Shown here: positions 1 through 64,000 of the stretch, one piece after another
How the letters are laid out: the number at the start of each line of letters is the position of its first letter
Position numbering within the stretch: the stretch's first letter is position 1
Assembly: GCA_014874185.1 (NCBI GenBank)
Contig: JACWAF010000035.1
Location: forward strand, 62,001 to 126,000
Reading direction: 5' to 3'
From: Nitrospirota bacterium
GTDB lineage: Bacteria; Nitrospirota; Thermodesulfovibrionia; Thermodesulfovibrionales; JdFR-88
Length of the DNA: 64,000 nucleotides
The notes under the pieces: generated by a model
Told to the model about the DNA's origin: nothing
The model's input: the letters and a program-made list of their open reading frames with translations, nothing else
Databases searched by the model: none
Program-made: the position numbers and the translations under genes

Positions 1-1
1 A

Positions 2-1804
2 AGGAAAAAGAGGACCTTTATCAGTTTAGCGGCGCTTCTTGTCATATTCCTGTGCCTTTTGCTGCCTGTAAAATCCCATGCGGCCGTAAGCTACAGGGTC
101 AGGCGCGGCGACAGCCTGGCCAGGATCGCAAAAAGGTTCAGGGTGAATGTCAGGGCCCTTAAGAAGGCCAACCACCTCTCCTCGGACAGGCTGAAACCCG
201 GCAAACGGCTCATCATAGCGAAGCAGGGCCAATCCCGGCATAAGGCAAAGAGGAAGACCTCCGGTGTCAGCCGGAAAAAGGCCGGCAAAGAGGCCGGGCC
301 TGTAACCGCCGCAAAAAAATCCGCCGCGGGCCGCACGATTTACCATACCATCCGGAAGGGAGACACCCTTTACGCGCTCTCCAGAAAATATTCCATTCCG
401 GTAAAAGAGCTGATGGCAATGAACGGGATCCACTCCGGGCGCGTCAGGCTGAGGCCGGGCCGGAAGCTTGCAATAACCGGATTTGAAATGCGGAAAACGG
501 AAAGGGCTTCCCGGGCGGCAAGCGCCTCAAGCGCCTTAAGCGCCCAAGCCGATAAAAAGGAGAACCGGAGGGCGGCTGTAAAAGACCAGGACGTGAAGTC
601 CGTTATTGCCGCGGAGGCCAAATCCGCCATCCCGGCTGCCCGGAAAGAACCACAACCCGAGGTGCGGTTAAATATGCCGCCCCTGGAAAATGCCGCATCG
701 GCGGAAGCCGTCTCCAATTCGCAGACGGCTGGGGAAAAAGTCAGGCAGACGGTTTTGGCGAAAAGCTCCGCCCTTGATAACACCCCGGTGGAAGACCGGG
801 AAACGGAAGAGGAACCGGATATAAGCATCCAAAACGCGGAGCCGGCCGGCGGGCAGGCGGCCCTTTCAAACACCCCGGCTGGCGAGGGGCTGCCCACGGC
901 GGCCTTACTGGGTCAGGCGGCAATAGAAAGGATCATCAAGAGGTCTTTAAATCCCGTTCAGGACACTTATCATCTTGTAAGGAGAGGGGACACCCTGGCC
1001 TCGGTTGCAAGGAAGTATCATGTCTCCATAAGGCAGATCCGCAGGCTGAATGATTTCAGGGCTAAAAGAGTGCGCCTGATACCCGGGGAGTCCATAATCG
1101 TGAGAAAGGGCTCGGCCAGCCATAAGGGCTTCGCGCGGATAGAGAGGACTTACAAGGTCAAAAGGGGCGATACCCTTTACGGGATTGCAAGGAGGTTCGG
1201 AAAGACCACGCGGGCGCTTGAAAGGCTGAACGGTCTCAAGTCGGCCAGATTGAAGCCCGGCAGGCACTTGATAGTAGAGGTCCGGAAAGAGCCGGCACCC
1301 GGCATGTCCGATGACAGGGGGCTCACCCGCGCGCGGGCCCAGGCCCGGATAGCAACTGAACTGCGCGCCCTGACCGAGTCCCCGCAAGTGAAAGAGCTTA
1401 GCACCAGGGAAAAACTTGTAAAGCTTGCCAAGAGCATGCTGAATATACCGTACCGGTTTGGGGGGAGCACTTTTTATGGGATAGACTGCTCCGCCTACGT
1501 GCAAAAAGTCTTCAGCTTTCTGGGCATAAACCTCCCGAGGACCGCGCGAGAGCAGTTTGAAGAGGGCGAGACCGTGAGCCTGGACAAGCTGGCCATAGGC
1601 GACCTTATCTTCTTCCACACCTATGCGTCCTTCCCCTCGCACGTGGGCATCTACCTGGGCCAGAACCTGTTCATCCATGCCTCCTCAAAGGAGCACAAGG
1701 TAACCATAGACAGTCTGGACACGCCCTTTTTCATGAAGCACTTCATAGCCGCCAAAAGGCTCATATCCGATTCGAACGGCAAGGAATCGGATGACAAGGA
1801 CTGA
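2..1804 (+). CDS. LysM-repeat NlpC/P60 cell-wall endopeptidase (5' partial)
   Basis: Probable periplasmic peptidoglycan hydrolase. The reading frame is open from base 2 and encodes a hydrophobic signal-peptide core (FISLAALLVIFLCLLLP), so the true start lies before the window; the TTG at 59 is inside the signal peptide. Four LysM domains bind glycan: about bases 90-200, 340-480, 965-1110 and 1148-1275, each with an R-x-G-D-[ST]-L core. An Ala/Lys/Glu-rich linker separates the second and third. The C-terminal third is an NlpC/P60 domain with catalytic Cys in GIDCSAYV, His in SHVGIYLG and a third polar residue in FIHASS. NlpC/P60 enzymes with LysM repeats usually cleave the D-Glu-gamma-diaminopimelate bond. 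The next gene is convergent and 18 bp away. Confidence 0.9.
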   Translation, partial: RKKRTFISLAALLVIFLCLLLPVKSHAAVSYRVRRGDSLARIAKRFRVNVRALKKANHLSSDRLKPGKRLIIAKQGQSRHKAKRKTSGVSRKKAGKEAGPVTAAKKSAAGRTIYHTIRKGDTLYALSRKYSIPVKELMAMNGIHSGRVRLRPGRKLAITGFEMRKTERASRAASASSALSAQADKKENRRAAVKDQDVKSVIAAEAKSAIPAARKEPQPEVRLNMPPLENAASAEAVSNSQTAGEKVRQTVLAKSSALDNTPVEDRETEEEPDISIQNAEPAGGQAALSNTPAGEGLPTAALLGQAAIERIIKRSLNPVQDTYHLVRRGDTLASVARKYHVSIRQIRRLNDFRAKRVRLIPGESIIVRKGSASHKGFARIERTYKVKRGDTLYGIARRFGKTTRALERLNGLKSARLKPGRHLIVEVRKEPAPGMSDDRGLTRARAQARIATELRALTESPQVKELSTREKLVKLAKSMLNIPYRFGGSTFYGIDCSAYVQKVFSFLGINLPRTAREQFEEGETVSLDKLAIGDLIFFHTYASFPSHVGIYLGQNLFIHASSKEHKVTIDSLDTPFFMKHFIAAKRLISDSNGKESDDKD

Positions 1805-1822
1805 CCGCTCCCGCCAGCGGCT

Positions 1823-2221
1823 TTAATTGCCTGTAACCGTCAGTTCTTCCTCTTCAACACGGCCGTCCCTGATTATGAAACCCTTCACTTCGGGCCCTTC
1901 GCCAAGAAGGCCGATTATGATGTAGACCGCGTCCCAGAGGGCGAGGGAGATGTCTTTTGGAGAGGGCCAGGCCCGCCCGGCGGGATGGCTGTGATAGATG
2001 GCGAGCATCCCCAGGCCGCGCCGCCTGATGTCTTTCTGGATGAAAAACTGCTCTTTGGGGTCAAGCTGGTAACTGACAGCGGAAGGGTCTGAATTTGTGC
2101 CCCTGTAGATCAGTTCTATCCGGTTTTCTTTTCCGGCCAGAATGCCGCATACCTCTACCGGCGCGCCCTCCTGCGCGTGCCGGAGCATCTGCCTGTAGAC
2201 ATCTTCCGGAATGAAGAGCAT
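1823..2221 (-). CDS. JAMM/MPN+ metalloprotease (Mov34/PAD-1 family)
   Basis: A 132-aa single-domain JAB/MPN protein. The zinc-dependent JAMM signature is complete: Glu23, then His77-Ser-His79-Pro, Ser87 and Asp90 (H-x-H-x7-S-x2-D). Bacterial stand-alone JAMM proteins of this size remove ubiquitin-like or sulfur-carrier tails, or process cysteine biosynthesis carrier proteins. No sulfur-carrier gene is seen nearby, so the substrate is unknown. It starts at ATG and lies tail to tail with the NlpC/P60 gene. Confidence 0.85.
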   Translation of the reverse strand: MLFIPEDVYRQMLRHAQEGAPVEVCGILAGKENRIELIYRGTNSDPSAVSYQLDPKEQFFIQKDIRRRGLGMLAIYHSHPAGRAWPSPKDISLALWDAVYIIIGLLGEGPEVKGFIIRDGRVEEEELTVTGN

Positions 2222-2444
2222 GGATTATTTTAAAGGAATTTGAAGGAAGGGGGGAAGGATTTTAAAGAGATAATTCCCACCCCTAAAAAAAGAATCCTTT
2301 TAAGTGGAAAATTTTTCCGTTTCTGTCGAAATCTGCAAAATTATAACAAATCCAAATGCGCGTGTTTCAGGAATCAATCGATATTTTTAAACCTGCCGGG
2401 TTTTAGAAAAGAAGGGCAAGAGGAGAGAGAAAAAAGCTGCTACC
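2222..2444. other. AT-rich intergenic spacer
   Basis: Between the JAMM gene and the ArsR gene. A reading frame of 85 codons spans part of it, but it has poor codon composition and no recognisable domain. I see no RNA gene or clear terminator. Confidence 0.4.
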
Positions 2445-2780
2445 TTACATCTCCACCAGTTTGGCCAGTTTCCTGCGCTCGCGCATCATCTCGGTGAGCA
2501 CTTCCCTCATCAGGTTGCAGGCGTCTATGACCTTCTGGTTGGAAATTGAATAGTAGATGTTCACGCCCTCGCGGCGGGCCTTCAGAATCCCCTTATGGCG
2601 CATCATCGCCAGGTGCTGCGAGACGTTTGCCTTCGGTACGCCGAGGATTTCCACAAGCTCGGTGACGCTTTTTTCGCCCTCTTTCAGGGCGCTTATGATC
2701 TCAAGCCTCTTGGGGCTTGCTATCGTCTTGCAAACCTCGGCCTGTAATTCAAAGAGAGTTTTATCCTTTGCCATATTCAT
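2445..2780 (-). CDS. ArsR-family winged-helix transcriptional regulator
   Basis: A 111-aa repressor-type protein. The HTH core (SPKRLEIISALKEGEKSVTELV, then VPKANVSQHLAMMRHKGIL as recognition helix) and the wing (ARREGVNIYYSI) match ArsR/SmtB proteins. The classic metal-sensing ELCVCDL motif is replaced by VTELVEILGV, so As/Cd/Zn sensing through that site is unlikely. It could respond to redox or a small molecule. It is the last gene of an apparent minus-strand operon after the TOPRIM gene and yraN, with a 27-bp gap to yraN. Its target is not evident. Confidence 0.85.
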   Translation of the reverse strand: MNMAKDKTLFELQAEVCKTIASPKRLEIISALKEGEKSVTELVEILGVPKANVSQHLAMMRHKGILKARREGVNIYYSISNQKVIDACNLMREVLTEMMRERRKLAKLVEM

Positions 2781-2807
2781 TGATTCTAAATAAATAAACT
2801 TAATAAA

Positions 2808-3146
2808 TCAAGTAATTTCAAATGCATCCGGGATGTGCTCCAGCCCAGTGGGCAGAATGCTTATCACGTCGAAGCGGGCTGGCCTCTCCCCATTTTCCCT
2901 GGCCAGAAAGGCAAGGGCAGCCTGTTTTATCTTGGCCTGCTTTTTAAGGTCCACGGCCTGCGAGGGGAGGCCGAAATCGGCCGAACTCTTTGATTTCACC
3001 TCCACAAAGACCACCACCGGGCCGTCCTCGGCTATTATGTCTATCTCCGCGTATCTGGTGCGGAAATTTCTTTGCAGTATTTTATAACCCTTCTTTTTCA
3101 GATACCGAGCCGCGAGGTCTTCGGCCCTTGCCCCTTCGCTTCTCAT
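2808..3146 (-). CDS. YraN/UPF0102 family nuclease-like protein
   Basis: A 112-aa protein of the UPF0102 family, which has a restriction-endonuclease-like fold related to Holliday-junction resolvases. Visible motifs: N-terminal GARAEDLAARYLKKKGYKIL, the acidic AEIDIIAEDG (family usually GEIDLI, so Gly is Ala here) and the catalytic-type VVFVEVKSK. Length is typical. Its start codon overlaps the stop of the TOPRIM gene by 4 bp, indicating translational coupling. The cellular role of the family is unresolved; it is often found next to rnhB or DNA-repair genes. Confidence 0.88.
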   Translation of the reverse strand: MRSEGARAEDLAARYLKKKGYKILQRNFRTRYAEIDIIAEDGPVVVFVEVKSKSSADFGLPSQAVDLKKQAKIKQAALAFLARENGERPARFDVISILPTGLEHIPDAFEIT

Positions 3147-3664
3147 TCCCTCTGCCCCGGCCTCTCCGCGCCCAGGATACCGGTTATCCCGGCGATCCCC
3201 TCAAGCCTCTTTAACAGGGAAGGGATGCCCTCTATGTCTTTGATGTCCTTCTGGCAGAGGATCTTCAACAGCTCCCGAAAAGGAGAAAATTCTTCAAACT
3301 GGCCTTTAAGGTTCTCTTCCAATTGCCTCATCAGCTGATCGCCCTTCTCGTCCCAGTCCAGGAGCAGTACTATTTTTGAATAATTTTCCATGATCTCTTC
3401 CGAGAATTCATAAAGGCCCTTCCCGTTGTGAAGAGTGATTATCTCGCCCTGGAGCCCCAGTTCCCGGAGGGCGCTGGCGTCCCGCTTGCCCTCCACAATC
3501 ACGGGGACCCTGCTGTTTGTCTCGATGAGGGCCTCTAGCACCTCCCGAAGCCTCTCGGCCCGGTCGGCATCGGCAGGAAGGGCGCTTATCTTGTTGGCGC
3601 TCTGCTTCTGAGGAGAAAGCCCTTTATACTGTGCCGATTTCGGCTTTCTATGAGATTTGGACAT
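3143..3664 (-). CDS. TOPRIM-domain protein (RNase M5/primase-like)
   Basis: A 173-aa protein with a central TOPRIM domain. The metal-binding Glu is in PVIVEGKRDASALRELG and the DxD in VLLLDWDEKGDQL. Stand-alone TOPRIM proteins of this size resemble RNase M5 (5S rRNA maturase) or the small primase-like TOPRIM group. The N-terminal 40 residues are basic and could bind nucleic acid; the C-terminal part is not recognised. It heads the operon with yraN and the arsR-type gene. Assignment as RNase M5 is possible but not demonstrable from motifs alone. Confidence 0.75.
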   Translation of the reverse strand: MSKSHRKPKSAQYKGLSPQKQSANKISALPADADRAERLREVLEALIETNSRVPVIVEGKRDASALRELGLQGEIITLHNGKGLYEFSEEIMENYSKIVLLLDWDEKGDQLMRQLEENLKGQFEEFSPFRELLKILCQKDIKDIEGIPSLLKRLEGIAGITGILGAERPGQRE

Positions 3665-3682
3665 CCTGCTTTATTTTAGAAC

Positions 3683-3744
3683 AATTCCCTCACCCTCCGC
3701 TTCGCTCCTCCCTCTCCCACCAGGAGAGGGCTGGGGTGAGGGCC
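3683..3744. repeat. REP-like imperfect palindrome
   Basis: Inverted repeat with arms CCCTCACCCTCC and GGGGTGAGGG plus an inner stem CTCCCTCTCCCACC/AGGAGAGGG. It sits between divergent genes and resembles the C/T-rich palindromes scattered elsewhere in the window (21.05 kb, 25.2 kb). A TATAAT box follows immediately at 3752-3757 and may be the -10 of the trp operon promoter; no convincing -35 is visible. Confidence 0.6.
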
Positions 3745-3767
3745 GAAATGCTATAATATTCGTTATC

Positions 3768-3929
3768 ATGGCTAACCAAGACAACACCTGGAGGCCGGAG
3801 GGGGTGCTGCCCCTCTGCCCCGTTTGCGGGCGGGAACTCACCCCGGACAAACTGCAGGACGACGGCTGGCACTGCAAGTGCGGGGAGATCATCCCCCGGC
3901 GGCTTGCCCTTGAGCCCTTCGAGGGTTGA
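3768..3929 (+). CDS. Small double-CxxC zinc-ribbon protein
   Basis: A 53-aa protein with two treble-clef/zinc-ribbon knuckles: [13 protein letters not shown] and [12 protein letters not shown]. The ATG is 11 bp downstream of a TATAAT box, so the leader is very short. The stop codon abuts the trpB region, and the gene appears to be the first in the trpBA-accD-folC-lptD-kup block. The two CxxC pairs suggest one structural zinc. Function unknown; a regulatory or chaperone role is only a guess. Confidence 0.65.
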
Positions 3930-3970
3930 ACCCACGGCAGGAATTGCAACTGCGGCAGGGAACGCGGAAG

Positions 3971-5149
3971 ATGAAAAAAGGCCATTTCGGAGAATACGGC
4001 GGGCAATACGTCCCGGAGACGCTCATGCCCGCCCTAATCGAACTGGAAAAGGCATATAACACCGCAAAACGGGACAAAAATTTCCAGGCCGGGTTCCGCT
4101 CGCTGTGCGAACACTATATAGGAAGGCCCACGCCGCTCTACTTCGCAAAGCGCCTCACAGAGCACCTGGGAGGCGCGAAGATATACCTTAAACGCGAAGA
4201 CCTGGCCCACACGGGCTCGCACAAGATAAACAACTCTCTTGGCCAGGCCTTGCTCGCAAAGCAGATGGGCAAGACCCGCCTGATAGCCGAGACCGGCGCG
4301 GGCCAGCACGGCGTGGCCACGGCCACCGGGGCCGCCCTCCTGGGGCTCTCGTGCGTCATATACATGGGCTCCGTGGACATGAAGCGCCAGGCCCTGAACG
4401 TCTTCAGGATGCGCCTTCTGGGCGCGGAGGTGCGCGAGGTGAAGATCGGCTCACGCACGCTGAAAGACGCCATAAACGAGGCCCTCCGCGACTGGACAAC
4501 CAACGTCGGGAATACCCATTACGTTCTGGGCACGGTATTCGGCCCGCATCCATTCCCTGAGATAGTCAGGGACTTCCAGTCAATAATAGGCAGGGAAGCC
4601 CGCAAGCAGATAATGAAGGCCGAGGGACGGCTGCCGGATTACCTCATCGCCTGCGTGGGCGGCGGGTCTAACTCGATGGGGCTCTTCCATGATTTTCTTA
4701 AAGAGGAAAACATAAAGATGACCGGCGTGGAGGCGGGGGGGAAGGGCATCGAGTCCGGCCGCCATGCATCACGCTTTGCCGGGGGCTCGATAGGGGTCTT
4801 TCAGGGCACGAAGAGTTATCTCCTGCAAAGCGATGTTGGCAACGTCCTTGAGACCTACTCGGTAAGTGCCGGGCTGGACTATGCCTCCGTTGGCCCCGAG
4901 CACGCTTTTATGCGCGATCTTGGACGAATAGAATATACCTACGCAATAGATGACGAGGCCCTTGCCGCATTTGAGACGCTCTCCAGGCTGGAGGGGATAA
5001 TCCCCGCGCTGGAGTCCTCGCACGCGGTGGCCCACTGCATAAAGCTGGCCCCCACACTGCCCAAGGATTCCATAATAGTAGTGAACCTCTCCGGCCGGGG
5101 CGACAAGGACGTGCAGGAAGTGGCCCGGATAAAAGGGATAGAGCTTTGA
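3971..5149 (+). CDS. trpB: Tryptophan synthase beta subunit
   Basis: TrpB joins indole and L-serine to make L-tryptophan using PLP. The protein is 392 aa from the ATG at 3971, giving the family-typical start [18 protein letters not shown]; an in-frame TTG at 3926 would add 15 residues not seen in the family. The PLP Lys is Lys85 in HTGSHKIN, and the phosphate-binding glycine loop [10 protein letters not shown] is intact. Its stop overlaps the trpA start by 4 bp, as expected for subunits of one complex. No other trp genes are in the window. Confidence 0.97.
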
Positions 5150-5928
5150 GCAGGATAGCCGCGCGTTTCAAGGAATTGCAAAAGAGGGGCGGCAAGGCGT
5201 TCATCCCGTATATAATGGCCGGGGACCCGAGCCTTGAAAAGACCCGCGAACACCTCCAAATCCTTGAGGAATGCGGGGCGGACATCGTTGAGCTTGGCGT
5301 TCCCTTCTCGGACCCCCTTGCGGACGGCCCCACCATCCAGGCGGCGGCGGACAGGGCCATCAAAGCAGGCGTAAACCTGCCTTCAGTCCTCGCGTTCGTA
5401 AAAGAGATCCGAAGTGAGATTCACATCCCCATAATTCTCATGACCTATTACAACCCGATATTCAAACACGGGGACGAGGCGTTCTTCCGCGAGGCCAAAG
5501 AGGCCGGCGTGGACGGCGTGATAATCCCCGATATGACCGTCGAGGAGTCCGGCGAGTTCCTCCCGTTTGCCAGAAAGCACGGCATAGATACCATCTTCCT
5601 CGCCGCGCCTACCTCCGGCACCGGGCGGCTTAAAAAAGTAGCTAAGGTCTCTACCGGTTTTATATACTATGTCTCCATTACGGGGATAACCGGGGCGCAA
5701 CTGGTTTTGACCGAGACAACGAAGAACTCGATTGATACCCTGAAAAAGTCTTCCGGGGGCAAACCCGTGGCCCTGGGCTTCGGGGTCTCCACCCCGGAAG
5801 AGGCCGCACAGGCCGCGGCCCTCGCGGACGGGGTCATCGTGGGCAGCGCTATCGTGAAACAATACACCCAGGGCAATATGCAGGACTTTAGAGAATATAT
5901 AAAGGCCCTGAGAGAGGCGATAAAGTAA
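5146..5928 (+). CDS. trpA: Tryptophan synthase alpha subunit
   Basis: TrpA cleaves indole-3-glycerol phosphate and channels indole to TrpB. It is 260 aa and starts at a TTG overlapping the trpB stop. Catalytic residues Glu49 ([12 protein letters not shown]) and Asp60 (PLADGPTIQ) fall at the same numbers as in Salmonella TrpA. The phosphate-binding loop [10 protein letters not shown] and VGSAIVK are present. A palindromic terminator-like repeat starts 8 bp after the stop. Confidence 0.97.
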
Positions 5929-5936
5929 AGGCAAAA

Positions 5937-6059
5937 CTACTTTTCTTTCTTGCAAGAAAGAAAAGTAGCAAAAGAAAGAACTCTTTGATTTTTTTGCCCC
6001 ATTCAGGGCAAAAAAATACAAAAGTTCTCTTTGCTTCTTTCTCTTACAAGAGAAAGAAG
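5937..6059. repeat. Composite triple-hairpin element, copy 1
   Basis: Three stem-loops in a row. A: perfect 32-bp palindrome at 5937-5968. B: hairpin 5988-6017 with a GCCC/GGGC core between a T7 run and an A7 run, so it can act as an intrinsic terminator on either strand. C: CTTCTTTCTCTT-aca-AGAGAAAGAAG at 6034-6059. The spacers (caaaagaaagaactctttga; acaaaagttctctttg) are themselves near inverted copies. Related elements occur at 12055, 17913 and 23953. It follows trpA, so it probably terminates or attenuates trpBA transcription before accD. A G-rich tail at 6060-6090 (ggggtaaggggcgcggagcccc) recurs beside other copies. Confidence 0.75.
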
Positions 6060-6097
6060 AATGGGGGGTAAGGGGCGCGGAGCCCCTTTTTTAAAAA

Positions 6098-6943
6098 ATG
6101 GCGTGGTTCAAAAAAGATAAGCGTTCGTCGAAGAAGGTCAAGATACCCGAGGGGCTCTGGGTAAAGTGCGAGGGCTGCAAGGAGATAGTCTATCGCAAGG
6201 AGATAGAGCGCAACCTCAGGGTCTGTCCCAAGTGCAACTATCATTTCCGGATAAACGCGTGGGAGCGGATAAGTCTTCTGGCTGATGAGGGGAGCTTCGA
6301 GGAGGCGGACGCGGACATAACCTCTGCCGATCCGCTGCGGTTCAAGGACTCGGTCCCTTATAAAGACCGCCTGCGCTCTAACGAGGAAAAGTGCGGGTTG
6401 AAGGAAGCGGCGATAGCCGGGACGGCCTCCATCGGGGGGTACAGGGCGTCGCTTTTGATAATGGATTTCTCTTTTATGGGCGGCAGCATGGGTTCGGCGG
6501 TTGGGGAGAAGATATTCCGGGCCGCGGAGCGCGCGATGGAGCAGAAGATACCGTTCATAACGGTCTCGTCTTCGGGGGGGGCCAGGATGCAGGAGGGGAT
6601 ATTCTCGCTCATGCAGATGGCGCGCGTGTCGGCCGCGATAGGCAGGCTGAAGAACAACCATGCCATCCCTTACATATCCATTCTGGCTGACCCCACATTC
6701 GGCGGGGTCACGGCAAGCTTTGCGATGCTTGGGGACGTGATTATAGCGGAGCCCCGAAGCCTTATAGGCTTTGCCGGGCCGCGCGTTATAGAGCAGACGA
6801 TAAAGCAGCAGCTTCCGGACAATTTCCAGCGGGCTGAATTCCTTCTTGAGCACGGCCTTATCGATATGGTGGTGCACAGGAAGGAGATGAAGACCGTCCT
6901 CACCAGACTTCTGGGCCACCTCATCGTTCCGAATGAGATATAA
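6098..6943 (+). CDS. accD: Acetyl-CoA carboxylase carboxyltransferase subunit beta
   Basis: AccD with AccA transfers CO2 from carboxybiotin to acetyl-CoA in fatty-acid synthesis. The protein is 281 aa. An N-terminal zinc ribbon has four Cys (24, 27, 43, 46), followed by the crotonase-like domain with SSSGGARMQEG and the oxyanion-region motif DPTFGGVTASFAMLGD. The end overlaps folC by 11 bp. The order trpA-accD-folC is conserved in many bacteria, which supports the call. Confidence 0.97.
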   Translation: MAWFKKDKRSSKKVKIPEGLWVKCEGCKEIVYRKEIERNLRVCPKCNYHFRINAWERISLLADEGSFEEADADITSADPLRFKDSVPYKDRLRSNEEKCGLKEAAIAGTASIGGYRASLLIMDFSFMGGSMGSAVGEKIFRAAERAMEQKIPFITVSSSGGARMQEGIFSLMQMARVSAAIGRLKNNHAIPYISILADPTFGGVTASFAMLGDVIIAEPRSLIGFAGPRVIEQTIKQQLPDNFQRAEFLLEHGLIDMVVHRKEMKTVLTRLLGHLIVPNEI

Positions 6944-8255
6944 AGAGGCGCTTAAAGAGGCGCTGGATTACCTCTACAGTCTTCAGCAGTTCGGCATAAA
7001 ACTTGGCCTGGACAACTCCAGACAGATCATGGCTGCTTTGGGCAGCCCCGAGCGCTCGTTCAAAAGCGCTCACACGGCGGGCACCAACGGGAAAGGCTCC
7101 ACCACCACGGCCCTGGCCTATATAATGACCGCGCACGGCACCCGGACGGGGCTTTTCACCTCGCCCCACCTCCTGAACTTCACCGAGCGCATAAGGGTTG
7201 ACGGCGCGGAGATCCCTGAGGAGGAAGTGATAGGGCTTACTCTGCGGATAAAGGAGATGGCCGGGAAGATATTCCCGCCCGGTTCGCCGCCAACATTCTT
7301 CGAGCTTGTGACCGCGATGGCATTCGTGTATTTCAGTGGGCAGGGCGTAAGCTGGGCCGCCGTCGAGACCGGAATGGGCGGAAGGCTGGATTCCACAAAC
7401 ATCCTTCAGCCCGAAGCGGTAATAATCACCCCGGTAGGGCTGGACCACAAGCAGTTCCTTGGGAACACGCTTCGGGAAATAACGGGCGAGAAGGCCGGGA
7501 TAATAAAACCGGGCGTGCCCGTTATAATAGGGCCGCAGAAAGATGAAGCCCGGAAGGTGCTTCTTGATATGGCGCGGGAGAAATCCGCGCCCGTCCACCT
7601 GTACGGGAAAGACTTCTTCTCCCATTTAATAGAGGAAGATGAAAACGGTATAATCTTCGACTACGAGAGCCCGGAGATGGAGATAAGAAATATCCGCTTT
7701 CCGCTTACAGGCCCGTATCAGGCCGTAAACGCGGCCCTGGCCGTGAGGGCGGCCTTGCTCCTGGGGTTCAGGGACGAAGAAAAGATACGCGCCGGGTTGG
7801 CAGCCGTGCGGCTTCCGGGCAGGCTTGAGCTGGTCTCCAAAAATCCTGAGATAAGGCTTGACGGCGGGCACAACCCTGAGGCCGCGGCGGCGCTGGCCCG
7901 CGCGCTGAAGGGAATTTTCCTGAAAGAAAACAGAAGGCTTATTCTGGTAACCGGCATTATGGCGGACAAGGACATTGACGGGATTTTAAAGGAGCTTCTG
8001 CCCCTTGCCTCCGAGGCGGTCTTCACCGCCCCGTCATACGGCAGGGCGGCAAGACCAGAAGAGCTGATGGCCCGGGCAGGGCGGCTTGGCTTCAAGACGG
8101 GAAGGGTTTCATCCGCAATTCCTGATGCCCTCGCCCTGGCCAGGTCACTGGCCTCACCCGATGACCTGATACTTGTTGCCGGTTCATTCTACACCGCTGG
8201 AGAGGCCAAGGAGGCCCTCTCCGGGAAGGGCACGCTGACAGGGCTCAGGGAATAA
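6933..8255 (+). CDS. folC: Folylpolyglutamate synthase / dihydrofolate synthase
   Basis: FolC adds glutamate to dihydropteroate and folates (ATP-dependent, Mur ligase family). The protein is 440 aa. P-loop GTNGKGSTT sits near residue 52, with the substrate loop TSPHLLNFTERIRV, ETGMGGRLDSTN, LDHKQFLG and DGGHNPEA all visible. It starts within the accD end and its stop overlaps the lptD start by 1 bp, so translation is coupled in the block. Confidence 0.96.
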   Translation: MRYKEALKEALDYLYSLQQFGIKLGLDNSRQIMAALGSPERSFKSAHTAGTNGKGSTTTALAYIMTAHGTRTGLFTSPHLLNFTERIRVDGAEIPEEEVIGLTLRIKEMAGKIFPPGSPPTFFELVTAMAFVYFSGQGVSWAAVETGMGGRLDSTNILQPEAVIITPVGLDHKQFLGNTLREITGEKAGIIKPGVPVIIGPQKDEARKVLLDMAREKSAPVHLYGKDFFSHLIEEDENGIIFDYESPEMEIRNIRFPLTGPYQAVNAALAVRAALLLGFRDEEKIRAGLAAVRLPGRLELVSKNPEIRLDGGHNPEAAAALARALKGIFLKENRRLILVTGIMADKDIDGILKELLPLASEAVFTAPSYGRAARPEELMARAGRLGFKTGRVSSAIPDALALARSLASPDDLILVAGSFYTAGEAKEALSGKGTLTGLRE

Positions 8256-10225
8256 TGAGAATGAGGGGGAGGGCGCGGGGGATCGGGGGCGGCGCGGCCA
8301 AATCCATGATTGGCCCGACATTTATTTTTCTTGTATTTATTGTTCCTCTTTTCCATGCGGTGCGGGCGCGGGCATTCGAAGAAAAGGCCCAGGCAGACGA
8401 GCTTATCTATCAGGAGGGGGCCTTTACCTTCAAGGGGCACGCGCAAATACAACGGGACGGCACGACATTGAAGGCCGACCGCGCCACCTATTACGAAAAA
8501 ACCTCCGAACTCTACATCGAAGGCAACATCCATTACGAGAGCGGCGATGTGATAATGCAGGGCGACGAGGGCCTTTTCAATCTGGAGAACGAGACGGGCT
8601 TTCTTTATAACGGAAGCGTATTTTTCAAAAAGGAAAATTACCATATAAAAGGACAGACCATAGAGAAACTGGGAGAGACGGATTACCAGGTCTGGCACTC
8701 CACCCTGACTACCTGTCAGGGCGATTGCCCGGACTGGAGTTTCAACAGCCGTGTCATGAAAACGAACGCCCGCACAGGGCTCAGCGCGTTTGGCATGACC
8801 TTCCGTGTGAAGGACCTCCCGGTATTCTACACCCCGTATTTCACCGCCCCGGTACAGGTGGCGAGGAAATCCGGCCTCCTCCTGCCCGAGTACGGTTACC
8901 GGCAATTCACCGGCTTCTATTTGAAGCTCCCCTATTACTGGGCGATCTCCAGCAACAGGGACCTTACCGCCGGGCTGGACGTTTATATGAACAGGGGCCT
9001 CGGGGGTGAAACTGAATATAGGTACATGGAGACTAACGGCATGTCCGGAGACCAGAGAATCACCGTTCTCAGGGACTGGAAGGCGGACAGGGATTACCTG
9101 GCCGCAAGGGGCGCGCATTTTTATTACGGGGACGCGGGAGACGCCTTCCTTGCCGTGGATATGCTGAACCACAGGGATTTTTATCAGCTGTATAATCTGA
9201 ATCTGCAGGATAGCGAGAGCCGGTATCTGGAGACCAGGGGCGAGGCATGGATCGAGCCCTTTGCCGGGGTAAAGACATATCTTCTAACCCGGCTCTTCCA
9301 GGACCTTGAGCCCGGAGTGGACCAGAAGACCATACTTCAGAAGCTGCCCGAAGCCGGCGTCTTTGTGGAGCCGCGGGAGCTTGGCCCCATGACCTTCACC
9401 CTGCAGTCGGACGCGGCCAATTTCTGGCGCGAGGAGGGCCAGACGGGAGAGCGCTTCCGCCTGGAGCCCACGCTGGCCCATTCCTTCGGGGACGGGCTCA
9501 GCTTCTTTCAGTCCTTTGGGGCAGGGTCAAGGACGTACAGCCTTCAGGACCCCTCGGAAAATATGGAGAGGATGGCCTTCTTATATCAGAATTCGCTTAC
9601 GGCACGGCTTGATAAAAATTACGGGAGTTTCACTCATTACCTGGAGCCCTCCCTCTCCTTCTATCACGAAAATTTAAGCGGGAACCAGCCTGCCCTGATA
9701 ATGGATTCCACCGAGCTGGAACAGAACACGAACACCGTGGAACTCTCTGTCATGAACAGGTTCTTCAATACCGGAGGGGAATTCCTGCTCTTCAATGTCG
9801 ACGAGCAATACGACTTCGATGCCCCCCGGAGACTTCAGCCGGTTACCCTCAATGTGTCCTCCGCAAAACCCTTCGCCCTGCGGGCCCAGCTTGCCGTAGA
9901 CCCCTACAGCACACGGATAACTACCGCCGACGTGGAGGGCGGCCTGGAAGTCATGAAAGACACCCTCATTCATTTCCGGGAGAGGTATTCCAAAGACGAG
10001 GCCACCTGGACACATATCTTCGGGGCCTCTTTCAAGATCATGAGCAACCTTTTATTCGACTCTAACGTCTGGCTGGACTCCAAAGGCGGGGGGCTAAGGG
10101 AACTGCGCACTACCTTCAACTACATAAGCAAGTGCTGGAACGTGGTGCTCACTGTCGCCAAACGCCCCAACGATTTCGCCGTCTCATTCCAGATCGGCCT
10201 GGCTGGCATTGTAAAAACAAAATAA
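8255..10225 (+). CDS. lptD: LPS-assembly protein LptD (OstA)
   Basis: Outer-membrane barrel that inserts lipopolysaccharide into the outer leaflet. The 656-aa protein has a basic N-terminus and hydrophobic signal (GPTFIFLVFIVPLFHA), then an OstA/LptA-like beta-jellyroll (about 45-150: ELIYQEGAFTFKGHAQIQRDG, YIEGNIHYESGD) and the LptD barrel (about 190-650). The Cys pair in TTCQGDCPDW matches the conserved LptD site. ATGs at 8255 and 8261 are both possible starts. Its presence is the best evidence for an LPS-bearing outer membrane. Confidence 0.93.
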   Translation: MRMRGRARGIGGGAAKSMIGPTFIFLVFIVPLFHAVRARAFEEKAQADELIYQEGAFTFKGHAQIQRDGTTLKADRATYYEKTSELYIEGNIHYESGDVIMQGDEGLFNLENETGFLYNGSVFFKKENYHIKGQTIEKLGETDYQVWHSTLTTCQGDCPDWSFNSRVMKTNARTGLSAFGMTFRVKDLPVFYTPYFTAPVQVARKSGLLLPEYGYRQFTGFYLKLPYYWAISSNRDLTAGLDVYMNRGLGGETEYRYMETNGMSGDQRITVLRDWKADRDYLAARGAHFYYGDAGDAFLAVDMLNHRDFYQLYNLNLQDSESRYLETRGEAWIEPFAGVKTYLLTRLFQDLEPGVDQKTILQKLPEAGVFVEPRELGPMTFTLQSDAANFWREEGQTGERFRLEPTLAHSFGDGLSFFQSFGAGSRTYSLQDPSENMERMAFLYQNSLTARLDKNYGSFTHYLEPSLSFYHENLSGNQPALIMDSTELEQNTNTVELSVMNRFFNTGGEFLLFNVDEQYDFDAPRRLQPVTLNVSSAKPFALRAQLAVDPYSTRITTADVEGGLEVMKDTLIHFRERYSKDEATWTHIFGASFKIMSNLLFDSNVWLDSKGGGLRELRTTFNYISKCWNVVLTVAKRPNDFAVSFQIGLAGIVKTK

Positions 10226-10227
10226 TA

Positions 10228-12042
10228 ATGCCTGATAAAAAGTCGCCCATGAAAGGAGTGGTCAAATCCCTGGGGATCGTCTTCGGTGACATCGGGACGA
10301 GCCCCATTTATACGGTTACCGTTATTTTTCTTATCACCAGGCCCACCCAGGCGCACATCTACGGCGTGCTCTCGCTTATCTTCTGGACCCTCGTGATACT
10401 TGTCACCGTGGAGTACGCCTGGCTTGCCATGAGCCTTGGGAAGAAGGGCGAAGGCGGCACGATAGTGCTCCGCGAACTGTTGATAGGCTATCTGAAATCC
10501 GCAAAGCAGGCCGCCTTTGTCACGCTGCTTACGATCACAGGCATCTCACTCCTGATAGGGGACGGCGTGATAACCCCCGCCATAAGCATACTGAGCGCGG
10601 TGGAAGGGCTGCTGCTCATTCCGGGCCTGGAGCACACCTCGCAGGACCTTCTTATCGCGATAGCCGCCGTGATCGCGATATTCCTGTTTTCTTTCCAGAA
10701 GAAGGGCACCGAAAAAGTGGCCGGGGCCTTCGGCCCGATGATGGCCGTATGGTTTGCCGCGATAGCCGTTTCAGGCCTGGCCTCCATAGTCCAGGCGCCC
10801 TCGGTGATAAGGGCCGTCAACCCCTATTATGCCGTTAAATTCATGGCCGAAAACGGTCTGGCGGGCTTCCTGGTCCTCTCTGAAGTGATCCTCTGCGCCA
10901 CTGGCGGCGAGGCCCTTTACGCCGACATGGGCCACCTTGGGAGCAAGCCCATCATACGGGCGTGGTATTTCGTCTTTGCCGCGCTGGTACTGAATTACCT
11001 GGGCCAGGGGTCTTTTCTCCTGAGGCATCCCGGGGCCAGGAACGTGCTCTTCGAGATGGTCTTCAGCCAGGCCTATTACCTGTATATCCCTTTTCTCCTC
11101 CTGAGCGTGGCCGCCACGGTCATAGCCTCGCAGGCTATGATAAGCGGCATGTTCTCGATAGTCTACCAGGGGATAACCACGCGGATAATGCCCATGTTCA
11201 AGATAGAGTACACGTCGGCGGAGCTGCGGTCGCAGATCTATATCGGCCTTGTGAACTGGTTTCTGCTCCTCTCGGTGCTCTTCATAATGCTCCAGTTCAG
11301 AGAGTCCAGCAGGCTGGCCGCCGCCTACGGTCTTGCCGTGACCGGCACGATGAGCCTCACGGGGATCATGATGACCTGGATTTACAGTTTCAGGAAGATG
11401 TACCTGCAGACGGCCATATCCATTGTGGTCACCCTGGTGGACCTGGTCTTCCTCTTCTCCAATCTGACAAAGCTGCACACCGGAGGGTACTGGTCCCTGA
11501 TCATAGCCTCCATACCGTTTGCAATGATCGTGCTTTACAGGCAGGGACAGAAAAAACTCTACCGTCAGATAGAGCCCATTCCCCTGCCGCGGTTCCTGGG
11601 AAAATACCGGGATTTCTATGCCGACTCGGTGAAGATAAAGGGCACGGCGCTCTTTTTCGCCCGCAGCATAAGCGAAATCCCCCCTTATGCGGCCTATACG
11701 ATGTTCACCAACGGGATCATCTACGAGGACAACATAATAGTCTCGATAATCAAACGGGACGACCCGTTCGGGGTGGCGGGCCGCTTTGTGGACGAGCTTG
11801 CTCCGGGGCTGCGGGGTTTCGAGATACAGATGGGCTATATGGAGGTGGTTGCGATGGAGGACATCCTGAAGGAAGCCGGCATCGATGAGAAGGTCATCTT
11901 CTACGGCCTGGAGGAGATCGTTACCGGCAATATCTTCTGGAAGGTCTTCTCCGGCATAAAAAGGCTCACCCCCGCCTTTGTCCGTTTCTATAACCTCCCC
12001 TCGAACAAGCTGCACGGGGTGGTGACCAGGGTGGAGATGTGA
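10228..12042 (+). CDS. kup: KUP-family potassium transporter
   Basis: Inner-membrane K+ uptake (K+/H+ symport) protein, 604 aa, about 12 membrane segments followed by a short cytoplasmic tail. Family motifs: GIVFGDIGTSPIYT near the N-terminus, GEGGTIVLREL, GDGVITPAISILSAVEGL and CATGGEALYADMGHLG. An in-frame start inside lptD (10132) was rejected because the family begins just before the GDIGTSP motif; ATG 10228 lies 2 bp after the lptD stop. Confidence 0.95.
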   Translation: MPDKKSPMKGVVKSLGIVFGDIGTSPIYTVTVIFLITRPTQAHIYGVLSLIFWTLVILVTVEYAWLAMSLGKKGEGGTIVLRELLIGYLKSAKQAAFVTLLTITGISLLIGDGVITPAISILSAVEGLLLIPGLEHTSQDLLIAIAAVIAIFLFSFQKKGTEKVAGAFGPMMAVWFAAIAVSGLASIVQAPSVIRAVNPYYAVKFMAENGLAGFLVLSEVILCATGGEALYADMGHLGSKPIIRAWYFVFAALVLNYLGQGSFLLRHPGARNVLFEMVFSQAYYLYIPFLLLSVAATVIASQAMISGMFSIVYQGITTRIMPMFKIEYTSAELRSQIYIGLVNWFLLLSVLFIMLQFRESSRLAAAYGLAVTGTMSLTGIMMTWIYSFRKMYLQTAISIVVTLVDLVFLFSNLTKLHTGGYWSLIIASIPFAMIVLYRQGQKKLYRQIEPIPLPRFLGKYRDFYADSVKIKGTALFFARSISEIPPYAAYTMFTNGIIYEDNIIVSIIKRDDPFGVAGRFVDELAPGLRGFEIQMGYMEVVAMEDILKEAGIDEKVIFYGLEEIVTGNIFWKVFSGIKRLTPAFVRFYNLPSNKLHGVVTRVEM

Positions 12043-12054
12043 TGGGAAAAGTCC

Positions 12055-12206
12055 TACTTCTCTTTTTTGCAAAAGAGAGAGAATTTATCAAATACGGCGG
12101 ATTTCATCCGCCTTGGGCAAAAGAAAAAACTCTTGTATTTTTTTGCCCGAAGGGGCAAAAAAATCTAAAAGTTCTCTTTGCTTACTTTCTCTTACAAGAG
12201 AAAGAA
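12055..12206. repeat. Composite triple-hairpin element, copy 2
   Basis: Follows kup. Contains a degenerate A stem-loop (ctcttttttgcaaaagag), an inserted hairpin GGCGGAT-ttc-ATCCGCC near 12093-12110, the B terminator hairpin TTTTTTTGCCC-gaag-GGGCAAAAAAA at 12137-12164, and hairpin C CTTTCTCTT-aca-AGAGAAAG at 12185-12204. Same architecture as the copy after trpA but with different central stem bases. It lies between convergent kup and the P-II gene and could end transcription from both sides. Confidence 0.72.
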
Positions 12207-12240
12207 GGATCTTTGCCGTTTACAAGAGAAAATTAAAAGA

Positions 12241-12264
12241 GTGCCGGGGGGAATCCCCCGGCAC
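12241..12264 (-). terminator. Intrinsic terminator of the minus-strand P-II operon
   Basis: Perfect stem GTGCCGGGGG-gaat-CCCCCGGCAC. Read on the minus strand it is followed by TCTTTTAATTTT. It sits just downstream of the P-II stop codon. Confidence 0.75.
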
Positions 12265-12271
12265 AAAATTA

Positions 12272-12610
12272 TTATATAGCGGCCTCGCCGCTTTCGCCGG
12301 TCCTTATCCTTATGGCGTCGTCCATGGTGGAGACGAATATCTTGCCGTCACCGATCTCGCCGGTGAGCACGGCCTCGCGGATGGCCTTGATGATCTTGTC
12401 GGCCTCCTTGTCGTTTACTATCACTTCCACCTTTGCCTTTGTCAGCAACTCCACTTTATAAGTCTTCCCGCGCACCTGCTGTTCCACCCCCTTCTGCTTT
12501 CCATGGCCTTCGACCCCGGAGATCATGAGGCCGGGGTGGCCCACCTTTTCCAGGGCGGCGCGCACATCGCCCACCTTGCCGGGGCGTATAATGGCTTCTA
12601 TCCTTTTCAT
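12272..12610 (-). CDS. Nitrogen regulatory protein P-II (GlnB/GlnK family)
   Basis: A 112-aa P-II signal protein. The T-loop (residues about 37-55, GHGKQKGVEQQVRGKTYKV) keeps Tyr51, the usual uridylylation site, but Tyr46 is Val. The ATP/ADP-binding loops [11 protein letters not shown] and the C-terminal RIRTGE are intact. P-II proteins sense 2-oxoglutarate and adenylate charge and gate ammonium channels or enzymes. The EQQVRGKTYKV T-loop resembles GlnK forms found with anaerobes and archaea. It is the last gene of the HTH-porin-permease operon and follows the permease-P-II fusion by 23 bp, so it may form hetero-oligomers with that fused domain. Confidence 0.93.
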   Translation of the reverse strand: MKRIEAIIRPGKVGDVRAALEKVGHPGLMISGVEGHGKQKGVEQQVRGKTYKVELLTKAKVEVIVNDKEADKIIKAIREAVLTGEIGDGKIFVSTMDDAIRIRTGESGEAAI

Positions 12611-12633
12611 CGGGTTCTCCTTTTTGTTGTCCT

Positions 12634-14505
12634 TTATATGGCGTAAACGCCCTTCTCGCCGGTGCGGATCCGCATGGCCTCTTTCGCGTCCAGCACAAAG
12701 ACCTTGCCGTCGCCGATCTGACCGCTGCTAGAGACCTCCCTGATGATGTCCATCACCTTGGGCAGGTCCCAGTCGTTGACCACGATGTCAACCCGGACCT
12801 TTGGGAGAAAGGAGATCTTGTCGCTGGCCGCCGCCGCCCCAAGGCTCTGGCCATGCTGCCTGCCGAAGCCCTGGACCCTGGTCACCGTCATTCCCAGGAC
12901 GAGGTCCTCGTCCTTGAGGACTTCAACCAGGACGTCCACTTTTTCCGGGCGGATAATGGCCGAGATCATCTTCATTCCGTATGTCTTGCTCACGGAGGTC
13001 ATGATAACGTACCCGATGCTGATCAGGGCCCAGCCCCCGGCGATATAGAAGCAAATCTTCGCTTCGGTCTGGGAATCGGCGCTGCCGGTGGCGTTCAGGT
13101 ATATGATCGCGCCCAGCATGAGGACGTTTGCGACGATGCCCAGGCCGGGGATCAGCCCGTGCTTAACAAAGTTGAACTCCTTGCGTTTCCTGAAGGCGAC
13201 TATCGTCCACACGCAGATCAGTCCGTAGAGGACGAAGGTGCCGAAGTTGGAGGCCAGCGCTATGCCGGTGAGGCCCACAACCGACTGCACGCCTATCGCC
13301 GCGATGATGCTGGAGACGATGACCAGGCTCCATATGGCCGTATGGGGCGTGCTGAACTTGCCGCTCATGAACCCGATGAACTCCGGCAGCTCCCGGTCTT
13401 CGGCCATCCCGTTACTGATCCGCACGGCGGTGTTCATGCAGCTGAGGGTGGTGCCGACGATGGCGATGGCCACGGTGACCGCCATGGTGATCATCAGGCC
13501 GAACCCGATCCCGTGGAGCAGGTTGTTGCCGATCAGTTTCGCCATGTCTCCTATCGGCGCGCTCGAAGCCGCCGCGGCATCCATCCCGGTGAGGACCTTG
13601 CCCCCGCTCACCACGGCCAGTTTTTCGCTGACCATCGCGCCCGCGGCGAAGTATTCCAGAAGGTAGGCGATCACGCCCTGGATCACCAGAGAGAGGATGA
13701 TGGCCTTCGGGATGTTCTTCTCCGGCTGCCTGGTCTCAGCGGCCAGGGCGGTGCAGCTTTCAAAACCCACCAGGATCAGGATGGCCAGCGTGGACTGCAC
13801 CAGGACCCCGTTCAGGGTATGCGGCTTCACGATATCCCAGGCTCCGCTGAAGCTCCAGGCGGCCGCGCCCTGAGGATTGCTGAAGCGGTACCAGATGGCC
13901 AGGCCGCTGAAGATTACCAGGGTCACAAGCTGAATGACATTGATCCAGATGGCCGTCTTGGTGGAGCCGGTCACGCCCCTGTAGGCGATGTATCCGACCG
14001 CAAAAGCAAAGGCCGTACCGATAAGCACCAGGGCGGGGACCGACAGGTCGTGCCCGGTGAACTGGTTATAGATATAGCCGATCAGGGTGGCCATCATGGC
14101 CACCATTACGCCGGGGTAGACCCAGTAGAAGAGATGCGCGGCCCAGCCAGTGGCCAGCTTCGAGACGCGGGCCATGGAGGTTGCCGTTGGCTTGCTCTTG
14201 CCGTTGCCGTTGTCCAGGAAGGCCTTCTCCGCAAAGTATGCCGCGCTGGCGAACCCGGCCTGGGGATATATTTTGGCCAGTTCGGCGTAAGAGAGCGCTG
14301 TGAGGAAAGCGACTATCAGCGCGACCACGATGCCCGGCCAGATATCGCTGGCGACGGACGCCCCGCCCGGCGCGGTGGCGGAGGCCTGCAGTTGATACGT
14401 GATCCAGAGGAACGCCCCGGGCGCAATCAGCGCCATGGCGTTCATGGTGGCGCCCAGCAATCCCAGCGTGGGCGTGATTACGGGTGCATTCGTTCTTTCA
14501 GACAT
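12634..14505 (-). CDS. APC-superfamily amino acid permease with C-terminal P-II domain
   Basis: A 623-aa fusion. Residues 1-510 form an amino acid/polyamine permease with about 12 membrane segments; FESCTALAAETRQPEKNIPKAI is a typical APC loop. Residues 511-623 are a complete P-II domain: MKMISAIIRPEKVD, GFGRQ, SSSGQIGDGKVFVL and MRIRTGE. Its T-loop is rewritten to HGQSLGAAAASDKISF: the Tyr51 position is Asp and the Tyr46 position is Ala, so it cannot be uridylylated. The nucleotide-binding residues look intact. A built-in P-II domain suggests direct allosteric gating of transport by 2-oxoglutarate and ATP/ADP. Start supported by GGAGG 7 bp upstream. Substrate unknown. Confidence 0.9.
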   Translation of the reverse strand: MSERTNAPVITPTLGLLGATMNAMALIAPGAFLWITYQLQASATAPGGASVASDIWPGIVVALIVAFLTALSYAELAKIYPQAGFASAAYFAEKAFLDNGNGKSKPTATSMARVSKLATGWAAHLFYWVYPGVMVAMMATLIGYIYNQFTGHDLSVPALVLIGTAFAFAVGYIAYRGVTGSTKTAIWINVIQLVTLVIFSGLAIWYRFSNPQGAAAWSFSGAWDIVKPHTLNGVLVQSTLAILILVGFESCTALAAETRQPEKNIPKAIILSLVIQGVIAYLLEYFAAGAMVSEKLAVVSGGKVLTGMDAAAASSAPIGDMAKLIGNNLLHGIGFGLMITMAVTVAIAIVGTTLSCMNTAVRISNGMAEDRELPEFIGFMSGKFSTPHTAIWSLVIVSSIIAAIGVQSVVGLTGIALASNFGTFVLYGLICVWTIVAFRKRKEFNFVKHGLIPGLGIVANVLMLGAIIYLNATGSADSQTEAKICFYIAGGWALISIGYVIMTSVSKTYGMKMISAIIRPEKVDVLVEVLKDEDLVLGMTVTRVQGFGRQHGQSLGAAAASDKISFLPKVRVDIVVNDWDLPKVMDIIREVSSSGQIGDGKVFVLDAKEAMRIRTGEKGVYAI

Positions 14506-14526
14506 GACAGTTCCTCCTGTTTATCC

Positions 14527-15660
14527 TTACCATCTATACATCAAGCCAAGCGCCAGCGTGTCCTGGCTCTTTTTGCCGTTGAACGATGCCCTGTCTGACC
14601 AGTCGTGCCTGTACTCGGGGCGGATGATAATGCCGGCCAGCTTGTACTGGGGCGTTATGGTTATCTCCTTCAGTTCCTGGGGCGTTCCGGTCCTCACGCC
14701 GTCCTCGTCCTTGAACCACTCGGCCCTCACCGCGCCGCTCACCTTGTCCGTGAAAACATAATTCACGTAACCCGCCGCCCCATACCAGACCGCATCCGTT
14801 CCGCCAGGGGCCTGATGCTGCTCGGCGGCGTAATCGGTGTTCACGGTAAAGGCGAGTTTGCTTGTGGCATTATATGTGCCCACCCAGTCGAAAAGAAAAC
14901 GGTTGTCGTGGTTATTGTCCGGCTCCTCCGGGCCGTACAGGAAATTGAAGGTCAGCGCGACCGGTGCAACCGGGGTCACCGCCGCCGAAAGCCCCACCGT
15001 CTTGCCATTATTGTTGTCGGTGGCATCGTCCCAGCCGTTAAGGAGATAGCCGGTGAGGCCCACCGCCTTGCTCACCGGATAGGAGACGGCCAGGCCGGTA
15101 TGAGTGAACGGTATCGCGTAATTGAACAGAAAGGACCGCGAGTAGTTGAGGTCGTCTATCGCCTCTATCACCTCGGCCCCGGTAAACGTGACGAACTTGC
15201 CGAACTGGAACTTTAGCCCGTTGCCTATCTTTGTCGCATAGGTAAGGTATGCCTCTGTGAGGTCGAAGGCCTCGCTCCGGTCCGGGTCCTCGCCGCTTGA
15301 AATGCCAAGCCCGTTTGCATGTATGAACTTTGCCGTCTCGCCCGCCGAGAGCTTCAGCTTGTAGCCAAGGCCCGCGTCCGGGCTCTTTGCGAACACAATC
15401 TCCGCCAGGTCAAGGGTAAAGCTGTTCGATTTGTGGTCGAAGACACGGAGGCCGTTCTCGCCCGATGATGGATTATCGAAATTGTAAGTATAGCCGCCCT
15501 GCAGGTAGATGCTCATCCCCAATGCGTCCTTAATGGACTGAAGGGTATCCGCCGTCTTCTGGGCGTCGGCGGACTTTGCGTCCTCCGCCCGCCCCGCCGC
15601 CGCAAGGCCCAGCACGAATACAAGCGCCAGCAAAGACCCCGCCAAAACTGCTCTCCTCAT
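14527..15660 (-). CDS. Outer-membrane beta-barrel porin (BBP2/OmpL-like)
   Basis: A 377-aa predicted outer-membrane porin. Signal peptide MRRAVLAGSLLALVFVLGLAAAGRA is followed by a short alpha segment and a barrel of alternating strands (YLQGGYTYNF, GNGLKFQFGKFVTF, GVRTGTPQELKEITITPQY), ending in the C-terminal aromatic LMYRW used for barrel insertion. The start was set at 15660, where AAGGAG lies 9 bp upstream, rather than the earlier in-frame ATG at 15690 inside the HTH gene. It is co-transcribed with the permease-P-II and P-II genes, so it likely passes a small nitrogenous solute across the outer membrane. Confidence 0.85.
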   Translation of the reverse strand: MRRAVLAGSLLALVFVLGLAAAGRAEDAKSADAQKTADTLQSIKDALGMSIYLQGGYTYNFDNPSSGENGLRVFDHKSNSFTLDLAEIVFAKSPDAGLGYKLKLSAGETAKFIHANGLGISSGEDPDRSEAFDLTEAYLTYATKIGNGLKFQFGKFVTFTGAEVIEAIDDLNYSRSFLFNYAIPFTHTGLAVSYPVSKAVGLTGYLLNGWDDATDNNNGKTVGLSAAVTPVAPVALTFNFLYGPEEPDNNHDNRFLFDWVGTYNATSKLAFTVNTDYAAEQHQAPGGTDAVWYGAAGYVNYVFTDKVSGAVRAEWFKDEDGVRTGTPQELKEITITPQYKLAGIIIRPEYRHDWSDRASFNGKKSQDTLALGLMYRW

Positions 15661-15682
15661 TTCTTTGCTCTCCTTTTCTGAT

Positions 15683-15922
15683 TTATTCATTTGTCAGAAT
15701 TTCCCGCTTCAGATTCCGCCCTGCGTTTTTCCCGTTCTTCACCACCGCTTTCTTCGTTATAAGGATCCCGTATTTTTGAATCCTGTATTTGAACATCCGC
15801 TCTGTCAAGCCAAGGAGCCTTGCCGCCCTGGACTTTACCCAGCCAGCCTCCCGGAGCGCCCTCAGGATCTCTCTTATCTCCAGTTCCTCAACCTTGTCCT
15901 TCAACTCCGGATTGCGCATCAT
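15683..15922 (-). CDS. Stand-alone Fis/NtrC-type HTH protein (79 aa)
   Basis: The protein is almost only a DNA-binding domain like the C-terminus of sigma-54 activators (NtrC/NifA, HTH_8). Helix 1 is VEELEIREILRALREAGWVK and the recognition unit is SRAARLLGLTERMFKYRIQKYGI. No receiver, GAF or AAA+ domain is present, so it cannot activate sigma-54 polymerase itself. A basic tail (KKAVVKNGKNAGRNLKRE) follows. Its ATG lies only 2 nt after the predicted sigma-54 start site, so the mRNA is near-leaderless; GGTGG overlaps the start region. It heads the porin/permease/P-II operon. Nearly the same HTH occurs in the 64-aa protein upstream. It may compete with or assist a full-length activator at ACA-N4-TGT sites (inference). 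Confidence 0.82.
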   Translation of the reverse strand: MMRNPELKDKVEELEIREILRALREAGWVKSRAARLLGLTERMFKYRIQKYGILITKKAVVKNGKNAGRNLKREILTNE

Positions 15923-15934
15923 GCCACCAGTAAA

Positions 15935-15950
15935 TGCGAAAAGCGTGCCA
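15935..15950 (-). promoter_or_regulatory. Sigma-54 promoter of the HTH-porin-permease-PII operon
   Basis: Minus-strand sequence TGGCACG-CTTT-TCGCA matches the -24/-12 consensus TGGCACG-N4-TTGCW with one mismatch. Predicted start about 15924, 2 nt before the ATG. An ACA-N4-TGT site lies about 80 bp upstream. Confidence 0.8.
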
Positions 15951-16028
15951 GCTTTAAAAGGCTTGAAATAAAAGGATTTTTCCTGATCGGCCCCGGGCAG
16001 AATTGTTGGCGGCGGACAAATCTGTCTT

Positions 16029-16038
16029 ACAAAAATGT
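16029..16038. promoter_or_regulatory. ACA-N4-TGT site (candidate enhancer)
   Basis: ACAAAAATGT in TTACAAAAATGTAG, about 80 bp upstream of the minus-strand sigma-54 promoter at 15935. It is the same motif as the clusters at 16411-16483 and 18015-18056. Confidence 0.6.
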
Positions 16039-16061
16039 AGAGAGGGGATTTTTTGTTTTTT

Positions 16062-16095
16062 GTGCCGGGCAGAGCGGGGAGACCCTGCCCGGCAC
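16062..16095. repeat. GC-rich stem-loop between the two HTH genes
   Basis: GTGCCGGGCAG and CTGCCCGGCAC flank a 12-nt loop. It lies downstream of the 64-aa HTH gene on the minus strand. There is no U-tract after it in that direction, so I call it a structural or attenuating hairpin rather than a standard terminator. Confidence 0.5.
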
Positions 16096-16141
16096 TCCGG
16101 AAAAGAGAGGAGGTTAGACAGGCACGTGCGCCGCTCTCCAG

Positions 16142-16336
16142 TTACTTGCTGATTCGGATTACAGCGCCCTTTTTTATCTCTATGCCGTATTTGGAGATCC
16201 GGTAGTTGAGCATCCTTTCGGTAATGCCAAGCCTGCGGGCGGCCCTGGACTTTATCCATCCGCTCTCGCTTAAGGCCAAAACTATTTCCCTGGTTTCAAG
16301 TTCCCTGATCTTTTCCTTCAAAGCATCGCGAGTCAT
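16142..16336 (-). CDS. Stand-alone Fis/NtrC-type HTH protein (64 aa)
   Basis: From ATG 16336 the protein is 64 aa: MTRDALKEKIRELETREIV, then ALSESGWIKSRAARRLGITE and RMLNYRISKYGIEIKKGAV. This is a bare Fis-type HTH as at the C-terminus of NifA/NtrC. The recognition helix differs from the 79-aa protein at only a few residues, so both should bind the same operator. An in-frame TTG at 16432 would add 32 residues but would start upstream of a strong sigma-54 promoter (16349-16364), so ATG 16336 is preferred; it is 2 nt from the predicted transcription start. The gene is divergent from amtB and shares its regulatory region. Confidence 0.82.
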   Translation of the reverse strand: MTRDALKEKIRELETREIVLALSESGWIKSRAARRLGITERMLNYRISKYGIEIKKGAVIRISK

Positions 16337-16348
16337 CTCTTCTGCTAA

Positions 16349-16364
16349 TGCTAAAACCATGCCA
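16349..16364 (-). promoter_or_regulatory. Sigma-54 promoter of the 64-aa HTH gene
   Basis: Minus strand TGGCATG-GTTT-TAGCA, two mismatches to the -24/-12 consensus. The surrounding AGC...ATT bases also match the promoter of the 79-aa HTH gene, suggesting duplication. Predicted start about 16338, ATG at 16336. Confidence 0.75.
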
Positions 16365-16410
16365 GCTAAAAGCGCTTGATTTTCAAGAGCTAACCGCCCA
16401 TCCGGGATTT

Positions 16411-16483
16411 TCAAAAATGTTTCCAGCGACAAAAATGTTGAACAAAAATGTCAGACAATTTCGTACTACTTAGACATTTTTGT
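16411..16483. promoter_or_regulatory. Cluster of four ACA-N4-TGT sites between divergent HTH gene and amtB
   Basis: Sites at 16411-16420 (TCAAAAATGT, one mismatch), 16429-16438 and 16442-16451 (both ACAAAAATGT, 13 bp apart), and 16474-16483 (inverted, ACATTTTTGT). They lie 45-120 bp upstream of both flanking sigma-54 promoters, the normal place for enhancer-binding activator sites. Confidence 0.65.
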
Positions 16484-16528
16484 ATGGTTTTTTCAAGGCC
16501 AACTCATTGAAAAACAAGGAGTTTATTT

Positions 16529-16544
16529 TGGCATATATATTGTA
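16529..16544 (+). promoter_or_regulatory. Sigma-54 promoter of the first amtB
   Basis: TGGCATA-TATA-TTGTA: the -24 GG and the -12 TTG are at the right spacing; -12 GC is GT here. The gene start is 40 bp downstream. Confidence 0.65.
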
Positions 16545-16585
16545 TGCACATAAGGCTAAATATAACTTAAGGGGGTTTCCAGGTA

Positions 16586-17902
16586 ATGAGGTCAGGCAGG
16601 CGGAAGTTAAAGCTCTTAACCGTACTAATCACGGTCTTCGCCATGGCGAAAACCAGCCTCGCGGCGGGCGGCCCGGGGCGGATAGACAGCGGGGACACGG
16701 CGTGGATGCTGATCTCAACGGCACTCGTGATGCTCATGCCCCCGGGGCTGGCACTCTTTTACGGGGGAATGGTGAGGCGCAAGAACGTCCTTAGCACCCT
16801 GATGCACAGCTTCACCGCGATAGCCCTGATAAGCGTGCAGTGGATACTGTTTGGGTATTCGCTCTCCTTCGGGCCGGATATAAGAGGGGTCATAGGCGGC
16901 CTTCAATGGGCCGGGCTGAACGGCGTGGGGCTCTCCCCCAACCCCAATTACGCCCCCACAGTCCACCACCTTGCGTTTATGATCTACCAGATGATGTTCG
17001 CCGTCATAACCCCGGCCCTCATAAGCGGCGCGTTTGCCGAGAGGATGAAATTCTCGACTTACCTCGTCTTCATCCTGCTCTGGTCCACCCTGGTCTATGA
17101 CCCCGTCGCCCATTGGGTCTGGGGAATGGGCGGGTGGCTCAGGGAGATGGGGATTCTGGACTTCGCGGGCGGCGTGGTCGTGCATGCCACAAGCGGTTTC
17201 TCCGCGCTTGCCGCCGCCCTGTATATCGGCAAGAGAAAGGGTTTCCTGCACGAGCCGATGCCCCCGCATAACCTGCCCATGACCGTTATCGGCGCGGGGC
17301 TTTTATGGTTCGGCTGGTTCGGGTTCAACGCCGGAAGCGCCCTTTCCTCGGGCAGGCTGAGCACGGAGGCCTTTGTCACCACCCACGCGGCGGCCGTTGC
17401 CGCCACCCTCACCTGGGTCTTTATAGAATGGCGCCACAGGGGCAAGCCCACCATGTTCGGGGCCATCACGGGCTCAATAGCCGGATTGGCCACCATCACC
17501 CCGGCGGCGGGCTATGTGACCCCGCTCTCCGCACTGGCCATAGGCGTGCTGGCGGGAGCGGCCTGCTACACCGCCCTTAATATGAAGGCCATATTCGGTT
17601 ACGATGACGCGCTGGACGCCTTCGGCGTCCACGGTGTTGGCGGCTCCGTGGGCACCATCTGCGCCGGGATATTCGCTACAGTGGCCGTGAACTCGGCCGG
17701 GGCCAACGGACTTCTTAATGGCAACCCCAGGCAGCTGCTCCTTCAGGGCGCGGCCGTGCTCTTCGTTGCCGCTTATTCCTTTATCGCGAGCATGGTGCTT
17801 TTCAAGTTCCTGGATAAGCTCCTGGGCCTCCGGGTGGGAGACAAGCACGAGGACTCCGGCCTGGATCTTAGCGAACACGGCGAACAGGGGTACTACCTGT
17901 AA
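16586..17902 (+). CDS. amtB: Ammonium channel AmtB (first copy)
   Basis: Inner-membrane ammonia/ammonium channel, 438 aa. A cleavable N-terminal segment (LLTVLITVFAMAKTSLA) precedes about 11 membrane helices starting at SGDTAWMLISTALVMLM. The twin pore histidines are in VVVHATSGFSALAAAL and GVHGVGGSVGTI, and the phenylalanine gate lies in AFMIYQMMFAVITPALISGAFAERMKF. The cytoplasmic tail LGLRVGDKHEDSGLDLSEHGEQGYYL is the usual P-II contact region. It is driven by a sigma-54 promoter and ends at a strong terminator, so it is monocistronic. Confidence 0.96.
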   Translation: MRSGRRKLKLLTVLITVFAMAKTSLAAGGPGRIDSGDTAWMLISTALVMLMPPGLALFYGGMVRRKNVLSTLMHSFTAIALISVQWILFGYSLSFGPDIRGVIGGLQWAGLNGVGLSPNPNYAPTVHHLAFMIYQMMFAVITPALISGAFAERMKFSTYLVFILLWSTLVYDPVAHWVWGMGGWLREMGILDFAGGVVVHATSGFSALAAALYIGKRKGFLHEPMPPHNLPMTVIGAGLLWFGWFGFNAGSALSSGRLSTEAFVTTHAAAVAATLTWVFIEWRHRGKPTMFGAITGSIAGLATITPAAGYVTPLSALAIGVLAGAACYTALNMKAIFGYDDALDAFGVHGVGGSVGTICAGIFATVAVNSAGANGLLNGNPRQLLLQGAAVLFVAAYSFIASMVLFKFLDKLLGLRVGDKHEDSGLDLSEHGEQGYYL

Positions 17903-17912
17903 AAACAGGACC

Positions 17913-17991
17913 GTTCTTTTTCTTGTAAGAAAAAGAACCAAAAAGAACTTTTACCCAAGGGCGGGTCCTTCGACCCGCCCTTGGTTTTTTT
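17913..17991 (+). terminator. amtB terminator within composite hairpin element, copy 3
   Basis: Hairpin A GTTCTTTTTCTT-gt-AAGAAAAAGAAC (17913-17938), spacer caaaaagaactttta, then a 13-bp stem CCAAGGGCGGGTC-cttc-GACCCGCCCTTGG followed by T7 (17955-17991). Hairpin C of the other copies is missing. Confidence 0.8.
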
Positions 17992-18014
17992 GACAGACCA
18001 GGAAGTCAGCCCGC

Positions 18015-18056
18015 ACACTTTTGTAAAACAAATTTGTCCAGCATCTACAATTTTGT
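18015..18056. promoter_or_regulatory. Three ACA-N4-TGT sites upstream of glnK-amtB
   Basis: ACACTTTTGT (18015-18024), ACAAATTTGT (18028-18037, perfect palindrome, 13 bp from the first) and ACAATTTTGT (18047-18056). They sit 48-89 bp upstream of the sigma-54 promoter at 18104. Confidence 0.65.
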
Positions 18057-18103
18057 CCCGGTATCGTCTCTTATAACTTATTGATTTAACAGCCATTTAG
18101 TCC

Positions 18104-18119
18104 TGGCACATTTTTTTCT
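18104..18119 (+). promoter_or_regulatory. Sigma-54 promoter of glnK-amtB
   Basis: TGGCACA-TTTT-TTTCT: full TGGCAC at -24, and -12 TTTCT for TTGCW. The glnK ATG is 36 bp downstream with GGAGGAG as ribosome site. Confidence 0.7.
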
Positions 18120-18154
18120 TGTAAAAGGGCAAAACCTTCTCGGGAGGAGCTTTC

Positions 18155-18493
18155 ATGAAGATGATTACGGCACTTATCAAACACACCCGGCTGGATGCGG
18201 TCCGGAAGGCCCTGGTGGAGATCGGCGTGCAGGGGATGACCGTGACCGAAGCCAAGGGCTTTGGAAGACAGAAAGGCTTTACGGAGGTCTACAGGGGCGT
18301 CGAATACGAGGTGAGATTTCTGCCCAAGATAAAACTGGAAGTGGCCGTCCCCGCCGCCAGGGTGGACGAGGTGATAAAGGCCATAGAAGAGAACGCCAGG
18401 ACCGGCGAGATCGGGGACGGAAAGATATTCGTCCATGGCCTTGAAGAAGCTATAAGGATAAGGACCGGAGAAACAGGAGAGGAGGCACTCTAG
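18155..18493 (+). CDS. glnK: Nitrogen regulatory protein P-II GlnK
   Basis: A 112-aa canonical P-II protein. The T-loop [24 protein letters not shown] has both Tyr46 and Tyr51, so it should be uridylylated by Gln[14 protein letters not shown] and RIRTGE bind nucleotide. It is co-transcribed with the second amtB (4-bp gap), the classic glnK-amtB pair in which GlnK plugs AmtB under nitrogen excess. Sigma-54 control fits nitrogen limitation. Confidence 0.96.
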
Positions 18494-18497
18494 AAGG

Positions 18498-19829
18498 ATG
18501 AAATTCAGGTTGAAAAAAGGCAAAAAGTTTGTTTTGACCTCGCTCCTGGCCATGCTGGGCGTCCTGGGCGCGGCGGGGGTGTGCTTCGCGCAGGCGCCCG
18601 TCACCCAGCTTATAAACTCCGGCGATACGGCATGGATGCTCATCTCCACCGCCCTTGTGATGCTGATGACCCCGGGGCTCGCGTTCTTTTACGGCGGCAT
18701 GGTGAGGAGCAAAAATGTGCTTGGCACCATCATGCACAGTTTCATAATCCTTTGCGTCATAAGCATTGTCTGGGTGCTCTGGGGATATACGCTCGCCTTC
18801 GGCCCGGACAGGGGCGGCTTTATCGGCGGGCTGGAATACCTGGGGCTGAACGGGGTGGGGCAGGGGGGCGCGCCGCTGGCGCCCACAATCCCGCACCTTG
18901 TATTCATGATGTTCCAGGGGATGTTCGCCGTGATAACCCCGGCCCTCATTACCGGGGCCTTCGCCGAGAGGATGAAGTTCTCGGCGGTCGTATTCTTTAC
19001 CGTCCTGTGGACCACCTTCGTCTACTCGCCCGTATGCCACTGGGTATGGGGCGGGGGCTGGATAGAAACCCACCTGCACGCACTGGACTTCGCGGGCGGC
19101 ACGGTGGTGCATATAAACTCGGCGGCGGCGGCGATAGTGGCGGCGATAGTGGTGGGCAGAAGAAAAGGCTACATGAAAGAGCCGATCGCGCCCCATAACC
19201 TGCCCCTGACCATAATGGGGGCGGCGCTTTTGTGGTTCGGGTGGTTCGGCTTCAACGCGGGCAGCGCCCTTACATCGGGCGGCCTGGCCTCGCTTGCCTT
19301 CGTTACGACCAATACGGCCAGCGCCGCGGCGGCCCTTGGCTGGGCCGGCGTGGAGTACATGCACAGAAAAAAATCAACCGCCCTGGGCGCGGTCTCCGGC
19401 GCGGTTGCAGGGCTTGTTGCCATAACCCCCGCCGCGGGCTTCGTCACCCCGCTTTCATCTATAATTATCGGCCTTGTCGCGGGCGGCATCTGCTATCTGG
19501 CCGTGAGCCTTAAACCCCGGTTCGGTTATGATGACGCGCTGGATGTGCTTGGCATCCACGGGGTAGGCGGCACATGGGGCGCCATCGCCACCGGGATATT
19601 CGCAACCCTGGCCGTGAACCCGGCCGGGGCAAACGGGCTCCTCCTGGGCAATGTCAAACAGTTTATGAGCCAGATCATAGCGGTGGCCGCAACCTGGATT
19701 TATTCTATGGTTGTCTCACTTGTCCTCTTGAAGATAGTTGACTGGACTATAGGACTTAGGGTGGAAGAGAAGCACGAAGAGATCGGGCTCGATTTGAGCC
19801 AGCACGGAGAAACGGGTTATTATCTCTAG
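18498..19829 (+). CDS. amtB: Ammonium channel AmtB (second copy)
   Basis: A 443-aa ammonium channel closely similar to the first copy. Signal segment LTSLLAMLGVLGAAGVCFAQA; conserved SGDTAWMLISTALVMLMTPGLAFFYGGMVR; pore histidines in VVHINSAAAAIVAAI and GIHGVGGTWGAI; P-II contact tail LGLRVEEKHEEIGLDLSQHGETGYYL (family form IGLRV). It is coupled to glnK, so it is the main GlnK partner. The two AmtB genes look like an old local duplication. Confidence 0.96.
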   Translation: MKFRLKKGKKFVLTSLLAMLGVLGAAGVCFAQAPVTQLINSGDTAWMLISTALVMLMTPGLAFFYGGMVRSKNVLGTIMHSFIILCVISIVWVLWGYTLAFGPDRGGFIGGLEYLGLNGVGQGGAPLAPTIPHLVFMMFQGMFAVITPALITGAFAERMKFSAVVFFTVLWTTFVYSPVCHWVWGGGWIETHLHALDFAGGTVVHINSAAAAIVAAIVVGRRKGYMKEPIAPHNLPLTIMGAALLWFGWFGFNAGSALTSGGLASLAFVTTNTASAAAALGWAGVEYMHRKKSTALGAVSGAVAGLVAITPAAGFVTPLSSIIIGLVAGGICYLAVSLKPRFGYDDALDVLGIHGVGGTWGAIATGIFATLAVNPAGANGLLLGNVKQFMSQIIAVAATWIYSMVVSLVLLKIVDWTIGLRVEEKHEEIGLDLSQHGETGYYL

Positions 19830-20507
19830 ATGAATGTCCTGATACTGAAGAACACCCCCATCGAGGGGCCGGGCACGATTGAGGACTTCCTTAAGGAGAG
19901 GGCCATCCCGTACAGCATCGTGGAGCTTTCTCTTGAACAGGGCGTGCCCGCCGGAGACTTCTCCCATCTTGTCATGATGGGCGGCCCCATGGCGGTCTAC
20001 GAGATGGACCGGCATAAGTTCTTGTCAGCCGGGGCGGAGATGCTAAGCAGATTCACAAGGGCCGGGAGGCCGGCCCTTGGCGTCTGCCTTGGGGCGCAGA
20101 TGCTGGCCCACGTGCTCGGAGCCAGGGTCTACGCCGGAGGCGAAAAGGAGATCGGCTGGTATGACGTGGCCATCACCGGTGAGGGCATGGCCGATCCGGT
20201 TTTCAGTTCCCTTGGAGTGGACGGCAGGAATTTCGCGCAGGTATTCCAGTGGCACGGGGACACCTTTACGCTGCCCGAAGGCGCGGTGCGGCTCGCCTCC
20301 TCTCCGGTGTACGAAAATCAGGCCTTCAGGTGGGGCGATAAGGTCTATGGCCTTCAGTTCCATATAGAGGTCACTCCGGAGATAATCGCCCGCTGGTTCC
20401 AGGAAGAGCAGGGGCCGCGCACGGATGAGATGGTAAGGAAATCGAAGGAGATATTTTCGGCCTATCTTAAGCGGGCTTACGGTTTTTACGAAGAGTTCTT
20501 CAAATAA
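19830..20507 (+). CDS. Class I glutamine amidotransferase domain protein (GuaA-type)
   Basis: A 225-aa stand-alone class I amidotransferase. The triad is visible: nucleophile Cys86 in GVCLGAQ, His178 and Glu180 in LQFHIE. The oxyanion strand MMGGPMAVYE is present. Such proteins release ammonia from glutamine or gamma-glutamyl compounds; this one resembles GMP-synthase-type small amidotransferases of unknown partner. ATG follows the amtB stop directly, so it is the third gene of the sigma-54 operon, linking it to nitrogen scavenging. Its last 8 bp overlap the convergent HEAT-repeat gene. Confidence 0.88.
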   Translation: MNVLILKNTPIEGPGTIEDFLKERAIPYSIVELSLEQGVPAGDFSHLVMMGGPMAVYEMDRHKFLSAGAEMLSRFTRAGRPALGVCLGAQMLAHVLGARVYAGGEKEIGWYDVAITGEGMADPVFSSLGVDGRNFAQVFQWHGDTFTLPEGAVRLASSPVYENQAFRWGDKVYGLQFHIEVTPEIIARWFQEEQGPRTDEMVRKSKEIFSAYLKRAYGFYEEFFK

Positions 20508-20919
20508 GAGGCGGAAACTGGCCGCCTCCTTTCCCTTCCTGGCCTATCTCCTCAATGGCCTCCCTGGCCGCCTCGTACACCTGCAGGTGCGAATCCAGGA
20601 GCGCCTTCTTTAGAAACGGCACGGCGGAACCGTCCCCGATTATGGACAGGAGGTAGGCGGCATCGGCGCGCTTCACCGGATCCGGGTCTTCAAGAAGGGT
20701 CTTCGAGATGGACGGGACCTGCCTGGCTATCTCATCCTTATAGTAGGGCAGCAGCGACTCCACTATGGCCAAAGCCCCTATTCTCACCCTCTGCCTCCCG
20801 TCTTTTATGAAGTGCGCAAGCAGATAGAACAGGCTGGTATCGTGCTTGAGCATGTCGATTATATTCTCAAGGAATCCGGCCTCAAGGTAGTCCGAGATCA
20901 TCTTCTCCAGGAATTGCAT
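20500..20919 (-). CDS. HEAT-repeat protein
   Basis: A 139-aa all-helical protein with three HEAT/PBS-lyase-like repeats: VRIGALAIVESLLPYYKDEI, VKRADAAYLLSIIGDGSAVPFLKKAL and LQVYEAAREAIEEIG. No lyase catalytic context is seen, so it is best described as a small scaffold or adaptor. It converges on the amidotransferase gene with an 8-bp overlap. Confidence 0.75.
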   Translation of the reverse strand: MQFLEKMISDYLEAGFLENIIDMLKHDTSLFYLLAHFIKDGRQRVRIGALAIVESLLPYYKDEIARQVPSISKTLLEDPDPVKRADAAYLLSIIGDGSAVPFLKKALLDSHLQVYEAAREAIEEIGQEGKGGGQFPPLI

Positions 20920-20951
20920 GAGTATATATTACATGAAGGAGTTTCTTTTCC

Positions 20952-20995
20952 AATCCCGCCCGCCACCCCTATTTGTATGGGGGCTCCGCCCCCAT
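20952..20995. repeat. GGGGGC-palindrome repeat, copy 1
   Basis: AATCCCGCCCGCCACCCC then TTTGTATGGGGGCTCCGCCC and CCAT. An inverted copy with few changes is at 26131-26172, and a diverged one is at about 22437-22475. The core ATGGGGGC-TCC-GCCCCCAT is a hairpin. Confidence 0.65.
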
Positions 20996-21044
20996 GCCCC
21001 CGGAAAAATTCCATTTATTCTCATAATTGAACAGACATTTTGGC

Positions 21045-21115
21045 CGGAAAATCTCCCCTCTCCCCTCTTTTCCAAAGAGGGGTAATCCCTCCCCAAAGGG
21101 TAGGTCAGGAGGGAT
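21045..21115. repeat. C/T-rich palindromic spacer repeat
   Basis: CCCCTCTTTTCCAAAGAGGGG and ATCCCTCCCC...GGAGGGAT form two consecutive inverted repeats in the gap before the AdoMet synthetase stop codon. Similar units occur at 25.17-25.31 kb. No gene is visible in 20920-21183. Confidence 0.5.
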
Positions 21116-21183
21116 TTTCTAATAATTAAGTGCATCCTATATGAGACTGTTAATAATTGATTTTGAACTTCGTGGGCAGGAGG

Positions 21184-22392
21184 TCAGCAGACCGGGTACT
21201 TGCCCCTGGAAAGCTCGTCCGTGAAGGCCAGCATCTCCTTTGGCCGGAGATGGTCTTCAATAAGGCCGGAGATTTTTTTTGATACGTCCTTGAGCGCCGC
21301 CCCTTTTTCCAGCCTGGCCTTGACCGAAACGGCCGCGGGCTCGTTCACCGGAAGCCCTATCCTGCTTACAAGGAGGACGTATGCTTCGCTGACCTCTTCC
21401 ACCTGCTCGCAGATTAATCTGGCCAGCCTGTGCGAGAGAATATTATAGATCTTCCCCACATGGCTCACGGGGTTCTTGCCCGCCGCGGCCTCCATCGTCA
21501 TCGGGCGGCAGAGGCTTATAAGCCCGTTCACCCGGTTTCCCCGCCCCACCTGGCCGCTGTCCGCGTCCTCGGCCGATGTGCCCAGCACCGAGAGATATAT
21601 CCCGCTCTCGCCCTTTCCGCGCCCGTCAAGGTTATTGAAATGAAGCTCCATCGAGTCGAAATATCCGGCGAATCCCTGCAGAAATTTTTCTATGTCCCCC
21701 TCCACCATCTCTTTTAAGACAAAATACCCGGCCTCGCTCTTTATGAACCTGTCCACAAAAGGCATGGCAATGGTCAGGGCAAGGTCCCTCCCCCTGCGCA
21801 CGCCCATGACCTTCACGTCTTCGCCGGTCTCCGGAAAGCGTGACTTGAAATCCTTTCCGTTCAAATACTGCTCTGTAGAGAGCACGGCTTCTTCAAGGGG
21901 CGAAAGCGGCCAGTAGCCTATCGCGGCCGAGGTGTCGTTTGCGCCTTTCAGGCCCTTTTCTGAAAAAATCTCGGCCAGCTGGGCCGAGCCGGGGGCGAGC
22001 GTCACCCTGTACCTCATGTGCCTCTCGGGCCTTACAAACCTCAGGTTCTTTTCCACCCACTCTTTTGCCGTCTCAATCGCTATCTCGGGCACTGGTATTT
22101 TTACCCCTTTGGCCTCGAAAGTGGCCCTGTCGCCTATGTAGAGCACCATGGGCTTAAGGATCTTGCCGCCCCAGAATGCCTTCCGCGCCCGCCCGGCGGC
22201 AAGCAGACCCTTGTCTATGTTGTAATGCATTACGGCGCCGAAGAGTTTTTTGTATTCCCGGGCAAGGGCTATCGAAATGGCTTCCGCGATATGGTCCATA
22301 ATGGTGTCCGGGTGGCCGAGGCCTTTCCTCTCCACGGCCTCCACGGCCTGCATGGAAACGGGTGTGCCCGCAAGCTTCTCTATTTTTATCAT
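21184..22392 (-). CDS. S-adenosylmethionine synthetase, archaeal type
   Basis: Makes S-adenosylmethionine from methionine and ATP. The protein is 402 aa and belongs to the archaeal-type MAT family (AdoMet_Synthase), not the usual bacterial MetK. Start set at ATG 22392 giving MIKIEKLAGTPVSMQAVEAV and ERKGLGHPDTIMDHIAEA; HYNIDKGLLAAGRA, GTSAEDADSGQVGRGNRVNG and PMTMEAAAGKNPVSHVGKIYN are family blocks. In-frame sequence upstream of ATG 22392 has no family similarity. Archaeal-type enzymes occur in scattered bacteria, so transfer in the lineage is plausible. No SAM riboswitch was recognised upstream. Confidence 0.93.
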   Translation of the reverse strand: MIKIEKLAGTPVSMQAVEAVERKGLGHPDTIMDHIAEAISIALAREYKKLFGAVMHYNIDKGLLAAGRARKAFWGGKILKPMVLYIGDRATFEAKGVKIPVPEIAIETAKEWVEKNLRFVRPERHMRYRVTLAPGSAQLAEIFSEKGLKGANDTSAAIGYWPLSPLEEAVLSTEQYLNGKDFKSRFPETGEDVKVMGVRRGRDLALTIAMPFVDRFIKSEAGYFVLKEMVEGDIEKFLQGFAGYFDSMELHFNNLDGRGKGESGIYLSVLGTSAEDADSGQVGRGNRVNGLISLCRPMTMEAAAGKNPVSHVGKIYNILSHRLARLICEQVEEVSEAYVLLVSRIGLPVNEPAAVSVKARLEKGAALKDVSKKISGLIEDHLRPKEMLAFTDELSRGKYPVC

Positions 22393-22676
22393 GAATAAAT
22401 AATATGAGATTTGCCCCCCGCTGGCTACTGGATATCTTGTATGGGTGGCTGCCCCCCCCACGACCCCCCAAAGGAAGAAGTCCATTTAGGAAAATAGGGG
22501 ACGCGGCAATCCCGCCGTGGCGGGACCCTGCTTCCCTGCGACGAATGTCCGGGCCCTGAAACGGAACCGGGGAGAAAGCGGCAGCAAAAAACTTTTTGAA
22601 TTCTAGAGAGGACAGGGCCTGAGGGCAACAGTACTGCCGTTTGACACGCCTTGTTTTTATAGGTTATTTTCGATAG
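22393..22676. other. Divergent intergenic region with G/C-rich inverted repeats and promoter
   Basis: Contains a diverged GGGGG-type repeat (22437-22475) and a strong small hairpin ATCCCGCC-gtgg-CGGGACC-like near 22510-22530. It also has a possible sigma-70 promoter TTGACA (22641-22646), 17 bp, TTATTT (22664-22669), pointing at the small membrane protein gene; the leader would be short. The 22495-22600 stretch may fold, but matches no RNA family I can name. Confidence 0.4.
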
Positions 22677-22937
22677 ATGGACCTCTCAACCAAATCCGCG
22701 CTGATAGCCGGACTGTTTCTCTTTACCATGCTTCTGAACCTGCCGTTTGGCTACCTGAGGCAGAAGGTGAAAAAATTCTCCTTCAAGTGGTTCCTCTATA
22801 TTCATCTTTCAATCCCAATAGTCTTCATCTGCCGCAGGCTGGCCCACATAGAGTTCATATACGTGCCCGTCTTCATCACTGGTGCCGTTATCGGGCAGAT
22901 ATGGGGCGGAAGGCTGAGGGTAAAACAGGCCGAATGA
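22677..22937 (+). CDS. Small membrane protein, unknown function
   Basis: An 86-aa protein with three likely membrane helices (ALIAGLFLFTMLLNLPFGYL; FLYIHLSIPIVFICRRL; YVPVFITGAVIGQIWGG) and positively charged connecting loops (RQKVKKFSFK, RRLAH). Its stop overlaps the next ATG by 4 bp, so it is translationally coupled to the zinc alcohol dehydrogenase. I do not recognise the family. Confidence 0.7.
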   Translation: MDLSTKSALIAGLFLFTMLLNLPFGYLRQKVKKFSFKWFLYIHLSIPIVFICRRLAHIEFIYVPVFITGAVIGQIWGGRLRVKQAE

Positions 22938-23947
22938 AACAGGCCTGGCTGGCTGAACCCGGCAAAATAGTAATAAAGGAAGTAAATACCCCTTCGCCTG
23001 CTTCCGGCGAGGTCCTTTTAAAAATAAAGGCCGCCCTCACCTGCGGCACAGACCTGAAGGCCTATCAGAGGGGGCACGCCCTCATCCCTATGCCCGGCCC
23101 CTTCGGTCACGAGTTCTCCGGCATCGTCGAAAAGGTTGGAAAGGGAGTAAAAAAATTCAAACCCGGCGACGAGATAGCCTCGGTCCACACCGCCCCCTGC
23201 CACCAGTGCTTCTACTGCAAGAAGGGTTTTTCCAATCTGTGCGAGACCATTATGCAAACAAAAGTCTTGGGCGCCTTCGGCCAGTACATACTGCTTCCAA
23301 AGCATATCGTCAAAGAGAACGCCTTTAAAAAACCGAAACACATGAGCAACGAGGAGGCGTGCTTCCTTGAACCCCTGAGCTGCGTCGTCCACGGCGTAAG
23401 CGGCCTGCCCTTGAAAAAAGGCGAACGCGCCCTCGTCATGGGCGCGGGCCCGATAGGCCTCCTTCACCTTCTGCTCCTAAAATCAAAAGGCGCGCGGGTC
23501 GCCGTCTGCGCCCTTGAAAATAAGCGGCTCGCCCTTGCCAAAAAAATAGGCGCGGATGCCGCGTTCAGGCCCGAAGCACTATCTAAAAACCTGCAAAAAT
23601 TCGCCCCCAAGGGCGTGGACTACGTCATGGAATGCACGGGCCGCAAAGAGGTCTGGGAGGCCTCAGTCGATTACCTCCGCAGGGGCGGAACCGCCGTCCT
23701 CTTCGGCGGCCTCAAAAAGGGCACCACGGTCACGTATCTATCCGAAAAAATACACTACGGCCAGCTTACCCTTAAAGGCTCGTTCCACTTCCGCCCAGAG
23801 GACGTGAGAGAGGCCTTCCGCCTGCTCGCAAAAAAGAAAATAGACGTTAGGCCCCTCATCTCAGGCTCCTTCCCGCTGAAAGACATCGAAAAGCCTTTTC
23901 AGAAACTCGCTGCCGGAAAAGGCATAAAATATGTTATTAAAGGCTAA
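22934..23947 (+). CDS. Zinc-dependent medium-chain alcohol/polyol dehydrogenase
   Basis: A 337-aa MDR-family oxidoreductase. Catalytic zinc ligands: Cys in LTCGTDLKAY, His-Glu in GPFGHEFSGIV. Structural zinc: four Cys in PCHQCFYCKKGFSNLC. The Rossmann motif GAGPIGLLHLLLLK binds NAD(P). Closest in style to sorbitol/threonine dehydrogenases; substrate unknown. Start at ATG 22934 (upstream frame belongs to the membrane protein). A second dehydrogenase of the same family follows after a repeat element, so the two may act in one pathway. Confidence 0.88.
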   Translation: MKQAWLAEPGKIVIKEVNTPSPASGEVLLKIKAALTCGTDLKAYQRGHALIPMPGPFGHEFSGIVEKVGKGVKKFKPGDEIASVHTAPCHQCFYCKKGFSNLCETIMQTKVLGAFGQYILLPKHIVKENAFKKPKHMSNEEACFLEPLSCVVHGVSGLPLKKGERALVMGAGPIGLLHLLLLKSKGARVAVCALENKRLALAKKIGADAAFRPEALSKNLQKFAPKGVDYVMECTGRKEVWEASVDYLRRGGTAVLFGGLKKGTTVTYLSEKIHYGQLTLKGSFHFRPEDVREAFRLLAKKKIDVRPLISGSFPLKDIEKPFQKLAAGKGIKYVIKG

Positions 23948-23952
23948 AGATT

Positions 23953-24065
23953 GTTCTTTCTCTTGTAAGAGAAAGAACCAAAGAGAATTTTTACTTTTTT
24001 TCGCTCCCGTTCGGGAGCGAAAAAATCCAAGAGTTTTTTGGCCTGCTTTTTTACAAAAAAGCAGG
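23953..24065. repeat. Composite triple-hairpin element, copy 4
   Basis: A: GTTCTTTCTCTT-gt-AAGAGAAAGAAC (23953-23978). B: CGCTCCC-gttc-GGGAGCG between T7 and A6 (23994-24026), terminator-like on both strands. C: CCTGCTTTTTT-aca-AAAAAAGCAGG (24042-24065). The spacer caaagagaatttttac resembles the other copies. A G-rich tail (gggggtttgggggaggagccccc) follows, as after copy 1. Confidence 0.75.
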
Positions 24066-24096
24066 TGGGGGTTTGGGGGAGGAGCCCCCAAATAAA

Positions 24097-25131
24097 ATGA
24101 AAGTTGCCAGGCTTTACAGTTTCGAGGACATACGCATAGAGGAGGCGCCCGTGCCCGTGCCGGGGTTGCGTGAGGCCCTGATAAAGACCAAGGCTTCGGG
24201 CATCTGCTCCGGCGACCTCATGCCCTGGTATATAGAGAAGAAGGCCCCTCTGGTGCTGGGGCACGAGCCGGCTGGAGAGGTCGTGGCGCTTGGCCCGGAA
24301 GCGGAAAAAATAACTGATATCAAGATTGGTGACGGGGTATTCGTTCATCATCATGCACCCTGCCACGAGTGCCACTACTGCGAGAAGGCCGATTATGTGC
24401 ACTGCCATACATGGAAGACCTCCTCCATCGTCCCCGGCGGGATGGCCGAATATATATTGATACCGGAAGTGAACCTGGAAAACGATACACTGAAGCTCCC
24501 CCGGAATGTCTCTTATGAGGAGGCGGTCTTCATAGAGCCCCTGGGCTGCGTGCTGAAGGGCCTCAGGCGGGCCGCGCCGGTAGAGGGCCGGACGGCGCTT
24601 GTGGTGGGGCTTGGAGTGATGGGGATGCTGCATGTGTTGGCATTGAAGGCCCTGGGTGCAAAGCACGTGGTCGGCGCGGATATGGTTCAAAGGCGGCTTG
24701 AGAGGGCGATAGAGCTGGGGATTGACGCGGTGATAGATGTCTCGCGCGAGGACCCGGTGGAGTCCCTGCGCGGGCTCACAAAGGGGCGGATGGCGGATAT
24801 CGTGATCTCCGGTCCCAACAGCGCGGAGGCGATGGCCCTTTCGGTTGAGTGCGCGGCGGAGGGTGGGAAAGTGGTGCTCTTCACACCGGCAAAACCGGGT
24901 GAGGTGCTCACCCTTGACCCGAACCTGCTCTACTTCAAAGAGGTCTCTCTCATCCCAAGCTATTCAACAGGCCCGGACGACACAAGGGAGGCGTTGAGAC
25001 TGATAGAGACCGGAAAAGTCAGGCCGGGAAAGCTCATCACGCACAGGTTTCCGCTTGAGGAAACAGCACGGGCCTACAGGCTTGCCGCCCAGGCCGGGGA
25101 CTCTTTAAAGGTGATAATCACATTTGAATAA
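24097..25131 (+). CDS. Zinc-dependent medium-chain alcohol/polyol dehydrogenase (second)
   Basis: A 344-aa MDR dehydrogenase. Catalytic Cys in ASGICSGDLMPWY and HE in LGHEPAGEVV; structural zinc Cys cluster in HAPCHECHYCEKADYVHC; cofactor motif GLGVMGMLHVLALKALGA. It resembles threonine-3-dehydrogenase/hexitol dehydrogenases. ATG 24097 gives the normal MKVARLYSFEDIRIEE start. It is separated from the first dehydrogenase by the composite hairpin element, so it is probably transcribed separately. Confidence 0.87.
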   Translation: MKVARLYSFEDIRIEEAPVPVPGLREALIKTKASGICSGDLMPWYIEKKAPLVLGHEPAGEVVALGPEAEKITDIKIGDGVFVHHHAPCHECHYCEKADYVHCHTWKTSSIVPGGMAEYILIPEVNLENDTLKLPRNVSYEEAVFIEPLGCVLKGLRRAAPVEGRTALVVGLGVMGMLHVLALKALGAKHVVGADMVQRRLERAIELGIDAVIDVSREDPVESLRGLTKGRMADIVISGPNSAEAMALSVECAAEGGKVVLFTPAKPGEVLTLDPNLLYFKEVSLIPSYSTGPDDTREALRLIETGKVRPGKLITHRFPLEETARAYRLAAQAGDSLKVIITFE

Positions 25132-25430
25132 AAGACTAGCACATCTTATATGGATGAGAAATATTATCTGTAATCTCCCCTCACCCCTCTTTAGAAAAGA
25201 GGGGGACAACCCACCCCTGCACGTTTAGGGCGTGGACTACCAGGGTATCTAATCCTCTTTAGGAGAGAGGGGAATAACCCACCCCTGCACCCCTCCCAAG
25301 GAGGGGACCCCGGCTTAAGACCTGCCGGGGCATGCTTTAAAATCCCCCTTTCTTAAAGGGGGATGGAAGGGGATTGCCAATTTAAAAATTCCGATTTTGA
25401 GATAGATTCCAATTTCTGGCAAACTAGTTT
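25132..25430. repeat. Tandem C-rich palindromic spacer repeats
   Basis: No gene. Two copies of a roughly 40-bp unit, CCTCTTTAG-a-AAAGAGGGG then ACAACCCACCCCTGCAC (25181-25222) and CCTCTTTAGGAGAGAGGGG then AATAACCCACCCCTGCAC (25254-25291). Then CCCTCC-caa-GGAGGG and ATCCCCCTTTCTTAAAGGGG at 25341-25362. A 16S rRNA-like fragment lies exactly between the two units. Confidence 0.65.
25222..25256 (-). other. 35-bp fragment of 16S rRNA sequence (790-loop region)
   Basis: Plus strand CGTTTAGGGCGT followed by GGACTACCAGGGTATCTAAT and CCT is the reverse complement of the universally conserved 16S segment around E. coli positions 784-820. It is also the site of common V4 reverse primers. The match stops abruptly at both sides; flanking bases are the spacer repeat. 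It is not part of an rRNA gene. Confidence 0.8.
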
Positions 25431-25865
25431 ATGGAGCCGAAGAGCAAAATATACAGGCATAAAGGCGACTTCGCCTGGCGCGGCATAAAGCGGGAGAGGT
25501 ACAAGGCCCGGGGGAAGGGAGAGCACTGGGCCGATATAGCCCGCTCAGTCCTCTGCGGCGGGGAAAATGGGGAGAACACAAGATTCCACGTGCGGTATTT
25601 CGAGCTGGCCCCTGGCGGGTTCTCCAGTTTCGAGCGGCACGGGCACGAGCATTTCGTGATAGTGGTCCGGGGCAGGGGCAAAGTAAAACTGGGCGGGCGG
25701 ACGAGTGGACTTGATTATCTGGATTCAATCTATGTTGCCCCGATGGGCCCCCACCAGTTCATGAACCCCTTCGACGAGCCGTTCGGTTTTCTTTGCATCG
25801 TTGACGCGGAAAGAGACAAACCGCAGCTTCTGGACGGGGGTGAGTCCTTCTGCTCATTGCCGTAG
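25431..25865 (+). CDS. Cupin-domain protein
   Basis: A 144-aa single cupin. Motif 1 is GGFSSFERHGHEHFVIVVRGRGKV (histidines and Glu as metal ligands) and motif 2 lies in DSIYVAPMGPHQFMNP. The N-terminal 45 residues (KGDFAWRGIKRERYK) are basic. Cupins of this type bind a metal and a small ligand or act as isomerases/dioxygenases; no substrate can be assigned. Isolated between repeat-rich spacers. Confidence 0.82.
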   Translation: MEPKSKIYRHKGDFAWRGIKRERYKARGKGEHWADIARSVLCGGENGENTRFHVRYFELAPGGFSSFERHGHEHFVIVVRGRGKVKLGGRTSGLDYLDSIYVAPMGPHQFMNPFDEPFGFLCIVDAERDKPQLLDGGESFCSLP

Positions 25866-25880
25866 CATTTTTTAACCAAC

Positions 25881-26063
25881 ATGCTTATCCGGTTTACTCA
25901 GATTCTTGTCATTCCGGCTTGTCCGGAATCTACCCACCCCTTAATCCCCTCCTGGGAGGGGACGGGGGTGGGTTGGGTTCCCGGAGCGCGGAGCCTGCCC
26001 CGTACCTGATACGGGGCAGGCGGGAATGACAATTGGGAGTTTATGAACTAACCGGATAAGCAT
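25881..26063. repeat. MITE-like element with 14-bp terminal inverted repeats
   Basis: Ends ATGCTTATCCGGTT and AACCGGATAAGCAT are perfect inverted repeats. Inside are GTCATTCCGG...CCGGAATC, CCCCTCC-tgg-GAGGGG and GCCTGCCCCGTA...TACGGGGCAGGC hairpins and a terminal-type GGGAATGAC. There is no coding capacity. The first 50 bp recur at 32453-32502 with two mismatches. Confidence 0.7.
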
Positions 26064-26130
26064 ATTAATCAATTTATCTGTAATTCTTCTAAGCTTCATT
26101 TAGAAAAAGAATCACATATTTTTTTGGGGT

Positions 26131-26172
26131 ATGGGGGCGGAGCCCCCATACAAATAAGGGTAGGGCGGGATT
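26131..26172. repeat. GGGGGC-palindrome repeat, copy 2 (inverted)
   Basis: ATGGGGGCGGAGCCCCCATA, then CAAATAAGGGTAGGGCGGGA and TT: inverted relative to the copy at 20952-20995. Confidence 0.65.
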
Positions 26173-26266
26173 AGATAAAAATGTCTTTTGTTCGTTAATC
26201 CTGAGTATTTCCCATTGCCCTAATCCGGGAAAACCTTTATAGTTATAAAACTCTTTTACAATAAAA

Positions 26267-26800
26267 ATGAAACTGAAAATATTTTTCATATTGTTGCTGC
26301 TTCTTATCTTTAATCTTCCGTCCTATGCGGAGGAGGGCGGGGGCGATTATCAGCTGAAACGATACGAGCTGGCCGTTGCCGGGGGGACAAGTCTTAACGC
26401 CGAGAAGACCACGCAGGTGATGCTCATCCTTGGGATGAACGTGAAGACAAAGCCAAACCTTTTTTTAAGAGTGGAGCCCACCCTGGAATATTTCACAAAG
26501 GAAGGGCATCAAATGTTTGTAGGCGGCTCATCGCTGGTGCTCCGGTTCGTTGCTCCGCACAAGGGGATAACCCCTTTTGTGGACATGGGTGCGGGCGCAA
26601 ACTTCTCGACCAGGAATAATTTCCTGGGCCGGAGGCTGGGCGATCACTTCTTGTTCGACCTCATCCTGGGGGGCGGCTTCAACCTGGGAAAACGCTATTC
26701 GATATCCTACCGCTACCGCCACCTTTCAGATGCGGGGCTCTTCACGTACAACGACGGCATTGATTCACACTATATAGTGTTCGGGGTCTATTTCAAATAG
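26267..26800 (+). CDS. pagL: Lipid A 3-O-deacylase PagL family protein
   Basis: A 177-aa outer-membrane protein. Signal peptide MKLKIFFILLLLLIFNLPSYA is followed by an eight-strand barrel. The PagL active-site signature is present near the C-terminus: YRYRHLSDAGLFTYNDGID, with catalytic His152 and Ser154 (H-x-S-x-A-G), ending in aromatic-rich VFGVYFK. PagL removes the 3-O acyl chain of lipid A, altering LPS. Monocistronic, downstream of a repeat-filled gap. Confidence 0.82.
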   Translation: MKLKIFFILLLLLIFNLPSYAEEGGGDYQLKRYELAVAGGTSLNAEKTTQVMLILGMNVKTKPNLFLRVEPTLEYFTKEGHQMFVGGSSLVLRFVAPHKGITPFVDMGAGANFSTRNNFLGRRLGDHFLFDLILGGGFNLGKRYSISYRYRHLSDAGLFTYNDGIDSHYIVFGVYFK

Positions 26801-26963
26801 CCGGCCCTGCCGTACACCCTTCCTCTTCCAAGGGCTGAGGTATTTTAATCTCCACTTTAAAGCCTCCTTGGGCGGTTATATTGATATTTTCCTATGCAAT
26901 TTTCGTTCTGTACAGCGGGCCGGGGGATATTTTGTATTCCGGAAAAACCTGTAGAATTTAATC

Positions 26964-27860
26964 ATGCTCATATATGGGATTGCGGCGCATGGCGGGGCGG
27001 GCTCCGGGCCGGAGCTTGCGGACGGATGCAAGGCCGCGTGCGAGGCGGCTTTCGTCCTTCTCGATAAGGGTGAAAACGCCCTTGATGCCGTATGCGAGGC
27101 CGTGCGGCTGCTGGAGGATGACGGCCGGTATAACGCGGGCAGGGGCTCCGTCCTCCGGCTGGACGGGAAGACCGTCCAGATGGACGCCGCCGTGGCGGAC
27201 TCCACGGGGCGGCTTGGAACGGTGATAAACGTGCAGGACGTAAAAAACCCGGTCCTCCTGGCCAGGGCGGTATCGGAGGGCCCGCATATCGCGCTTGCCG
27301 GAAGGGGGGCGGAGAACTTCGCAAGGACCCGCGGCCTTTGGCAGAAGCACGAGGTGAGCGAGGCCGTCCTGAAAAAACATGCAAGGGTGCTGAAACTCCT
27401 GAAGGAAAAAAATTTCAGCGGCATGAACCCCCGCTGGCGGGAAGCGGATGTGGAGGCCCTGTGGAACTTCGATTCGCCTTTTACCTTTTCCTGCGACACT
27501 GTCGGGGCGGTCGCTATGGATAGGGCCGGTGTCCTTGCCGCGGCCGCATCCACGGGCGGAGCTTCACCGATGCTCCTTGGCAGGGTGGGAGACACCCCGA
27601 TGCCCGGATGCGGGTTCCATGCCGGCCCGGCCTGCGCCGTTACGGCCACGGGCATCGGCGAGGAGATAATCCGGAGGATGCTCTCAAGGCATATATACGA
27701 GCTGGTCAGGCTGGGCTGGGGGCTCGAGGAGGCCTGCGCCGAAGGGGTGAAAAGCTTTCCGCCGGAGCTGCCCATGGGCGCCCTGGCGATTTCAAAAGAG
27801 GGCTATGCCGCGGTCTCCAACAGGCCGATGGCGCACTTCGCCCTTGTCAAGGAGAGTTGA
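26964..27860 (+). CDS. Isoaspartyl peptidase / plant-type L-asparaginase
   Basis: A 298-aa Ntn-hydrolase precursor that self-cleaves before Thr179 in FSCDTVGAVAMDRAG; the new N-terminal Thr is the nucleophile. Motifs ALDAVCEAVRLLEDDGRYNAGRGS-type and STGGASPMLLGRVGDTPMPGCG are visible. It degrades isoaspartyl dipeptides and/or asparagine. It is followed 2 bp later by the flavoprotein gene, suggesting an operon, although the functional link is unclear. Confidence 0.92.
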   Translation: MLIYGIAAHGGAGSGPELADGCKAACEAAFVLLDKGENALDAVCEAVRLLEDDGRYNAGRGSVLRLDGKTVQMDAAVADSTGRLGTVINVQDVKNPVLLARAVSEGPHIALAGRGAENFARTRGLWQKHEVSEAVLKKHARVLKLLKEKNFSGMNPRWREADVEALWNFDSPFTFSCDTVGAVAMDRAGVLAAAASTGGASPMLLGRVGDTPMPGCGFHAGPACAVTATGIGEEIIRRMLSRHIYELVRLGWGLEEACAEGVKSFPPELPMGALAISKEGYAAVSNRPMAHFALVKES

Positions 27861-27862
27861 AG

Positions 27863-28438
27863 ATGCGGATAGTTGCCGTAAACGGAAGCCCGAATAAAGA
27901 TGGCCGTGTGAGCGCAATCGTAAGGGAGATACTCGAAGGCGCCAGGAGCAATAACCATGAATCGGAAGTTATCCACCTTAGCGAACTGGACATAAAGGAC
28001 TGCACGGGGTGCATGAGATGCCAGCGGGCAGGGGCCTGTTTTCAAAGGGATGACATTCAGGTCCTTGAGAAGGCCATAAAGAGGGCCGACCTTATCATCT
28101 GGGCCAGTCCCACCCACTGGGCGAACGTCTCCGCCATCATGCTCCGGGCATTCGAGAGGCTCTTCGGGTTCCTTATAGAGGTGAAGGAAAGCGGAATGCC
28201 GCTCAGGAGGAGCGCCAGGGGGAAGGAGGCCGTCCTGGTGACGGCCTGCAGCACGCCCTCTCCCATAAACTGGCTCTTCAACCAGTCCAGGGCCTGCCTC
28301 GCCAGGATGAAGGAGGTCTGCAAGTCCAGCGGACAGGACGTGATAGCCACATTCGCCCTCCCCGGCACCCTTGGGATGGGCGAAATACCTGGAAAATACC
28401 TGAGGCGCGCGCGCGAGTTTGGCGCCTCACTGTTCTAG
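27863..28438 (+). CDS. NADPH-dependent FMN reductase / iron-sulfur flavoprotein-like
   Basis: A 191-aa flavodoxin-fold protein. FMN phosphate loop VNGSPNKDGRVSAI at the N-terminus; ASPTHWANVSAIMLRAFERL lines the flavin. A Cys cluster CTGCMRCQRAGACFQRDD matches the compact C-x2-C-x2-C-x5-C 4Fe-4S site of archaeal-type iron-sulfur flavoproteins. It likely transfers electrons between NAD(P)H or ferredoxin and an acceptor. ATG 27863 chosen because earlier in-frame sequence overlaps the peptidase gene. Confidence 0.87.
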   Translation: MRIVAVNGSPNKDGRVSAIVREILEGARSNNHESEVIHLSELDIKDCTGCMRCQRAGACFQRDDIQVLEKAIKRADLIIWASPTHWANVSAIMLRAFERLFGFLIEVKESGMPLRRSARGKEAVLVTACSTPSPINWLFNQSRACLARMKEVCKSSGQDVIATFALPGTLGMGEIPGKYLRRAREFGASLF

Positions 28439-28767
28439 CAATAAAACAGAAGCGCCCGAGCAATAACTTTTCAAACCCATGTCCTTTTAACTCCACGGCA
28501 AAATCCATGCTCCGCTGAATTGCCTTTTATTTTTAGCAGGATAGCCAAGGCCGGTTAAAACCGGTTTTAAAATCAAGAAATTAAAGCGGATTATAGTTGT
28601 AACTTGAAGTTGACACCCGAATTGGCCAAGTGATATGTTTAGTTAAAGAATAAACTAGTCTAGCAGGAAAAGGGGTAGTAGAATAAGGGGTTTGGGATAA
28701 GGCCGAAGATATATTTCAGTTTTCGGGAATATATCCTGTAGAAACCCAGTAACGAAAAGGGGAGACA
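28439..28767. promoter_or_regulatory. Intergenic region with sigma-70 promoter for the beta-propeller gene
   Basis: TTGACA at 28610-28615 and TATGTT at 28634-28639 (18-bp spacer) point at the beta-propeller gene, leaving a leader of about 120 nt. No other gene or clear structure is visible. Confidence 0.5.
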
Positions 28768-29871
28768 ATGAGAAAAGGGATGAGCAAAGGATGGGGGTTG
28801 TGGATGGCGCTGATGGTGGCCGTGGTCTTTGTGGTCACGGGCACTTTGGGCGTCGCCGCCGCGGCTTCGAAGGCAATCGTGCTGAAGATGGAAACCAATG
28901 GCAAGGAAAAACCCAAGTTCGACGGGGTTGCCTACATAGCCGGCCATGGCGGCCATCTGGCCATACTTGACCTGCGCACGATGAAATCGCCCACTGACCC
29001 CGAGAAGGACAGGATAGTCCTCACCGAGGCCGGCTCCGAGATGGAAGGCGTGATCGCCGGCATGGACTTCGAGAAGGTCAAGAAGGCGGGCGGCACGCAC
29101 GGGCAGGCCCTTGTCACCGAAAACGGCAAGAAGTATCTCATAGCCGGCACGCTGAACGGAGATGTATACAAGGTCGACCTCGCCACCGACAAGAAAGTGG
29201 CAGGCCCGATAAAGGTTGGCGAGAAGTTCTGCGGCGCGATCCTGGGCCCTGACGGCAACATCTATTTCGAGGACATGGCCGATGGAGACGTCTACATATT
29301 CGACCCGGTAAAACTGAAACCCGTCGACAAGATGCCGATAGGCAAGGCCGTATGCGGCATCCAGTGGACCCACAATGCCAAGAAGGCCTACATAACGGAC
29401 ATGCCCACCGGCTCTGTCTTTGTGTATGACTGGGCCACCAAAAAGAGGATAAAAACCATAACCAGCCCGCACATGACCTTCATCCATCAGGCCAGGATGA
29501 CCCCGGACGGCAGGTATCTCTGGGTGAGCGCTCCCAATGAGTACGACCCGGGCCTGAAGCCTGGCACGCACAGGAGCCAGGTGATAGTGATCGACACCAA
29601 AAAGGACGCGATCGCCGAAAGGCTGATCCTTCCCAATAACATAAGGCCGCATGACTTCGCCTTTACGCCGGACGGCAAGTACGCACTCCTGTCCTCCAGG
29701 ACCTACGGCAACGACAGCGAGGTGAACGTGGTAAACATCAAGAAAAACGCCATAGTGGAGACCGTCTCCGTCTGCAACTCCTGCCACCAGCCAAACGGCG
29801 TGGAGGTAAGGATCGACAAGGGCTCTCCGCTGCTCTGCGGAATAACAGTTGACTGGCACCCCGGCAAATAG
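28768..29871 (+). CDS. Secreted YVTN-type beta-propeller protein with C-terminal CxxCH
   Basis: A 367-aa exported protein. Signal segment ALMVAVVFVVTGTLGVAAAASKA, then beta-propeller blades (NGDVYKVDLATDKKV, GDVYIFDPVKLKPVD, GSVFVYDWATKKR, SQVIVIDTKKDAIAERL, SEVNVVNIKKNAIVETV). Residues 336-340 are CNSCH, a c-type heme attachment motif, with another Cys in LLCGITVDW. The motif could instead bind a metal. Propellers of this type bind ligands or act as electron carriers in the periplasm. It has its own terminator; the downstream ABC/TPR genes may still be functionally linked. Confidence 0.8.
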   Translation: MRKGMSKGWGLWMALMVAVVFVVTGTLGVAAAASKAIVLKMETNGKEKPKFDGVAYIAGHGGHLAILDLRTMKSPTDPEKDRIVLTEAGSEMEGVIAGMDFEKVKKAGGTHGQALVTENGKKYLIAGTLNGDVYKVDLATDKKVAGPIKVGEKFCGAILGPDGNIYFEDMADGDVYIFDPVKLKPVDKMPIGKAVCGIQWTHNAKKAYITDMPTGSVFVYDWATKKRIKTITSPHMTFIHQARMTPDGRYLWVSAPNEYDPGLKPGTHRSQVIVIDTKKDAIAERLILPNNIRPHDFAFTPDGKYALLSSRTYGNDSEVNVVNIKKNAIVETVSVCNSCHQPNGVEVRIDKGSPLLCGITVDWHPGK

Positions 29872-29896
29872 TTAGTATAGACATCAAGGGAAACCA

Positions 29897-29934
29897 GAGG
29901 AGGGGTTGGGTTCTTCCCAGCCCCTCCTCTTTTT
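29897..29934 (+). terminator. Intrinsic terminator after the beta-propeller gene
   Basis: GAGGAGGGGTTGGG-ttct-CCCAGCCCCTCCTC (one G-T pair) followed by T5. Confidence 0.85.
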
Positions 29935-29952
29935 CGGGGTAAGGGATAAGGG

Positions 29953-31155
29953 ATGAGGATACGGATTTTAAACCTTGCGTTTAAGAATCTGAGGCGGAAG
30001 TTCGTTCGCACGCTCGTGCTTTCGCTGAGCGTGGCCGTGGTCACTGGCTCCCTCCTTGGGGCCACCGTCTTCATAACGGGCATGAAGAATGCCCTGAAGA
30101 TAGGCACCTACAGGCTTGGGGCGGACATCCTTGTAGTGCCCGAGAAATACGAGGCCCAGGCCAAGAGCGCCCTGCTGGCTGGCGAACCCACCAGTTTCTA
30201 CATGGACCGCTCGGTTTACGACCGCATAAAAAAAATGGAGGGGGTAAAGAGGGCCTCTCCACAGCTCTTCATAGAGCCGACCTCCTTCACCTGCTGCTAT
30301 AACGTGAAGACCTTCCTTATAGCATTCGACCCGGATACGGACTTCACCATAGCCCCATGGCTTGAAAAACATCTGAAGCGCCGCCTCACCGGCAATGAGA
30401 TAATCACCGGGCGCGAGATGCCCGTCATCACGGGTGATACCCTGCCCTTCTACGGCACCCCTTTCCACGTGGTGGGCACGCTGGAGCCTACGGGGATGAA
30501 ATTCTTCGACCAGTCCGTCTTCATGACGATGGACGCGGCATACAGGATGGCGGCGGACTCCAGGACCAAGGCCGTACAGCCCATAAACATACCCAGGGAC
30601 AAGATTTCGGCCGTTCTCGTGCAGGTTACCGAGGACATGACACCGGACAGGATGGCCATCAGGATAGAACACGACATAGACGGCGTCAAGGCGATAGCTT
30701 CCGACCAGGTGATAAGCGCCGTAAGAAGACAGCTGGGCGGGCTTATAAAAGGGATATTCGTAATCAGTTCCGTGCTGTGGGTCCTGGCGCTCCTCCTCAT
30801 GAGTTTCGCCTTCTACATGATAGTGAACGAGAGGCAGAGGGAACTGGGGCTTTTAAGGAGCATGGGGGCCACCAGGGGCCACGTCTTCAAGCTCATCATA
30901 GGCGAGGCCGTGATAACCTCCCTCTCGGGCGGCGTAGTGGGCCTTGTGGCCGGTTCGGCCCTTTTGTTGTCGTTCCAGGGCCTGATAGTCCACAGCCTCA
31001 AGCTGCCCTATCTGCTGCCTCCGGCCGGCATGCTGGGCGGTCTTGTGGCGGCGGCCGTGGCCTTCTCCATAATTACGGGGCTTATTTCATCCGTCCTGCC
31101 GGCCCTGATTGCAAGCCGGATGGAGCCCTACGAGGCTATTAGAAAAGGAGAATAG
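29953..31155 (+). CDS. FtsX/MacB-type ABC transporter permease
   Basis: A 400-aa inner-membrane permease: one N-terminal membrane helix (LVLSLSVAVVTGSLLGATVFI), a large periplasmic MacB-like domain (about 50-260, with TCCYNVKTFLIAF), then three C-terminal helices (VLWVLALLLMSFAFYMI; ITSLSGGVVGLVAGSALLL; MLGGLVAAAVAFSIITGLI). The conserved ERQRELGLLRSMGATRGHVF coupling loop is present. Such permeases move no substrate through the membrane but transmit force to periplasmic partners. Operon with the TPR lipoprotein and the ATPase. Confidence 0.9.
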   Translation: MRIRILNLAFKNLRRKFVRTLVLSLSVAVVTGSLLGATVFITGMKNALKIGTYRLGADILVVPEKYEAQAKSALLAGEPTSFYMDRSVYDRIKKMEGVKRASPQLFIEPTSFTCCYNVKTFLIAFDPDTDFTIAPWLEKHLKRRLTGNEIITGREMPVITGDTLPFYGTPFHVVGTLEPTGMKFFDQSVFMTMDAAYRMAADSRTKAVQPINIPRDKISAVLVQVTEDMTPDRMAIRIEHDIDGVKAIASDQVISAVRRQLGGLIKGIFVISSVLWVLALLLMSFAFYMIVNERQRELGLLRSMGATRGHVFKLIIGEAVITSLSGGVVGLVAGSALLLSFQGLIVHSLKLPYLLPPAGMLGGLVAAAVAFSIITGLISSVLPALIASRMEPYEAIRKGE

Positions 31156-31782
31156 ATGCTGAAAAGATACATGGCCCTTCTTCTTATCGCGGCCGTCCTG
31201 GTTGCATATTCCTGCAAAAAAAAGGAGGCGCAGCGGCAGGTGGATTCTTATGCCGCCTCAAACCAGTACGCGTCCGAGTCGGTCATGGAGAAGGTGCAAA
31301 AGAAGATAGAGGCCAACCCCAATGACGTGGATGCCCTCTATCACATGGCCTTCCTCTATGACGAGCAGGGCCAGTACCCGCAGGCGATAGAGTACTACAA
31401 GAAAGTAGTAAAACTTAAACCGGATATGGGATACGCCTACGTAAAGCTGGGCACCGCCTGCGACCGGCTGAACAGGACCGAAGAGGCGATAGGCGCGTTC
31501 AAGCATGCAATCAAATACATGCCGCACTATGCGGTCCCCTACAACAACCTGGGCGTGGCCTACGGGAAGGCGGGCAACAGAAAGGCGCAGATAGAGGCCT
31601 TCAAAAAAGCCATCAAGTTTCGCCCGGATTACGTTACGGCGCACTATAACCTGGGCATCGTCTATCTGAAAGAGGGCAACAGGAAGGGAGCGCTGGAAGA
31701 GCAGAAAATCCTTAACGGCATGGACGAAGCGGCGGCCAACAGCCTCTTGAATCAAATAAAAAAGGGGCCGGGCGGGAAATAA
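31156..31782 (+). CDS. TPR-repeat lipoprotein
   Basis: A 208-aa protein with a lipoprotein-like leader: a hydrophobic stretch, then VAYSC with Cys20; the -3 Ala and -2 Tyr make the lipobox slightly atypical. Four TPR repeats follow (residues about 55-190: VDALYHMAFLYDEQGQYPQA, GYAYVKLGTACDRLNRTEEA, AVPYNNLGVAYGKAGNRKAQ, VTAHYNLGIVYLKEGNRKGA). It lies between permease and ATPase with no gap (stop/start overlap 1 bp), so it is probably the periplasmic partner of this ABC system. Confidence 0.87.
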   Translation: MLKRYMALLLIAAVLVAYSCKKKEAQRQVDSYAASNQYASESVMEKVQKKIEANPNDVDALYHMAFLYDEQGQYPQAIEYYKKVVKLKPDMGYAYVKLGTACDRLNRTEEAIGAFKHAIKYMPHYAVPYNNLGVAYGKAGNRKAQIEAFKKAIKFRPDYVTAHYNLGIVYLKEGNRKGALEEQKILNGMDEAAANSLLNQIKKGPGGK

Positions 31783-32450
31783 TGATAGAGGTCAGGAACC
31801 TGGTAAAGACTTACCGGATAGCAGGTCAGTCCATGAGGGCCGTGGATGACGCGACATTCACCATCCAGGACGGCGAGATGGTCTCCATAATAGGGCATTC
31901 CGGCAGCGGCAAGACCACCCTCCTCAGCCTCATAGGCGGGCTCACGCGGCCCGATTCCGGGGAAGTGAAAATAGACGGCGTGAACATCTGGTCGCTGGGC
32001 GACAGGGAACTCTCCGGGCTCAGGAATACGAAGATCAGCTTCGTATACCAGTTCTCAAGCCTTTTACCCACACTGACCGCCCTTGAGAATATCCTCCTGC
32101 CAACCGCCTTTGGGCATGTCCGGCAGGACGCGGCCGATTTCGGGATGATCTATCTGGAGAAACTGGGCCTGACCGACAAGCGGGACTCCTATCCCTCCGA
32201 GCTTTCGGGCGGACAGCAGAGGAGGGTTGCCATAGCCAGGGCCTTTGTGAACAATCCGCGGATAATCCTGGCCGATGAGCCCACGGGCGACCTGGACGAG
32301 GAGACCGAGCAGGATGTCATCCAGTGCTTCAAGGACATGAACAAGGATACCGGGGTCACATTCATAATAGTTACCCACAACAAGGAAGTTGCCTCCAGGA
32401 TGGGCCGCCAGCTGCGTATGGCAAACGGCATACTTGCTGAAAATTCCTGA
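31782..32450 (+). CDS. ABC transporter ATP-binding protein (MacB/LolD type)
   Basis: A 222-aa ATPase. Walker A GHSGSGKTT, Q-loop in VYQFSSLLPTL, signature LSGGQQRR, Walker B IILADEPTGDLD and H-loop IVTHN are all intact. It belongs to the mechanotransmission group (LolD/MacB/FtsE) and pairs with the FtsX-type permease two genes upstream. Substrate unknown. Confidence 0.93.
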   Translation: MIEVRNLVKTYRIAGQSMRAVDDATFTIQDGEMVSIIGHSGSGKTTLLSLIGGLTRPDSGEVKIDGVNIWSLGDRELSGLRNTKISFVYQFSSLLPTLTALENILLPTAFGHVRQDAADFGMIYLEKLGLTDKRDSYPSELSGGQQRRVAIARAFVNNPRIILADEPTGDLDEETEQDVIQCFKDMNKDTGVTFIIVTHNKEVASRMGRQLRMANGILAENS

Positions 32451-32452
32451 AT

Positions 32453-32502
32453 ATGCTTATCCGGTTTACTCAGATTCCTGCCATTCCGGCTTGTCCGGAA
32501 TC
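32453..32502. repeat. Left half of the MITE-like element
   Basis: 50 bp that match 25881-25930 with two mismatches (ATGCTTATCCGG... GTCCGGAATC). The right inverted end is missing, so it is truncated. Confidence 0.7.
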
Positions 32503-32851
32503 CTTCTTGTAATCCGTCCCGCTTCGGGGCGCTGACCCACTCTGTCCAAGATATTCTAAAAAGCCTCATTTAAGAGAAATAACCTTCTGAAATCAGGCCC
32601 CAGATGCTGTCCGAAAGACGCCAGACCTTGTCATTCCCGCTTAAGGCCTGCGGGAATGACGAACCATTTTCGCTTTTTTCTCTTATTCGAAATGCTGTCC
32701 AAGAAATTTATTTTGGACAGGTGTGGGCGCTGACCCTGAAGCGGCGGCCTTTATTTGATCTGAATTCAACTTGCAATTACCTGCAGCAAGCTGCAGGGTA
32801 ATTTATTTAATTATCGAAGAGACCCATCCAGGTGGTAAAATTTTGTTAGCC
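32503..32851. repeat. Gene-free spacer with inverted repeats
   Basis: Contains the inverted repeat GTCATTCCCGC...GCGGGAATGAC (32630-32660), a motif also inside the MITE-like element, and CTGCAGCAAGCTGCAG near 32780-32795. No clear promoter for the P-type ATPase was identified. Confidence 0.5.
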
Positions 32852-35407
32852 ATGCAAAAGGCATTTGATACCGCGGGTATTCACGGGCTCAGTGAGGCCG
32901 AAGCGAAACGGCGGCTTCAGGAAGGGGGCTACAACGAGCTGCCCTCCACAAAGCCCCGCAGCTTTTTTTCCATAGCGTTCGGGGTGGTGCGCGAGCCCAT
33001 GTTCCTTTTTCTGATTGTGGGCGGGGTGATCTACCTGTTCCTTGGTGACGTGAGGGAAGCGGGGATGCTCCTCTTCTTCGTCTTCGTTGTGATGGGCATA
33101 ACCCTCTACCAGGAGAGGAAGACCGAGCGGGCCCTGGAGGCCCTGAGGGACCTCTCCAGCCCGCGCGCCCTGGTGATAAGGGACGGCCTGCAGAAGAGGA
33201 TACCCGGGCGTGAGGTCGTGCCCGGTGATATCATCGTCCTTGCCGAGGGTGACCGCGTCCCGGCCGATGCCGTGCTCCTTTCCTGCACCAATCTCTCGAT
33301 AGACGAATCCCTCCTTACGGGCGAATCCGTACCGGTGCGGAAGACGGCCTGCGGGCCGGAGGCGGATTCGAGGCAGATGGAGAGGCCGGGGGGCGAAGAC
33401 CTGCCCTTCGTATATTCCGGCACCCTTGCCGTCCGCGGGTTCGGCATCGCAAAAGCAAGGGCCACCGGGATGGAGACGGAGATAGGCAGGATAGGCAGGG
33501 CCCTGAAGACGATAGAGCCGGAGGAGACCCCCCTCCGGAAAGAGACCGGCGGCCTGGTGCGCAGTTTCGCCATGCTCGGCCTCCTGCTCTGCCTGATAGT
33601 GGTGGTCCTGTACGGGTTCACCAGGGGGAACTGGCTGAACGGCTTTCTTGCGGGCATAACCCTGGCAATGGCCATGCTGCCCGAGGAATTTCCGGTGGTG
33701 CTCACCGTTTTTCTGGCGCTTGGGGCCTGGCGCATCTCAAAACAGCGCGTCCTCACCAGGCGGGTGCCAGCCATCGAGAGCCTGGGCTCGGCCACCGTCC
33801 TCTGCGTGGACAAGACAGGCACCCTCACCATGAACCGCATGTCGGTGCGCAAACTCTTTAGCGGGGGAAAATTCCTTGACGTTGAGGATGGGCCCGCGGG
33901 CCTGCCGGAAGAATTCCATCAGGTGGTCGAGTTCGGGATACTGGCAAGCCAGGCCGAGCCCTTCGACCCCATGGAAAGCGCCCTCAAGGCCCTTGGCGGC
34001 TATGCCCTCTCCGGCACCGAACACATCCATAACAATTGGACGCTGGTGCAGGAATATCCCCTTTCCGAGAGGCTGCTGACCATGTCGCTGGTCTGGAAGT
34101 CACCGGACAGCAGGGACTTTGTAATAGCCTCGAAGGGGGCCCCCGAATCCATAGCGGATATTTGCCATCTGAGCGGGAGGGAGAAGAAAAAACTGGGTGA
34201 GGACGTGGACGCCATGGCGCGCGAGGGCTTGCGGGTGATAGGGGTTGCCAGGGCGGACTTCAGGCGCAATGATTTGCCGCCCGGGCAGCACGATTTCGAT
34301 TTCCGGTTCCTGGGCCTGGTGGGGCTGGCCGACCCGGTGCGCCCCGGCGTGAAAGAGGCCATAAGCGAGTGCCGCAAGGCCAGGATAAGGGTGATCATGA
34401 TAACCGGGGACTACCCCGCCACGGCCCTGAACATCGCCAGGCAGATTGGGCTCAGGGACCCGGAAGAGACCATCACCGGGCCGGAGATGGACAGGATGGA
34501 CGACCTCCAGCTCCAGGAGAGGATAAGGACGGCAACCATATTCGCCCGGGTCGTGCCGGAGCAGAAGCTGCGGATTGTGAACGCCCTGAAGGCCAACGGC
34601 GAGGTGGTCGCAATGACCGGCGACGGGGTAAACGACGCGGCGGCGCTGAAATCCGCCCATATCGGGATAGCCATGGGCGGAAGGGGCACGGACGTTGCCA
34701 GGGAATCCTCGGACCTGGTCCTGCTTGACGACGATTTCTCCTCGATAGTACAGGCCGTGAAGATGGGCCGCCGGATATTCGGCAACCTGAAAAAGGCCAT
34801 GTCCTATATCCTTGCCGTGCACATACCTATTGCCGGGATGTCGCTTCTGCCGGTAGTCTTCAACTGGCCTCTGGTCCTGCTGCCCGTGCATATCGTGTTC
34901 CTTGAGCTTATAATCGACCCGGCCTGCTCGGTCGTATTCGAGGCCGAGCCGGAGGAAACGGGGGTGATGAGCCGGCCCCCAAGGCCAATGGGCGAGCCTC
35001 TTTTTGGCAGGCGGGTGGTGCTCTTCAGCCTTCTTCAGGGAATAAGCGTGCTGGCAATAGTGCTGGCGGTCTTTCTGGCGGCCCTCTATACCGGGCAGGG
35101 CGAGTCCGAGTCCCGGGCCCTCGCCTTCACCACCCTCATAATCGCGAACCTGGGCCTCATACTGACGAACCGCTCATGGACGGGGACGGCGCTGAAAACC
35201 CTCCGCTCACCCAACCCGGCCTTCTGGTGGGTGGTGGGCGGGGCCGCCTTCTTCCTGGCGCTTGTGCTCTATCTCCCCATACTGAGGGACCTCTTCAAGT
35301 TGAGCAGGCCGCATCCCGCCGATATAGGTATCTGCCTGGCGGCGGGCCTGGTGAGCGTCTTGTGGTTCGAGTTCTTCAAGGCGGCCGGAAAACTGAGGGA
35401 GTTCTGA
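32852..35407 (+). CDS. Cation-transporting P-type ATPase (P2-like)
   Basis: An 851-aa ion pump. N-terminal cation-ATPase domain (HGLSEAEAKRRLQEGGYNEL), actuator motif LLTGES, phosphorylation site CVDKTGTLTMN, hinge ITGDYPATA and TGDGVNDAAALKSAHIGIAMG, and a C-terminal cation_ATPase_C membrane domain. The TM4 motif is PEEFP rather than the PEGLP of Ca2+ pumps; this bacterial subgroup has uncertain specificity (Ca2+, Mn2+ or others). The start is ATG 32852; the reading frame continues upstream into repeat DNA without family similarity. No good ribosome site is visible. Confidence 0.92.
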   Translation: MQKAFDTAGIHGLSEAEAKRRLQEGGYNELPSTKPRSFFSIAFGVVREPMFLFLIVGGVIYLFLGDVREAGMLLFFVFVVMGITLYQERKTERALEALRDLSSPRALVIRDGLQKRIPGREVVPGDIIVLAEGDRVPADAVLLSCTNLSIDESLLTGESVPVRKTACGPEADSRQMERPGGEDLPFVYSGTLAVRGFGIAKARATGMETEIGRIGRALKTIEPEETPLRKETGGLVRSFAMLGLLLCLIVVVLYGFTRGNWLNGFLAGITLAMAMLPEEFPVVLTVFLALGAWRISKQRVLTRRVPAIESLGSATVLCVDKTGTLTMNRMSVRKLFSGGKFLDVEDGPAGLPEEFHQVVEFGILASQAEPFDPMESALKALGGYALSGTEHIHNNWTLVQEYPLSERLLTMSLVWKSPDSRDFVIASKGAPESIADICHLSGREKKKLGEDVDAMAREGLRVIGVARADFRRNDLPPGQHDFDFRFLGLVGLADPVRPGVKEAISECRKARIRVIMITGDYPATALNIARQIGLRDPEETITGPEMDRMDDLQLQERIRTATIFARVVPEQKLRIVNALKANGEVVAMTGDGVNDAAALKSAHIGIAMGGRGTDVARESSDLVLLDDDFSSIVQAVKMGRRIFGNLKKAMSYILAVHIPIAGMSLLPVVFNWPLVLLPVHIVFLELIIDPACSVVFEAEPEETGVMSRPPRPMGEPLFGRRVVLFSLLQGISVLAIVLAVFLAALYTGQGESESRALAFTTLIIANLGLILTNRSWTGTALKTLRSPNPAFWWVVGGAAFFLALVLYLPILRDLFKLSRPHPADIGICLAAGLVSVLWFEFFKAAGKLREF

Positions 35408-35427
35408 ATTCAGGGGAATAAAAAAAA

Positions 35428-35456
35428 GGGCTGAAACCGAAAGCCGGTTTCAGCCC
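35428..35456. terminator. Bidirectional terminator
   Basis: GGGCTGAAACCG-aaagc-CGGTTTCAGCCC, preceded by A-rich sequence; it lies between the convergent P-type ATPase and MFS genes. Confidence 0.8.
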
Positions 35457-35475
35457 CGCGAAAAATTTCTAAGGA

Positions 35476-36987
35476 TTAAACTCCGTCCAGAAATTCCTTG
35501 GCAGCTTCGGCATCCAGCATGCCTTCGTCTTTCTTGGCCACGGAAAAGATCGCCGCGATAATGTTCAGCAGCAGCAGCACACCCATTACCATGATAAAGC
35601 CGTGCATGAAGGCGTCGTCCTTGACAATAAGGGGAATAGACCCGTTGGCAAAGACGTGGTTGACGTTCTGATACCCTTTTTCAGCCAGGTATCTATGTTC
35701 CAGGGTGGTGAATATGACACCCGAGATGTCCACGCCGAAGATAAGCCCCAGCGACCGCATCATGTTCAGCACGCCCCCGGCCACGCCCAGCTTCTCTTTC
35801 GGGGCGGCGCCCATTATGGCGCTGTTGTTTGGCGGCGTGAACAGGCCCATCCCAACCCCAAGCACAATCAATACTGCGACCAGAACAGGCAGGCGGGCGG
35901 ATTCCCCCATGAACAGGAGGGCGAAACAGGCCAGGGCGGAAACCAGCATCCCCAGGGTGGTCATTATCCTTGCGCCGTATTTATCCGAGATATGGCCCGA
36001 AAAAGGCGCCACAACCGCCATCGCGAGAGGGATGGGGGTGAGGAGTGTGCCTGTCAGGGCAACGCTGTAACCAAGGACTTTCTGCAGGTAAAAGGGCATA
36101 AGGAACATGATGGCAAACAGGACGTAGTATGACATCATGCCCGTCAGATTGCCCAGCAGAAATGTGGCGTTCTTGAAGAGCTTGAGGTCTATAAGCGGAT
36201 GCTCCACCCTCAGCTCCGTGATTATGAAGAGGGTAAGGAGTATCAGGGCGCTCAGGAAGTACATGACAATGGTCTGCGAGCCCCATCCGAGCTTGACGCC
36301 TTCGTTAAAGGCCAGGACGAGGAACGCCAGGCCGGAGGCGAAGAACGTGGTCCCAAGATAGTCGATCTTCTCCCTCTTGTCGATCTTCTGATTGGGCGGA
36401 AGGATGAAGAGGGCCGCCGTGGTGCCCAGTATGCCTATGGGAATATTAACGTAGAAGATTGCGCGCCAGCCCACCGAGGCTATCAGCACACCGCCTACAA
36501 AGGGGCCTATCGACATGGCAATGGCCTGGACGGCGCCCTGGATGCCTATCGCCTTTCCGCGCTCGTTGGCGGGGAAGGCCTGGGTGATGATGGCAACCGA
36601 GTTGGCCTGCAGAAGCCCCGCCCCAACCGCCTGGATTACGCGGGAGACGATCATGAACGCGGCGCTCGGGGACATGCCGCACAGGAGCGAGCCTATCGAG
36701 AAGACGACGAAGCCCGCGTTATATAATTTCGACCTGCCGTACATGTCCGCCAGCCTTCCGAACAGGGGCAGGAAAATGGTCAGTGTAATCATGTAGGCCA
36801 TCGCTATCCACTCGATGACCGCCATGGAAACATTGAACGTGCCCTTCAGGGTGGGCATTGCCACGTTCACGATACTTACGTCCAGGGCCGACATGGTAGC
36901 GCCTAAAAGAACCGTAGTAAGGATAAACCACTTCCAGCTGGGACGAGTAGAAAAGTACGGGTGCGGAAGCTGCAACGTCTTTTTCAT
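35476..36987 (-). CDS. EmrB/QacA-type MFS multidrug exporter (DHA2, 14 TM)
   Basis: A 503-aa proton-driven efflux pump of the 14-helix DHA2 family. Motif LDVSIVNVAMPTL in helix 1, GRLADMYGRSKLY (motif A), and AVGAGLLQANSVAIITQAFP (motif C-like) are visible. ATG 36987 is chosen with AAGGAGG upstream; an in-frame TTG at 37008 overlaps that ribosome site. No EmrA-type membrane-fusion gene is adjacent, so it may work as an inner-membrane pump only. Confidence 0.92.
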   Translation of the reverse strand: MKKTLQLPHPYFSTRPSWKWFILTTVLLGATMSALDVSIVNVAMPTLKGTFNVSMAVIEWIAMAYMITLTIFLPLFGRLADMYGRSKLYNAGFVVFSIGSLLCGMSPSAAFMIVSRVIQAVGAGLLQANSVAIITQAFPANERGKAIGIQGAVQAIAMSIGPFVGGVLIASVGWRAIFYVNIPIGILGTTAALFILPPNQKIDKREKIDYLGTTFFASGLAFLVLAFNEGVKLGWGSQTIVMYFLSALILLTLFIITELRVEHPLIDLKLFKNATFLLGNLTGMMSYYVLFAIMFLMPFYLQKVLGYSVALTGTLLTPIPLAMAVVAPFSGHISDKYGARIMTTLGMLVSALACFALLFMGESARLPVLVAVLIVLGVGMGLFTPPNNSAIMGAAPKEKLGVAGGVLNMMRSLGLIFGVDISGVIFTTLEHRYLAEKGYQNVNHVFANGSIPLIVKDDAFMHGFIMVMGVLLLLNIIAAIFSVAKKDEGMLDAEAAKEFLDGV

Positions 36988-37217
36988 GCTAATTACTCCC
37001 TCCTTCAACTAATAATATACCCTCAAAATCGTGAAGAAATTGTTTGGAAATCGTGAAGATTTTATGAATCAGCCGCTTTCAGCCTATCCGGCCACCCTGA
37101 TTTATACTTACATAACAATAACTTATAAAGAATTGAATAGTTTCAGAGTTATGCAATTATTCCCTTTTTCAGCCTTTTTTAACCTAACATATTTATTATA
37201 AAGGATAAATGCCCCGT
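36988..37217. other. AT-rich intergenic region
   Basis: Notably lower GC than the surroundings. It separates the MFS gene from the DUF202 paralogue operon end. No gene, repeat or clear promoter seen beyond the MFS ribosome site. Confidence 0.4.
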
Positions 37218-38435
37218 TTAGCACTCCAGGCCGTGGATGCTCCTCGGGATCTCGGCCTGCTCCCGCCTGACCGGGATATACCATAAAACCCCGTCAATTA
37301 TCATGAGGAGCCCCGCCAGGCCTAGCACCAGGTTAAAGGACGTGAAGAGGCCCAGGCCGTAATAGGCCAGCACGCCGACCCCCACGCTCAGAAAGGATAT
37401 GCCCGTGCGGATGAAGGCTATCCCCGTCCTCGCGCGCGAGTATATGGCCCGGTAGCAGGCCGCGATCGTGCGCTGGGCGGCCAGCACATTCCTGTCGCGC
37501 GCGTACATGGTGCGCACCTTGCTTGAGGGCGAGGGGTTCAGTATGGTGCAGTATTCATACAGGTTGTCACCCATCCGGGCCAGCATCGTCCCTTTAGTCC
37601 TGCATTCCACGCCCGTATTGTCCAGACAATGATAGTTCTCAAGGAAATTGAGGGTGGCCGAGGTCACTTCCACAAGGGTCTGATGGCCGGGCGGGCTCAT
37701 CCGAGACCTGCGCACCTTCAAATACACCGGAAGCCCGTAAACGGTGAGGATCAGGCCCAGCACCATAAGGCCAACAAAGAGGCCCGGCTCGGTCGTTGCG
37801 CTCCTGTTTTGCAGCAGTGTGTTGGCCATGGCCACCGTGCCTAGGCCCCACCTGACGAATGAAAGCCCCGTCCGGGCGTTGCCAAGGTCTGTCTTGTAGC
37901 AGGCAAGCCTGGTCCTCCATTGTGCCATGGTGTTGCGCCAGTACGCGAGCCCGGTCCTCTCGGTGCCTATCAGCAGGCCCGGCTTCGCGTGCAGAAAGTC
38001 CTGGATATACCACTGTATGTCGTCGTCCAGGGCCACCCTGAACTCATACTCATCGGCCTTGACGTATTTTGTTACCTCCCGCATTACGGCTGGGTCGCGC
38101 GGGTTTCGCGCCGCTATCACCACCTTGCCCGAGGTATATTTGATGACCGGTATCCACAGGCTTGTGGAGAGCGTATCGCCGTCCAGTCCGGCCAGAAGCT
38201 CGGGCGGGATGGGCAGGCGCTCGTCATATTCAACGGGGGCGCATCCGTAGTGTTCCGAGAGGGCCCGGAGGAGCATATGGCGGGGTAGTCCGTACTCTGA
38301 GAGGAGGACCTTCTCAAGCTCCACCCCCCTGGCCCTGGCGGCGGTCTCCGCCCTGTCCAGTTCTCCGGGGCTGATAAGCCCCCAATCGGCCAGCAGCGAA
38401 AATTCCCGGTTTCCGGTCACGTCAGTCCGGTTCAT
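37218..38435 (-). CDS. T2SSE_N-like domain plus two DUF202-like membrane modules
   Basis: A 405-aa protein. Residues about 13-150 resemble the N-terminal domain of type II secretion/pilus ATPases (GspE_N/MshEN): GLISPGELDRAETAARARG, EKVLLSEYGLPRHMLLRALS and SLWIPVIKYTSGKVVIAARN. Two membrane modules follow (about 188-235 and 350-395). Each is led by an exact 7-residue array with Arg/Lys at the first position (R160, R167, R174, K181, R188, R195), running into NARTGLSFVRWGLG like DUF202. It overlaps its 544-aa paralogue by 14 bp, so they form one operon. Role unknown; MshEN domains can bind cyclic di-GMP, but the ligand residues cannot be confirmed here. Confidence 0.7.
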   Translation of the reverse strand: MNRTDVTGNREFSLLADWGLISPGELDRAETAARARGVELEKVLLSEYGLPRHMLLRALSEHYGCAPVEYDERLPIPPELLAGLDGDTLSTSLWIPVIKYTSGKVVIAARNPRDPAVMREVTKYVKADEYEFRVALDDDIQWYIQDFLHAKPGLLIGTERTGLAYWRNTMAQWRTRLACYKTDLGNARTGLSFVRWGLGTVAMANTLLQNRSATTEPGLFVGLMVLGLILTVYGLPVYLKVRRSRMSPPGHQTLVEVTSATLNFLENYHCLDNTGVECRTKGTMLARMGDNLYEYCTILNPSPSSKVRTMYARDRNVLAAQRTIAACYRAIYSRARTGIAFIRTGISFLSVGVGVLAYYGLGLFTSFNLVLGLAGLLMIIDGVLWYIPVRREQAEIPRSIHGLEC

Positions 38436-40056
38436 GGTTGAATATGACCTTCTTCCAGTATCGTGCGGGTTTGCCGTAATCGGGCAGAACTATCTCCATA
38501 TCGCCGTAGCAATATGGATACTGCCGCCTTATCTGTTCGGGCTCGTTCATCCACCGGAACCCGTCGAAGACAAGGTAAAGCCCCCCGACCACCAGAATGA
38601 TATTGAATATCGTCCAGCCGGCAGAGCCCGTCCCGAAGAACATCATCAGGCCCGCCCCCACCATTATTATGCTTATGCCGGTCCTTATTATCGCCTGTCC
38701 CGTCCTGGCAAGCCCCATAATGGTGCGGAACCTGGCCATTACGCAGCGTCTTTCGGCCAGCACGGTCCTCTCCAATGCGAGGCCCGTTGTGGCCCAGATT
38801 CCGGGCTCATGCGAGGCCTCCACAGGCGGATAGCCCGTGCCCTGGTGCGGACGTTTCCTGAAGGGCAGTACGAAGTCCCAGATGCTCTCCTTGTAATTCA
38901 TGCTCTGGGCCCATTTAAACGCCTTCATCGCCGAGCGCTGCCCCGCCAGATACCAGTAAAGCCCCTCAGCGCACATCAGGGTGCCCAATGTGATAAGGGT
39001 GATGTCGAAGACGGTCCAGCCGCTCGAGTGGAAATGCCTTATCAGGGCGATGCCCAACCCAATGAAAGTGGCGCCCGTGCGCGTAAAGGCCAGCCCGGTC
39101 CTTGCCTTTGCAAGCTCCGTCCTGTGGCCCGCCAGCCCGGTCCTCTCCTCCGCCATGTCGCTTCGGTCGCTTGCTATGAACCGCCGCCTCATAACCGGCG
39201 ACAGGCTGCTCCAGGCCGCCCTCAGTCTTTCAGCCCCCCTCACGATGGCGCTCCGCCTGAAGACCGGGGAATTGTTCTCGACCGCAACCCCCAGCACGCT
39301 GCTGCCGCCATCGGGCTCGGTAGAGGAACAGTCGACAGGCATCCCGCCTACCGGGCGCGAGGGCATGTACCATTTGAGGCCGTCGAATATCGCGATTATC
39401 CCGAACAGGGTGAGCGGGACCTCCAGTATGGCGTAAAGGCCCGTGCCGAAGATCCGCCAGAACAGAAGCGCTATGGTCAGGGCCGAGATGCCGGCCCTGA
39501 TAAAGGCAAGCCCCGTCCTACCCCTGGCCAGCAGCGTCCTGTAATGGGCGTAGGTAGACCGCCTGTAGGCCAGATACACCCTGGAGAGGGCAAGCGGCGT
39601 CCTGCCGCCGGTTGGCTGGAAGCCGTTGTTGAGGTCGTAGTTGTTCTCTATTATCCTGATAAGGTCTGCGGGAAGAGCGGCCCTGAAATCAATTTCACTC
39701 ACGACAAGGGCCTTTTTTATCTTTTCGGCCAGGGAGGGGTCTTTCGGGTCATAGGCGATGACCTCGGCCCTTCCCTTGTAGACCGCGACGGGAAACCACA
39801 TCTCCGATTTCAGCTGCCCGAAATCGAGCCTTCTGAGGAGCCCCTGCGAGATGGTCAGCCCCTCGTCGTATTCCTCGCAGGCGCAGTTGTAGTGTTCCGA
39901 GGCGCAGAAGATCAACTCGTGCTTCGGGATGCCGCACGCAAGGAGGTGGTCCTCAATGTAGCACCCCCGCTCCCTGGACGCTCTTGCCGCCTCTTCCAAT
40001 TCGCCGGAGGTGATCAGATTTCGCCTTACAAGGCGCTCGAACCTGCTCTCAGACAT
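38422..40056 (-). CDS. T2SSE_N-like domain plus three DUF202-like membrane modules
   Basis: A 544-aa paralogue of the downstream gene. The N-terminus (RNLITSGELEEAARASRERG, CGIPKHELIFCASEHYNCA, MWFPVAVYKGRAEVIAYDPK) is the same GspE_N-like domain. Three membrane modules follow near residues 170-230, 315-370 and 445-500, each ending in a two-helix hairpin. Each is preceded by heptads of the form R-T-x-L-A-x-x (RTGLAGHRTELAKARTGLAF is the clearest). The first gene of the pair; ATG 40056. No ATPase domain is present, so it is not a secretion motor. It may be an envelope signalling or scaffold protein. Confidence 0.7.
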   Translation of the reverse strand: MSESRFERLVRRNLITSGELEEAARASRERGCYIEDHLLACGIPKHELIFCASEHYNCACEEYDEGLTISQGLLRRLDFGQLKSEMWFPVAVYKGRAEVIAYDPKDPSLAEKIKKALVVSEIDFRAALPADLIRIIENNYDLNNGFQPTGGRTPLALSRVYLAYRRSTYAHYRTLLARGRTGLAFIRAGISALTIALLFWRIFGTGLYAILEVPLTLFGIIAIFDGLKWYMPSRPVGGMPVDCSSTEPDGGSSVLGVAVENNSPVFRRSAIVRGAERLRAAWSSLSPVMRRRFIASDRSDMAEERTGLAGHRTELAKARTGLAFTRTGATFIGLGIALIRHFHSSGWTVFDITLITLGTLMCAEGLYWYLAGQRSAMKAFKWAQSMNYKESIWDFVLPFRKRPHQGTGYPPVEASHEPGIWATTGLALERTVLAERRCVMARFRTIMGLARTGQAIIRTGISIIMVGAGLMMFFGTGSAGWTIFNIILVVGGLYLVFDGFRWMNEPEQIRRQYPYCYGDMEIVLPDYGKPARYWKKVIFNHEPD

Positions 40057-40136
40057 TACCCGCCAGAACCCGCTAAACTGTTTATATATTGTAGCATTAA
40101 TTCCTTGTTTTTTAAAGAATAAATAATAATTCCGCC

Positions 40137-40646
40137 CTATTCGGCAGCCGGCCTGTCTTCCAGTATGGATGCGTCTATTTCATACCCGAACTCCTGGCAC
40201 GCCCTCCTTATGAACTGCCGGATCTCCCGTTTATCAGATGACTTTTCAAAGAAGAGTCTGCGGGTCCCGCTTTCGGTGGTGATCAGCAGGTGATATTTTG
40301 CCCTGAAGACCCCGATCAAAGACCAGAGGCCCAATCCTATAATCCCCCAGAAGCTTGCCATGGCAGACCTGATCCCCAGGGAGATGACGATCAGGTTTAC
40401 GGAAGTGGCCCTGTCCGAGCCCATTATTACGCAGGCGATTTCCATGATCAGCCCAAGTGCCACCATGGTAAAACCGCCGAAAAACTGGCAGAAGGGATGC
40501 CTGGAATCCGAGTCGAAGGACAGTTTTATCTCTTTTATTCTTTCCCGGGGGATCGTGCGGACGACCTTGCCGCCTTCCAGTTTACTGATGCCCAGCCCGG
40601 AGATGCAGACCCCTGAGCACCTTAGTGAGTTGTGACCGGTTTCCAT
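40137..40646 (-). CDS. Membrane protein, unknown function
   Basis: A 169-aa protein with a beta-rich N-terminal half (GVCISGLGISKLEGGKVVRTIPR looks like a small PH-like or SHOCT-type strand region). Two membrane helices follow (FGGFTMVALGLIMEIACVIMG; MASFWGIIGLGLWSLIGVF), then a beta/alpha tail (YHLLITTESGTRRLFFEKSS, REIRQFIRRACQEFG). It lies just upstream of the DUF202 pair on the same strand and may belong with it. ATG 40646 preferred over TTG 40652; no strong ribosome site. Confidence 0.6.
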   Translation of the reverse strand: METGHNSLRCSGVCISGLGISKLEGGKVVRTIPRERIKEIKLSFDSDSRHPFCQFFGGFTMVALGLIMEIACVIMGSDRATSVNLIVISLGIRSAMASFWGIIGLGLWSLIGVFRAKYHLLITTESGTRRLFFEKSSDKREIRQFIRRACQEFGYEIDASILEDRPAAE

Positions 40647-40890
40647 AACCAAAGTACAGGGGCAGCGCGGCCCAGGCCCCGCCCCCGCCGGCCGGCTGAA
40701 AATTGGACTCCCCTTCTCCCAATTGGAATAACCCGCAAATTCTGTCCCCGCAATGAACAGATAAGCCTATTTTGCCAATTTTGAGCGAAAAGGGCAAAAG
40801 GTTTCTTTTTGGATCAGGTCAAACAAAATTGCGGCAGAATGGGCGGCAGCGGCCCTCTTCAGGAAAAAAGGGGCCGCAGGACGGGGCTTG

Positions 40891-42087
40891 TCAGGCCGGC
40901 AGCAGCGAGATCGCCGTGTCCAGAAGACGGTACGCCTTCTCGATATCGTCGAATGAGCGGTGGACCCAGTGGCTCCCCCAATAAAAGTTGCAGCTTGTCT
41001 CGGCCACAAGTATATGGTCGTATGCGGTTGTTATCAGGTGACGGACCTCTTCGGGGTTTCCCGCGCCGTGGTGGCGCTCGTCGAACGCGCGCTTCACCCT
41101 CTGATAATAATCACTTGCGCGGTGCAGTTCTTCCAGGCCCTTCTTTTGCAAAAGCGAGCCCGCCCACTGAGTGAAATCGCCTCCCCAGTGGTGGCCCGTG
41201 TTCCATGCGCCGCGATGGACTTCCACCTCTTCAGCCGGAGGGTGCATATTAAGGTATTCAGTGATGTGCACGGGCCGGAACCCGAGGGTGCCCGCCCTGT
41301 ACCGGTTTAACAGTTCGCGATAGAAGTGCCCCCAGAAGCCGCTCCCTATGTGAACGGTGCGGAACCAGCCCCCGTTGTCTCCGTCGGTCCATGTAGTGAC
41401 CAGGGCGGGGAAATCGCAATGTTTGGTCCGCTGATACACCTCGTGCTGAAACCAGCCGGGGTCCAGCCCCGAAAGCTGGGCGTTCGAGAGTTCGCGGTCC
41501 CGCGGGACCACTATTATCTCCGCGCCGCCGTACCGCGCCATATAGGGCCTGTAACGGAGTTCCTCCCAGCGCATCTCGCGCCGCGGCTTTATATACCAGG
41601 AGTCCACGACCACGTATCTGTAGCCGTGCCTTTTCAGCATCGGTATCATCTCCATGCAGAAGCCCATCTCGGGCGGCCAGAACCCCTGGAACCAGTCGCG
41701 GCCGAGCAGGTGCCTTCCAAGGCCGATCCACCACGAGGTCTGCGCGTCCCAGTCGGCTGCGGGGATCAGCGGATAGACCGGGTGATAAAGGCCCGTGCCC
41801 ACAAACTCGATGGGCGACCTCCTGAAACGCGCCAGGATGTCTTCGATATCCACGACGTCACGGAACGTCTGGCGGATGGCCGGGTCCTCGAACTGCTTCA
41901 GCAGCGTCCCCGAGAGGCCCATGTGCAGCCGCGCCACATCCTCGTAGCCTTCAAGCATGCGCGTTGGCCTGTCATAACACCAGAGTATCTGCCGGGACTC
42001 CCACCGTTCATCGGAATTGTGCAGGGCCAGAAGATTGCCAGGCGGCTGGTGCATGTTGAGTCCGAGTGCATGATAGACCTGTGGCAT
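40891..42087 (-). CDS. Glycoside hydrolase family 57 protein
   Basis: A 398-aa GH57 enzyme. Conserved regions: LNMHQPPG (region 1), EFVGTGLYHPVYPLIP, nucleophile region GFWPPEMGFCMEM and the Asp region TTWTDGDNGGWF. GH57 members are alpha-amylases, 4-alpha-glucanotransferases, branching enzymes or amylopullulanases. At this length, without the C-terminal domain of branching enzymes, the exact activity cannot be fixed. It fits the alpha-glucan genes near 59-64 kb. Confidence 0.85.
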   Translation of the reverse strand: MPQVYHALGLNMHQPPGNLLALHNSDERWESRQILWCYDRPTRMLEGYEDVARLHMGLSGTLLKQFEDPAIRQTFRDVVDIEDILARFRRSPIEFVGTGLYHPVYPLIPAADWDAQTSWWIGLGRHLLGRDWFQGFWPPEMGFCMEMIPMLKRHGYRYVVVDSWYIKPRREMRWEELRYRPYMARYGGAEIIVVPRDRELSNAQLSGLDPGWFQHEVYQRTKHCDFPALVTTWTDGDNGGWFRTVHIGSGFWGHFYRELLNRYRAGTLGFRPVHITEYLNMHPPAEEVEVHRGAWNTGHHWGGDFTQWAGSLLQKKGLEELHRASDYYQRVKRAFDERHHGAGNPEEVRHLITTAYDHILVAETSCNFYWGSHWVHRSFDDIEKAYRLLDTAISLLPA

Positions 42088-42197
42088 AGCTGCTCCCGAT
42101 AACTGGATTGGGAAAAATCAATGGAAAACTCTCCGAAGTAATAAAAGTATATAACAGGACAAGGGCGCTGGCAATCAGCCCTTTCCTGCCGCTTTGC

Positions 42198-42203
42198 TAT
42201 AAT
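42198..42203 (+). promoter_or_regulatory. Extended -10 promoter of the ferritin-like gene
   Basis: TTTGC-TATAAT, with TG one base before the -10 box; the -35 is weak. AAAAAGGAGG and ATG 42224 follow. Confidence 0.6.
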
Positions 42204-42223
42204 CTACTAAAAAGGAGGGCAAG

Positions 42224-42715
42224 ATGAAGGCCAAAACCGCAAAGGGAATCCTTGAGAACCTGGCCGGCGCATACGAGATGGAAAAAGGCGTCGGGAAATT
42301 CTACCGTAAGGCCGCCGGTGCAGCCCATGAGGAGGCCGCGAGGGCCGCTTTCCTTGAGTTGGCCCTCTCCGAAGACCAGCAGGCCGAATATATAAGATAC
42401 GCATACGGCACACTGAAAAACGGCCGGGAGATAACCGGGTTTGAGGATTTCAGGCGTCTGAAGCCCGAATTCCCCGAACCGCAAATACCGGTTTCCAGGA
42501 TTGAGCCGGAGAGCGACTATAATTTTACCGATGAGCTTGGGGCCATCCTCTCCGCCCTGGAGACGGAGGCCGGGGAATACGGCTATTACCGCGACCTCCA
42601 TGATAATGAGACCGACCCCCGCCTTAAATCCCTGTATGCCGAGTTCATGAGATGGGAGGACGCCCATGTGGAGGTGCTGAAGGCACTCCGGCTGAGAATA
42701 GAGGAGACATCCTGA
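42224..42715 (+). CDS. Ferritin-like/rubrerythrin-related four-helix protein
   Basis: A 163-aa predicted four-helix bundle (MEKGVGKFYRKAAGAAHEEAA; LSEDQQAEYIRYAYGTLK; SALETEAGEYGYYRDLHDN; FMRWEDAHVEVLKALRLR). The second metal-ligand pair EDAH is present, but the first usual E-x-x-H is EDQQ, so the di-iron site may be incomplete. No rubredoxin domain. It might be an oxidative-stress or scaffold member of the family. Strong ribosome site AAGGAGG. Confidence 0.7.
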   Translation: MKAKTAKGILENLAGAYEMEKGVGKFYRKAAGAAHEEAARAAFLELALSEDQQAEYIRYAYGTLKNGREITGFEDFRRLKPEFPEPQIPVSRIEPESDYNFTDELGAILSALETEAGEYGYYRDLHDNETDPRLKSLYAEFMRWEDAHVEVLKALRLRIEETS

Positions 42716-42766
42716 CGCGCTTTCCTTTCTTGAATATCCCTCCTCGCAAAGGCTAAAATCAATCTC

Positions 42767-44044
42767 ATGGAAATCCTGAAGACCGATAAGGAGATAGAGT
42801 CCTTCCTGGGCCTTCTGCGCCAGCGCGCAGCCGGAGAGGGCGAGCAGACCACACGCAGCGTAAAGAAAATCCTCTCCGGGGTCAGTAAAGATGGCGACCG
42901 CGCCCTTGTGCGCTTCACCAGGAAATTCGACGGCCATTGCCGGATAAGGCTGGACGAGGCCGATATGGAGCGCGCGGCACAGTTGGCGGACCCCGTGCTT
43001 CTGGATGCCCTCAAACTCGCTGCCAGGAGGATACGCCGCTTCCATGAGAAGCAGCTGAAACGGCTTGGCTCCTGGAGCTTCGACGAGGGCGGGATCACGC
43101 TGGGCCAGATCGCGCGCCCGCTCCAGAGGGTGGGCGTTTACGTGCCTGGAGGAAAGGCCGCGTACCCATCCACCGTGCTCATGAACGTCATCCCCGCGCA
43201 GGTTGCGGGCGTGCCGGAGATAGCCCTTGCCGTGCCAACGCCGAAGGAGGAGCTTAACCCCGCCGTGATGGCCGCCATCCGGATGCTGGGGGTGAAGGAG
43301 GTCTACTCGATAGGCGGGGCGCAGGCGGTTGCCGCATTCGCTTACGGTACGGACAGCATCAGGAAAGTGGACAAGATCACCGGGCCTGGGAATATCTTCG
43401 TGGCCACCGCGAAGAGGCTGGTCTTCGGCCTGGTTGATATAGACATGATCGCGGGCCCAAGTGAAATCCTGATTATCGCGGACGATAGCGCCAATCCGGA
43501 GTTCATCGCGGCGGACCTCCTCAGTCAGGCCGAGCACGACGAGCTTGCAAGCGCCATCCTGGTGACGGACTCCGCGCCGTTGGCGCGAAAGGTTATAGGC
43601 GCACTCAAGTCTCAGCTCAAATCTCTGGAACGGAACGCGATTGCCCAAAAATCCCTCGCCCGCTACGGCGCGGTGATCATCGCGCGCGATATGGGGCAGG
43701 CTGTCGAGCTTGCAAACCGCATAGCGCCGGAGCACCTTGAGGTTTTAGTGAGGAAGCCGGAGAAACTGGTACATAATCTCAGGAACGCCGGGGCTATATT
43801 TGTTGGCCCCTGGAGCCCGGAGCCCGTGGGCGATTACGCCGCAGGGCCAAACCATACGCTTCCCACCGGGGGCACGGCGCGGTTCTCCTCGCCCCTGGGC
43901 GTGTACGACTTTATAAAATACTCAAGCTACCTGAACCTCTCCAGAAAGGGTTTCAACTCGCTTGCCGGCGCGGTGGAGACGGTGGCCCAGGCCGAGGGGC
44001 TCACTGCGCACAGGAACTCGGTTGCCATAAGAAGAAGGGGATAG
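42767..44044 (+). CDS. hisD: Histidinol dehydrogenase
   Basis: Zinc enzyme that oxidises L-histidinol to L-histidine in two NAD-dependent steps. The protein is 425 aa, a standard length. Motifs [43 protein letters not shown], zinc/catalytic region [18 protein letters not shown] and [14 protein letters not shown] are intact. No other his genes are nearby. A sigma-70 promoter and tRNA gene follow. Confidence 0.97.
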
Positions 44045-44056
44045 TCGGTCTTTTGA

Positions 44057-44086
44057 TTGACCCCCCTCAAACCTCTGGGGTAAAAT
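44057..44086 (+). promoter_or_regulatory. Sigma-70 promoter of tRNA-Thr
   Basis: TTGACC (44057-44062), 18-bp spacer, TAAAAT (44081-44086), about 20 bp before the tRNA. Confidence 0.65.
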
Positions 44087-44106
44087 TAAAGCGCTGTCCG
44101 TTTCAA

Positions 44107-44178
44107 GCCGGGGTAGCTCAGTGGCAGAGCAGCTGATTCGTAATCAGCAGGTCGTGGGTTCAACCCCCATCCCCGGCT
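44107..44178 (+). tRNA. tRNA-Thr (anticodon CGT)
   Basis: 72-nt cloverleaf. Acceptor GCCGGGG/CCCCGGC with discriminator T, D-arm GCTC-AGTGGCA-GAGC, anticodon stem GCTGA/TCAGC with loop TTCGTAA (anticodon CGT, codon ACG). T-arm GTGGG-TTCAACC-CCCAT. No CCA is encoded. It is the integration site of the island: its 3' half from the anticodon loop is duplicated in diverged form at 56676-56717. Confidence 0.95.
44136..44154 (+). other. Left attachment core (attL) inside tRNA-Thr
   Basis: ATTCGTAATCAGCAGGTCG, from the anticodon loop to the variable loop. Identical to 56676-56694. Confidence 0.75.
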
Positions 44179-44235
44179 TTATTAATGAAAATAAGTACTT
44201 AGACGTTTTTAAGTCCTGCCCCTTTTCACTATTTT

Positions 44236-44248
44236 GACCTGCTGATTA
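44236..44248 (-). repeat. Inverted copy of the attachment core
   Basis: GACCTGCTGATTA is the exact reverse complement of TAATCAGCAGGTC in the tRNA (44141-44153). It may be a secondary recombinase site or allow a cruciform. Confidence 0.6.
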
Positions 44249-44255
44249 TACTAAA

Positions 44256-44274
44256 CGTGACAAAAACGTGACAA
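44256..44274 (+). repeat. Left terminal direct repeat of the island
   Basis: CGTGACAAAAACGTGACAA, an internal tandem of CGTGACAA; identical to 56538-56556 and in the same orientation. Candidate arm-type integrase or excisionase binding site. Confidence 0.7.
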
Positions 44275-44326
44275 TCAGAGATGTAAGTCATTGAAAATTA
44301 TAAAAAAATGAGAATTTTTAATGCTC

Positions 44327-44355
44327 TTGCATTAAATGACATTTGTCATTAAAAT
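44327..44355 (+). promoter_or_regulatory. Promoter and operator of the Xre/RES operon
   Basis: TTGCAT, 17-bp spacer, TAAAAT. The spacer contains the inverted repeat AATGACA-TT-TGTCATT (44335-44350), placed where a bound antitoxin would block polymerase. Confidence 0.6.
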
Positions 44356-44389
44356 AAAGTCAAAAGACATAGAAAAGGAGTTTCATTAG

Positions 44390-44863
44390 ATGACTACCGC
44401 TCGGGTTTACGAAACTGATCAAATAAAAAAGAAGATCATCGCGACACTGGGGCTTAAAGATTCGGAACTGAAGCCGAAGGAAAGAGACAAGGGAATGCTG
44501 GCCTTTGATGCCCTTATTCGAAAAGGAATCCCTTATGCTAAAGTCCAGCTCGTAAAAGCCGCCTTAAATCTTACTGATAACGAGTTCGCTGATTATCTAG
44601 GCATAAGTCTGAGGACATTACAGAGAAAGCGAGATTCTCACAAGGCACTCTCAATTCCGGAGAGCGATCGGATTTACCGTATGGTAAAGATATATGCCCT
44701 TGCCGTTATAGTGCTTGAGGATCAGGGGATGGCACAGAAATGGCTGCACAGGCCGCAGAGAGGCCTGGGAGGAAGGGTGCCTATCCAGGTTATACAGACA
44801 GAGGCAGGTGCCCAGGAAGTCGAAGACCTACTTGAAAAAATAGAATTTGGGGTCCTTGTTTAG
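44390..44863 (+). CDS. Xre/ParS-type antitoxin (MbcA/ParS/Xre family)
   Basis: A 157-aa antitoxin. An N-terminal/central HTH region (VKAALNLTDNEFADYLGISL then RTLQRKR) is followed by the ParS/MbcA toxin-binding domain (SDRIYRMVKIYALAVIVLEDQGMAQKWLHRPQRGLGGRVPIQ-type). It neutralises the RES toxin encoded next and should repress its own promoter. The GTG of the toxin overlaps its stop by 1 bp. Lower GC than the chromosome, consistent with acquired DNA. Confidence 0.9.
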   Translation: MTTARVYETDQIKKKIIATLGLKDSELKPKERDKGMLAFDALIRKGIPYAKVQLVKAALNLTDNEFADYLGISLRTLQRKRDSHKALSIPESDRIYRMVKIYALAVIVLEDQGMAQKWLHRPQRGLGGRVPIQVIQTEAGAQEVEDLLEKIEFGVLV

Positions 44864-45330
44864 TGATTTGCTGGCGCATCGCCAAAAAGAAATACGCGAA
44901 TTCAGCTTTTGACGGAGAAGGGGCAAGGAGAAAGGGCGGGCGCTGGACGCCAAGAGGGTTTCCCGTCGTTTATACGGCTCAAACCGAATCCTTGTCCGCC
45001 CTTGAGCAATTTGTTCAACTCGGAGATGAAGGGCAAAAAATCCGGTTTGTCTGCTTCAAAGTGGAAATCCCGGACAGCCTTATAATAAAAGAAATCGACC
45101 TTGCCTCCTTGCCGGATAATTGGAGAGATACCCCGGCGCCGGATAGTTTGAAAGCCTACGGGTTTGAATGGTTAACACAAGGACAGAGTGCTGTGCTAAA
45201 AGTGCCTTCCGTCCTGATATCTTCCGAATGCAATTTTATCCTGAATCCTCTCCATCCCGATTTTCAAAAGATTAAGATATCTGCCCCCGAGAAGTTTTGT
45301 TACGACCCGCGCATGTGGAAAGAGGAATAG
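44863..45330 (+). CDS. RES-domain toxin (NAD+-degrading)
   Basis: A 155-aa RES toxin; the family depletes NAD+ by hydrolysis or phosphorolysis. Motifs: CWRIAKKKYANSAFDGEGAR, GGRWTPRGFPVVYTAQTESL with active-site Arg/Tyr, SALE with the catalytic Glu, and LKVPSVLISSECNFILNPLH. GTG start overlapping the antitoxin stop. As the first cargo next to the tRNA junction it probably stabilises the island. Confidence 0.9.
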   Translation: MICWRIAKKKYANSAFDGEGARRKGGRWTPRGFPVVYTAQTESLSALEQFVQLGDEGQKIRFVCFKVEIPDSLIIKEIDLASLPDNWRDTPAPDSLKAYGFEWLTQGQSAVLKVPSVLISSECNFILNPLHPDFQKIKISAPEKFCYDPRMWKEE

Positions 45331-46290
45331 CGGCCCATTCATGTCATGACCTTAAATCATTAAGGTTTGTCCTTTTTCACCACAAACAGCACTATATGAA
45401 TATGAAAGTAGTGAAAAAGAAGATATTATGACGGAATCTTTTGCTGAGACTGCGGATTTCGAGCGGATAAACGCGGCGGTTCCTTTTAATACAAGGTGAG
45501 AAGTCCCCCTTCTATTCCTAAAAATGGGGCCTTCCTGTCTGGCCTCGAGTTTCGTCTTATAACTGGGCATGCGCCTAATCCCCGGAAGGATACACGTTAC
45601 GACCCGTATTAATGAGGACACCTACAAAAACTGCACCTGATACGTCGCACTTTCGAAAAATTGAAACTCGTGAGGGTTACCGAAAATAACTGTCATGCAA
45701 GTGGAAAGATAACTCTGGCCATCAATCATCCGGAAGAAGCACTAATAGCCTGAGCGGCAAAATCCCGCGCCCTATTTCGATGTGCTTTTTGGTTGTTTGT
45801 CTTTCTTCTCTTTTAGATCTTTTGCCATTTTGGTCGCCTTCTGTTTCCGGTCTTTGTCCTTGTCCTTTTTGCCGCCTTTGTCTCCCATTTTGTGCCTCCT
45901 TTGGTGTCGCCACTTATATTCTTGCCTTTCGAGAACCGATGTCCCTCAAATGAATGCTACCAGAAGTATGAGCCGAATCGCTAGGTTTAATGAGGGGATA
46001 TCTTCGGCAGTCCCGCCATTTATGACGCATGCTCCAAACGTGCGGGGGCATTCATGTGGTATAGTTAACGATGGTAAGAGAGGCTCTCTTACATTCTTTA
46101 ATGGTTCAATTTTTCTTCCATTAGCGGATATTCTCTCTCCCTTTCAGAGGGCTCCCATCATATAGTCCAAAACCCTCTTTGCACGGGGGCGCACGTAAAG
46201 AATTTATAACAGCCGGGGGAGTGTTGTTTTTTAAGCATGCCGGAATGTTGCTTGCGGAATGCCTCCCTGGATGAAAAAAGGAGACACATT
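45331..46290. other. Gene-poor stretch of the island
   Basis: About 960 bp with only the 38-aa minus-strand gene (45772-45888). Other reading frames (for example minus 45352-45621) have no recognisable domain or ribosome site and may be decayed DNA. Confidence 0.5.
45772..45888 (-). CDS. Lys-rich micro-protein (38 aa)
   Basis: Encodes a 38-residue protein starting MGDKGGKKDKDKDRKQKATK and ending in QPKSTSK, with 16 Lys and 6 Asp. A perfect ribosome site AGGAGG lies 6 nt before the ATG, which strongly supports translation. Similar Lys/Asp/Gln-rich short proteins annotated as hypothetical occur in several proteobacteria (recalled, not checked). Likely unstructured; could bind RNA or nucleoid. 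Confidence 0.65.
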   Translation of the reverse strand: MGDKGGKKDKDKDRKQKATKMAKDLKEKKDKQPKSTSK

Positions 46291-47373
46291 ATGATTGAAA
46301 TCATACAAGAAACACCTTCGCCACAGGTTTGCGCCGCTAAAATCTTTGAGATGAGCGGCACGCAACTTAATCCCGATGTGGCCGGTGCCCTTTGGCCGAA
46401 GATCCTGCGGCACAAATGGCTCATGTCCGAAAAACATGGCCGCGACGTCGGGTTGCGCGCGGCCTGCGTTGATTTTGTCGAACATATGGACCAGGCAATT
46501 CAGGAGTATGTTGACTACAAGCGAAAGGACGTACTGAACGACTTGGGCGCTCAAGCCTTCGGAAGAGAAATATGGGATACGATCTCGGATTCCCAGCCGC
46601 CGAAGCAGTTGGTCCAGAAGCGGATAATCCTCCCCCTGACAGAGCGTGACCTCTCAATAAAACACGGCGTCGTTCCTCCGAAGACGATCATTTTCTTCGG
46701 ACCTCCCGGCACCGGAAAGACCCATTTTGTCAAGGCGATAGCTGGTGTGCTTTCTTGGTGGTATATCGAAATATTACCCAGCATGCTTATGGCCGACGGC
46801 ATAGAGAAGCTGGGCGCAAATCTTCACGCGATCATGGAAAAAGCAAGGACGCTTGAAGACGCAGTGATCTTCATCGATGAATTTGATGAAATCGCCGGCA
46901 GCAGGGACGATGCAACCATGGTAGGCAAGTCTATTACAAACGAGTTTCTCAAGCAGGTCCCACTCATCAAAAACCAGGGCAATAAGATATTGCTCGTATG
47001 CGCAACCAACTATATCAGACAGCTCGACGCCGCTCTGCTCCGCCCGGGAAGGTTTGATTGTATTATCCCCGTCGGGGTTCTGGATGAAGACGGGAGAAAG
47101 ACCATCCTGGAATATTATTTGACCAAGCTCAATACAAAGGGAATCGACCTTGATCGGATTGTGAGCATGACCTCCCGGTTTACGCCTGCCGACATCGAAT
47201 ATCTGTTCCAGCAGGTTGCACAATCCGCCTTCGAGAAGGAGTATGCCAGCAAACGTGATTACGTTGTTACTACAGAAACTTTTTTACAGATGATTGCGGC
47301 AATTCGTCCGTCGTTAACCGAAGGCATGATTGAGGAGTTTCAAAAGGACAGCATTGCGTATGCCAGAGCATAG
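46291..47373 (+). CDS. AAA+ ATPase (DUF4032-like N-terminus)
   Basis: A 360-aa AAA ATPase. ATG 46291 has AGGAG 7 nt upstream; an in-frame start at 46237 lacks one. The N-terminal 100 residues contain ILRHKWLMSEKHGRDVGLRA, reminiscent of DUF4032-type proteins (uncertain). The AAA core has Walker A GPPGTGKT, Walker B VIFIDEFDEI, a sensor/Arg-finger block CATNYIRQLDAALLRPGRFD and an alpha-helical lid (SRFTPADIEYLFQQ). It resembles the FtsH/Cdc48-type classical clade but has no protease or membrane domain. It precedes the glucan synthase by 72 bp and may be co-transcribed. Confidence 0.87.
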   Translation: MIEIIQETPSPQVCAAKIFEMSGTQLNPDVAGALWPKILRHKWLMSEKHGRDVGLRAACVDFVEHMDQAIQEYVDYKRKDVLNDLGAQAFGREIWDTISDSQPPKQLVQKRIILPLTERDLSIKHGVVPPKTIIFFGPPGTGKTHFVKAIAGVLSWWYIEILPSMLMADGIEKLGANLHAIMEKARTLEDAVIFIDEFDEIAGSRDDATMVGKSITNEFLKQVPLIKNQGNKILLVCATNYIRQLDAALLRPGRFDCIIPVGVLDEDGRKTILEYYLTKLNTKGIDLDRIVSMTSRFTPADIEYLFQQVAQSAFEKEYASKRDYVVTTETFLQMIAAIRPSLTEGMIEEFQKDSIAYARA

Positions 47374-47408
47374 GAATGCCCGCCAATGTGATAAGTCTCT
47401 GAGTTGCA

Positions 47409-47440
47409 GGGGCCTCTTGCCTCCAGGAAGAAGGAGGCCC
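47409..47440 (+). promoter_or_regulatory. Hairpin sequestering the glucan-synthase ribosome site
   Basis: GGGGCCTC (47409-47416) pairs with GAGGCCCC (47433-47440). The 3' arm includes the end of AAGGAGG, the ribosome site of the giant gene. Confidence 0.5.
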
Positions 47441-47445
47441 CGGGC

Positions 47446-50400
47446 GTGAAAGTGAACAAAAAGACCGTCATGGGGAATCTGCATCAATTACGCTCGATCT
47501 TCCGCGGAACAGACCTGGCAAAAAAATGCGCTGTCTGCGAGCCTCCATTGCGGTCGGAATTGTTCAGCAGCGATCAGATGGAGCAGCACGGCAAGACCCT
47601 CGCGGCCTTGCATAAATTAAGCCCGGAATATGCCCCGGATCAGCTCCTGGCGCGGCTGGCCGACAATGAAAGTATCCTGACCGGGACCCGCAGCCTGCTG
47701 ATTGAGGCAATTACGACCGGCCGCCGGATTACGCCGGCGGGCGAATGGCTGCTTGACAACTTCTATCTGATCGAAGAACAAATACGCACGGCCAGGAAAC
47801 ATCTGCCCAAGGGGTACAGCCGCGAGCTTCCCCGCCTGCTGGAAGGCCTTTCGGCAGGGTTGCCGCGCGTGTATGACATCGCCTTGGAGACGATTTCACA
47901 CAGCGATGGGCGGATAGATACACAAAATCTGAGCAGGTTCATGGCAGCCTACCAGACGGTCGCCGTCCTGAAGTTGGGGGAATTGTGGGCAATCCCGATT
48001 ATGCTGCGGCTCGCGTTGATCGAAAATCTCCGGCGCGTTGGGGCGCGGATTGCCGCCGACAGACTCTACCGGAACCAGGCGGATTATTGGGCGGACCGGA
48101 TTGCTGAGATCGCCGGAAAAGACCCGAAGAGCCTGATATTGGTCATCGCGGACATGGCGCGGTCAAACCCGCCACTGAGGAGCGCGTTTGTTGCGGAATT
48201 TGCCCGCCGGCTTCAGGGTCAGGGGCCCGCCCTGGCAATGCCGCTCACATGGATTGAGCAGCGACTCTCCGAGAGCAGTCTGACAATCGACCATTTGGTA
48301 CAGTCGGAGAACCAGCAACAAGCAGCTGATCAGGTCTCGATGAGCAACAGCATCGGCAGCCTTCGTTTCCTTGGCACGATGGACTGGCGCGAGTTCGTCG
48401 AGACGATGAGCGTTGTCGAACAGACCTTGCGTGAGGATGCCGGCGGTATATACGGCAGAATGGATTTTTCTACTCGTGACCGTTACCGTCACGTGGTAGA
48501 GAAAATGGCGAAGAGAGGCCGGCTTTCGGAAGGCGAGGTGGCAGCCGAAGCGGTACGGCTCGCGCGTGAGAGTGCGGCCAATAAAGGCGCCGCCCGCGGC
48601 GGAGGTGACTCCGCAGCCCATGTGGGTTATTATCTGATCGACAAGGGATTGCCGCAGCTTGAAAAGCTGGCACGTGTGCGATTTTCTGTCTCCGGAGCCC
48701 TTCGGAAAGTGGGTTTCCGGTCCCCTTTGCTCCTCTATCTGGGCGCGATCACGTTTATAACGGTGATTTTCACCGGGGGGGTGCTGGCGAAGGCGCATGC
48801 TGATGGTTTACCTCTTTGGCTTCTCGTGGCTGCCGGCATTCTCACAACGCTGTGTGCAAGCCATCTTGCAGTTGCGATGGTGAACTGGCTTGCGACATTG
48901 CTGGCAATTCCGCAGCAGCTGCCGCGAATGGACTTTTCCACAGGCATTCCGCCTGAATCGCGGACCCTCGTCGTTGTCCCGGCTATGCTCACAAACGCCC
49001 AGGGGATCGCGGACCTGATCGAGGGGCTGGAAGTCAGGTTCCTCGCGAATCGCGACAATAACCTGCACTTCGGCCTACTGACTGATTTTCAGGATGCGAC
49101 AGAGGAAACACTGCCGGAGGACGAACCGCTGCTATTGCTTGCCCAACAGAGAATCGAAGAACTGAATGTAAAATACCGAAACGCAAAAGGCGATACGTTC
49201 TTCCTTTTTCACCGCCCGCGCCGATGGAATGCCCGGGACCGGGTCTGGATGGGTTATGAGCGCAAACGGGGAAAGCTGGCGGCATTGAATGCCTTATTGC
49301 GGGCCAAGGGAAATGGAGGGGCGCATGATCTGCCGGTAAACCGCTTTTCGCTCATCGTAGGCAATACGGAAATCCTGGCTAACATAAAATACGTGATCAC
49401 CCTTGACACGGATACTCAGTTGCCGCGCGATGCGGCGCGGCAGTTTGTGGGGGCCATGGCGCATCCGCTGAACCGTGCGCAATATGACGAAGGCCGGCAG
49501 CGCGTTGTTGACGGGTACGGCATCCTTCAGCCGCGTGTCGCCGTGAGTCTGCCCGGCACAAACCGCTCGCGGTATGCGCGCCTGTACGGGAGCGATCCCG
49601 GCATCGATCCGTACACGCGAGCCGTTTCGGATGTCTACCAGGATATCTTCCGTGAAGGCTCCTTTATCGGCAAGGGGATATATGACGTCGACATATTCGA
49701 GCAGACGTTGGGCGGACGTTTCCCCGAAAACCGGATTCTCAGCCACGATCTTATCGAAGGATGTTACGCACGCGCGGGCTTGTTGAGTGATGCAATGGTG
49801 TACGAGGAGTATCCATCCAGTTACAGCGCGGACGTGAGCCGCCGACACCGCTGGATTCGAGGGGACTGGCAGCTTGTGCGCTGGCTTTTGCCGGTTAATG
49901 GGCCCGGCCCCGATGGGGAGCGCCAAAAGAATCCTCTCTCGTTGCTGTCCAGGTGGAAGCTCTTCGACAACATTCGGCGCAGCCTCGTGCCTTCGGCCTT
50001 GACACTTCTCGTGCTGCTGGGTTGGACGGTCCTGTCATCAGCATGGTTCTGGAGCTTGTCGGTGATCGGGATTATTTTTATTCCTTTTTTTATAGCCTTT
50101 CTCCTGGATTTGTTTAGGCAGCCTGACGATATGCATTTTCTGCAGCATCTCGCTGCCGTGGTGCAATCCACCGCCAGGCGCCTTGTTCAGGCTGTCTTTA
50201 TGCTTGCATGTCTTCCGTACGAGGCGTTTTTCAGCCTGGATGCGATTGCGCGTACGACCTGGAGAATGTTGGTCACGCACAAGCGGCTCCTAGAATGGAG
50301 TCCTTCGGGCGATCCGAATAAAAATGCACGCGGCTCCCGTATCGGCGGTCTCGCCGGTGTCTGCCGGACAATGTGGTTCGCGCCTTTTATTGCCGTCGCG

Positions 50401-53400
50401 GCGATAATCTATCTGGCGCTTTTTAATCCCGCCGTTTTGGGAATGGCTGCGCCCATACTGCTGCTCTGGTTTGCCTCACCCGTTATCGCATGGTGGATCA
50501 GCCGGCCCCTTGCCCGGGACGAAGCAAGGCTTAGGCCTGGCCAGACCGTCTTTCTCCAAAAGCTTTCCCGAAAGACCTGGGCCTATTTCGAGACATTAGC
50601 CGGCCCCGAAGAGCATTGGCTGCCGCCCGATAACTATCAGGATTACCCTGCTCCCGCCGTTGCGCATCGCACGTCTCCGACCAATATGGGACTTGCGCTG
50701 CTGGCGAATTTATCCGCCCACGACTTTGGCTACATATCCACACGGCAACTCATTGAACGAACGGCAAATGCCCTCTCCACAATGGAAGCACTGGAGCGCT
50801 ATCAGGGCCATTTTTACAACTGGTACGACACGCAGTCTCTGAAGCCGCTGCCGCCCAAATACGTTTCGACCGTGGACAGCGGTAACCTTGCGGCCCATCT
50901 GCTAACGCTGAGGCAGGGTCTGCTCGCTCTTGCCGACCAGCCGGTCCTTGGCCCGCAAGTGTTTACCGGACTCCGCGACACGTTATGGATTTTGCTGGAT
51001 GTTGCGGCAAAAACAGGCTCTGACGGAGATGCCTCTGTCTTGCTCGATCAACTACGGAAGGAGCTTGAGTCCGCATGCGATTTCAGACCAACTGCGCTTG
51101 CCGCTGCACGGCTCAACCTCGAGCGGCTGGCAACATCCGCCGCAAAAGTGCTCAATAGTCTCGATGCCCCCGATGTGGATCCGGATGGCGAAGTCATCCG
51201 GTGGGCACGCGCTTTTGCCGGGCAATGCCGGGCCGCACTCGATGAGATCACGCATCTGGCCCCTTCCACGGCTCGCGGCATTGATGAGATGCCGACGCTG
51301 CGCGAACTGGCAGGCACCGGAAACGATCTCGCCTCTGAGAGGATCGCGGCTATCGAAAAGCTCGTGCTGCAATCCGGCGAACTCAGCCGCATGCAGTATG
51401 ACTTCCTGTTCGACAGGGCGAGTCACTTACTGGCCATCGGGTACAACGTCGACAGCCGCAGGCGGGACACGAGTTACTACGACCTGCTGGCATCGGAAGC
51501 GAGACTCTGCAGTTTTGTAGCGATCGCTCAGGGACAATTACCGCAGGAGAGCTGGTTTGCCTTGGGCCGCCTGCTCACGAATGTTGGCGGAGAGCCGATA
51601 CTTGTTTCCTGGAGCGGTTCGATGTTCGAATACCTCATGCCGCTCCTCGTGATGCCAGCGTATGAGCGTACGCTGCTCGACGAGACCTGCAAGGCGGCAG
51701 TGGCCAGGCAGATCGAGTATGGAAGGAAACAGGGGGTGCCCTGGGGCATTTCGGAATCCGGCTACAACACAATCGACGCTCATCAAAATTACCAATACCG
51801 CGCCTTCGGCGTACCTGGCCTGGGACTCAAGCGCGGGCTCGCCGACGACCTTGTCATTGCGCCCTATGCCTCGGCGCTTGCGCTGATGGTGGCTCCCGAA
51901 GAGGCGTGCCTGAATATGCAGCGGCTCGCAGCGGAGGGATGCGAGGGCAAATTCGGCCTCTATGAAGCGGTCGATTACACTCCATCGCGTCTGCCGCGCA
52001 GACAATCGAGCGTTGTGGTCCGGTCATTTATGGCTCATCATGTGGGCATGAGCTTTCTCTCCCTTGCCTGTTTGCTATTGGACCGTCCGATGCAGAAGCG
52101 ATTCGAATCGGACCCATTGTTCCAGGCAACAACGCTTCTGCTCCAGGAGCGCGTGCCAAGGGCCACGACATTCTATTCGCAGACCACCGACCTCGCCGAA
52201 GCGCATATGGCTGCCAGCGGCGCGGAGAGCTCCGTGCGCTCTTTCAGCAGCCCGGACACGCCGTTTCCCCAGGTGCAGTTGCTGTCCAACGGCAGATACC
52301 ATGTGATGATCACGAACGCCGGAGGCGGGTACAGCCGCTGGAAAGACATCGCGGTCACGCGGTGGCGTGAAGATACAACCCGTGACAACTGGGGCGCTTT
52401 TTGTTATATCCGTGAAGTGGCCAGCGGGGAGTTCTGGTCGGTCGCATATCAGCCTGCGCTCAAACGCCCGAAGAATTATGAGGCGATTTTCTCGGAAGGC
52501 AGGGCGGAGTTTCGCTGCCTGGACCACGACTTTGACACTCATACCGAAATCGCTGTGTCCCCCGAGGATGATATTGAACTGCGCAGGGTCACGATCACCA
52601 ACCGCGGCAGAACACGCAGAGAGATCGAAGTCACGACTTACGCGGAGGTTGTCCTTGCGCCGCTTGCCGCAGACGGGCTTCATCCGGCGTTAAGCAATCT
52701 TTTTGTTCAGACGGAGATCATCGGCCACAGGCAGGCAATCCTCTGCACCCGCCGTCCCCGCTCACTTGACGAGCATCCGCCCTGGATGTTTCATCTAATG
52801 GCCGTCCAAGGGACGGAAACCGGCGAAGTTTCCTATGAGACCGACCGCCTTCGGTTCATCGGTCGCGGAAAAACCCTTGCCAACCCGCAGGCCCTATGCA
52901 GCGCCGCTGCACTCTCCGGCGGCGAGGGCCCGGTGCTCGATCCGATCGCCGCTATCCGTTGCCGCATGACCCTTGATCCGGAAAGATCTGCAACAATAAA
53001 TATTGTCACCGGCATTGGTGAACCCCGGGACCTCTGTATGGGCCTCATAGAGAAATACCAGGACCGGTATCTTGCTGACCGCGTCTTCGATCTTGCATGG
53101 ACACACAGCCAGGTACTCCTACGGCAGATCAATGCCACAGAGGCCGATGCGCAGCTCTATGCCAGCCTGGCCGGCTCCGTGATCTACGCCAATCCAACGC
53201 TTCGCGCGGACCCTGACGTTATCACCCGGAACCGCCGCGGGCAATCCGGTCTGTGGGGCTACTCCATTTCCGGCGATCTCCCGATCGTTTTGTTGCAGAT
53301 CGCAGATCCGGCCAACATTGACCTGGTACGTCAGCTGGTACAGGCACACGCGTACTGGCGTCTCAAGGGACTCGCGGTGGACCTCGTGATCTGGAATGAA

Positions 53401-56130
53401 GATCACGCCGGTTACCGGCAGCTTCTGCAAGAACAGATCATGGGACTCGTTGCCGCAGGCGTAGAAGCGAACGTGACAGAACGGCCGGGCGGCATCTTCG
53501 TAAGACCTGCGGACCAGATATCGGATGAGGACCGCATCCTGCTCCAGACAGTAAGCCGCGCGGTCATCACCGACAGCCTTGGCCCGCTCGCGGACCAGAT
53601 CAACCGCCGCAGTATTGTGCCACTCATAGTACCGCGCCTTGCGCCGGCCCGGAACCATCGCGCCGAATCCCCGGCTGCCGTGGCAATTACTCGAAGCGAT
53701 CTGCTGTTTTTTAACGGACTCGGCGGGTTCACCCCCGATGGCCGCGAGTATATCATCACGACCACCCGCGAACAGGTGACTCCGGCGCCATGGGTGAATG
53801 TGATCGCGAACCCGCACTTCGGGACGGTTATTTCGGAGAGCGGATCTGCTTACACCTGGAACGAGAATGCCCATGAGTTCCGCCTCACCCCCTGGTACAA
53901 CGACCCGGTATGCGATCCCGGCGGAGAAGCTTTTTACCTCCGCGATGAAGAAAGCGGCCTTTTCTGGTCCCCTGCTCCGTTGCCCGTCCGGGGGGCGATG
54001 CATTACGTCAGCCGCCATGGATTCGGTTACAGTGTCTTTGAACACACAGAAGACGGCATCAGATCAGAGATGTGGGTTTACGTGGCAATGGATGCATCGG
54101 TCAAGTTGACGGTATTGAAAGTGAAAAACGAATCGGGCCGGTCCCGTCGGCTCTCGGCCACCGGGTACGTGGAATTGGTGCTGGGGGACCTGCGGCCGAA
54201 AACGGCAATGCATGTGATCACCGAAATCGATCCCAAAACCGGCGCGCTTTTTGGGCGGAACCCATATAACACGGAGTTCTCCGGCCGGACGGCGTTCTTC
54301 GACGTGGATGAGGCGACCCGGACAGTAAGCGGCGAGCGAACAGAGTTCCTTGGCCGTAACGGCACGCTCCGGCGCCCGGAGGCGATGTCCCGTGCGCGGC
54401 TTTCCGGCAGGGTAGGGGCTGGCATGGACCCCTGCGGCGCCATCCAGGTCCCCTTCGATCTTGCTGAGGGGCAAGAGCGCGAGATTATCTTCAGGCTCGG
54501 CGTCGGGCGAGACTCATATGATGCCAGCCAACTGGTGCTCCGCTTCCGAGGATCTGCCCCGGCGCGCGGAGCGCTCGAGAAAGTCTGGCAGTACTGGAAC
54601 CACACCCTGGGCGCAGTGCAGGTGGAAACACCGGACCAGTCCGTCAATGTGCTGGCCAACGGCTGGCTCTTGTACCAAACTCTGGCATGCCGTCTCTGGG
54701 CAAGGTCCGGATATTACCAGCCCGGGGGCGCCTTCGGCTTCCGTGACCAGTTGCAGGACGCGATGGCGCTTATCCACTCTAAGCCTCGACTTGTGCGCGA
54801 GCACCTCCTCCTCTGCGCGGCCCATCAGTTCAGGGAGGGAGACGTCCAGCATTGGTGGCATCCCCCGACCGGGCGCGGCGTACGTACACACTGTTCGGAC
54901 GACTTTCTCTGGCTGCCCCTGGCCGTGTGCCGGTACGTTCTGACTACCGGAGATACGGGGGTGCTGGATGAAACTGTCCGCTTCCTCGATGGCCGCCCGG
55001 TAAACAAAGACGAGGACTCGTATTACGATCTCCCCCACGCGTCTGAAGAGGCTGCGAGTTTGTACGATCACTGCGTACGGGCCATTCTAAGGAGTTTCAG
55101 CCGCGGCGGGCACGGTTTGCCGCTCATCGGCTCGGGTGATTGGAACGACGGAATGAACACAGTGGGCAAAGACGGCAAGGGTGAAAGCGTTTGGCTGGGG
55201 TTCTTCCTCTACAAAGTGCTCGTAGAGTTCTGTCAGATTGCGCTTCTGAAAAGTGATCTGCCGTTTGCCGGACGCTGCCGGGAGGAAGCTGCTCAACTGC
55301 GCAGGAATATCGAAGAGAACGGCTGGGATGGCGAATGGTATCTGCGCGCCTTCTTTGACGACGGCTCACCATTGGGTTCGGCGGGTAATACCGAATGCCG
55401 GATTGATTGTATCGCGCAAAGCTGGTCCGTTCTCTCCGGCGCCGGTGATGCCGAACGCTCACACATGGCAATGGAAGCGGTGGATAAGCTTCTCGTTCAG
55501 CGGGACCATGGCCTGATCCAGCTCCTGGCCCCCCCGTTCGATAAATCGGATCTGAACCCCGGCTACATCAAGGGATACGTCCCAGGTGTAAGGGAGAATG
55601 GAGGGCAATACACCCATGCGGCCATCTGGGCCGCGATGGCATTCGCCGCATTGGGCGACAGCAGTCTCGCGTGGGAACTGCTTACGATGATCAACCCGGT
55701 AAACCATGCGGGATCTCCAGGGAAGATTGCAACCTACAAGGTAGAACCGTATGTTGTCGCGGCAGACGTATATGCCGTCTCGCCGCACATTGGACGCGGT
55801 GGATGGACGTGGTACACGGGATCGGCCGGCTGGATGTACAGGCTTATCACGGAATCGCTTATGGGGATGCGGCTTGAAACGGACAAGCTGCGTTTTGCGC
55901 CGTGCCTGCCCGGTGAGTGGGAGTCATTCAAGATGCATTACCGGTATAGGGAAACCGTCTATCATATCACCGTGCTGCAAACGAACAACAGCGGCGCGGC
56001 GAGTGTGATCGTCGATGGCGTAGAGCAGCCAGACACGGCAATCCCGCTCCTTGACGACCATCGTGAACATACGGCCGAGATGAGAATACCAGCCCCGGAC
56101 AAAACGAAGGGGAATGATATAGCAAAATAA
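47446..56130 (+). CDS. ndvB: Cyclic beta-1,2-glucan synthase (NdvB/ChvB type, GT84 + GH94)
   Basis: A giant inner-membrane enzyme of about 2,894 aa. GTG 47446 is chosen because AAGGAGG lies 8 nt upstream; TTG 47404 has no such site. Two membrane helices near residues 425-480, then the GT84 glycosyltransferase with LDTDTQLPRDAA (about 654) and RRHRWIRGDW (about 798), and further membrane helices at about 848-890 and 975-1020. Glucoamylase-like and carbohydrate-binding regions (SGYNTIDAHQNYQYRAFG) precede the C-terminal GH94-type phosphorylase half with catalytic Asp in GSGDWNDGMN (about 2561). It makes periplasmic osmoregulated cyclic glucans from UDP-glucose. No NdvA exporter is in the window. 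Codon choice differs from the host genes, fitting transfer with the island. Confidence 0.93.
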   Translation: MKVNKKTVMGNLHQLRSIFRGTDLAKKCAVCEPPLRSELFSSDQMEQHGKTLAALHKLSPEYAPDQLLARLADNESILTGTRSLLIEAITTGRRITPAGEWLLDNFYLIEEQIRTARKHLPKGYSRELPRLLEGLSAGLPRVYDIALETISHSDGRIDTQNLSRFMAAYQTVAVLKLGELWAIPIMLRLALIENLRRVGARIAADRLYRNQADYWADRIAEIAGKDPKSLILVIADMARSNPPLRSAFVAEFARRLQGQGPALAMPLTWIEQRLSESSLTIDHLVQSENQQQAADQVSMSNSIGSLRFLGTMDWREFVETMSVVEQTLREDAGGIYGRMDFSTRDRYRHVVEKMAKRGRLSEGEVAAEAVRLARESAANKGAARGGGDSAAHVGYYLIDKGLPQLEKLARVRFSVSGALRKVGFRSPLLLYLGAITFITVIFTGGVLAKAHADGLPLWLLVAAGILTTLCASHLAVAMVNWLATLLAIPQQLPRMDFSTGIPPESRTLVVVPAMLTNAQGIADLIEGLEVRFLANRDNNLHFGLLTDFQDATEETLPEDEPLLLLAQQRIEELNVKYRNAKGDTFFLFHRPRRWNARDRVWMGYERKRGKLAALNALLRAKGNGGAHDLPVNRFSLIVGNTEILANIKYVITLDTDTQLPRDAARQFVGAMAHPLNRAQYDEGRQRVVDGYGILQPRVAVSLPGTNRSRYARLYGSDPGIDPYTRAVSDVYQDIFREGSFIGKGIYDVDIFEQTLGGRFPENRILSHDLIEGCYARAGLLSDAMVYEEYPSSYSADVSRRHRWIRGDWQLVRWLLPVNGPGPDGERQKNPLSLLSRWKLFDNIRRSLVPSALTLLVLLGWTVLSSAWFWSLSVIGIIFIPFFIAFLLDLFRQPDDMHFLQHLAAVVQSTARRLVQAVFMLACLPYEAFFSLDAIARTTWRMLVTHKRLLEWSPSGDPNKNARGSRIGGLAGVCRTMWFAPFIAVAAIIYLALFNPAVLGMAAPILLLWFASPVIAWWISRPLARDEARLRPGQTVFLQKLSRKTWAYFETLAGPEEHWLPPDNYQDYPAPAVAHRTSPTNMGLALLANLSAHDFGYISTRQLIERTANALSTMEALERYQGHFYNWYDTQSLKPLPPKYVSTVDSGNLAAHLLTLRQGLLALADQPVLGPQVFTGLRDTLWILLDVAAKTGSDGDASVLLDQLRKELESACDFRPTALAAARLNLERLATSAAKVLNSLDAPDVDPDGEVIRWARAFAGQCRAALDEITHLAPSTARGIDEMPTLRELAGTGNDLASERIAAIEKLVLQSGELSRMQYDFLFDRASHLLAIGYNVDSRRRDTSYYDLLASEARLCSFVAIAQGQLPQESWFALGRLLTNVGGEPILVSWSGSMFEYLMPLLVMPAYERTLLDETCKAAVARQIEYGRKQGVPWGISESGYNTIDAHQNYQYRAFGVPGLGLKRGLADDLVIAPYASALALMVAPEEACLNMQRLAAEGCEGKFGLYEAVDYTPSRLPRRQSSVVVRSFMAHHVGMSFLSLACLLLDRPMQKRFESDPLFQATTLLLQERVPRATTFYSQTTDLAEAHMAASGAESSVRSFSSPDTPFPQVQLLSNGRYHVMITNAGGGYSRWKDIAVTRWREDTTRDNWGAFCYIREVASGEFWSVAYQPALKRPKNYEAIFSEGRAEFRCLDHDFDTHTEIAVSPEDDIELRRVTITNRGRTRREIEVTTYAEVVLAPLAADGLHPALSNLFVQTEIIGHRQAILCTRRPRSLDEHPPWMFHLMAVQGTETGEVSYETDRLRFIGRGKTLANPQALCSAAALSGGEGPVLDPIAAIRCRMTLDPERSATINIVTGIGEPRDLCMGLIEKYQDRYLADRVFDLAWTHSQVLLRQINATEADAQLYASLAGSVIYANPTLRADPDVITRNRRGQSGLWGYSISGDLPIVLLQIADPANIDLVRQLVQAHAYWRLKGLAVDLVIWNEDHAGYRQLLQEQIMGLVAAGVEANVTERPGGIFVRPADQISDEDRILLQTVSRAVITDSLGPLADQINRRSIVPLIVPRLAPARNHRAESPAAVAITRSDLLFFNGLGGFTPDGREYIITTTREQVTPAPWVNVIANPHFGTVISESGSAYTWNENAHEFRLTPWYNDPVCDPGGEAFYLRDEESGLFWSPAPLPVRGAMHYVSRHGFGYSVFEHTEDGIRSEMWVYVAMDASVKLTVLKVKNESGRSRRLSATGYVELVLGDLRPKTAMHVITEIDPKTGALFGRNPYNTEFSGRTAFFDVDEATRTVSGERTEFLGRNGTLRRPEAMSRARLSGRVGAGMDPCGAIQVPFDLAEGQEREIIFRLGVGRDSYDASQLVLRFRGSAPARGALEKVWQYWNHTLGAVQVETPDQSVNVLANGWLLYQTLACRLWARSGYYQPGGAFGFRDQLQDAMALIHSKPRLVREHLLLCAAHQFREGDVQHWWHPPTGRGVRTHCSDDFLWLPLAVCRYVLTTGDTGVLDETVRFLDGRPVNKDEDSYYDLPHASEEAASLYDHCVRAILRSFSRGGHGLPLIGSGDWNDGMNTVGKDGKGESVWLGFFLYKVLVEFCQIALLKSDLPFAGRCREEAAQLRRNIEENGWDGEWYLRAFFDDGSPLGSAGNTECRIDCIAQSWSVLSGAGDAERSHMAMEAVDKLLVQRDHGLIQLLAPPFDKSDLNPGYIKGYVPGVRENGGQYTHAAIWAAMAFAALGDSSLAWELLTMINPVNHAGSPGKIATYKVEPYVVAADVYAVSPHIGRGGWTWYTGSAGWMYRLITESLMGMRLETDKLRFAPCLPGEWESFKMHYRYRETVYHITVLQTNNSGAASVIVDGVEQPDTAIPLLDDHREHTAEMRIPAPDKTKGNDIAK

Positions 56131-56216
56131 AATGGAATAGACGAGACTTAATCTGACAATCTCGATTGTGGAGGCGCGCAACTCACGAATATCCTATCAA
56201 AAGGTTCTCAAAAATA

Positions 56217-56537
56217 TCAATTTTTAAGCATCTCAGCTTTGGCATTCCTGATGATTCTCTCAATGCTGTCGCGAGACATGCTGGAAGTCGGCTTGGCATA
56301 ACGCCCGTTCTTTTTGCCTACTGCGACCGGCGCATTGGCACCGACTGATTTTTGCGAAATCCAGTCCAGGATGTCCTTCTCGCGAAACTTCAGGAGCCTC
56401 TTGGTGAGCTTTATATGCGGGATCTTTTTTTGCGAGGCCCAGCCATAGATCGTTGCCTTAGTCACTCCAAGAATCTCCGCCACTTCGTTATATTCAATAA
56501 TTTTTCCATATATAACTCCTGTTAGGTTATTGGCCAC
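56217..56537 (-). CDS. Excisionase/AlpA-like HTH protein, start possibly frameshifted
   Basis: About 106 aa from a GTG at 56537. A MerR/excisionase-type HTH is clear (KIIEYNEVAEILGVTKATIY, then GWASQKKIPHIKL and RLLKFREKDILDWI), followed by a basic Ser/Lys-rich tail. The best start signal, AGGAG (56516-56520) 6 nt before an ATG at 56509, is out of frame by one base; a sixth A in the A5 run at 56501-56505 would restore it and give a protein beginning MEKIIEYNEV. So the gene is either frameshifted, misread by sequencing or uses an unusual start. It sits beside the right end of the island, where recombination directionality factors are usual. Confidence 0.7.
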   Translation of the reverse strand: MANNLTGVIYGKIIEYNEVAEILGVTKATIYGWASQKKIPHIKLTKRLLKFREKDILDWISQKSVGANAPVAVGKKNGRYAKPTSSMSRDSIERIIRNAKAEMLKN

Positions 56538-56556
56538 CGTGACAAAAACGTGACAA
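56538..56556 (+). repeat. Right terminal direct repeat of the island
   Basis: CGTGACAAAAACGTGACAA, identical to 44256-44274. It lies just upstream of the excisionase-like gene and 120 bp inside the right attachment copy. Confidence 0.7.
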
Positions 56557-56675
56557 AACAAGTCCAAAAAAGCCTAATTTCGTATAAAAAGATATAAATC
56601 AAAAATTGGCGCAACTTGCTGATATTTGTAAAAAATTCGGTATTTTCAAGCACTTGCATAATCCCTTCAAAAACA

Positions 56676-56717
56676 ATTCGTAATCAGCAGGTCGGGAGTT
56701 CGACCCTCCTCCCCGGC
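56676..56717 (+). other. Right attachment site: displaced tRNA-Thr 3' half
   Basis: Starts with the 19-bp core, then GGGAG-TTCGACC-CTCCT and CCCCGGC. The T-arm differs from the intact tRNA (GTGGG-TTCAACC-CCCAT) but still pairs. No 5' half is present, so it is not a tRNA gene. The spacer 56718-56904 holds no gene. Confidence 0.8.
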
Positions 56718-56904
56718 TCTCTATCCAGCAGTTGCCGGAGTAATCCTTTGTCCTGCAGATCGCAGGTACGATAAAGAAAAGGCTGGCATTGTAAGAAATT
56801 TTTTGAGAAAATCTTAATGTGACTTTGGATTAATGATTGCCTTTTGAAGGAAGAATGTTGTCTCATCCTGAGCCATATCGCAAATTCAGGAACACTCTGC
56901 TGCC

Positions 56905-57375
56905 ATGAAAAAAATACTATATACAGTGCTTTTCTGCCTGGGGCTTTCGGCATTCAATTTTGCGGCTCCCAACCGGGTTCAGGCCACGCTTGGCGAATCT
57001 GCTGGTTCGGTCGAGTCCGACATGAGGACACTCTCGGCCAGGCGGTTTGCCACAACGTCCCGCAATGGTTATACAGTTCAGGAGATAAGCTACGATTCGG
57101 TCAAAGTGCGCGAATACGTTTCATCATCCGGCATCGTATTCGGCATCGCCTGGAATGGGTTTGTTCACCCAGATCTCACAAAGCTCCTGGGCTCCTATGC
57201 GGAGGAATATCACGCCGCCTTGCGGCAGATGCCTCGCAAACATGGCCAAAGGCCCTTGGAGGTGAAGACAAATAAGGTCGTTGTCCAGCAATGGGGGCAC
57301 ATGAGAAACCTGCAGGGCCGCGCCTATGCGCCAGCTTTAATTCCTCCCGGGGTGAGCGTCGATGAAATCAAATAA
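56905..57375 (+). CDS. DUF2844 family exported protein
   Basis: A 156-aa secreted protein: signal peptide MKKILYTVLFCLGLSAFNFA, then the DUF2844 pattern (LGESAGSVESDMRTLS, YTVQEISYDSVKVREYVSSS, GIVFGIAWNGFVHPDLTKLLG). Function unknown. It overlaps the DUF3443 gene by 14 bp; the two families are commonly paired, so they probably act together in the envelope. Confidence 0.82.
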   Translation: MKKILYTVLFCLGLSAFNFAAPNRVQATLGESAGSVESDMRTLSARRFATTSRNGYTVQEISYDSVKVREYVSSSGIVFGIAWNGFVHPDLTKLLGSYAEEYHAALRQMPRKHGQRPLEVKTNKVVVQQWGHMRNLQGRAYAPALIPPGVSVDEIK

Positions 57376-58618
57376 CATACTGCTTTTGTTCCTCCTCGCG
57401 CTTATGGCCGGCTGCGGCGGAGGTTCAGGGGGAGGCGCGGCATCCGGCAATCCCCCAAGCGGGGGGTCCGGCGCTCCACCGGGAGGCGGAACTCCACCTG
57501 CCAGCACAAATAACGTGCTGTCCATTACGGTGAACGGCTCTTTGTGTTCTTCTGAAACTTCTTCTTCCTACCCTAATAAACCTTGCGTCAGCCTCACGGT
57601 CTGCACCCCTGGCACGACAGCCTGTCAAACAATCAATGACATATTGCTTGATACCGGAAGCTACGGCCTGAGGATATTCAAGTCAGCCCTGAATGTTTCT
57701 CTTGTCCCGGTGACAAACAACTCCGGAGCAACGATTGCCGAGTGCGTCCAGTATGCCGATGGTTCTTCGGATTGGGGACCTGTCCAGACTGCCAGCGTCA
57801 TCCTGGGCAATGAGCCTGCCGTTCAGGTCCCGATTCAGGTTATAGACCCTGCGTTTGGCAATGCCGCCCAAGCTTCATGCGAGCATTTGGATACAAGCCC
57901 GGCCGAGGCTGGATTCAACGGAATTTTGGGAATTGGTTCTTTCGCGCAGGATTGCGGTTCGCGGTGCGCAAGCGATGGCAACAACGGGATATATTATGCT
58001 TGCAGCGGTTCGAATTGCAGCGGAACCGAAGTTCCTCTTTCCAGTCAGGTTCAGAACCCTGTGGCCCTTCTCCCCCAGGATAACAACGGTGTGATAGTGC
58101 AGCTTCCCAACATTCCAGCGGAAGGCTCTCTCTCTGCAAACGGCTACCTCGTCCTGGGGATTGGCACTCAATCCAACAACTCGCCTGTAACAGGAACGAT
58201 GACTTATCTCATCAATGATAATCCCGATAGTCAGCAGTACGGGGACATCAGCACAAGTTTCAATGGCCATACCTATGACAGCTTCCTTGACACCGGTTCG
58301 AATGGCCTCTTTTTCACATCGCCAGCCAGTCTTCCAAACTGCGCTTCTCCCAACCAGGAATGGTTCTGTCCTCAGTCCACGCAGGACTTTTCCGCCACCA
58401 ACACAGGAGCCACTGGTTCATCAAGCGACGCAGTATCGTTTCAAATAGGCAACTTCGACAGTTTTATCACATCGACTTACAACGTGTCCTCCGAAATCGG
58501 GGCTAACCCGGGTGGAGAGTTCGATTGGGGGCTTCCATTCTTTTTTGGACGGAACGTCTATGTGGGGCTCGAAGGAAAGCAATCCAGCCTGGGCACCGGG
58601 CCTTATTATGCATATTGA
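57362..58618 (+). CDS. DUF3443 family lipoprotein
   Basis: A 418-aa lipoprotein: lipobox LMAGC with Cys18, then a Gly/Ser/Pro-rich linker (about 19-48). The DUF3443 body has two aspartic-protease-like motifs, NDILLDTGSYGLRIF and DSFLDTGSNGLFF. The paired DTG triads suggest a pepsin-like fold, although proteolysis has not been shown for the family as far as I know. Cysteine-rich loops (SFAQDCGSRCASDGN, ACSGSNCSG) are probably disulfide-bonded in the periplasm. It ends the DUF2844-DUF3443 operon. Confidence 0.82.
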   Translation: MKSNNILLLFLLALMAGCGGGSGGGAASGNPPSGGSGAPPGGGTPPASTNNVLSITVNGSLCSSETSSSYPNKPCVSLTVCTPGTTACQTINDILLDTGSYGLRIFKSALNVSLVPVTNNSGATIAECVQYADGSSDWGPVQTASVILGNEPAVQVPIQVIDPAFGNAAQASCEHLDTSPAEAGFNGILGIGSFAQDCGSRCASDGNNGIYYACSGSNCSGTEVPLSSQVQNPVALLPQDNNGVIVQLPNIPAEGSLSANGYLVLGIGTQSNNSPVTGTMTYLINDNPDSQQYGDISTSFNGHTYDSFLDTGSNGLFFTSPASLPNCASPNQEWFCPQSTQDFSATNTGATGSSSDAVSFQIGNFDSFITSTYNVSSEIGANPGGEFDWGLPFFFGRNVYVGLEGKQSSLGTGPYYAY

Positions 58619-59046
58619 ATTTTTGGCCCTGTCAATTTGGACGCACATTGAAGAATCAGGAATCCTTCCGGAACTGCAATCTCCGGAGGCGCCAATGTAT
58701 ACTGGGAAGACCTTATTTGCCTAGCTCCCGTGGGCGCATTTCATTCGCATTTCCCGCCGTCGACAGCCGAATGCATCTGATATCAGTTCCCCTCTCCCAT
58801 GCCCATTTTTAATCTGTTCCTGTAACCCCGGAGGGGACATATTCATAAAAAAATATCAGCCAGAACTCCTCAATTTTTTAGCTTTTCGAAGGCCGAAAAC
58901 ATAACCGGGTTTATTCGGTTGACTGTCTATAGGTGAATAGGGCTTTTCTTGTGCCCAAAAGGTGATAAACTGGTTTTAGGCTTTTCTATCCAGGACAAAC
59001 AACGGATAACCGCATTAGCAATTAAACAAAAGCAATCGAGGGAAAA
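58619..59046. other. Intergenic region
   Basis: No recognisable gene, RNA or repeat. Short frames inside it lack ribosome sites. AT-rich sequence around 58840-58980 probably contains the glycosyltransferase promoter; GAGGG lies just before the ATG at 59047. Confidence 0.4.
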
Positions 59047-60207
59047 ATGAGAATAGGTCTGCTCTGCTGGGAATCGCTTCACTCCATTGCGGTGGGCGGC
59101 GTTGCCGTCCATGTGACCGAGCTTGCCGCCGCCCTCGAACGAAAGGGGCACGAGGTGCACGTATTCACAAGAATGGGCCATGGCCAGTCCCACTATGAGC
59201 TGATAGACGGGGTCCATTATCACAGGTGCCCTTTTCGGCTTGACCCGGACTTCGTTGAAGAAACAAACGAGATGTGCCGCTCGTTCGTACACCATGTCCT
59301 TCAGACCGAAAGCTACATGGGCGCCGCTTTTGATGTGATACACGCCCATGACTGGATGGCCGCAAACGCGATGATATGGCTGAAAAACAGCGGCCGGCGC
59401 AAATACGTTTTCACAATGCACTCAACCGAGTACGGCCGCTGCGGCAACAATTTCTTTAACGGCCGCTCGGGGGCCATCAGGGAGATAGAGCGCGCGGGTG
59501 CCTACTGGGCGGACAGGGTGGTAGTCGTCTCATCAGGCCTCAAAAAAGAGGTAATGTGGATGTACGAGACGCCCCCCTGGAAGGTCTCGGTGGTCTTCAA
59601 CGGGGTCAACCTGCGCCAGTTCGACGGCTGGATAAGTCCGGCCGATGTGAAGCGCCGCTACGGCATAGGGGCCATGGACCCTACCGTCCTTTTCTGCGGC
59701 CGCATGGTCTATCAGAAGTCCCCAGACCTCATGGTCGAGGCGATACCCTATATCCTCCGCTATCATCCGGACGCGAAGTTCGTCTTCGCGGGCGACGGCG
59801 AGATGAGAGGGCACGCAGAGTGGCTTTCGCACCAGCTTGGGGTGGCCCATGCAACGAGGTTTCCGGGCCACAAGTCAAACGGCGGATTAGGAGACCTTTA
59901 CAAGGCCTGCGACGCGGTCTGCGTCCCCAGCCGCAACGAGCCCTTCGGCCTGGTAGTCCTCGAGGCCTGGAGCGCCGGCAAACCGGTGGTGGTCACCAGA
60001 AACGGCGGGCCCGATGAATACGTCTGGCATGAGGTGAACGGGCTTAAGATTTACCCGAACCCCCAGTCCATAGCCTGGGGCATAGGGACGCTCTTTACGA
60101 ACTTCGAATGGGCAAGGTGGATGGGGCGCAACGGCAGGACAGCGGTCGAGAGCGCCTTTACGTGGGACGCCGTCTCGGAGAGGGTGCTTTCGCTCTATCA
60201 CGGCTGA
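59047..60207 (+). CDS. GT4 glycosyltransferase (glycogen-synthase-like)
   Basis: A 386-aa GT-B fold enzyme. N-terminal GGVAVHVTELAAALERKGHE (donor/acceptor loop), HAHDWMAA, MHSTEYGRCG, and C-terminal FCGRMVYQKSPDLMVEAIP and the E-x7-E motif PSRNEPFGLVVLEAWSAGKP. This pattern fits alpha-retaining GT4 enzymes that use nucleotide sugars, close to short glycogen synthase-like or maltose-1-phosphate synthase (GlgM) proteins. It converges with a GH13 gene and lies near the GWD gene, pointing to alpha-glucan synthesis. Confidence 0.87.
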   Translation: MRIGLLCWESLHSIAVGGVAVHVTELAAALERKGHEVHVFTRMGHGQSHYELIDGVHYHRCPFRLDPDFVEETNEMCRSFVHHVLQTESYMGAAFDVIHAHDWMAANAMIWLKNSGRRKYVFTMHSTEYGRCGNNFFNGRSGAIREIERAGAYWADRVVVVSSGLKKEVMWMYETPPWKVSVVFNGVNLRQFDGWISPADVKRRYGIGAMDPTVLFCGRMVYQKSPDLMVEAIPYILRYHPDAKFVFAGDGEMRGHAEWLSHQLGVAHATRFPGHKSNGGLGDLYKACDAVCVPSRNEPFGLVVLEAWSAGKPVVVTRNGGPDEYVWHEVNGLKIYPNPQSIAWGIGTLFTNFEWARWMGRNGRTAVESAFTWDAVSERVLSLYHG

Positions 60208-60211
60208 GCGT

Positions 60212-61513
60212 CTATTCTTCCGGGAAGCGGTCCCTCGCGGCCACAAGCACGATCCCCTGCCCGGGCCTCAGGTCATAAGAGAAGGGCTGGGGGATGTAGT
60301 CCAGCGGGTACTCCGGGGATATGTCCACGGCCGGCGCGCCCGCCTGTAAAAATCTCTGGAGGCTTTCTGCCCGGAAATTCTGTTTCCCCCGGATGTCCTT
60401 GTTCAGGATGAAGAGCGACTCCTGTTCGGTGCGCGTCGAGGCCTTCCACAAAAGGAGCACGTTCGGGTTGTCATGGGATAGCACGCTGGTTGGCGCGTCC
60501 TCCTGGAAGATGCTGTTTGCCGTCTTTATGCCGTTCACCCTCGCTATGAAAGAGCTGAGGTTGACTTCCGTCTGTTCCCAGTCAGCGGGCCTTGTCTTGA
60601 CGACGTGGAGCCTTTTTCTGAAGCCGAATTCGAACCCGATGGGCATCATCACCCCGGCTGAAAAAAGGGCCGAGAACAGATAGCGCTGCTTCATGCCGTC
60701 GATGTCTCCGCCCAGCTCTTCACACAGCCGTTCGGTGTCATGGGTTTCGGGAAAGCTTATCGAAGGGGCGATCTCCCTGGTGAGGGCGTATTGTTCCAGA
60801 AGCCAGGGGCTGGTGAAATCCCACCACTTCGAGCTGTTGAAGATATAATCGAAACCCGATGCCGCTGTCTTTCTGGTGAGGTCGGGAGGCGAGCCCAGGG
60901 TCTCGGCAAAGAAGAGGACGTCCGGGTGTCTCTGTTTTGTCTCGGCTATCAGTCTCTCCCAGAAGCTCCTGGGCACCTGATAGGCCGCGTCGCAGCGCAT
61001 CCCCTTGAAGCCCAGCTTCACCAGGAACTCGACCACTTCAACCCAATAACGGAACAGCCCTTCCTTGTCGCTTGAGTTCCGATGGTCAAACTTCGCGAGG
61101 TCGTACCAGACCACCTTCTTTCCGTTCTGCATCGCAAAGGGGTGCTCCACCTTTCCCCTGCCCTCCCAGGCGAACCAGGCGGGATGCCTTTTCAAAAGCT
61201 CCGAATCGACCGCGCAGTGGTTCAGCACAAGATCGGTCATCACCCTGAGGCCGAACCTTTCGGCGGCCCGTATCGCGTCCCTCAACTGGTCAGCGGCCCC
61301 CTTCCTGCCCTTTTCATCCACGAAGAGCGGATTGAATTCGAAATAGTCGGCGATGGAATAAAGGCTTCCGGAAGCCCCGGTGCGCTGAACGGGGTTCACG
61401 AATATCCAGTTGAAGCCCATCGTCCTTGCCCGCTCCATGTGTTTCTTCCATTCCGCAAACTTCCCGGCAAGGAGCGGAAACAGATTGTATATGATCACCT
61501 TCTCAGGTCTCAT
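60212..61513 (-). CDS. GH13 alpha-amylase family enzyme
   Basis: A 433-aa (beta/alpha)8 enzyme. Catalytic nucleophile Asp in GMRCDAAYQVP, acid/base Glu in LFFAETLG, stabilising Asp in FPETHDTERL, and DLVLNHCAVDSELL (region I) are present. The compact form (IFVNPVQRTGASGSLYSIADYFEF) resembles the GH13_3/GlgE maltosyltransferase relatives more than secreted amylases; no signal peptide, so it acts in the cytosol. Likely remodels an internal alpha-glucan. Transcribed with or near the GWD gene (81-bp gap, same strand). Confidence 0.85.
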   Translation of the reverse strand: MRPEKVIIYNLFPLLAGKFAEWKKHMERARTMGFNWIFVNPVQRTGASGSLYSIADYFEFNPLFVDEKGRKGAADQLRDAIRAAERFGLRVMTDLVLNHCAVDSELLKRHPAWFAWEGRGKVEHPFAMQNGKKVVWYDLAKFDHRNSSDKEGLFRYWVEVVEFLVKLGFKGMRCDAAYQVPRSFWERLIAETKQRHPDVLFFAETLGSPPDLTRKTAASGFDYIFNSSKWWDFTSPWLLEQYALTREIAPSISFPETHDTERLCEELGGDIDGMKQRYLFSALFSAGVMMPIGFEFGFRKRLHVVKTRPADWEQTEVNLSSFIARVNGIKTANSIFQEDAPTSVLSHDNPNVLLLWKASTRTEQESLFILNKDIRGKQNFRAESLQRFLQAGAPAVDISPEYPLDYIPQPFSYDLRPGQGIVLVAARDRFPEE

Positions 61514-61594
61514 TGCGCATGCTCCTGTATTCTTCGATTATCCGCGGCTGGCCCTTCGCCCACCCTGAACCGCACGCTCAAATCCCCGGCACCA

Positions 61595-64000
61595 TTAAAT
61601 CCCCACTTGGGGGCGCGTCTGCACTATGTAATACTGCCCGGCCGAAAAGGCCCCTTCGATATCCTGCGGCGGGCCCATCGCCTCTTCCACTACCCTGCCC
61701 ATCTCCGCTATCCCGGTCAATAACCCGGCCCTGAAGCCTTCGTCCCACACGATAGGGCTCCCGGAGTAATCCAGCGTGGCCCTCCGCGGCGCAGGCAGCA
61801 CGAAGCTGTCGTAGAGCCCGGCCCCCGCATAGCCTTCGAGGTCTTCGCCGTTCGAGTCCGAGCGGAATATGAGGCCGCCCCCGAAAAGGCCCGTGCTCTT
61901 GCTGGGAAAGGAAAGCGTCTTCGGCTCCCGCCCGCCCTTCCCGCAGACGAAGCCCAGCGCCCTTCCCGGATAATTGGCGGCCAGGGTCTCGCCAAGCCCC
62001 GTCACCACCTCGGCATAGACCTCTTCCCGCTCACCAGAGAAGGGGTTTGCCGTATGGATAACAAAGCTGTAGTCCGCCTGCACCACCTCCTGCACCAGGA
62101 CGGACATCATGAGGTCCTCGTGCCTTATGCCGTTTGCAACCCGGCTAAGATACGCCCTTTCGTTCCACTTCGAGGCCCAGACGCGCTTTATGCACTGCCA
62201 GGCCTTCTCCCAATCATCGGGCGAGGGGGGCCAGGAGGGCCCGACATCGCCCATTATTTTCTTGAGGGCGCGGACAAGCTCGTCCGGCGGCGCAAGGTCA
62301 AGGAGAATTTCCCGTATGCGGGGAAGCAGTTCCAAGCCTTTTGACGGCCCGGCCCCGAGCCTTTGAAGAAGCCCCTCGTATCCCGAGGCGGCCTGTTTGT
62401 TAGCGTCCCCCGAGAGCGCCTTTTCGAAGACCCCGAACGGAAGGGCCGCCGAGCGCGGCATCTTTATCCATGAAGGCAGTTTGTCGCGCACGAGTTTCAG
62501 GTTATTCGACTTGTAGCCCACGTTCTGCGGGGTGAAATCCTGCATCGGCAGGGCGTAAACCGTAAAGCCATGCCTTGCCAGGGCGGCGCGCACGGGTTTT
62601 ACGCGCATAGGCGCGGCGGTTTCTTCCTCTGCCGCTTCCCCGAAGGAGACATTGTTTGTCCCGAGAGCCTCGACCATGAGCAGCCGCCCCTTATAAGACT
62701 TCAGCTCATCCAGTTTCGCTGGGTTGAAGCAGGTGGCAAAGGGCACGCCCGAGTTCCTTGCCCTTATGGCCAGGTGCGAAAGACTGTCCACCATGGCGGG
62801 CGTTATAATGGCCGCAACCCCGCCCGGTATCTCTTCATCGCCCGCCACCGAGTTCGCAATAACGACCTCCGGCCGCGGCAGGTCCCTTCCCTGTATCGCC
62901 CTGAGGGCGTCGATAACGATCACCTCTCCCACGCCCTTTCCCCTGCTTACGATCTGCCAGTCGCCAAGCTCCGCGTTTTTTCTGAGCACCGGGTCTATAG
63001 CGTGCAGAAGCATTGAGAGCGCAAACGCGGGACGCCCGCGGAGCACCTCTTCAGTGAAGAGGTCAACCGTCCACGGCGAGGCGTGAAACGCCCTGCCAAG
63101 GTATGCCGCCTTGGGCTGGAGCAACTCCTGATAATGCTGGGCGAACGAGCCAAGGGCGCGCAGCAGGCGGTCCACTGCGGCCTCTGCCCGCAGCGACCAC
63201 TCCCTTTCGAACTCCCGCGCGACATACGCGATGCCCCCGTGAGGCGCATCCTGAAGCAGCCGCCGCCAGAACCTGAGTGAAATGGAAAACTCTTCATCAG
63301 TCTGTGTCAGGCTGACATTCTCAAGGGAAAATCCTATCGCATCAACCATCTGCCCGGGGTTTAGCTGCCCCAGGCCCCTCTCAATGACTGAGCGGACGAA
63401 ATCCTCCAGGGCTATATCCAGAAACAGAAGGTCCCGGACTCTGTGTGCAGGCCCCGTAAGCTCTTTAAAAAGCCAGCGCCTGGCCTCCACCGCCTTCTCA
63501 AGCAGGATGAGCGCCTCGGGGCTGTTCTGGCGGGCCCAGATGGAATCCATCAGGGACTGCATCCCTGGACCCAGGAGGTGCCTTGCGTTCTGCATGGCTA
63601 TTCCCAGGTCAGCGCCCGCGTGGACCTCTTTCAGAATGCCCAGGAAGCGCTCGAAATCCCAGATAAGGGCGTCCTTCAGTTGCGGGATGAAATCAGGGTC
63701 GGACGTTATCGGCCTTTCATAGCTCCTCAAGCGCTCCCTCGTCACGCCGCCCTCTTCAAGCCTCCGGTAAAAGCGGTCCAGGTCTCCATTGGAGCGGAGA
63801 AATTCCAGGTAGGCCTCGCAGATTATTACGTCGTCGGGCGTCGTGTTGTTGTGCAGCTTCTGGTGCCACTCTTCCATGAAATGGCCCGACACCTCTTTTA
63901 TGTGATGGCGGTGCATGATACTGAGCACCTCGTCGCGGACGCGCTGGGCGTTGCCGCCCCGTCCGAGGGTGGTCATTATAAGCCTTATCAGCTCGCGCGC
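61595..64000 (-). CDS. Plant-like alpha-glucan water dikinase (GWD), 5' partial
   Basis: At least 801 codons; the frame is open to the window end and the N-terminus is missing. GWD phosphorylates glucosyl units of starch, using ATP's beta-phosphate via a phospho-His. Blocks matching plant GWD: LGRGGNAQRVRDEVLSI, MEEWHQKLHNNTTPDDVIIC, EVHAGADLGIAMQNARHLLG, the phospho-His domain SLSHLAIRARNSGVPFATCF, and the C-terminal ATP-binding domain FRSDSNGEDLEGYAGAGLYD, PPQDIEGAFSAGQYYIVQTR. PEP synthase and phosphoglucan-water dikinase share the mechanism, but the HQKLHNN block is GWD-specific. Whether N-terminal starch-binding domains (CBM45-like) exist lies outside the window. Confidence 0.92.
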   Translation of the reverse strand, partial: ARELIRLIMTTLGRGGNAQRVRDEVLSIMHRHHIKEVSGHFMEEWHQKLHNNTTPDDVIICEAYLEFLRSNGDLDRFYRRLEEGGVTRERLRSYERPITSDPDFIPQLKDALIWDFERFLGILKEVHAGADLGIAMQNARHLLGPGMQSLMDSIWARQNSPEALILLEKAVEARRWLFKELTGPAHRVRDLLFLDIALEDFVRSVIERGLGQLNPGQMVDAIGFSLENVSLTQTDEEFSISLRFWRRLLQDAPHGGIAYVAREFEREWSLRAEAAVDRLLRALGSFAQHYQELLQPKAAYLGRAFHASPWTVDLFTEEVLRGRPAFALSMLLHAIDPVLRKNAELGDWQIVSRGKGVGEVIVIDALRAIQGRDLPRPEVVIANSVAGDEEIPGGVAAIITPAMVDSLSHLAIRARNSGVPFATCFNPAKLDELKSYKGRLLMVEALGTNNVSFGEAAEEETAAPMRVKPVRAALARHGFTVYALPMQDFTPQNVGYKSNNLKLVRDKLPSWIKMPRSAALPFGVFEKALSGDANKQAASGYEGLLQRLGAGPSKGLELLPRIREILLDLAPPDELVRALKKIMGDVGPSWPPSPDDWEKAWQCIKRVWASKWNERAYLSRVANGIRHEDLMMSVLVQEVVQADYSFVIHTANPFSGEREEVYAEVVTGLGETLAANYPGRALGFVCGKGGREPKTLSFPSKSTGLFGGGLIFRSDSNGEDLEGYAGAGLYDSFVLPAPRRATLDYSGSPIVWDEGFRAGLLTGIAEMGRVVEEAMGPPQDIEGAFSAGQYYIVQTRPQVGI

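Follow-up and report, generated by a model that had tools for sequence, protein, structure and literature searches.

We found two genes in a 64,000-nt stretch of a Nitrospirota genome (hereafter the window) that each encode a NifA/Fis-type helix-turn-helix (HTH) domain as the whole gene product and are each preceded by a sigma-54 promoter, in the midst of genes for ammonium transporters and PII proteins. Judged from sequence, these genes (mini1 and mini2, collectively the minis) are members of a long-standing, conserved family of putative enhancer-binding domains that stand alone. On balance, we lean toward a role as feedback competitors, in which the mini would occupy the enhancer of a NifA-like activator, ACT515, and thereby exert negative feedback.

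Stand-alone HTH genes and their promoters

The locus contains the following features, with the basis of each assignment given in brackets where it applies.

12272-12610, minus strand: PII protein (Pfam)
12634-14505, minus strand: amino-acid permease fused to a PII domain (Pfam)
14527-15690, minus strand: BBP2-type beta-barrel porin, its start overlapping the end of mini1 by 8 nt
15683-15922, minus strand: mini1, stand-alone NifA/Fis-type HTH protein of 79 aa, or 78 aa from the second ATG (ORF, Pfam, family alignment)
15935-15950, minus strand: sigma-54 -24/-12 promoter of mini1, TGGCACGCTTTTCGCA (sigma-54 scoring)
16016-16038: two ACA-N4-TGT sites (16016-16025 and 16029-16038) upstream of the mini1 promoter
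16142-16336, minus strand: mini2, stand-alone NifA/Fis-type HTH protein of 64 aa, divergent from amtB (ORF, Pfam, family alignment)
16349-16364, minus strand: sigma-54 -24/-12 promoter of mini2, TGGCATGGTTTTAGCA (sigma-54 scoring)
16369-16381, minus strand: IHF-like site AATCAA-GCGC-TTT, with one mismatch to WATCAANNNNTTR, adjoining the mini2 -24 element (by eye)
16429-16483: three palindromic ACA-N4-TGT putative enhancer sites (16429-16438, 16442-16451 and 16474-16483) common to the divergent mini2 and amtB promoters
16529-16544, plus strand: sigma-54-like promoter of amtB, TGGCATATATATTGTA (sigma-54 scoring)
16586-17902, plus strand: amtB ammonium transporter, divergent from mini2 (Pfam, NCBIfam)
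18015-18056: three ACA-N4-TGT sites (18015-18024, 18028-18037 and 18047-18056) upstream of the PII-amtB2 genes
18104-18119, plus strand: weaker sigma-54-like site ahead of the PII gene, TGGCACATTTTTTTCT (sigma-54 scoring)
18155-18493, plus strand: PII protein of GlnB/GlnK type (Pfam)
18498-19829, plus strand: second amtB (Pfam, NCBIfam)

Both ORFs were located on the minus strand where an earlier note on this DNA had placed them, with the recognition helices that it quoted, and its description of them as bare DNA-binding domains was borne out. The sole Pfam match in each was HTH_8 (PF02954), with E-values of 1.3e-10 and 8.8e-11 and scores of 41.3 and 41.8 bits against a gathering cut-off of 22 bits; Pfam revealed no AAA+ or receiver domain in either protein and, lacking a match to PF00158, neither qualifies as a sigma-54 enhancer-binding protein (bEBP). 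The top NCBIfam model for both was TIGR01817 (nifA), of which they matched the C-terminus at 37 and 36.5 bits, far from the whole-protein equivalog cut-off of 528.85. A search of PHROGs returned one weak match, to mini1 only, of unannotated function. The mechanically called ORF of mini2 begins at an upstream TTG and is 96 aa long, but the sigma-54 promoter falls within that extension, so translation probably begins at the ATG at 16336, giving 64 aa.

The first gene of its operon, mini1 is followed in the same direction by the BBP2 porin, the permease-PII fusion and a PII gene, and opposite mini2 lies a divergent amtB-PII-amtB-GATase cluster. Copies of the permease-PII fusion (12634-14505) occurred at 76-81% identity in several relatives of family f1. 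Searches yielded only a tRNA among Rfam families in the window and no nifH above cut-off in the genome. A hairpin at 16062-16095, between mini2 and the mini1 promoter (-29.9 kcal/mol, z -5.6), is flanked by an A-tract; it has no U-run and was dropped as a candidate mini2/mini1 terminator.

The sigma-54 promoters that the earlier note had reported beside the two genes were recovered as a strong -24/-12 site for each. If the transcript is taken to begin 26 nt downstream of the first T in the -24/-12 site, the usual sigma-54 geometry, the predicted leaders of the two window minis are ~2-5 nt long, the mini2 mRNA beginning ~2 nt before its ATG; the median leader across the mini family is 13 nt (n = 58 copies). 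All six occurrences of ACA-(A/T)4-TGT in the window fall within this locus (16029, 16429, 16442, 16474, 18028 and 18047). Two such sites with 2-12 nt between them (a strict pair) were found at two places in the 2.43-Mb genome, both at this locus, and a reversed control pattern was absent throughout that genome. The ACA-N4-TGT sites are thus present in the minis' own promoters, as the earlier note had said, and a feedback loop is therefore predicted.

A conserved family at the head of ammonium operons

Small frames of the same kind (~60-120 aa) were present in at least 61 of the 101 genomes of relatives, counts being lower bounds, and were HTH-only throughout, at 56-123 aa. Across 60 aligned copies the median dN/dS was 0.10 (260 pairs with finite dS among 393). 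Genes for Amt, PII or permease-PII proteins lay downstream in the same direction within five genes of 52 of 61 copies, and the upstream gene was divergent or more than 120 nt away in 48 of 60. Using our own scoring of the sigma-54 consensus, a site scoring at least 14 of 17.5 occurred within 160 nt upstream of 58 of 61 copies, as compared with 5% of random 160-mers; at a score of at least 15, the figures were 51 copies and 1.6%.

The domain content of the minis resembles the C-terminal fragment of an activator, and the earlier note had named as refutation a frameshift showing them to be remnants of one longer gene. The genes are intact, however, and the low dN/dS (~0.10), the presence in at least 61 of 101 genomes, and the promoter and start that nearly every copy possesses rule out a frameshifted or broken activator; chance ORFs are ruled out because the minis are conserved in relatives. 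We therefore assign a vanishingly small probability to the minis being remnants or spurious ORFs.

ACA-N4-TGT was found in 53 of 60 mini promoter regions, taken as up to 220 bp upstream of the -24 element (one of the 61 copies was left out, its sigma-54 score being below 13), whereas a first-order simulation predicted 2.4. The copies cluster ~50 and ~70 bp upstream of -24 and are spaced mostly by 18-20 bp, or by 13 bp in some. An IHF-like WATCAANNNNTTR with at most one mismatch stood beside the -24 element in 36 of the 60 regions versus 1.7% of shuffles. All of these upstream regions share descent, and the counts of sigma-54, ACA-N4-TGT and IHF-like sites are therefore not independent trials.

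In a scan of genome contigs, a small mini ORF was present at 66 of 80 loci (at L210 as a contig-end fragment), another 12 encoded full-length activators of 456-544 aa in Aminicenantes/Acidobacteria records, and two (L166 and L185) could not be sorted with our own ORF caller; loci L232 and L233 are empty, 10-base placeholders. Among the matches listed, small frames also occurred in families of the same class and in three families of other classes. Loci from other classes had a mini in 13 of 13 cases and an adjacent Amt/PII gene in 12 of 13, and two sites ~30 bp apart lay upstream of the sigma-54 site in 7 of 13. Relatives of family f21 keep the mini without a clear site pair. The family thus extends into further classes of the phylum, with its members at the head of ammonium operons. 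In some families, comprising 8 of 61 minis, the HTH is followed by a KEVRW-type C-terminal tail, possibly an interaction tail.

A partner activator and its probable paired site

A search for a full-length activator with a matching HTH, proposed in the earlier note, led to ACT515 (G000 C20), a NifA-like GAF-AAA+-HTH protein of 515 aa encoded elsewhere in the same genome, which scores 512 bits against TIGR01817, just under the cut-off. Its HTH is the closest to both minis among the 18 full-length activators of the genome, with 24 identities in each local alignment. The recognition helix reads T-E-R-M in the minis and mostly T-P-R-Q in ACT515 proteins (T-P-R-M in this genome).

Full ACT515 orthologues, judged from coverage, were found in 86 of the 101 genomes, and a strict site pair in 81 (reversed control, 4). 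An orthologue was present in 57 of 61 mini-bearing and 29 of 40 mini-less genomes (Fisher p 0.008), the mini, ACT515 and site sets of this contingency table having been read by hand from search listings; the four mini-bearing genomes in which ACT515 went undetected (G004, G055, G070 and G086) are all multi-contig. Among mini-less genomes, the paired site occurred in 23 of 29 with ACT515 but in 2 of 11 without it (p 0.0007). The same comparison is uninformative in mini-bearing genomes, where 52 of the 57 genomes with ACT515 and all 4 of those lacking it have the pair. The four f9 genomes read have the site or sites, the sigma-54 promoter and the amt operon but no mini, their promoters leading directly into an ORF placed like the porin and then amtB and glnK; the one such porin-position ORF scanned had no Pfam match. 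Since the site tracks ACT515 in mini-less genomes and the f9 promoters lack a mini, the paired site most likely belongs to ACT515, and the mini is an addition. Genes behind paired sites included amtB and porins and also NifH, NifD and NifB, which were identified by reading the sequences. The distance within a pair seemed to vary with the kind of promoter, being 18-19 bp for mini operons, 17 bp for some amt operons and 20 bp for NifH-type promoters.

We also considered whether each mini had recently been copied from the ACT515 HTH of its own genome. This idea was rejected on a 48-column HTH tree, with few columns and bootstrap support that has not settled, in which the minis group with the HTHs of full-length Aminicenantes activators, apart from ACT515. 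Those activators have the mini-type helix, but paired ACA-N4-TGT sites were present at 0 of their 12 loci, and helix type alone is therefore no proof of the site. The most mini-like HTHs of full-length proteins, among the matches listed, were in activator frames of family f20; at one f20 locus (L286; G118 C87:12500-22500) such an activator follows amtB-glnK, and no separate mini was called there. An 880-aa frame in genome G067 (L220:5166-7808, minus strand, single contig) joins a nearly complete ammonium transporter (residues 4-383) to a GAF-AAA+-HTH part that is an ACT515 orthologue. The PII gene that lies between or beside transporter and activator in other f9 loci is not between them here, and the product is possibly a membrane-tethered sigma-54 activator.

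Possible roles and relation to known proteins

An AlphaFold2 model of the mini built with 60 relatives (pLDDT 90) starts with a long helix, followed by the HTH and a C-terminal hairpin. Foldseek placed 2m8g first (E 1.3e-3) and Fis next among 586 matches, none of which had an E-value of 0.001 or lower; 2m8g, a solved DNA-binding domain of a sigma-54 activator, was also best among PDB sequences (profile E 1.9e-15). The title of that entry names sigma-54 activator DNA-binding domains, and we take the protein to be Nlh2 of Aquifex. The NifA C-terminal domain represented by 2m8g is thus the best match in sequence and fold (55% identity in the Foldseek alignment), but it ends a GAF-AAA+ activator, whereas the mini is the whole gene product. 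With Fis, the nucleoid protein of E. coli, the minis share the stand-alone state and the HTH fold (TM ~0.7), and in this sense they are Fis-like, although Fis is only 24% identical to the mini model. Fis has an N-terminal beta-hairpin region, is highly abundant and binds many degenerate sites genome-wide; the N-terminal region of Fis was not seen in the mini model, and the mini lies in a single regulated operon, its promoter bearing a specific palindrome. The small Fis-like HTH protein NinH of phage lambda is also comparable, but it is a phage gene, and the portion of PMC7166090 available ties it to neither sigma-54 promoters nor nitrogen genes.

We propose that ACT515 would bind paired ACAAAATTGT-type sites ~50-90 bp upstream of sigma-54 promoters and turn on ammonium-uptake operons (in relatives, also nif) when nitrogen is short. 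The mini would be the first gene transcribed from such a promoter and, having a near-identical recognition helix, should recognize those same sites; lacking an AAA+ domain, it could not open the promoter, and as it accumulated it would displace ACT515 and damp the operon. The nitrogen response, the binding, the competition and its negative sign are what we infer, and enhancer occupancy with negative feedback would be the simplest reading because helix and sites are shared and the AAA+ domain is missing. Of the roles suggested in the earlier note, a competitor fits best for the same reasons, the competition itself being presumptive; the features of the sequence do not fix the sign of the effect. 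The isolated DNA-binding domain of Gluconacetobacter NifA binds its UAS, according to the part of PMC10590331 available, but as a monomer and weakly (Kd 20 uM), so that the mini would have to be plentiful to compete. The classical NifA UAS given there is TGT-N10-ACA, as opposed to ACA-N4-TGT here. Our search of open-licence papers found no precedent for competition by an isolated domain. One is said to have been provided by Morett et al. in 1988.

It is conceivable, though unlikely, that the mini is instead an architectural helper that binds or bends the enhancer in the manner of Fis and aids the assembly of ACT515 dimers on the pairs, giving positive feedback. The fold is close to that of Fis, and the preferred 18-20 bp spacing of the pairs together with the IHF-like site adjoining -24 points to a promoter with a defined shape, but the pairs track ACT515 alone, and mini-less genomes (f9 and most of f3) have the same sites and sigma-54 promoters, where such a helper is evidently unneeded. 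The Fis-like bending factor of the earlier note may still apply, but the six W-core sites of the window are confined to a single locus, and the genome yielded no stand-alone HTH_8 gene besides the minis. A dominant-negative role through heterodimers of mini and ACT515, formed at a shared HTH dimer interface and blocking oligomer assembly or redirecting the activator, in place of separate binding to DNA, seems improbable. The HTHs are similar and ACT515 co-occurs with most minis, but the NifA domain on its own is a monomer when free of DNA (PMC10590331, in part). The difference in the recognition helix and the separate tree grouping indicate that the specificity of the mini may differ from that of ACT515. 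It is quite doubtful that this extends to other targets, as for a small repressor acting locally on genes that are not part of the ammonium regulon, since mini promoters carry ACT515-type sites and the strict pair is confined to this locus in its own genome. A subunit recruiting a separate AAA+ protein, also suggested in the earlier note, found no candidate in the genome's HTH_8 and PF00158 lists; C37, the one clear sigma-54 AAA+ protein there without an HTH_8 match, was rejected as an HTH-less partner, as it ends in a divergent Fis-like HTH of its own.

Stand-alone Fis-type proteins are already known (Fis, and NinH as described in excerpts of PMC7166090); new here is one that is NifA-type, locus-specific and sigma-54-driven. 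No description of stand-alone HTH genes with Amt/PII, and no paper matching Thermodesulfovibrio, sigma-54 and ammonium transporter, was found in the open-licence literature, and excerpts of PMC12501866 mention a nifA homologue in Thermodesulfovibrio and no mini-type gene. With slightly less than even confidence, we view the mini as a dedicated, long-kept enhancer-occupying protein of nitrogen control, both in Thermodesulfovibrionia and in certain other classes of that phylum. In this view a NifA-type domain would have separated from its activator to become the initial product of the operon that it damps; it would be Fis-like but separate from classical Fis, and perhaps generally useful as an anti-enhancer device at sigma-54 promoters. 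An origin of Fis from an NtrC-type HTH has been proposed (Morett and Bork, 1998, as cited in the available part of PMC7166090), and the mini would resemble a stage in it, with target site and partner activator named. The predicted nitrogen regulon of paired ACAAAATTGT sites and a NifA-like activator would concern a little-studied group with Thermodesulfovibrio-like diazotrophs among its members and, if the proposal is true, a brake built in at the enhancer itself would be added to sigma-54 control.

Follow-up and report, generated by a model that had tools for sequence, protein, structure and literature searches.

An overlapping gene pair of Nitrospirota and other bacteria encodes five DUF202 membrane modules with near-invariant arginine ladders

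The present study describes an overlapping gene pair from a Nitrospirota bacterium which adds a new variant to the DUF202 membrane family, set apart by an unusual, near-invariant arginine ladder and by a module count fixed at five. The pair lies within the window, the whole 64,000-nucleotide stretch of DNA that was analysed. The arginine repeat, first noticed in the letters of the window, has been confirmed as real and is stronger than the original prediction claimed.

Results

Both genes of the pair are on the minus strand, where the start of P0001 and the end of P0002 overlap by 14 nt. The two overlapping genes and five membrane modules described at the outset were found as open reading frames with three and two modules. 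Their features are as follows.

38422-40056, minus strand: P0002, 544 aa; MshEN-fold N-domain, three arginine-ladder DUF202 modules (A, B, C) and a conserved C-terminal tail
39634-40041, minus strand: N-domain of P0002, MshEN fold, about residues 6-141; c-di-GMP motif residues lost
39352-39603, minus strand: module A of P0002; ladder R152-159-166-173-180-187 leading into TM1, then TM2
38938-39186, minus strand: module B of P0002; ladder R291-298-305-312-319-326, TM1, TM2
38542-38790, minus strand: module C of P0002; invariant T423, then ladder R430-437-444-451-458, TM1, TM2
38431-38538, minus strand: C-terminal tail of P0002, residues 507-542, conserved PYC-G-MEI--PDYG-P---W; low model confidence
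37218-38435, minus strand: P0001, 405 aa; MshEN-fold N-domain and two arginine-ladder DUF202 modules (D, E)
37992-38408, minus strand: N-domain of P0001, MshEN fold, about residues 10-148; c-di-GMP motif residues lost
37701-37958, minus strand: module D of P0001; ladder R160-167-174-K181-R188-R195, TM1, TM2
37254-37514, minus strand: module E of P0001; ladder R308-315-322-329-336-343, TM1, TM2

Monomer AlphaFold models of the two proteins were built on alignments of 63 and 65 sequences and reached a mean pLDDT of 81.6 and 82.3. Two membrane helices are predicted per module. In the models of every module the ladder and TM1 form a single unbroken helix of 52-57 residues, followed by the second membrane helix; the continuous helix with an arginine stripe, for which a structure prediction had been suggested, does run from the stripe into the membrane. 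The N-terminal part of both models is an MshEN-like domain, and the C-terminal tail of P0002 is possibly a partner-binding peptide. Pfam searches of both proteins returned only MshEN and DUF202, together with a sub-threshold match to NEDD4_Bsd2; as first noted, no ATPase domain was found after the N-domain. PADLOC gave no defence match. The family had been thought to be undescribed, and a literature search found no paper naming both MshEN and DUF202. Elsewhere in the window, positions 44390-45330 (plus strand, in a stretch of lower GC, 0.45) hold an Xre/MbcA/ParS-type antitoxin followed by a RES-domain protein, likely a toxin-antitoxin pair, and positions 46237-56130 (plus strand) hold an AAA ATPase gene (PF00004) followed by a single open reading frame of 2908 aa.

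Each module carries, ahead of TM1, five or six basic residues at an exact spacing of seven, and the last rung of the ladder sits where TM1 begins. In P0001 they fall at 160, 167, 174, 181, 188 and 195, as originally listed, with lysine at 181, and the second ladder of this protein spans 308-343. When 63-65 homologues were aligned, all 29 ladder positions were found to be 98-100% Arg/Lys and no insertion or deletion was seen inside any ladder, so the 7-residue spacing, whose loss in homologues would have counted against the original prediction, is exact in every sequence. It was also found that 0 of 20,000 shuffles per protein matched the observed number of 7-spaced runs of at least five basic residues. 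Because of the shuffling result and the persistence of basic residues at the 29 positions in homologues, the ladder cannot be put down to chance. Pooled over 24 heptads, position 1 is R (about 100%), position 2 is T (77%) or N (13%), position 4 is L (62%) or M (22%; L/M 84%) and position 5 is A (93%), positions 3, 6 and 7 being free. The units had been described as exact R-T-x-L-A-x-x words, four to six per module; the exact spacing and the upper count of six stand, while RTxLA proves to be a consensus rather than a fixed word and the minimum is five. Relative entropy per column failed to tell the heptad positions apart, as conservation extends to every orthologous column; pooling over ladders did tell them apart.

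The conserved side of the heptad (R1, A5, L4, T2) has its centre 30-43 degrees from the arginine, with the hydrophobic side at -38 degrees, which places the arginine on the packed face of the helix and not on the free face. From helix geometry, a strict 7-residue repeat over 36 residues would drift on a straight helix and would keep to one line in a left-handed helical bundle. The net charge of the five ladders together is about +29 in the window proteins (family mean +32), with few acidic residues to pair. It could be argued that the ladder simply acts as a coiled-coil spacer whose arginines face water, its spacing a legacy of DUF202 ancestry with no special role, since 2-4 Arg/Lys at 7-residue spacing are already usual in ordinary DUF202 proteins of that order and one protein has up to 5. 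But near-perfect conservation of 29 positions on the packed side of a helix is not expected for a water-facing stripe, and we regard this explanation as very improbable.

The N-domains passed the Pfam cut-offs for MshEN in both proteins (7.7e-9 and 1.3e-5), and Foldseek and VIA matched their fold to the N-domains of MshE, PilF, PilB and XpsE. The resemblance to MshEN/GspE_N proposed earlier is therefore borne out in profile as well as in fold. The known domains share the fold with those of the pair, which differ in that no ATPase follows, the c-di-GMP residues are lost and DUF202 modules are attached. The fold matches included PilB-PilZ structures, the MshEN-type domain being a known docking domain. 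Among the relatives without the pair, L018-L024 carry open frames, about 755-782 aa long, in which one stretch matches residues 9-150 of P0001, its N-domain.

The c-di-GMP motif of MshE consists of two RLG...Q elements with contacts at G11, Q32, G40 and Q61 (PMC5013675). In the 63-65 homologues Gln32, Gln61 and Gly11 are each kept in 0% and Gly40 in 0-2%; the second motif could be out of register by one residue, and the window proteins have no Gln there. The NCBIfam c-di-GMP motif model scored the N-domains far below its cut-off, and XpsE, which has lost similar residues, does not bind c-di-GMP (PMC5013675). Thus, of the earlier suggestion that the N-domain can bind c-di-GMP, the fold is present and the Gly and Gln contacts are gone from the family; judged by its residues, binding appears unlikely. 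The original reading of the proteins as a membrane scaffold controlled by c-di-GMP has the MshEN fold of the N-domains in its favour, but in view of these losses it retains hardly any credence.

Homologues were sought in one genome per species over about 85,000 species, and of the 101 relatives found 80 loci were kept. Judged by their record titles, they come from Nitrospirota, Actinobacteria, Gammaproteobacteria and Desulfobulbales, Candidatus Electronema being among the last. The complete pair, three modules followed by two, in genes that overlap when the earliest start codon is taken, is present in 68 of the 80 loci. Among the other 12 only L116 is truly degenerate, and the rest appear to be cut by contig ends or frame-shifted. 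L116 was considered as a possible 2+2 exception; its three-module gene seems to be without the ladder of module C and its second gene is cut short, and because of these losses it was counted as one degenerate locus. L068 has one additional three-module gene besides the pair. A candidate Rosetta-stone fusion of the pair with the kinase in L122 (872 aa) was rejected, as it seems to result from a frame shift close to where module E ends. When 148 Nitrospirota genomes were searched in full, 13 had strong matches, and 12 of these had exactly five module matches; the thirteenth is 78% complete and has one module match near a contig end. Modules of the same kind are 57-69% identical across species, and those of different kinds 31-43%. 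The kinds thus keep their identity, as would be predicted if each had its own set position in an asymmetric ring.

DUF202 is a bacterial family with no assigned function, and to our knowledge its best-studied relative is part of a eukaryotic polyphosphate channel. The single-domain bacterial members include the YidH/YidG family. Among the titles and abstracts retrieved for YidH/YidG and for prokaryotic homologues of Vtc1, none deals with a function of bacterial DUF202 proteins. The assignment of the modules to DUF202 holds well: PF02656 matched three stretches of P0002 at 29.2 bits (cut-off 23.4), while P0001 scored 23.0 bits, just under the cut-off, and its relative in L119 passed at 25.4. 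Alignments and models show the RTxLAxxRT core entering the membrane helix pair in the modules, and hhalign related the ladder modules to ordinary DUF202 proteins with 97.2% probability (E 4.5e-11). The ordinary single-domain bacterial proteins, such as the copy in the host genome (G000:C23), share PF02656 and the RTxLAxxRT core with the ladder modules; unlike the pair, they have one module per protein, usually 2-4 rungs and no N-domain. A single ordinary DUF202 gene lies about 10-20 kb from the pair in L040 (260-2860), L055, L061 and L067, and in L040 and L061 it adjoins a PAP2 phosphatase and a PMT_2-type glycosyltransferase.

When the DUF202 profile was compared with the PDB, the four best matches were all Vtc1 chains (E 0.007-0.013). 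Yeast Vtc1 in turn matches PF02656 at 1.9e-17, from K24 onward; the Vtc1 sequence used is consistent with the PDB alignment in the part displayed there. When the modules were compared with Vtc1 directly, the result was not significant, so the link to VTC runs through the DUF202 family. VTC chains were absent among the matches listed in PDB fold searches with the models of the pair, where helical matches carry no information below Z 13.

The subunits of VTC assemble 3:1:1 into a pentamer, and their five TM1 helices together form the wall of a polyphosphate channel (PMC9911596). Basic residues of the channel are 7 apart (Vtc1 K24/R31, Vtc4 K622/R629), and mutating the channel's basic residues abolishes the vacuolar polyphosphate store (PMC9911596). 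The likeness to the pair lies in the count of five DUF202-type units, 3 + 1 + 1 in the VTC assembly and 3 + 2 modules in the two proteins encoded here, and in basic residues 7 apart leading into TM1, which in the pair would likewise line a pore. The differences are that the pair has no VTC/TTM polymerase domain (PF09359 had no match in either protein), two predicted membrane helices per module against three per VTC subunit, five or six rungs against about two, and MshEN-fold N-domains with bacterial two-component neighbours.

The pair belongs to an operon. Downstream on the same strand, a HAMP histidine kinase is found in 46 of 71 loci with room for it, a stand-alone CheY-like receiver in 40 of 68 and a PEP-synthase-like enzyme in 47 of 60. 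The enzyme has PPDK_N and phosphohistidine domains and a different C-terminal part, which in the copy tested had no Pfam match. Upstream of the pair in Nitrospirota are universal stress proteins, a TauE-type transporter and a TIGR02186 membrane protein. Several loci of Desulfobulbales (within L078-L108) have one to three extra PEP-synthase-like paralogues upstream of the pair. In the host genome the kinase, receiver and enzyme stand together on another contig (G000:C28). Among 61 related genomes an orthologue of the enzyme (E < 1e-100) occurred in 11 of 13 with the pair against 4 of 48 others (Fisher 2e-7, kinship ignored). A dikinase of the window (61595-63976) was considered as the operon enzyme and set aside, since it is of the glucan-water-dikinase type and the operon orthologues are those on G000:C28. 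The region 60212-63976 (minus strand), with a glucan-water-dikinase-like protein beside a glycogen debranching enzyme-like gene, is a glucan phosphorylation neighbourhood.

These neighbours bear on a signalling assembly without transport, in which a five-helix stalk would sense a soluble polyanion or phosphorylated ligand through its arginine rings and the MshEN-fold domains would relay to the kinase, the response regulator and the PEP-synthase-like enzyme. The constant partners (HAMP kinase, receiver and phosphohistidine enzyme), the docking known for MshEN-type domains from PilB-PilZ and the lack of a known polyanion polymerase linked to the pair all speak for it. But it leaves the five-fold module number and the continuation of the ladder into the membrane helix unexplained, and genome G024 has the kinase cluster but lacks the pair; we consider it rather unlikely, though a serious competitor. 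The original prediction of a signalling or scaffold membrane protein is vaguer than the evidence of five modules and of Vtc1 in DUF202 allows.

As for a cargo, no obvious polyanion maker was seen among the neighbours of the pair. None of the 61 order-level genomes, of which 13 carry the pair, had PPK1, PPK2 or the VTC polymerase (PF09359), and the control genomes were positive. Among 22 other carriers PPK1 was found in 4 and a PPK2 match, one of them weak, in 6; Electronema and Gammaproteobacteria are among those with PPK1 or PPK2. With these polymerases absent from the host and most carriers tested, polyphosphate as the cargo is doubtful, and polyphosphate made by known enzymes is not the general cargo. 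A polyphosphate-specific channel, which would be the bacterial equivalent of the VTC channel and receive its polymer from a separate or novel polymerase, would account for the DUF202 pore domain, the five modules and the VTC-like 7-residue spacing, and it could draw on the polymerases of some carriers, but the survey of the order makes it improbable.

Discussion

The fixed number of five modules and the membership of Vtc1 in DUF202 favour a closed bundle with a lining of basic residues. Our preferred reading, held tentatively, is that the five modules form a VTC-like, pseudo-pentameric tube of arginine rings which binds or passes a polyanion, with the MshEN domains and the tail docking regulators. 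P0002 and P0001 would associate 1:1, and the five DUF202 modules of the complex would join in a single closed pseudo-pentameric bundle, the five first membrane helices lining the pore. On the cytoplasmic extensions of the TM1 helices, the inward-facing ladders would stack as about six basic rings above and at the membrane entrance. Such a tube could attract, hold and probably pass an extended polyanion, like the DUF202 channel of yeast VTC, though its basic path would be longer. Regulators may dock on the MshEN-fold domains and on the tail of P0002; the likeliest are two conserved products of the operon, the stand-alone response regulator and the PEP-synthase-like enzyme, with the histidine kinase in control. 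We infer the single ring, the inward arginines, the polyanion cargo, the two-component gating and the transport from the features described above. It is also conceivable, though a long shot, that the pair is a bacterial counterpart of the VTC channel working without VTC or PPK polymerases: a five-module, six-ring arginine tube carrying across the membrane a polyanion that is perhaps made or charged by the PEP-synthase-like enzyme, and gated by the kinase and receiver.

An overlapping gene pair which supplies exactly five DUF202 modules makes a direct and testable statement on the assembly of bacterial DUF202 proteins. If the ladder holds a polyanion, these proteins would represent an overlooked kind of membrane conduit in bacteria of several phyla, most of its carriers being known from metagenomes alone.

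Follow-up and report, generated by a model that had tools for sequence, protein, structure and literature searches.

Starch phosphorylation is usually described as having arisen with plastids. The locus analysed here raises the question of whether a bacterium of the Nitrospirota carries a plant-type alpha-glucan, water dikinase (GWD) and, if so, what the enzyme does there and how it is related to its plant counterpart. The window, that is the whole stretch of 64,000 nucleotides under analysis (G000:C30:62001-126000), belongs to a genome of 2.43 Mb with a completeness of 100% and a contamination of 0.32%. A minus-strand open reading frame at 61595-64000 encodes 801 amino acids and runs off the window edge. 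Recovery of the upstream sequence, proposed as a check in the initial annotation, located the N-terminus and, close to it, one CBM45-like module. The start codon (ATG) lies 687 bp past the window end on the same 321-kb contig (L006:16687), and the full gene (G000:C30:123595-126687, equivalent to L006:13595-16687, minus strand) encodes a GWD of 1030 amino acids. The frame in the window is the C-terminal part of this protein; the first 229 residues fall outside. The features of the gene within the window are as follows.

61595..64000, minus strand: GWD, residues 230-1030 of 1030 (Pfam, PDB matches, contig recovery)
62972..64000, minus strand: GWD central domain, in-window part of residues 130-572 (homologous to potato GWD1, PDB 9ha9/9qvi)
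62621..62959, minus strand: phospho-histidine domain PF22973, residues 577-689 (Pfam, 110.6 bits)
62774..62776, minus strand: codon of the catalytic His638, in SLSHLAIRARN (His in 56/56 bacterial GWDs)
61600..62530, minus strand: C-terminal ATP-binding domain, approximately residues 720-1027, with RSDSNGEDL and PQDIEG/VQTRP (Pfam, fold match)

The gene had been annotated as a plant-type GWD, and this was confirmed by its GWD domains, by its match to potato GWD1 and by the presence of every motif quoted. Pfam assigned a GWD-specific N-terminal Ig-like domain to residues 5-120 (Ig_N_CWD1, 69.8 bits), the phospho-histidine domain GWD1_pHisD well above its cut-off of 27 bits, and a PPDK_N core to residues 829-901 of the ATP-binding domain (75 bits). 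Residues 130-572 match the potato GWD1 structures 9ha9 (E 5e-89) and 9qvi (E 2e-88). The motifs MEEWHQKLHNNTTPDDVIIC, FRSDSNGEDLEGYAGAGLYD, PPQDIEG, YYIVQTRP and SLSHLAIRARN were all located in the window frame. The description of these blocks as near plant-identical is accurate for short stretches, since MEEWHQKLHNNTTPDDVIIC is identical to potato MQEWHQKLHNNTSPDDVVIC at 17 of 20 positions, but it does not extend to the protein overall, the central domain being 42.3% identical to potato GWD1 over 423 columns. An AlphaFold model of the protein was confident (pLDDT 85.8, pTM 0.78), and in a fold comparison its C-terminal domain matched rifampin phosphotransferase and dikinase-type ATP-binding domains.

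As the ATP-binding domain is a PPDK_N member whose nearest solved folds are rifampin phosphotransferases, the protein could in principle be a phosphoenolpyruvate (PEP) synthase, a pyruvate phosphate dikinase (PPDK) or another member of that superfamily, a phosphotransferase that modifies drugs. We regard this as extremely unlikely. The NCBIfam models of these families score only 22-68 bits, against cut-offs of 598-1700, and no PEP-utilizers_C domain was found in the protein by Pfam. The phospho-histidine domain precedes the ATP-binding domain, whereas PPDK has the reverse order, and the N-terminal, central and phospho-histidine domains that are confined to GWDs are all present. The genome also encodes a separate PPDK of 933 amino acids (1397 bits) and a PEP-synthase-like protein of 842 amino acids. 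Domain content, domain order and family scores below cut-off thus rule out a PPDK or PEP synthase identity, the case that the initial annotation had named as refuting.

The catalytic residues are conserved throughout the bacterial proteins. His638, R642, R644, N645 and C653 are invariant in 56/56 bacterial GWDs, and the RSDS and EDL motifs are present in all 55 rows that cover them. The equivalent domain of potato GWD contains an essential histidine, His992 (PMC12892837). The N-terminal module has CBM45-like aromatics at W42, W52, F99, W109 and Y117, spaced 10/47/10/8; the starch-binding aromatics of potato CBM45 are W129, W139, F184, W194 and F202, spaced 10/45/10/8 (PMC7569903). The same residue is found at these five positions in 44-49 of 56 bacterial GWD rows, the fifth being Tyr in the window GWD and Phe in potato. 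Compared with plant GWD1 (EC 2.7.9.4; StGWD1, Arabidopsis SEX1), the window GWD therefore has the same domains in the same order, the catalytic His and the CBM45 spacing, but differs in length (1030 against approximately 1400 amino acids), in carrying one CBM45 module rather than two, and in its position in a bacterial cluster with a GH13 enzyme. Two CBM45-like copies are present in other bacterial GWDs. The first Cys of the plant redox motif CFATC is missing from the window GWD and from all 56 bacterial sequences, which implies that regulation differs from that of plant GWD. As the redox disulfide is also missing in some plants and red algae (PMC7569903), the motif does not define the family.

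The ratio dN/dS of the window GWD is approximately 0.15-0.18 against its four nearest relatives (for example 0.114/0.632), indicating purifying selection and a gene that is maintained. Taking the full domain set, the conserved catalytic residues, this selection and the neighbourhood of alpha-glucan enzymes described below as a whole, the best explanation is that the gene very probably encodes a working bacterial GWD. The enzyme itself is of a known kind in a bacterial version, and the greater novelty lies in a paired system found in its relatives.

When one genome per species was scanned with short patterns from the window GWD as seeds, 62 GWD loci in at least seven phyla came up; seeds of this kind miss more distant members. 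By record title the phyla are Nitrospirota, Desulfobacterota/Deltaproteobacteria, Planctomycetota (anammox), Verrucomicrobiota, Pseudomonadota, Nitrospinota and Acidobacteriota. The comparison rests largely on metagenome-assembled genomes. The phospho-histidine domain was detected in 18 of 61 near relatives, in 19 of 246 sampled Nitrospirota (one below cut-off; approximately 7% over cut-off) and in 7 of 199 sampled Planctomycetota (five over cut-off, 2.5%). It was found in none of the well-known control genomes, and two scans of viral contigs for viral or giant-virus carriers found no GWD. The distribution is patchy and most GlgA-bearing relatives do not carry GWD; together with its low frequency this indicates that the enzyme is dispensable for glycogen metabolism generally. 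Bacterial GWDs had already appeared in a 2018 tree in the Goniomonas genome paper (PMC6260743, Fig. 9), the accessible text of which gives them one sentence, stating that some bacteria could have acquired GWD by lateral transfer. That text, in contrast to the present analysis, mentions no gene context, domain analysis or second bacterial dikinase.

The family has long been known mainly from plastid-bearing lineages (PMC6260743), as would be expected if a plant or algal contig had been mis-binned or the gene recently transferred from an alga. Against this, the gene has an uninterrupted frame and is flanked on both sides by the rest of a bacterial contig of 321 kb, in a genome with 0.32% contamination, and its synteny is kept in separately assembled genomes (L093/L025 and L098/L078). 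Homologues are present in several phyla and on the long bacterial chromosome records CP070632, CP070692 and LT984854, and potato GWD1 sits on a long, separate branch of 1.59. Contamination or a recent algal transfer is hardly credible in the face of the contig, the synteny and the spread across phyla, and we have ruled it out.

The window GWD is accompanied by the following genes.

60212..61513, minus strand: GH13-type enzyme c1b (hDGE_amylase/alpha-amylase), 433 amino acids, a conserved partner (Pfam)
59047..60207, plus strand: GT4-family glycosyltransferase c3, convergent with the GH13 gene, position kept in close relatives
40891..42087, minus strand: small GH57 protein c8, here 19.5 kb from GWD

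The GH13 gene has the same orientation as GWD and follows it after 81 bp. The order GWD-GH13-GT4 is kept in the nearest relatives, L093 and, without the GH13 gene, L098; in L093 the small GH57 gene adjoins GWD. In the other bacteria, too, GWD mostly lies among genes of glycogen and starch metabolism. Recurrent neighbours across the 62 loci are this GH13 enzyme (25), a GH57 branching enzyme (12), the GT4 transferase (10), GlgA (9), GlgX (5) and GlgB (3), together with small GH57 proteins and a protein with DUF4912. Among the 61 relatives, the GH13 partner was present in 12/18 genomes with GWD and 2/43 without (p 8e-7, an optimistic value because the genomes are related). Elsewhere in the window, an AAA ATPase gene precedes a frame of 2908 amino acids at 47404-56130 (plus strand) that by eye resembles giant cyclic glucan synthases of the NdvB type, and genes for DUF2844 and DUF3443 proteins stand side by side at 56905-58618 (plus strand).

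For glucan synthesis the window genome has ordinary bacterial genes: a GlgA-type synthase, GlgE, TreS-maltokinase and GlgB. GlgB, a TreS-maltokinase fusion and GlgE are found together at L127:1780-9431, and the GlgA-type starch synthase separately at L126:5559-7058. Judged from gene content, the genome has two routes to alpha-glucan, the GlgE set and the GlgA-type synthase. These genes lend no support to the proposal of an insoluble, starch-like storage polymer in this bacterium, and the computed data do not separate starch from glycogen.

Plant GWD phosphorylates C6 of glucosyl units. By analogy with plant GWD chemistry, the C-terminal domain of the window enzyme would bind ATP and pass the beta-phosphate to His638, from which the phospho-histidine domain would transfer it to a glucosyl unit of a storage alpha-glucan that the central domain and the CBM45-like module at the N-terminus would hold; AMP and phosphate would be released. 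Sequence does not predict the exact acceptor, or whether C6 or C3 would be phosphorylated. The phosphate groups may then loosen glucan helices, allowing the neighbouring GH13 and GH57 enzymes to degrade or remodel the polymer. The dikinase might instead act in alpha-glucan synthesis, or on some glucan distinct from storage glycogen, such as a GlgE product or a secreted one, without initiating breakdown. GlgE, TreS-maltokinase and GlgB are all encoded in the genome, a GT4 transferase adjoins the GH13 gene and the NdvB-like giant synthase is in the same window. The giant synthase, however, looks like an enzyme for beta-glucans, in contrast to GWD with its CBM45 module for alpha-glucan, and the associations with GH13, GH57 and GlgX fit remodelling or degradation at least equally well; we consider a role in synthesis or on such another glucan improbable. 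The wide occurrence of bacterial GWD suggests that phosphorylated storage glucans may exist in some bacteria. Removal of glucan phosphate is the job of SEX4 and laforin in plants and animals; no plant-type dual-specificity (DSP) glucan phosphatase was found in the window genome. DSP-domain proteins occur in some other GWD genomes.

At 21 of the 62 loci, the next recognised gene after GWD encodes a second dikinase, here termed GWD-B, which often overlaps or touches it (for example L028:12029-15457, L055:12472-16116, L068:12439-15957 and L134:5143-8844). Complete GWD-B proteins have approximately 1130-1270 amino acids and combine a xylose-isomerase-like TIM barrel at the N-terminus with a diverged form of the GWD central part, a phospho-histidine domain and an ATP-binding domain. 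The barrel was found in five GWD-B proteins by Pfam scan and in four from Planctomycetota by profile, and the His of the phospho-histidine motif, LSHL, is invariant in 19/19. Wherever profile checks of Nitrospirota and Planctomycetota genomes found GWD-B, GWD was present too, and across 18 paired loci GWD and GWD-B distances correlate (r 0.84, p 0.0002), as expected if the two are inherited together. The plant enzyme PWD (GWD3, EC 2.7.9.5) is likewise a distant GWD paralogue that co-occurs with GWD, and, like GWD-B, it has central, phospho-histidine and ATP-binding parts; a search of the PDB and the other sequence collections found no plant PWD. We take the plant PWD C-terminus to be much like that of GWD-B (LSHLxVRARQ, RSSxNxED) and treat this as a lead; a text search for the motif gave no match. 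The two differ at the other end, PWD having a CBM20 (PMC6805951) where GWD-B has the TIM barrel. No paper describing the GWD-B fusion, bacterial GWD clusters or the barrel was found in the open-licence literature, which is weak evidence of novelty.

Another 15 loci have, as the first recognised gene after GWD, one for a stand-alone, 270-amino-acid copy of the GWD-B barrel. Close homologues of the barrel were present in 11/18 relatives with GWD and 0/43 without (p 8e-8, again optimistic because of relatedness). The positions H72, H106, E137, D170, H173, H199/H201/H203, D210, H212 and E246 are conserved in 34/35 rows. Alignments to endonuclease IV, which cover part of the ligands, place DxxH and E on metal-ligand motifs; we presume that the rest of the endonuclease IV ligand set (H, H, E, DxxH, H, DxH, E) is matched by spacing. 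The barrel also resembles CbiR, a cobamide phosphodiesterase (PMC7733943), at 39 bits, below the family cut-off of 105. It shares with the AP_endonuc_2 superfamily (endonuclease IV, CbiR, MJ1311) a TIM barrel and has conserved His/Asp/Glu positions that are candidate metal ligands, but is linked to glucan dikinases rather than to genes for DNA repair or cobamides. The most economical reading, which is a guess, is that the barrel may remove phosphate from glucan in a metal-dependent reaction; it may instead be a sugar isomerase. In the relatives that have them, GWD-B and the endonuclease-IV-like barrel probably act on the same polymer as GWD, with the barrel as candidate phosphate remover. A third conserved protein, c1a, of approximately 350 amino acids and with no Pfam match, is encoded at L050:15492-16589 and in 14 related loci between GWD-B and the GH13 gene, and is sometimes fused to the GH13 enzyme (L028, L082). 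It is predicted to be a TIM barrel, and its structural matches in Foldseek, at modest TM-scores, are to sugar epimerases and endonuclease IV. The window genome has no GWD-B, no close barrel homologue and no c1a protein, and would have lost or never had the first two; the barrel lies between GWD and the GH13 gene in the close relative G006 (L094), so the window lineage has probably lost it.

The central-domain tree joined potato GWD1 with bacterial GWD, against GWD-B, with support 100/100. If the root lies between these groups, the split of GWD and GWD-B predates that of plant and bacterial GWD, and on this tree the two dikinases apparently diverged before plant and bacterial GWD did. Potato GWD1 fell inside the bacterial GWDs, but weakly (88/82), and the AU test did not reject a single group of all bacterial GWDs (p 0.13). 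With one plant sequence on a long branch, the tree does not settle the direction of transfer. Of the origins suggested in the initial annotation, a recent gain from a plastid-bearing lineage is unlikely, given the bacterial synteny, the several phyla and the long separate branch of potato; descent from an ancestral form in bacteria and an old transfer, whichever its direction, are both plausible.

The GWD/PWD duplication is held to have been present in the last common ancestor of Archaeplastida, with no homologue in the closest cyanobacterial relative of the plastid (PMC6805951), and red-algal GWD and PWD have been assigned to the eukaryotic host (PMC8703398). Widespread bacterial GWD, often paired with a second dikinase that seems to have split off early, offers a bacterial candidate source for plant starch phosphorylation, whose roots may then be older than usually assumed. 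More tentatively, and in our view doubtfully, the bacterial operon might constitute a full glucan phosphorylation cycle of GWD, a PWD-like dikinase-phosphatase-barrel fusion and hydrolases, from which the plant GWD/PWD pair descends; were such a duplicated bacterial pair ancestral, plant GWD and PWD would not be a eukaryotic invention. Full-length plant GWD structures are said to be still lacking (PMC12892837), and the bacterial GWDs provide shorter enzymes for structural work.

Five members of the window's own family (L092, L095, L096, L097 and L099) have a second copy of GWD itself (GWD-A, as distinct from GWD-B), of 1066-1102 amino acids and approximately 50% identical to the window GWD, followed by the GH13 partner, which points to duplication within the lineage. 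The low-scoring second phospho-histidine domain matches in these genomes were considered as GWD-B and rejected, as profile comparison assigned them to GWD-A; the domain score alone is therefore unsafe for assigning GWD-B. In two close relatives, short GWD fragments (L101:7944-8516 and L102:10073-10483) lie upstream of an intact GH13 partner, and here GWD has apparently decayed while the GH13 gene has been retained.
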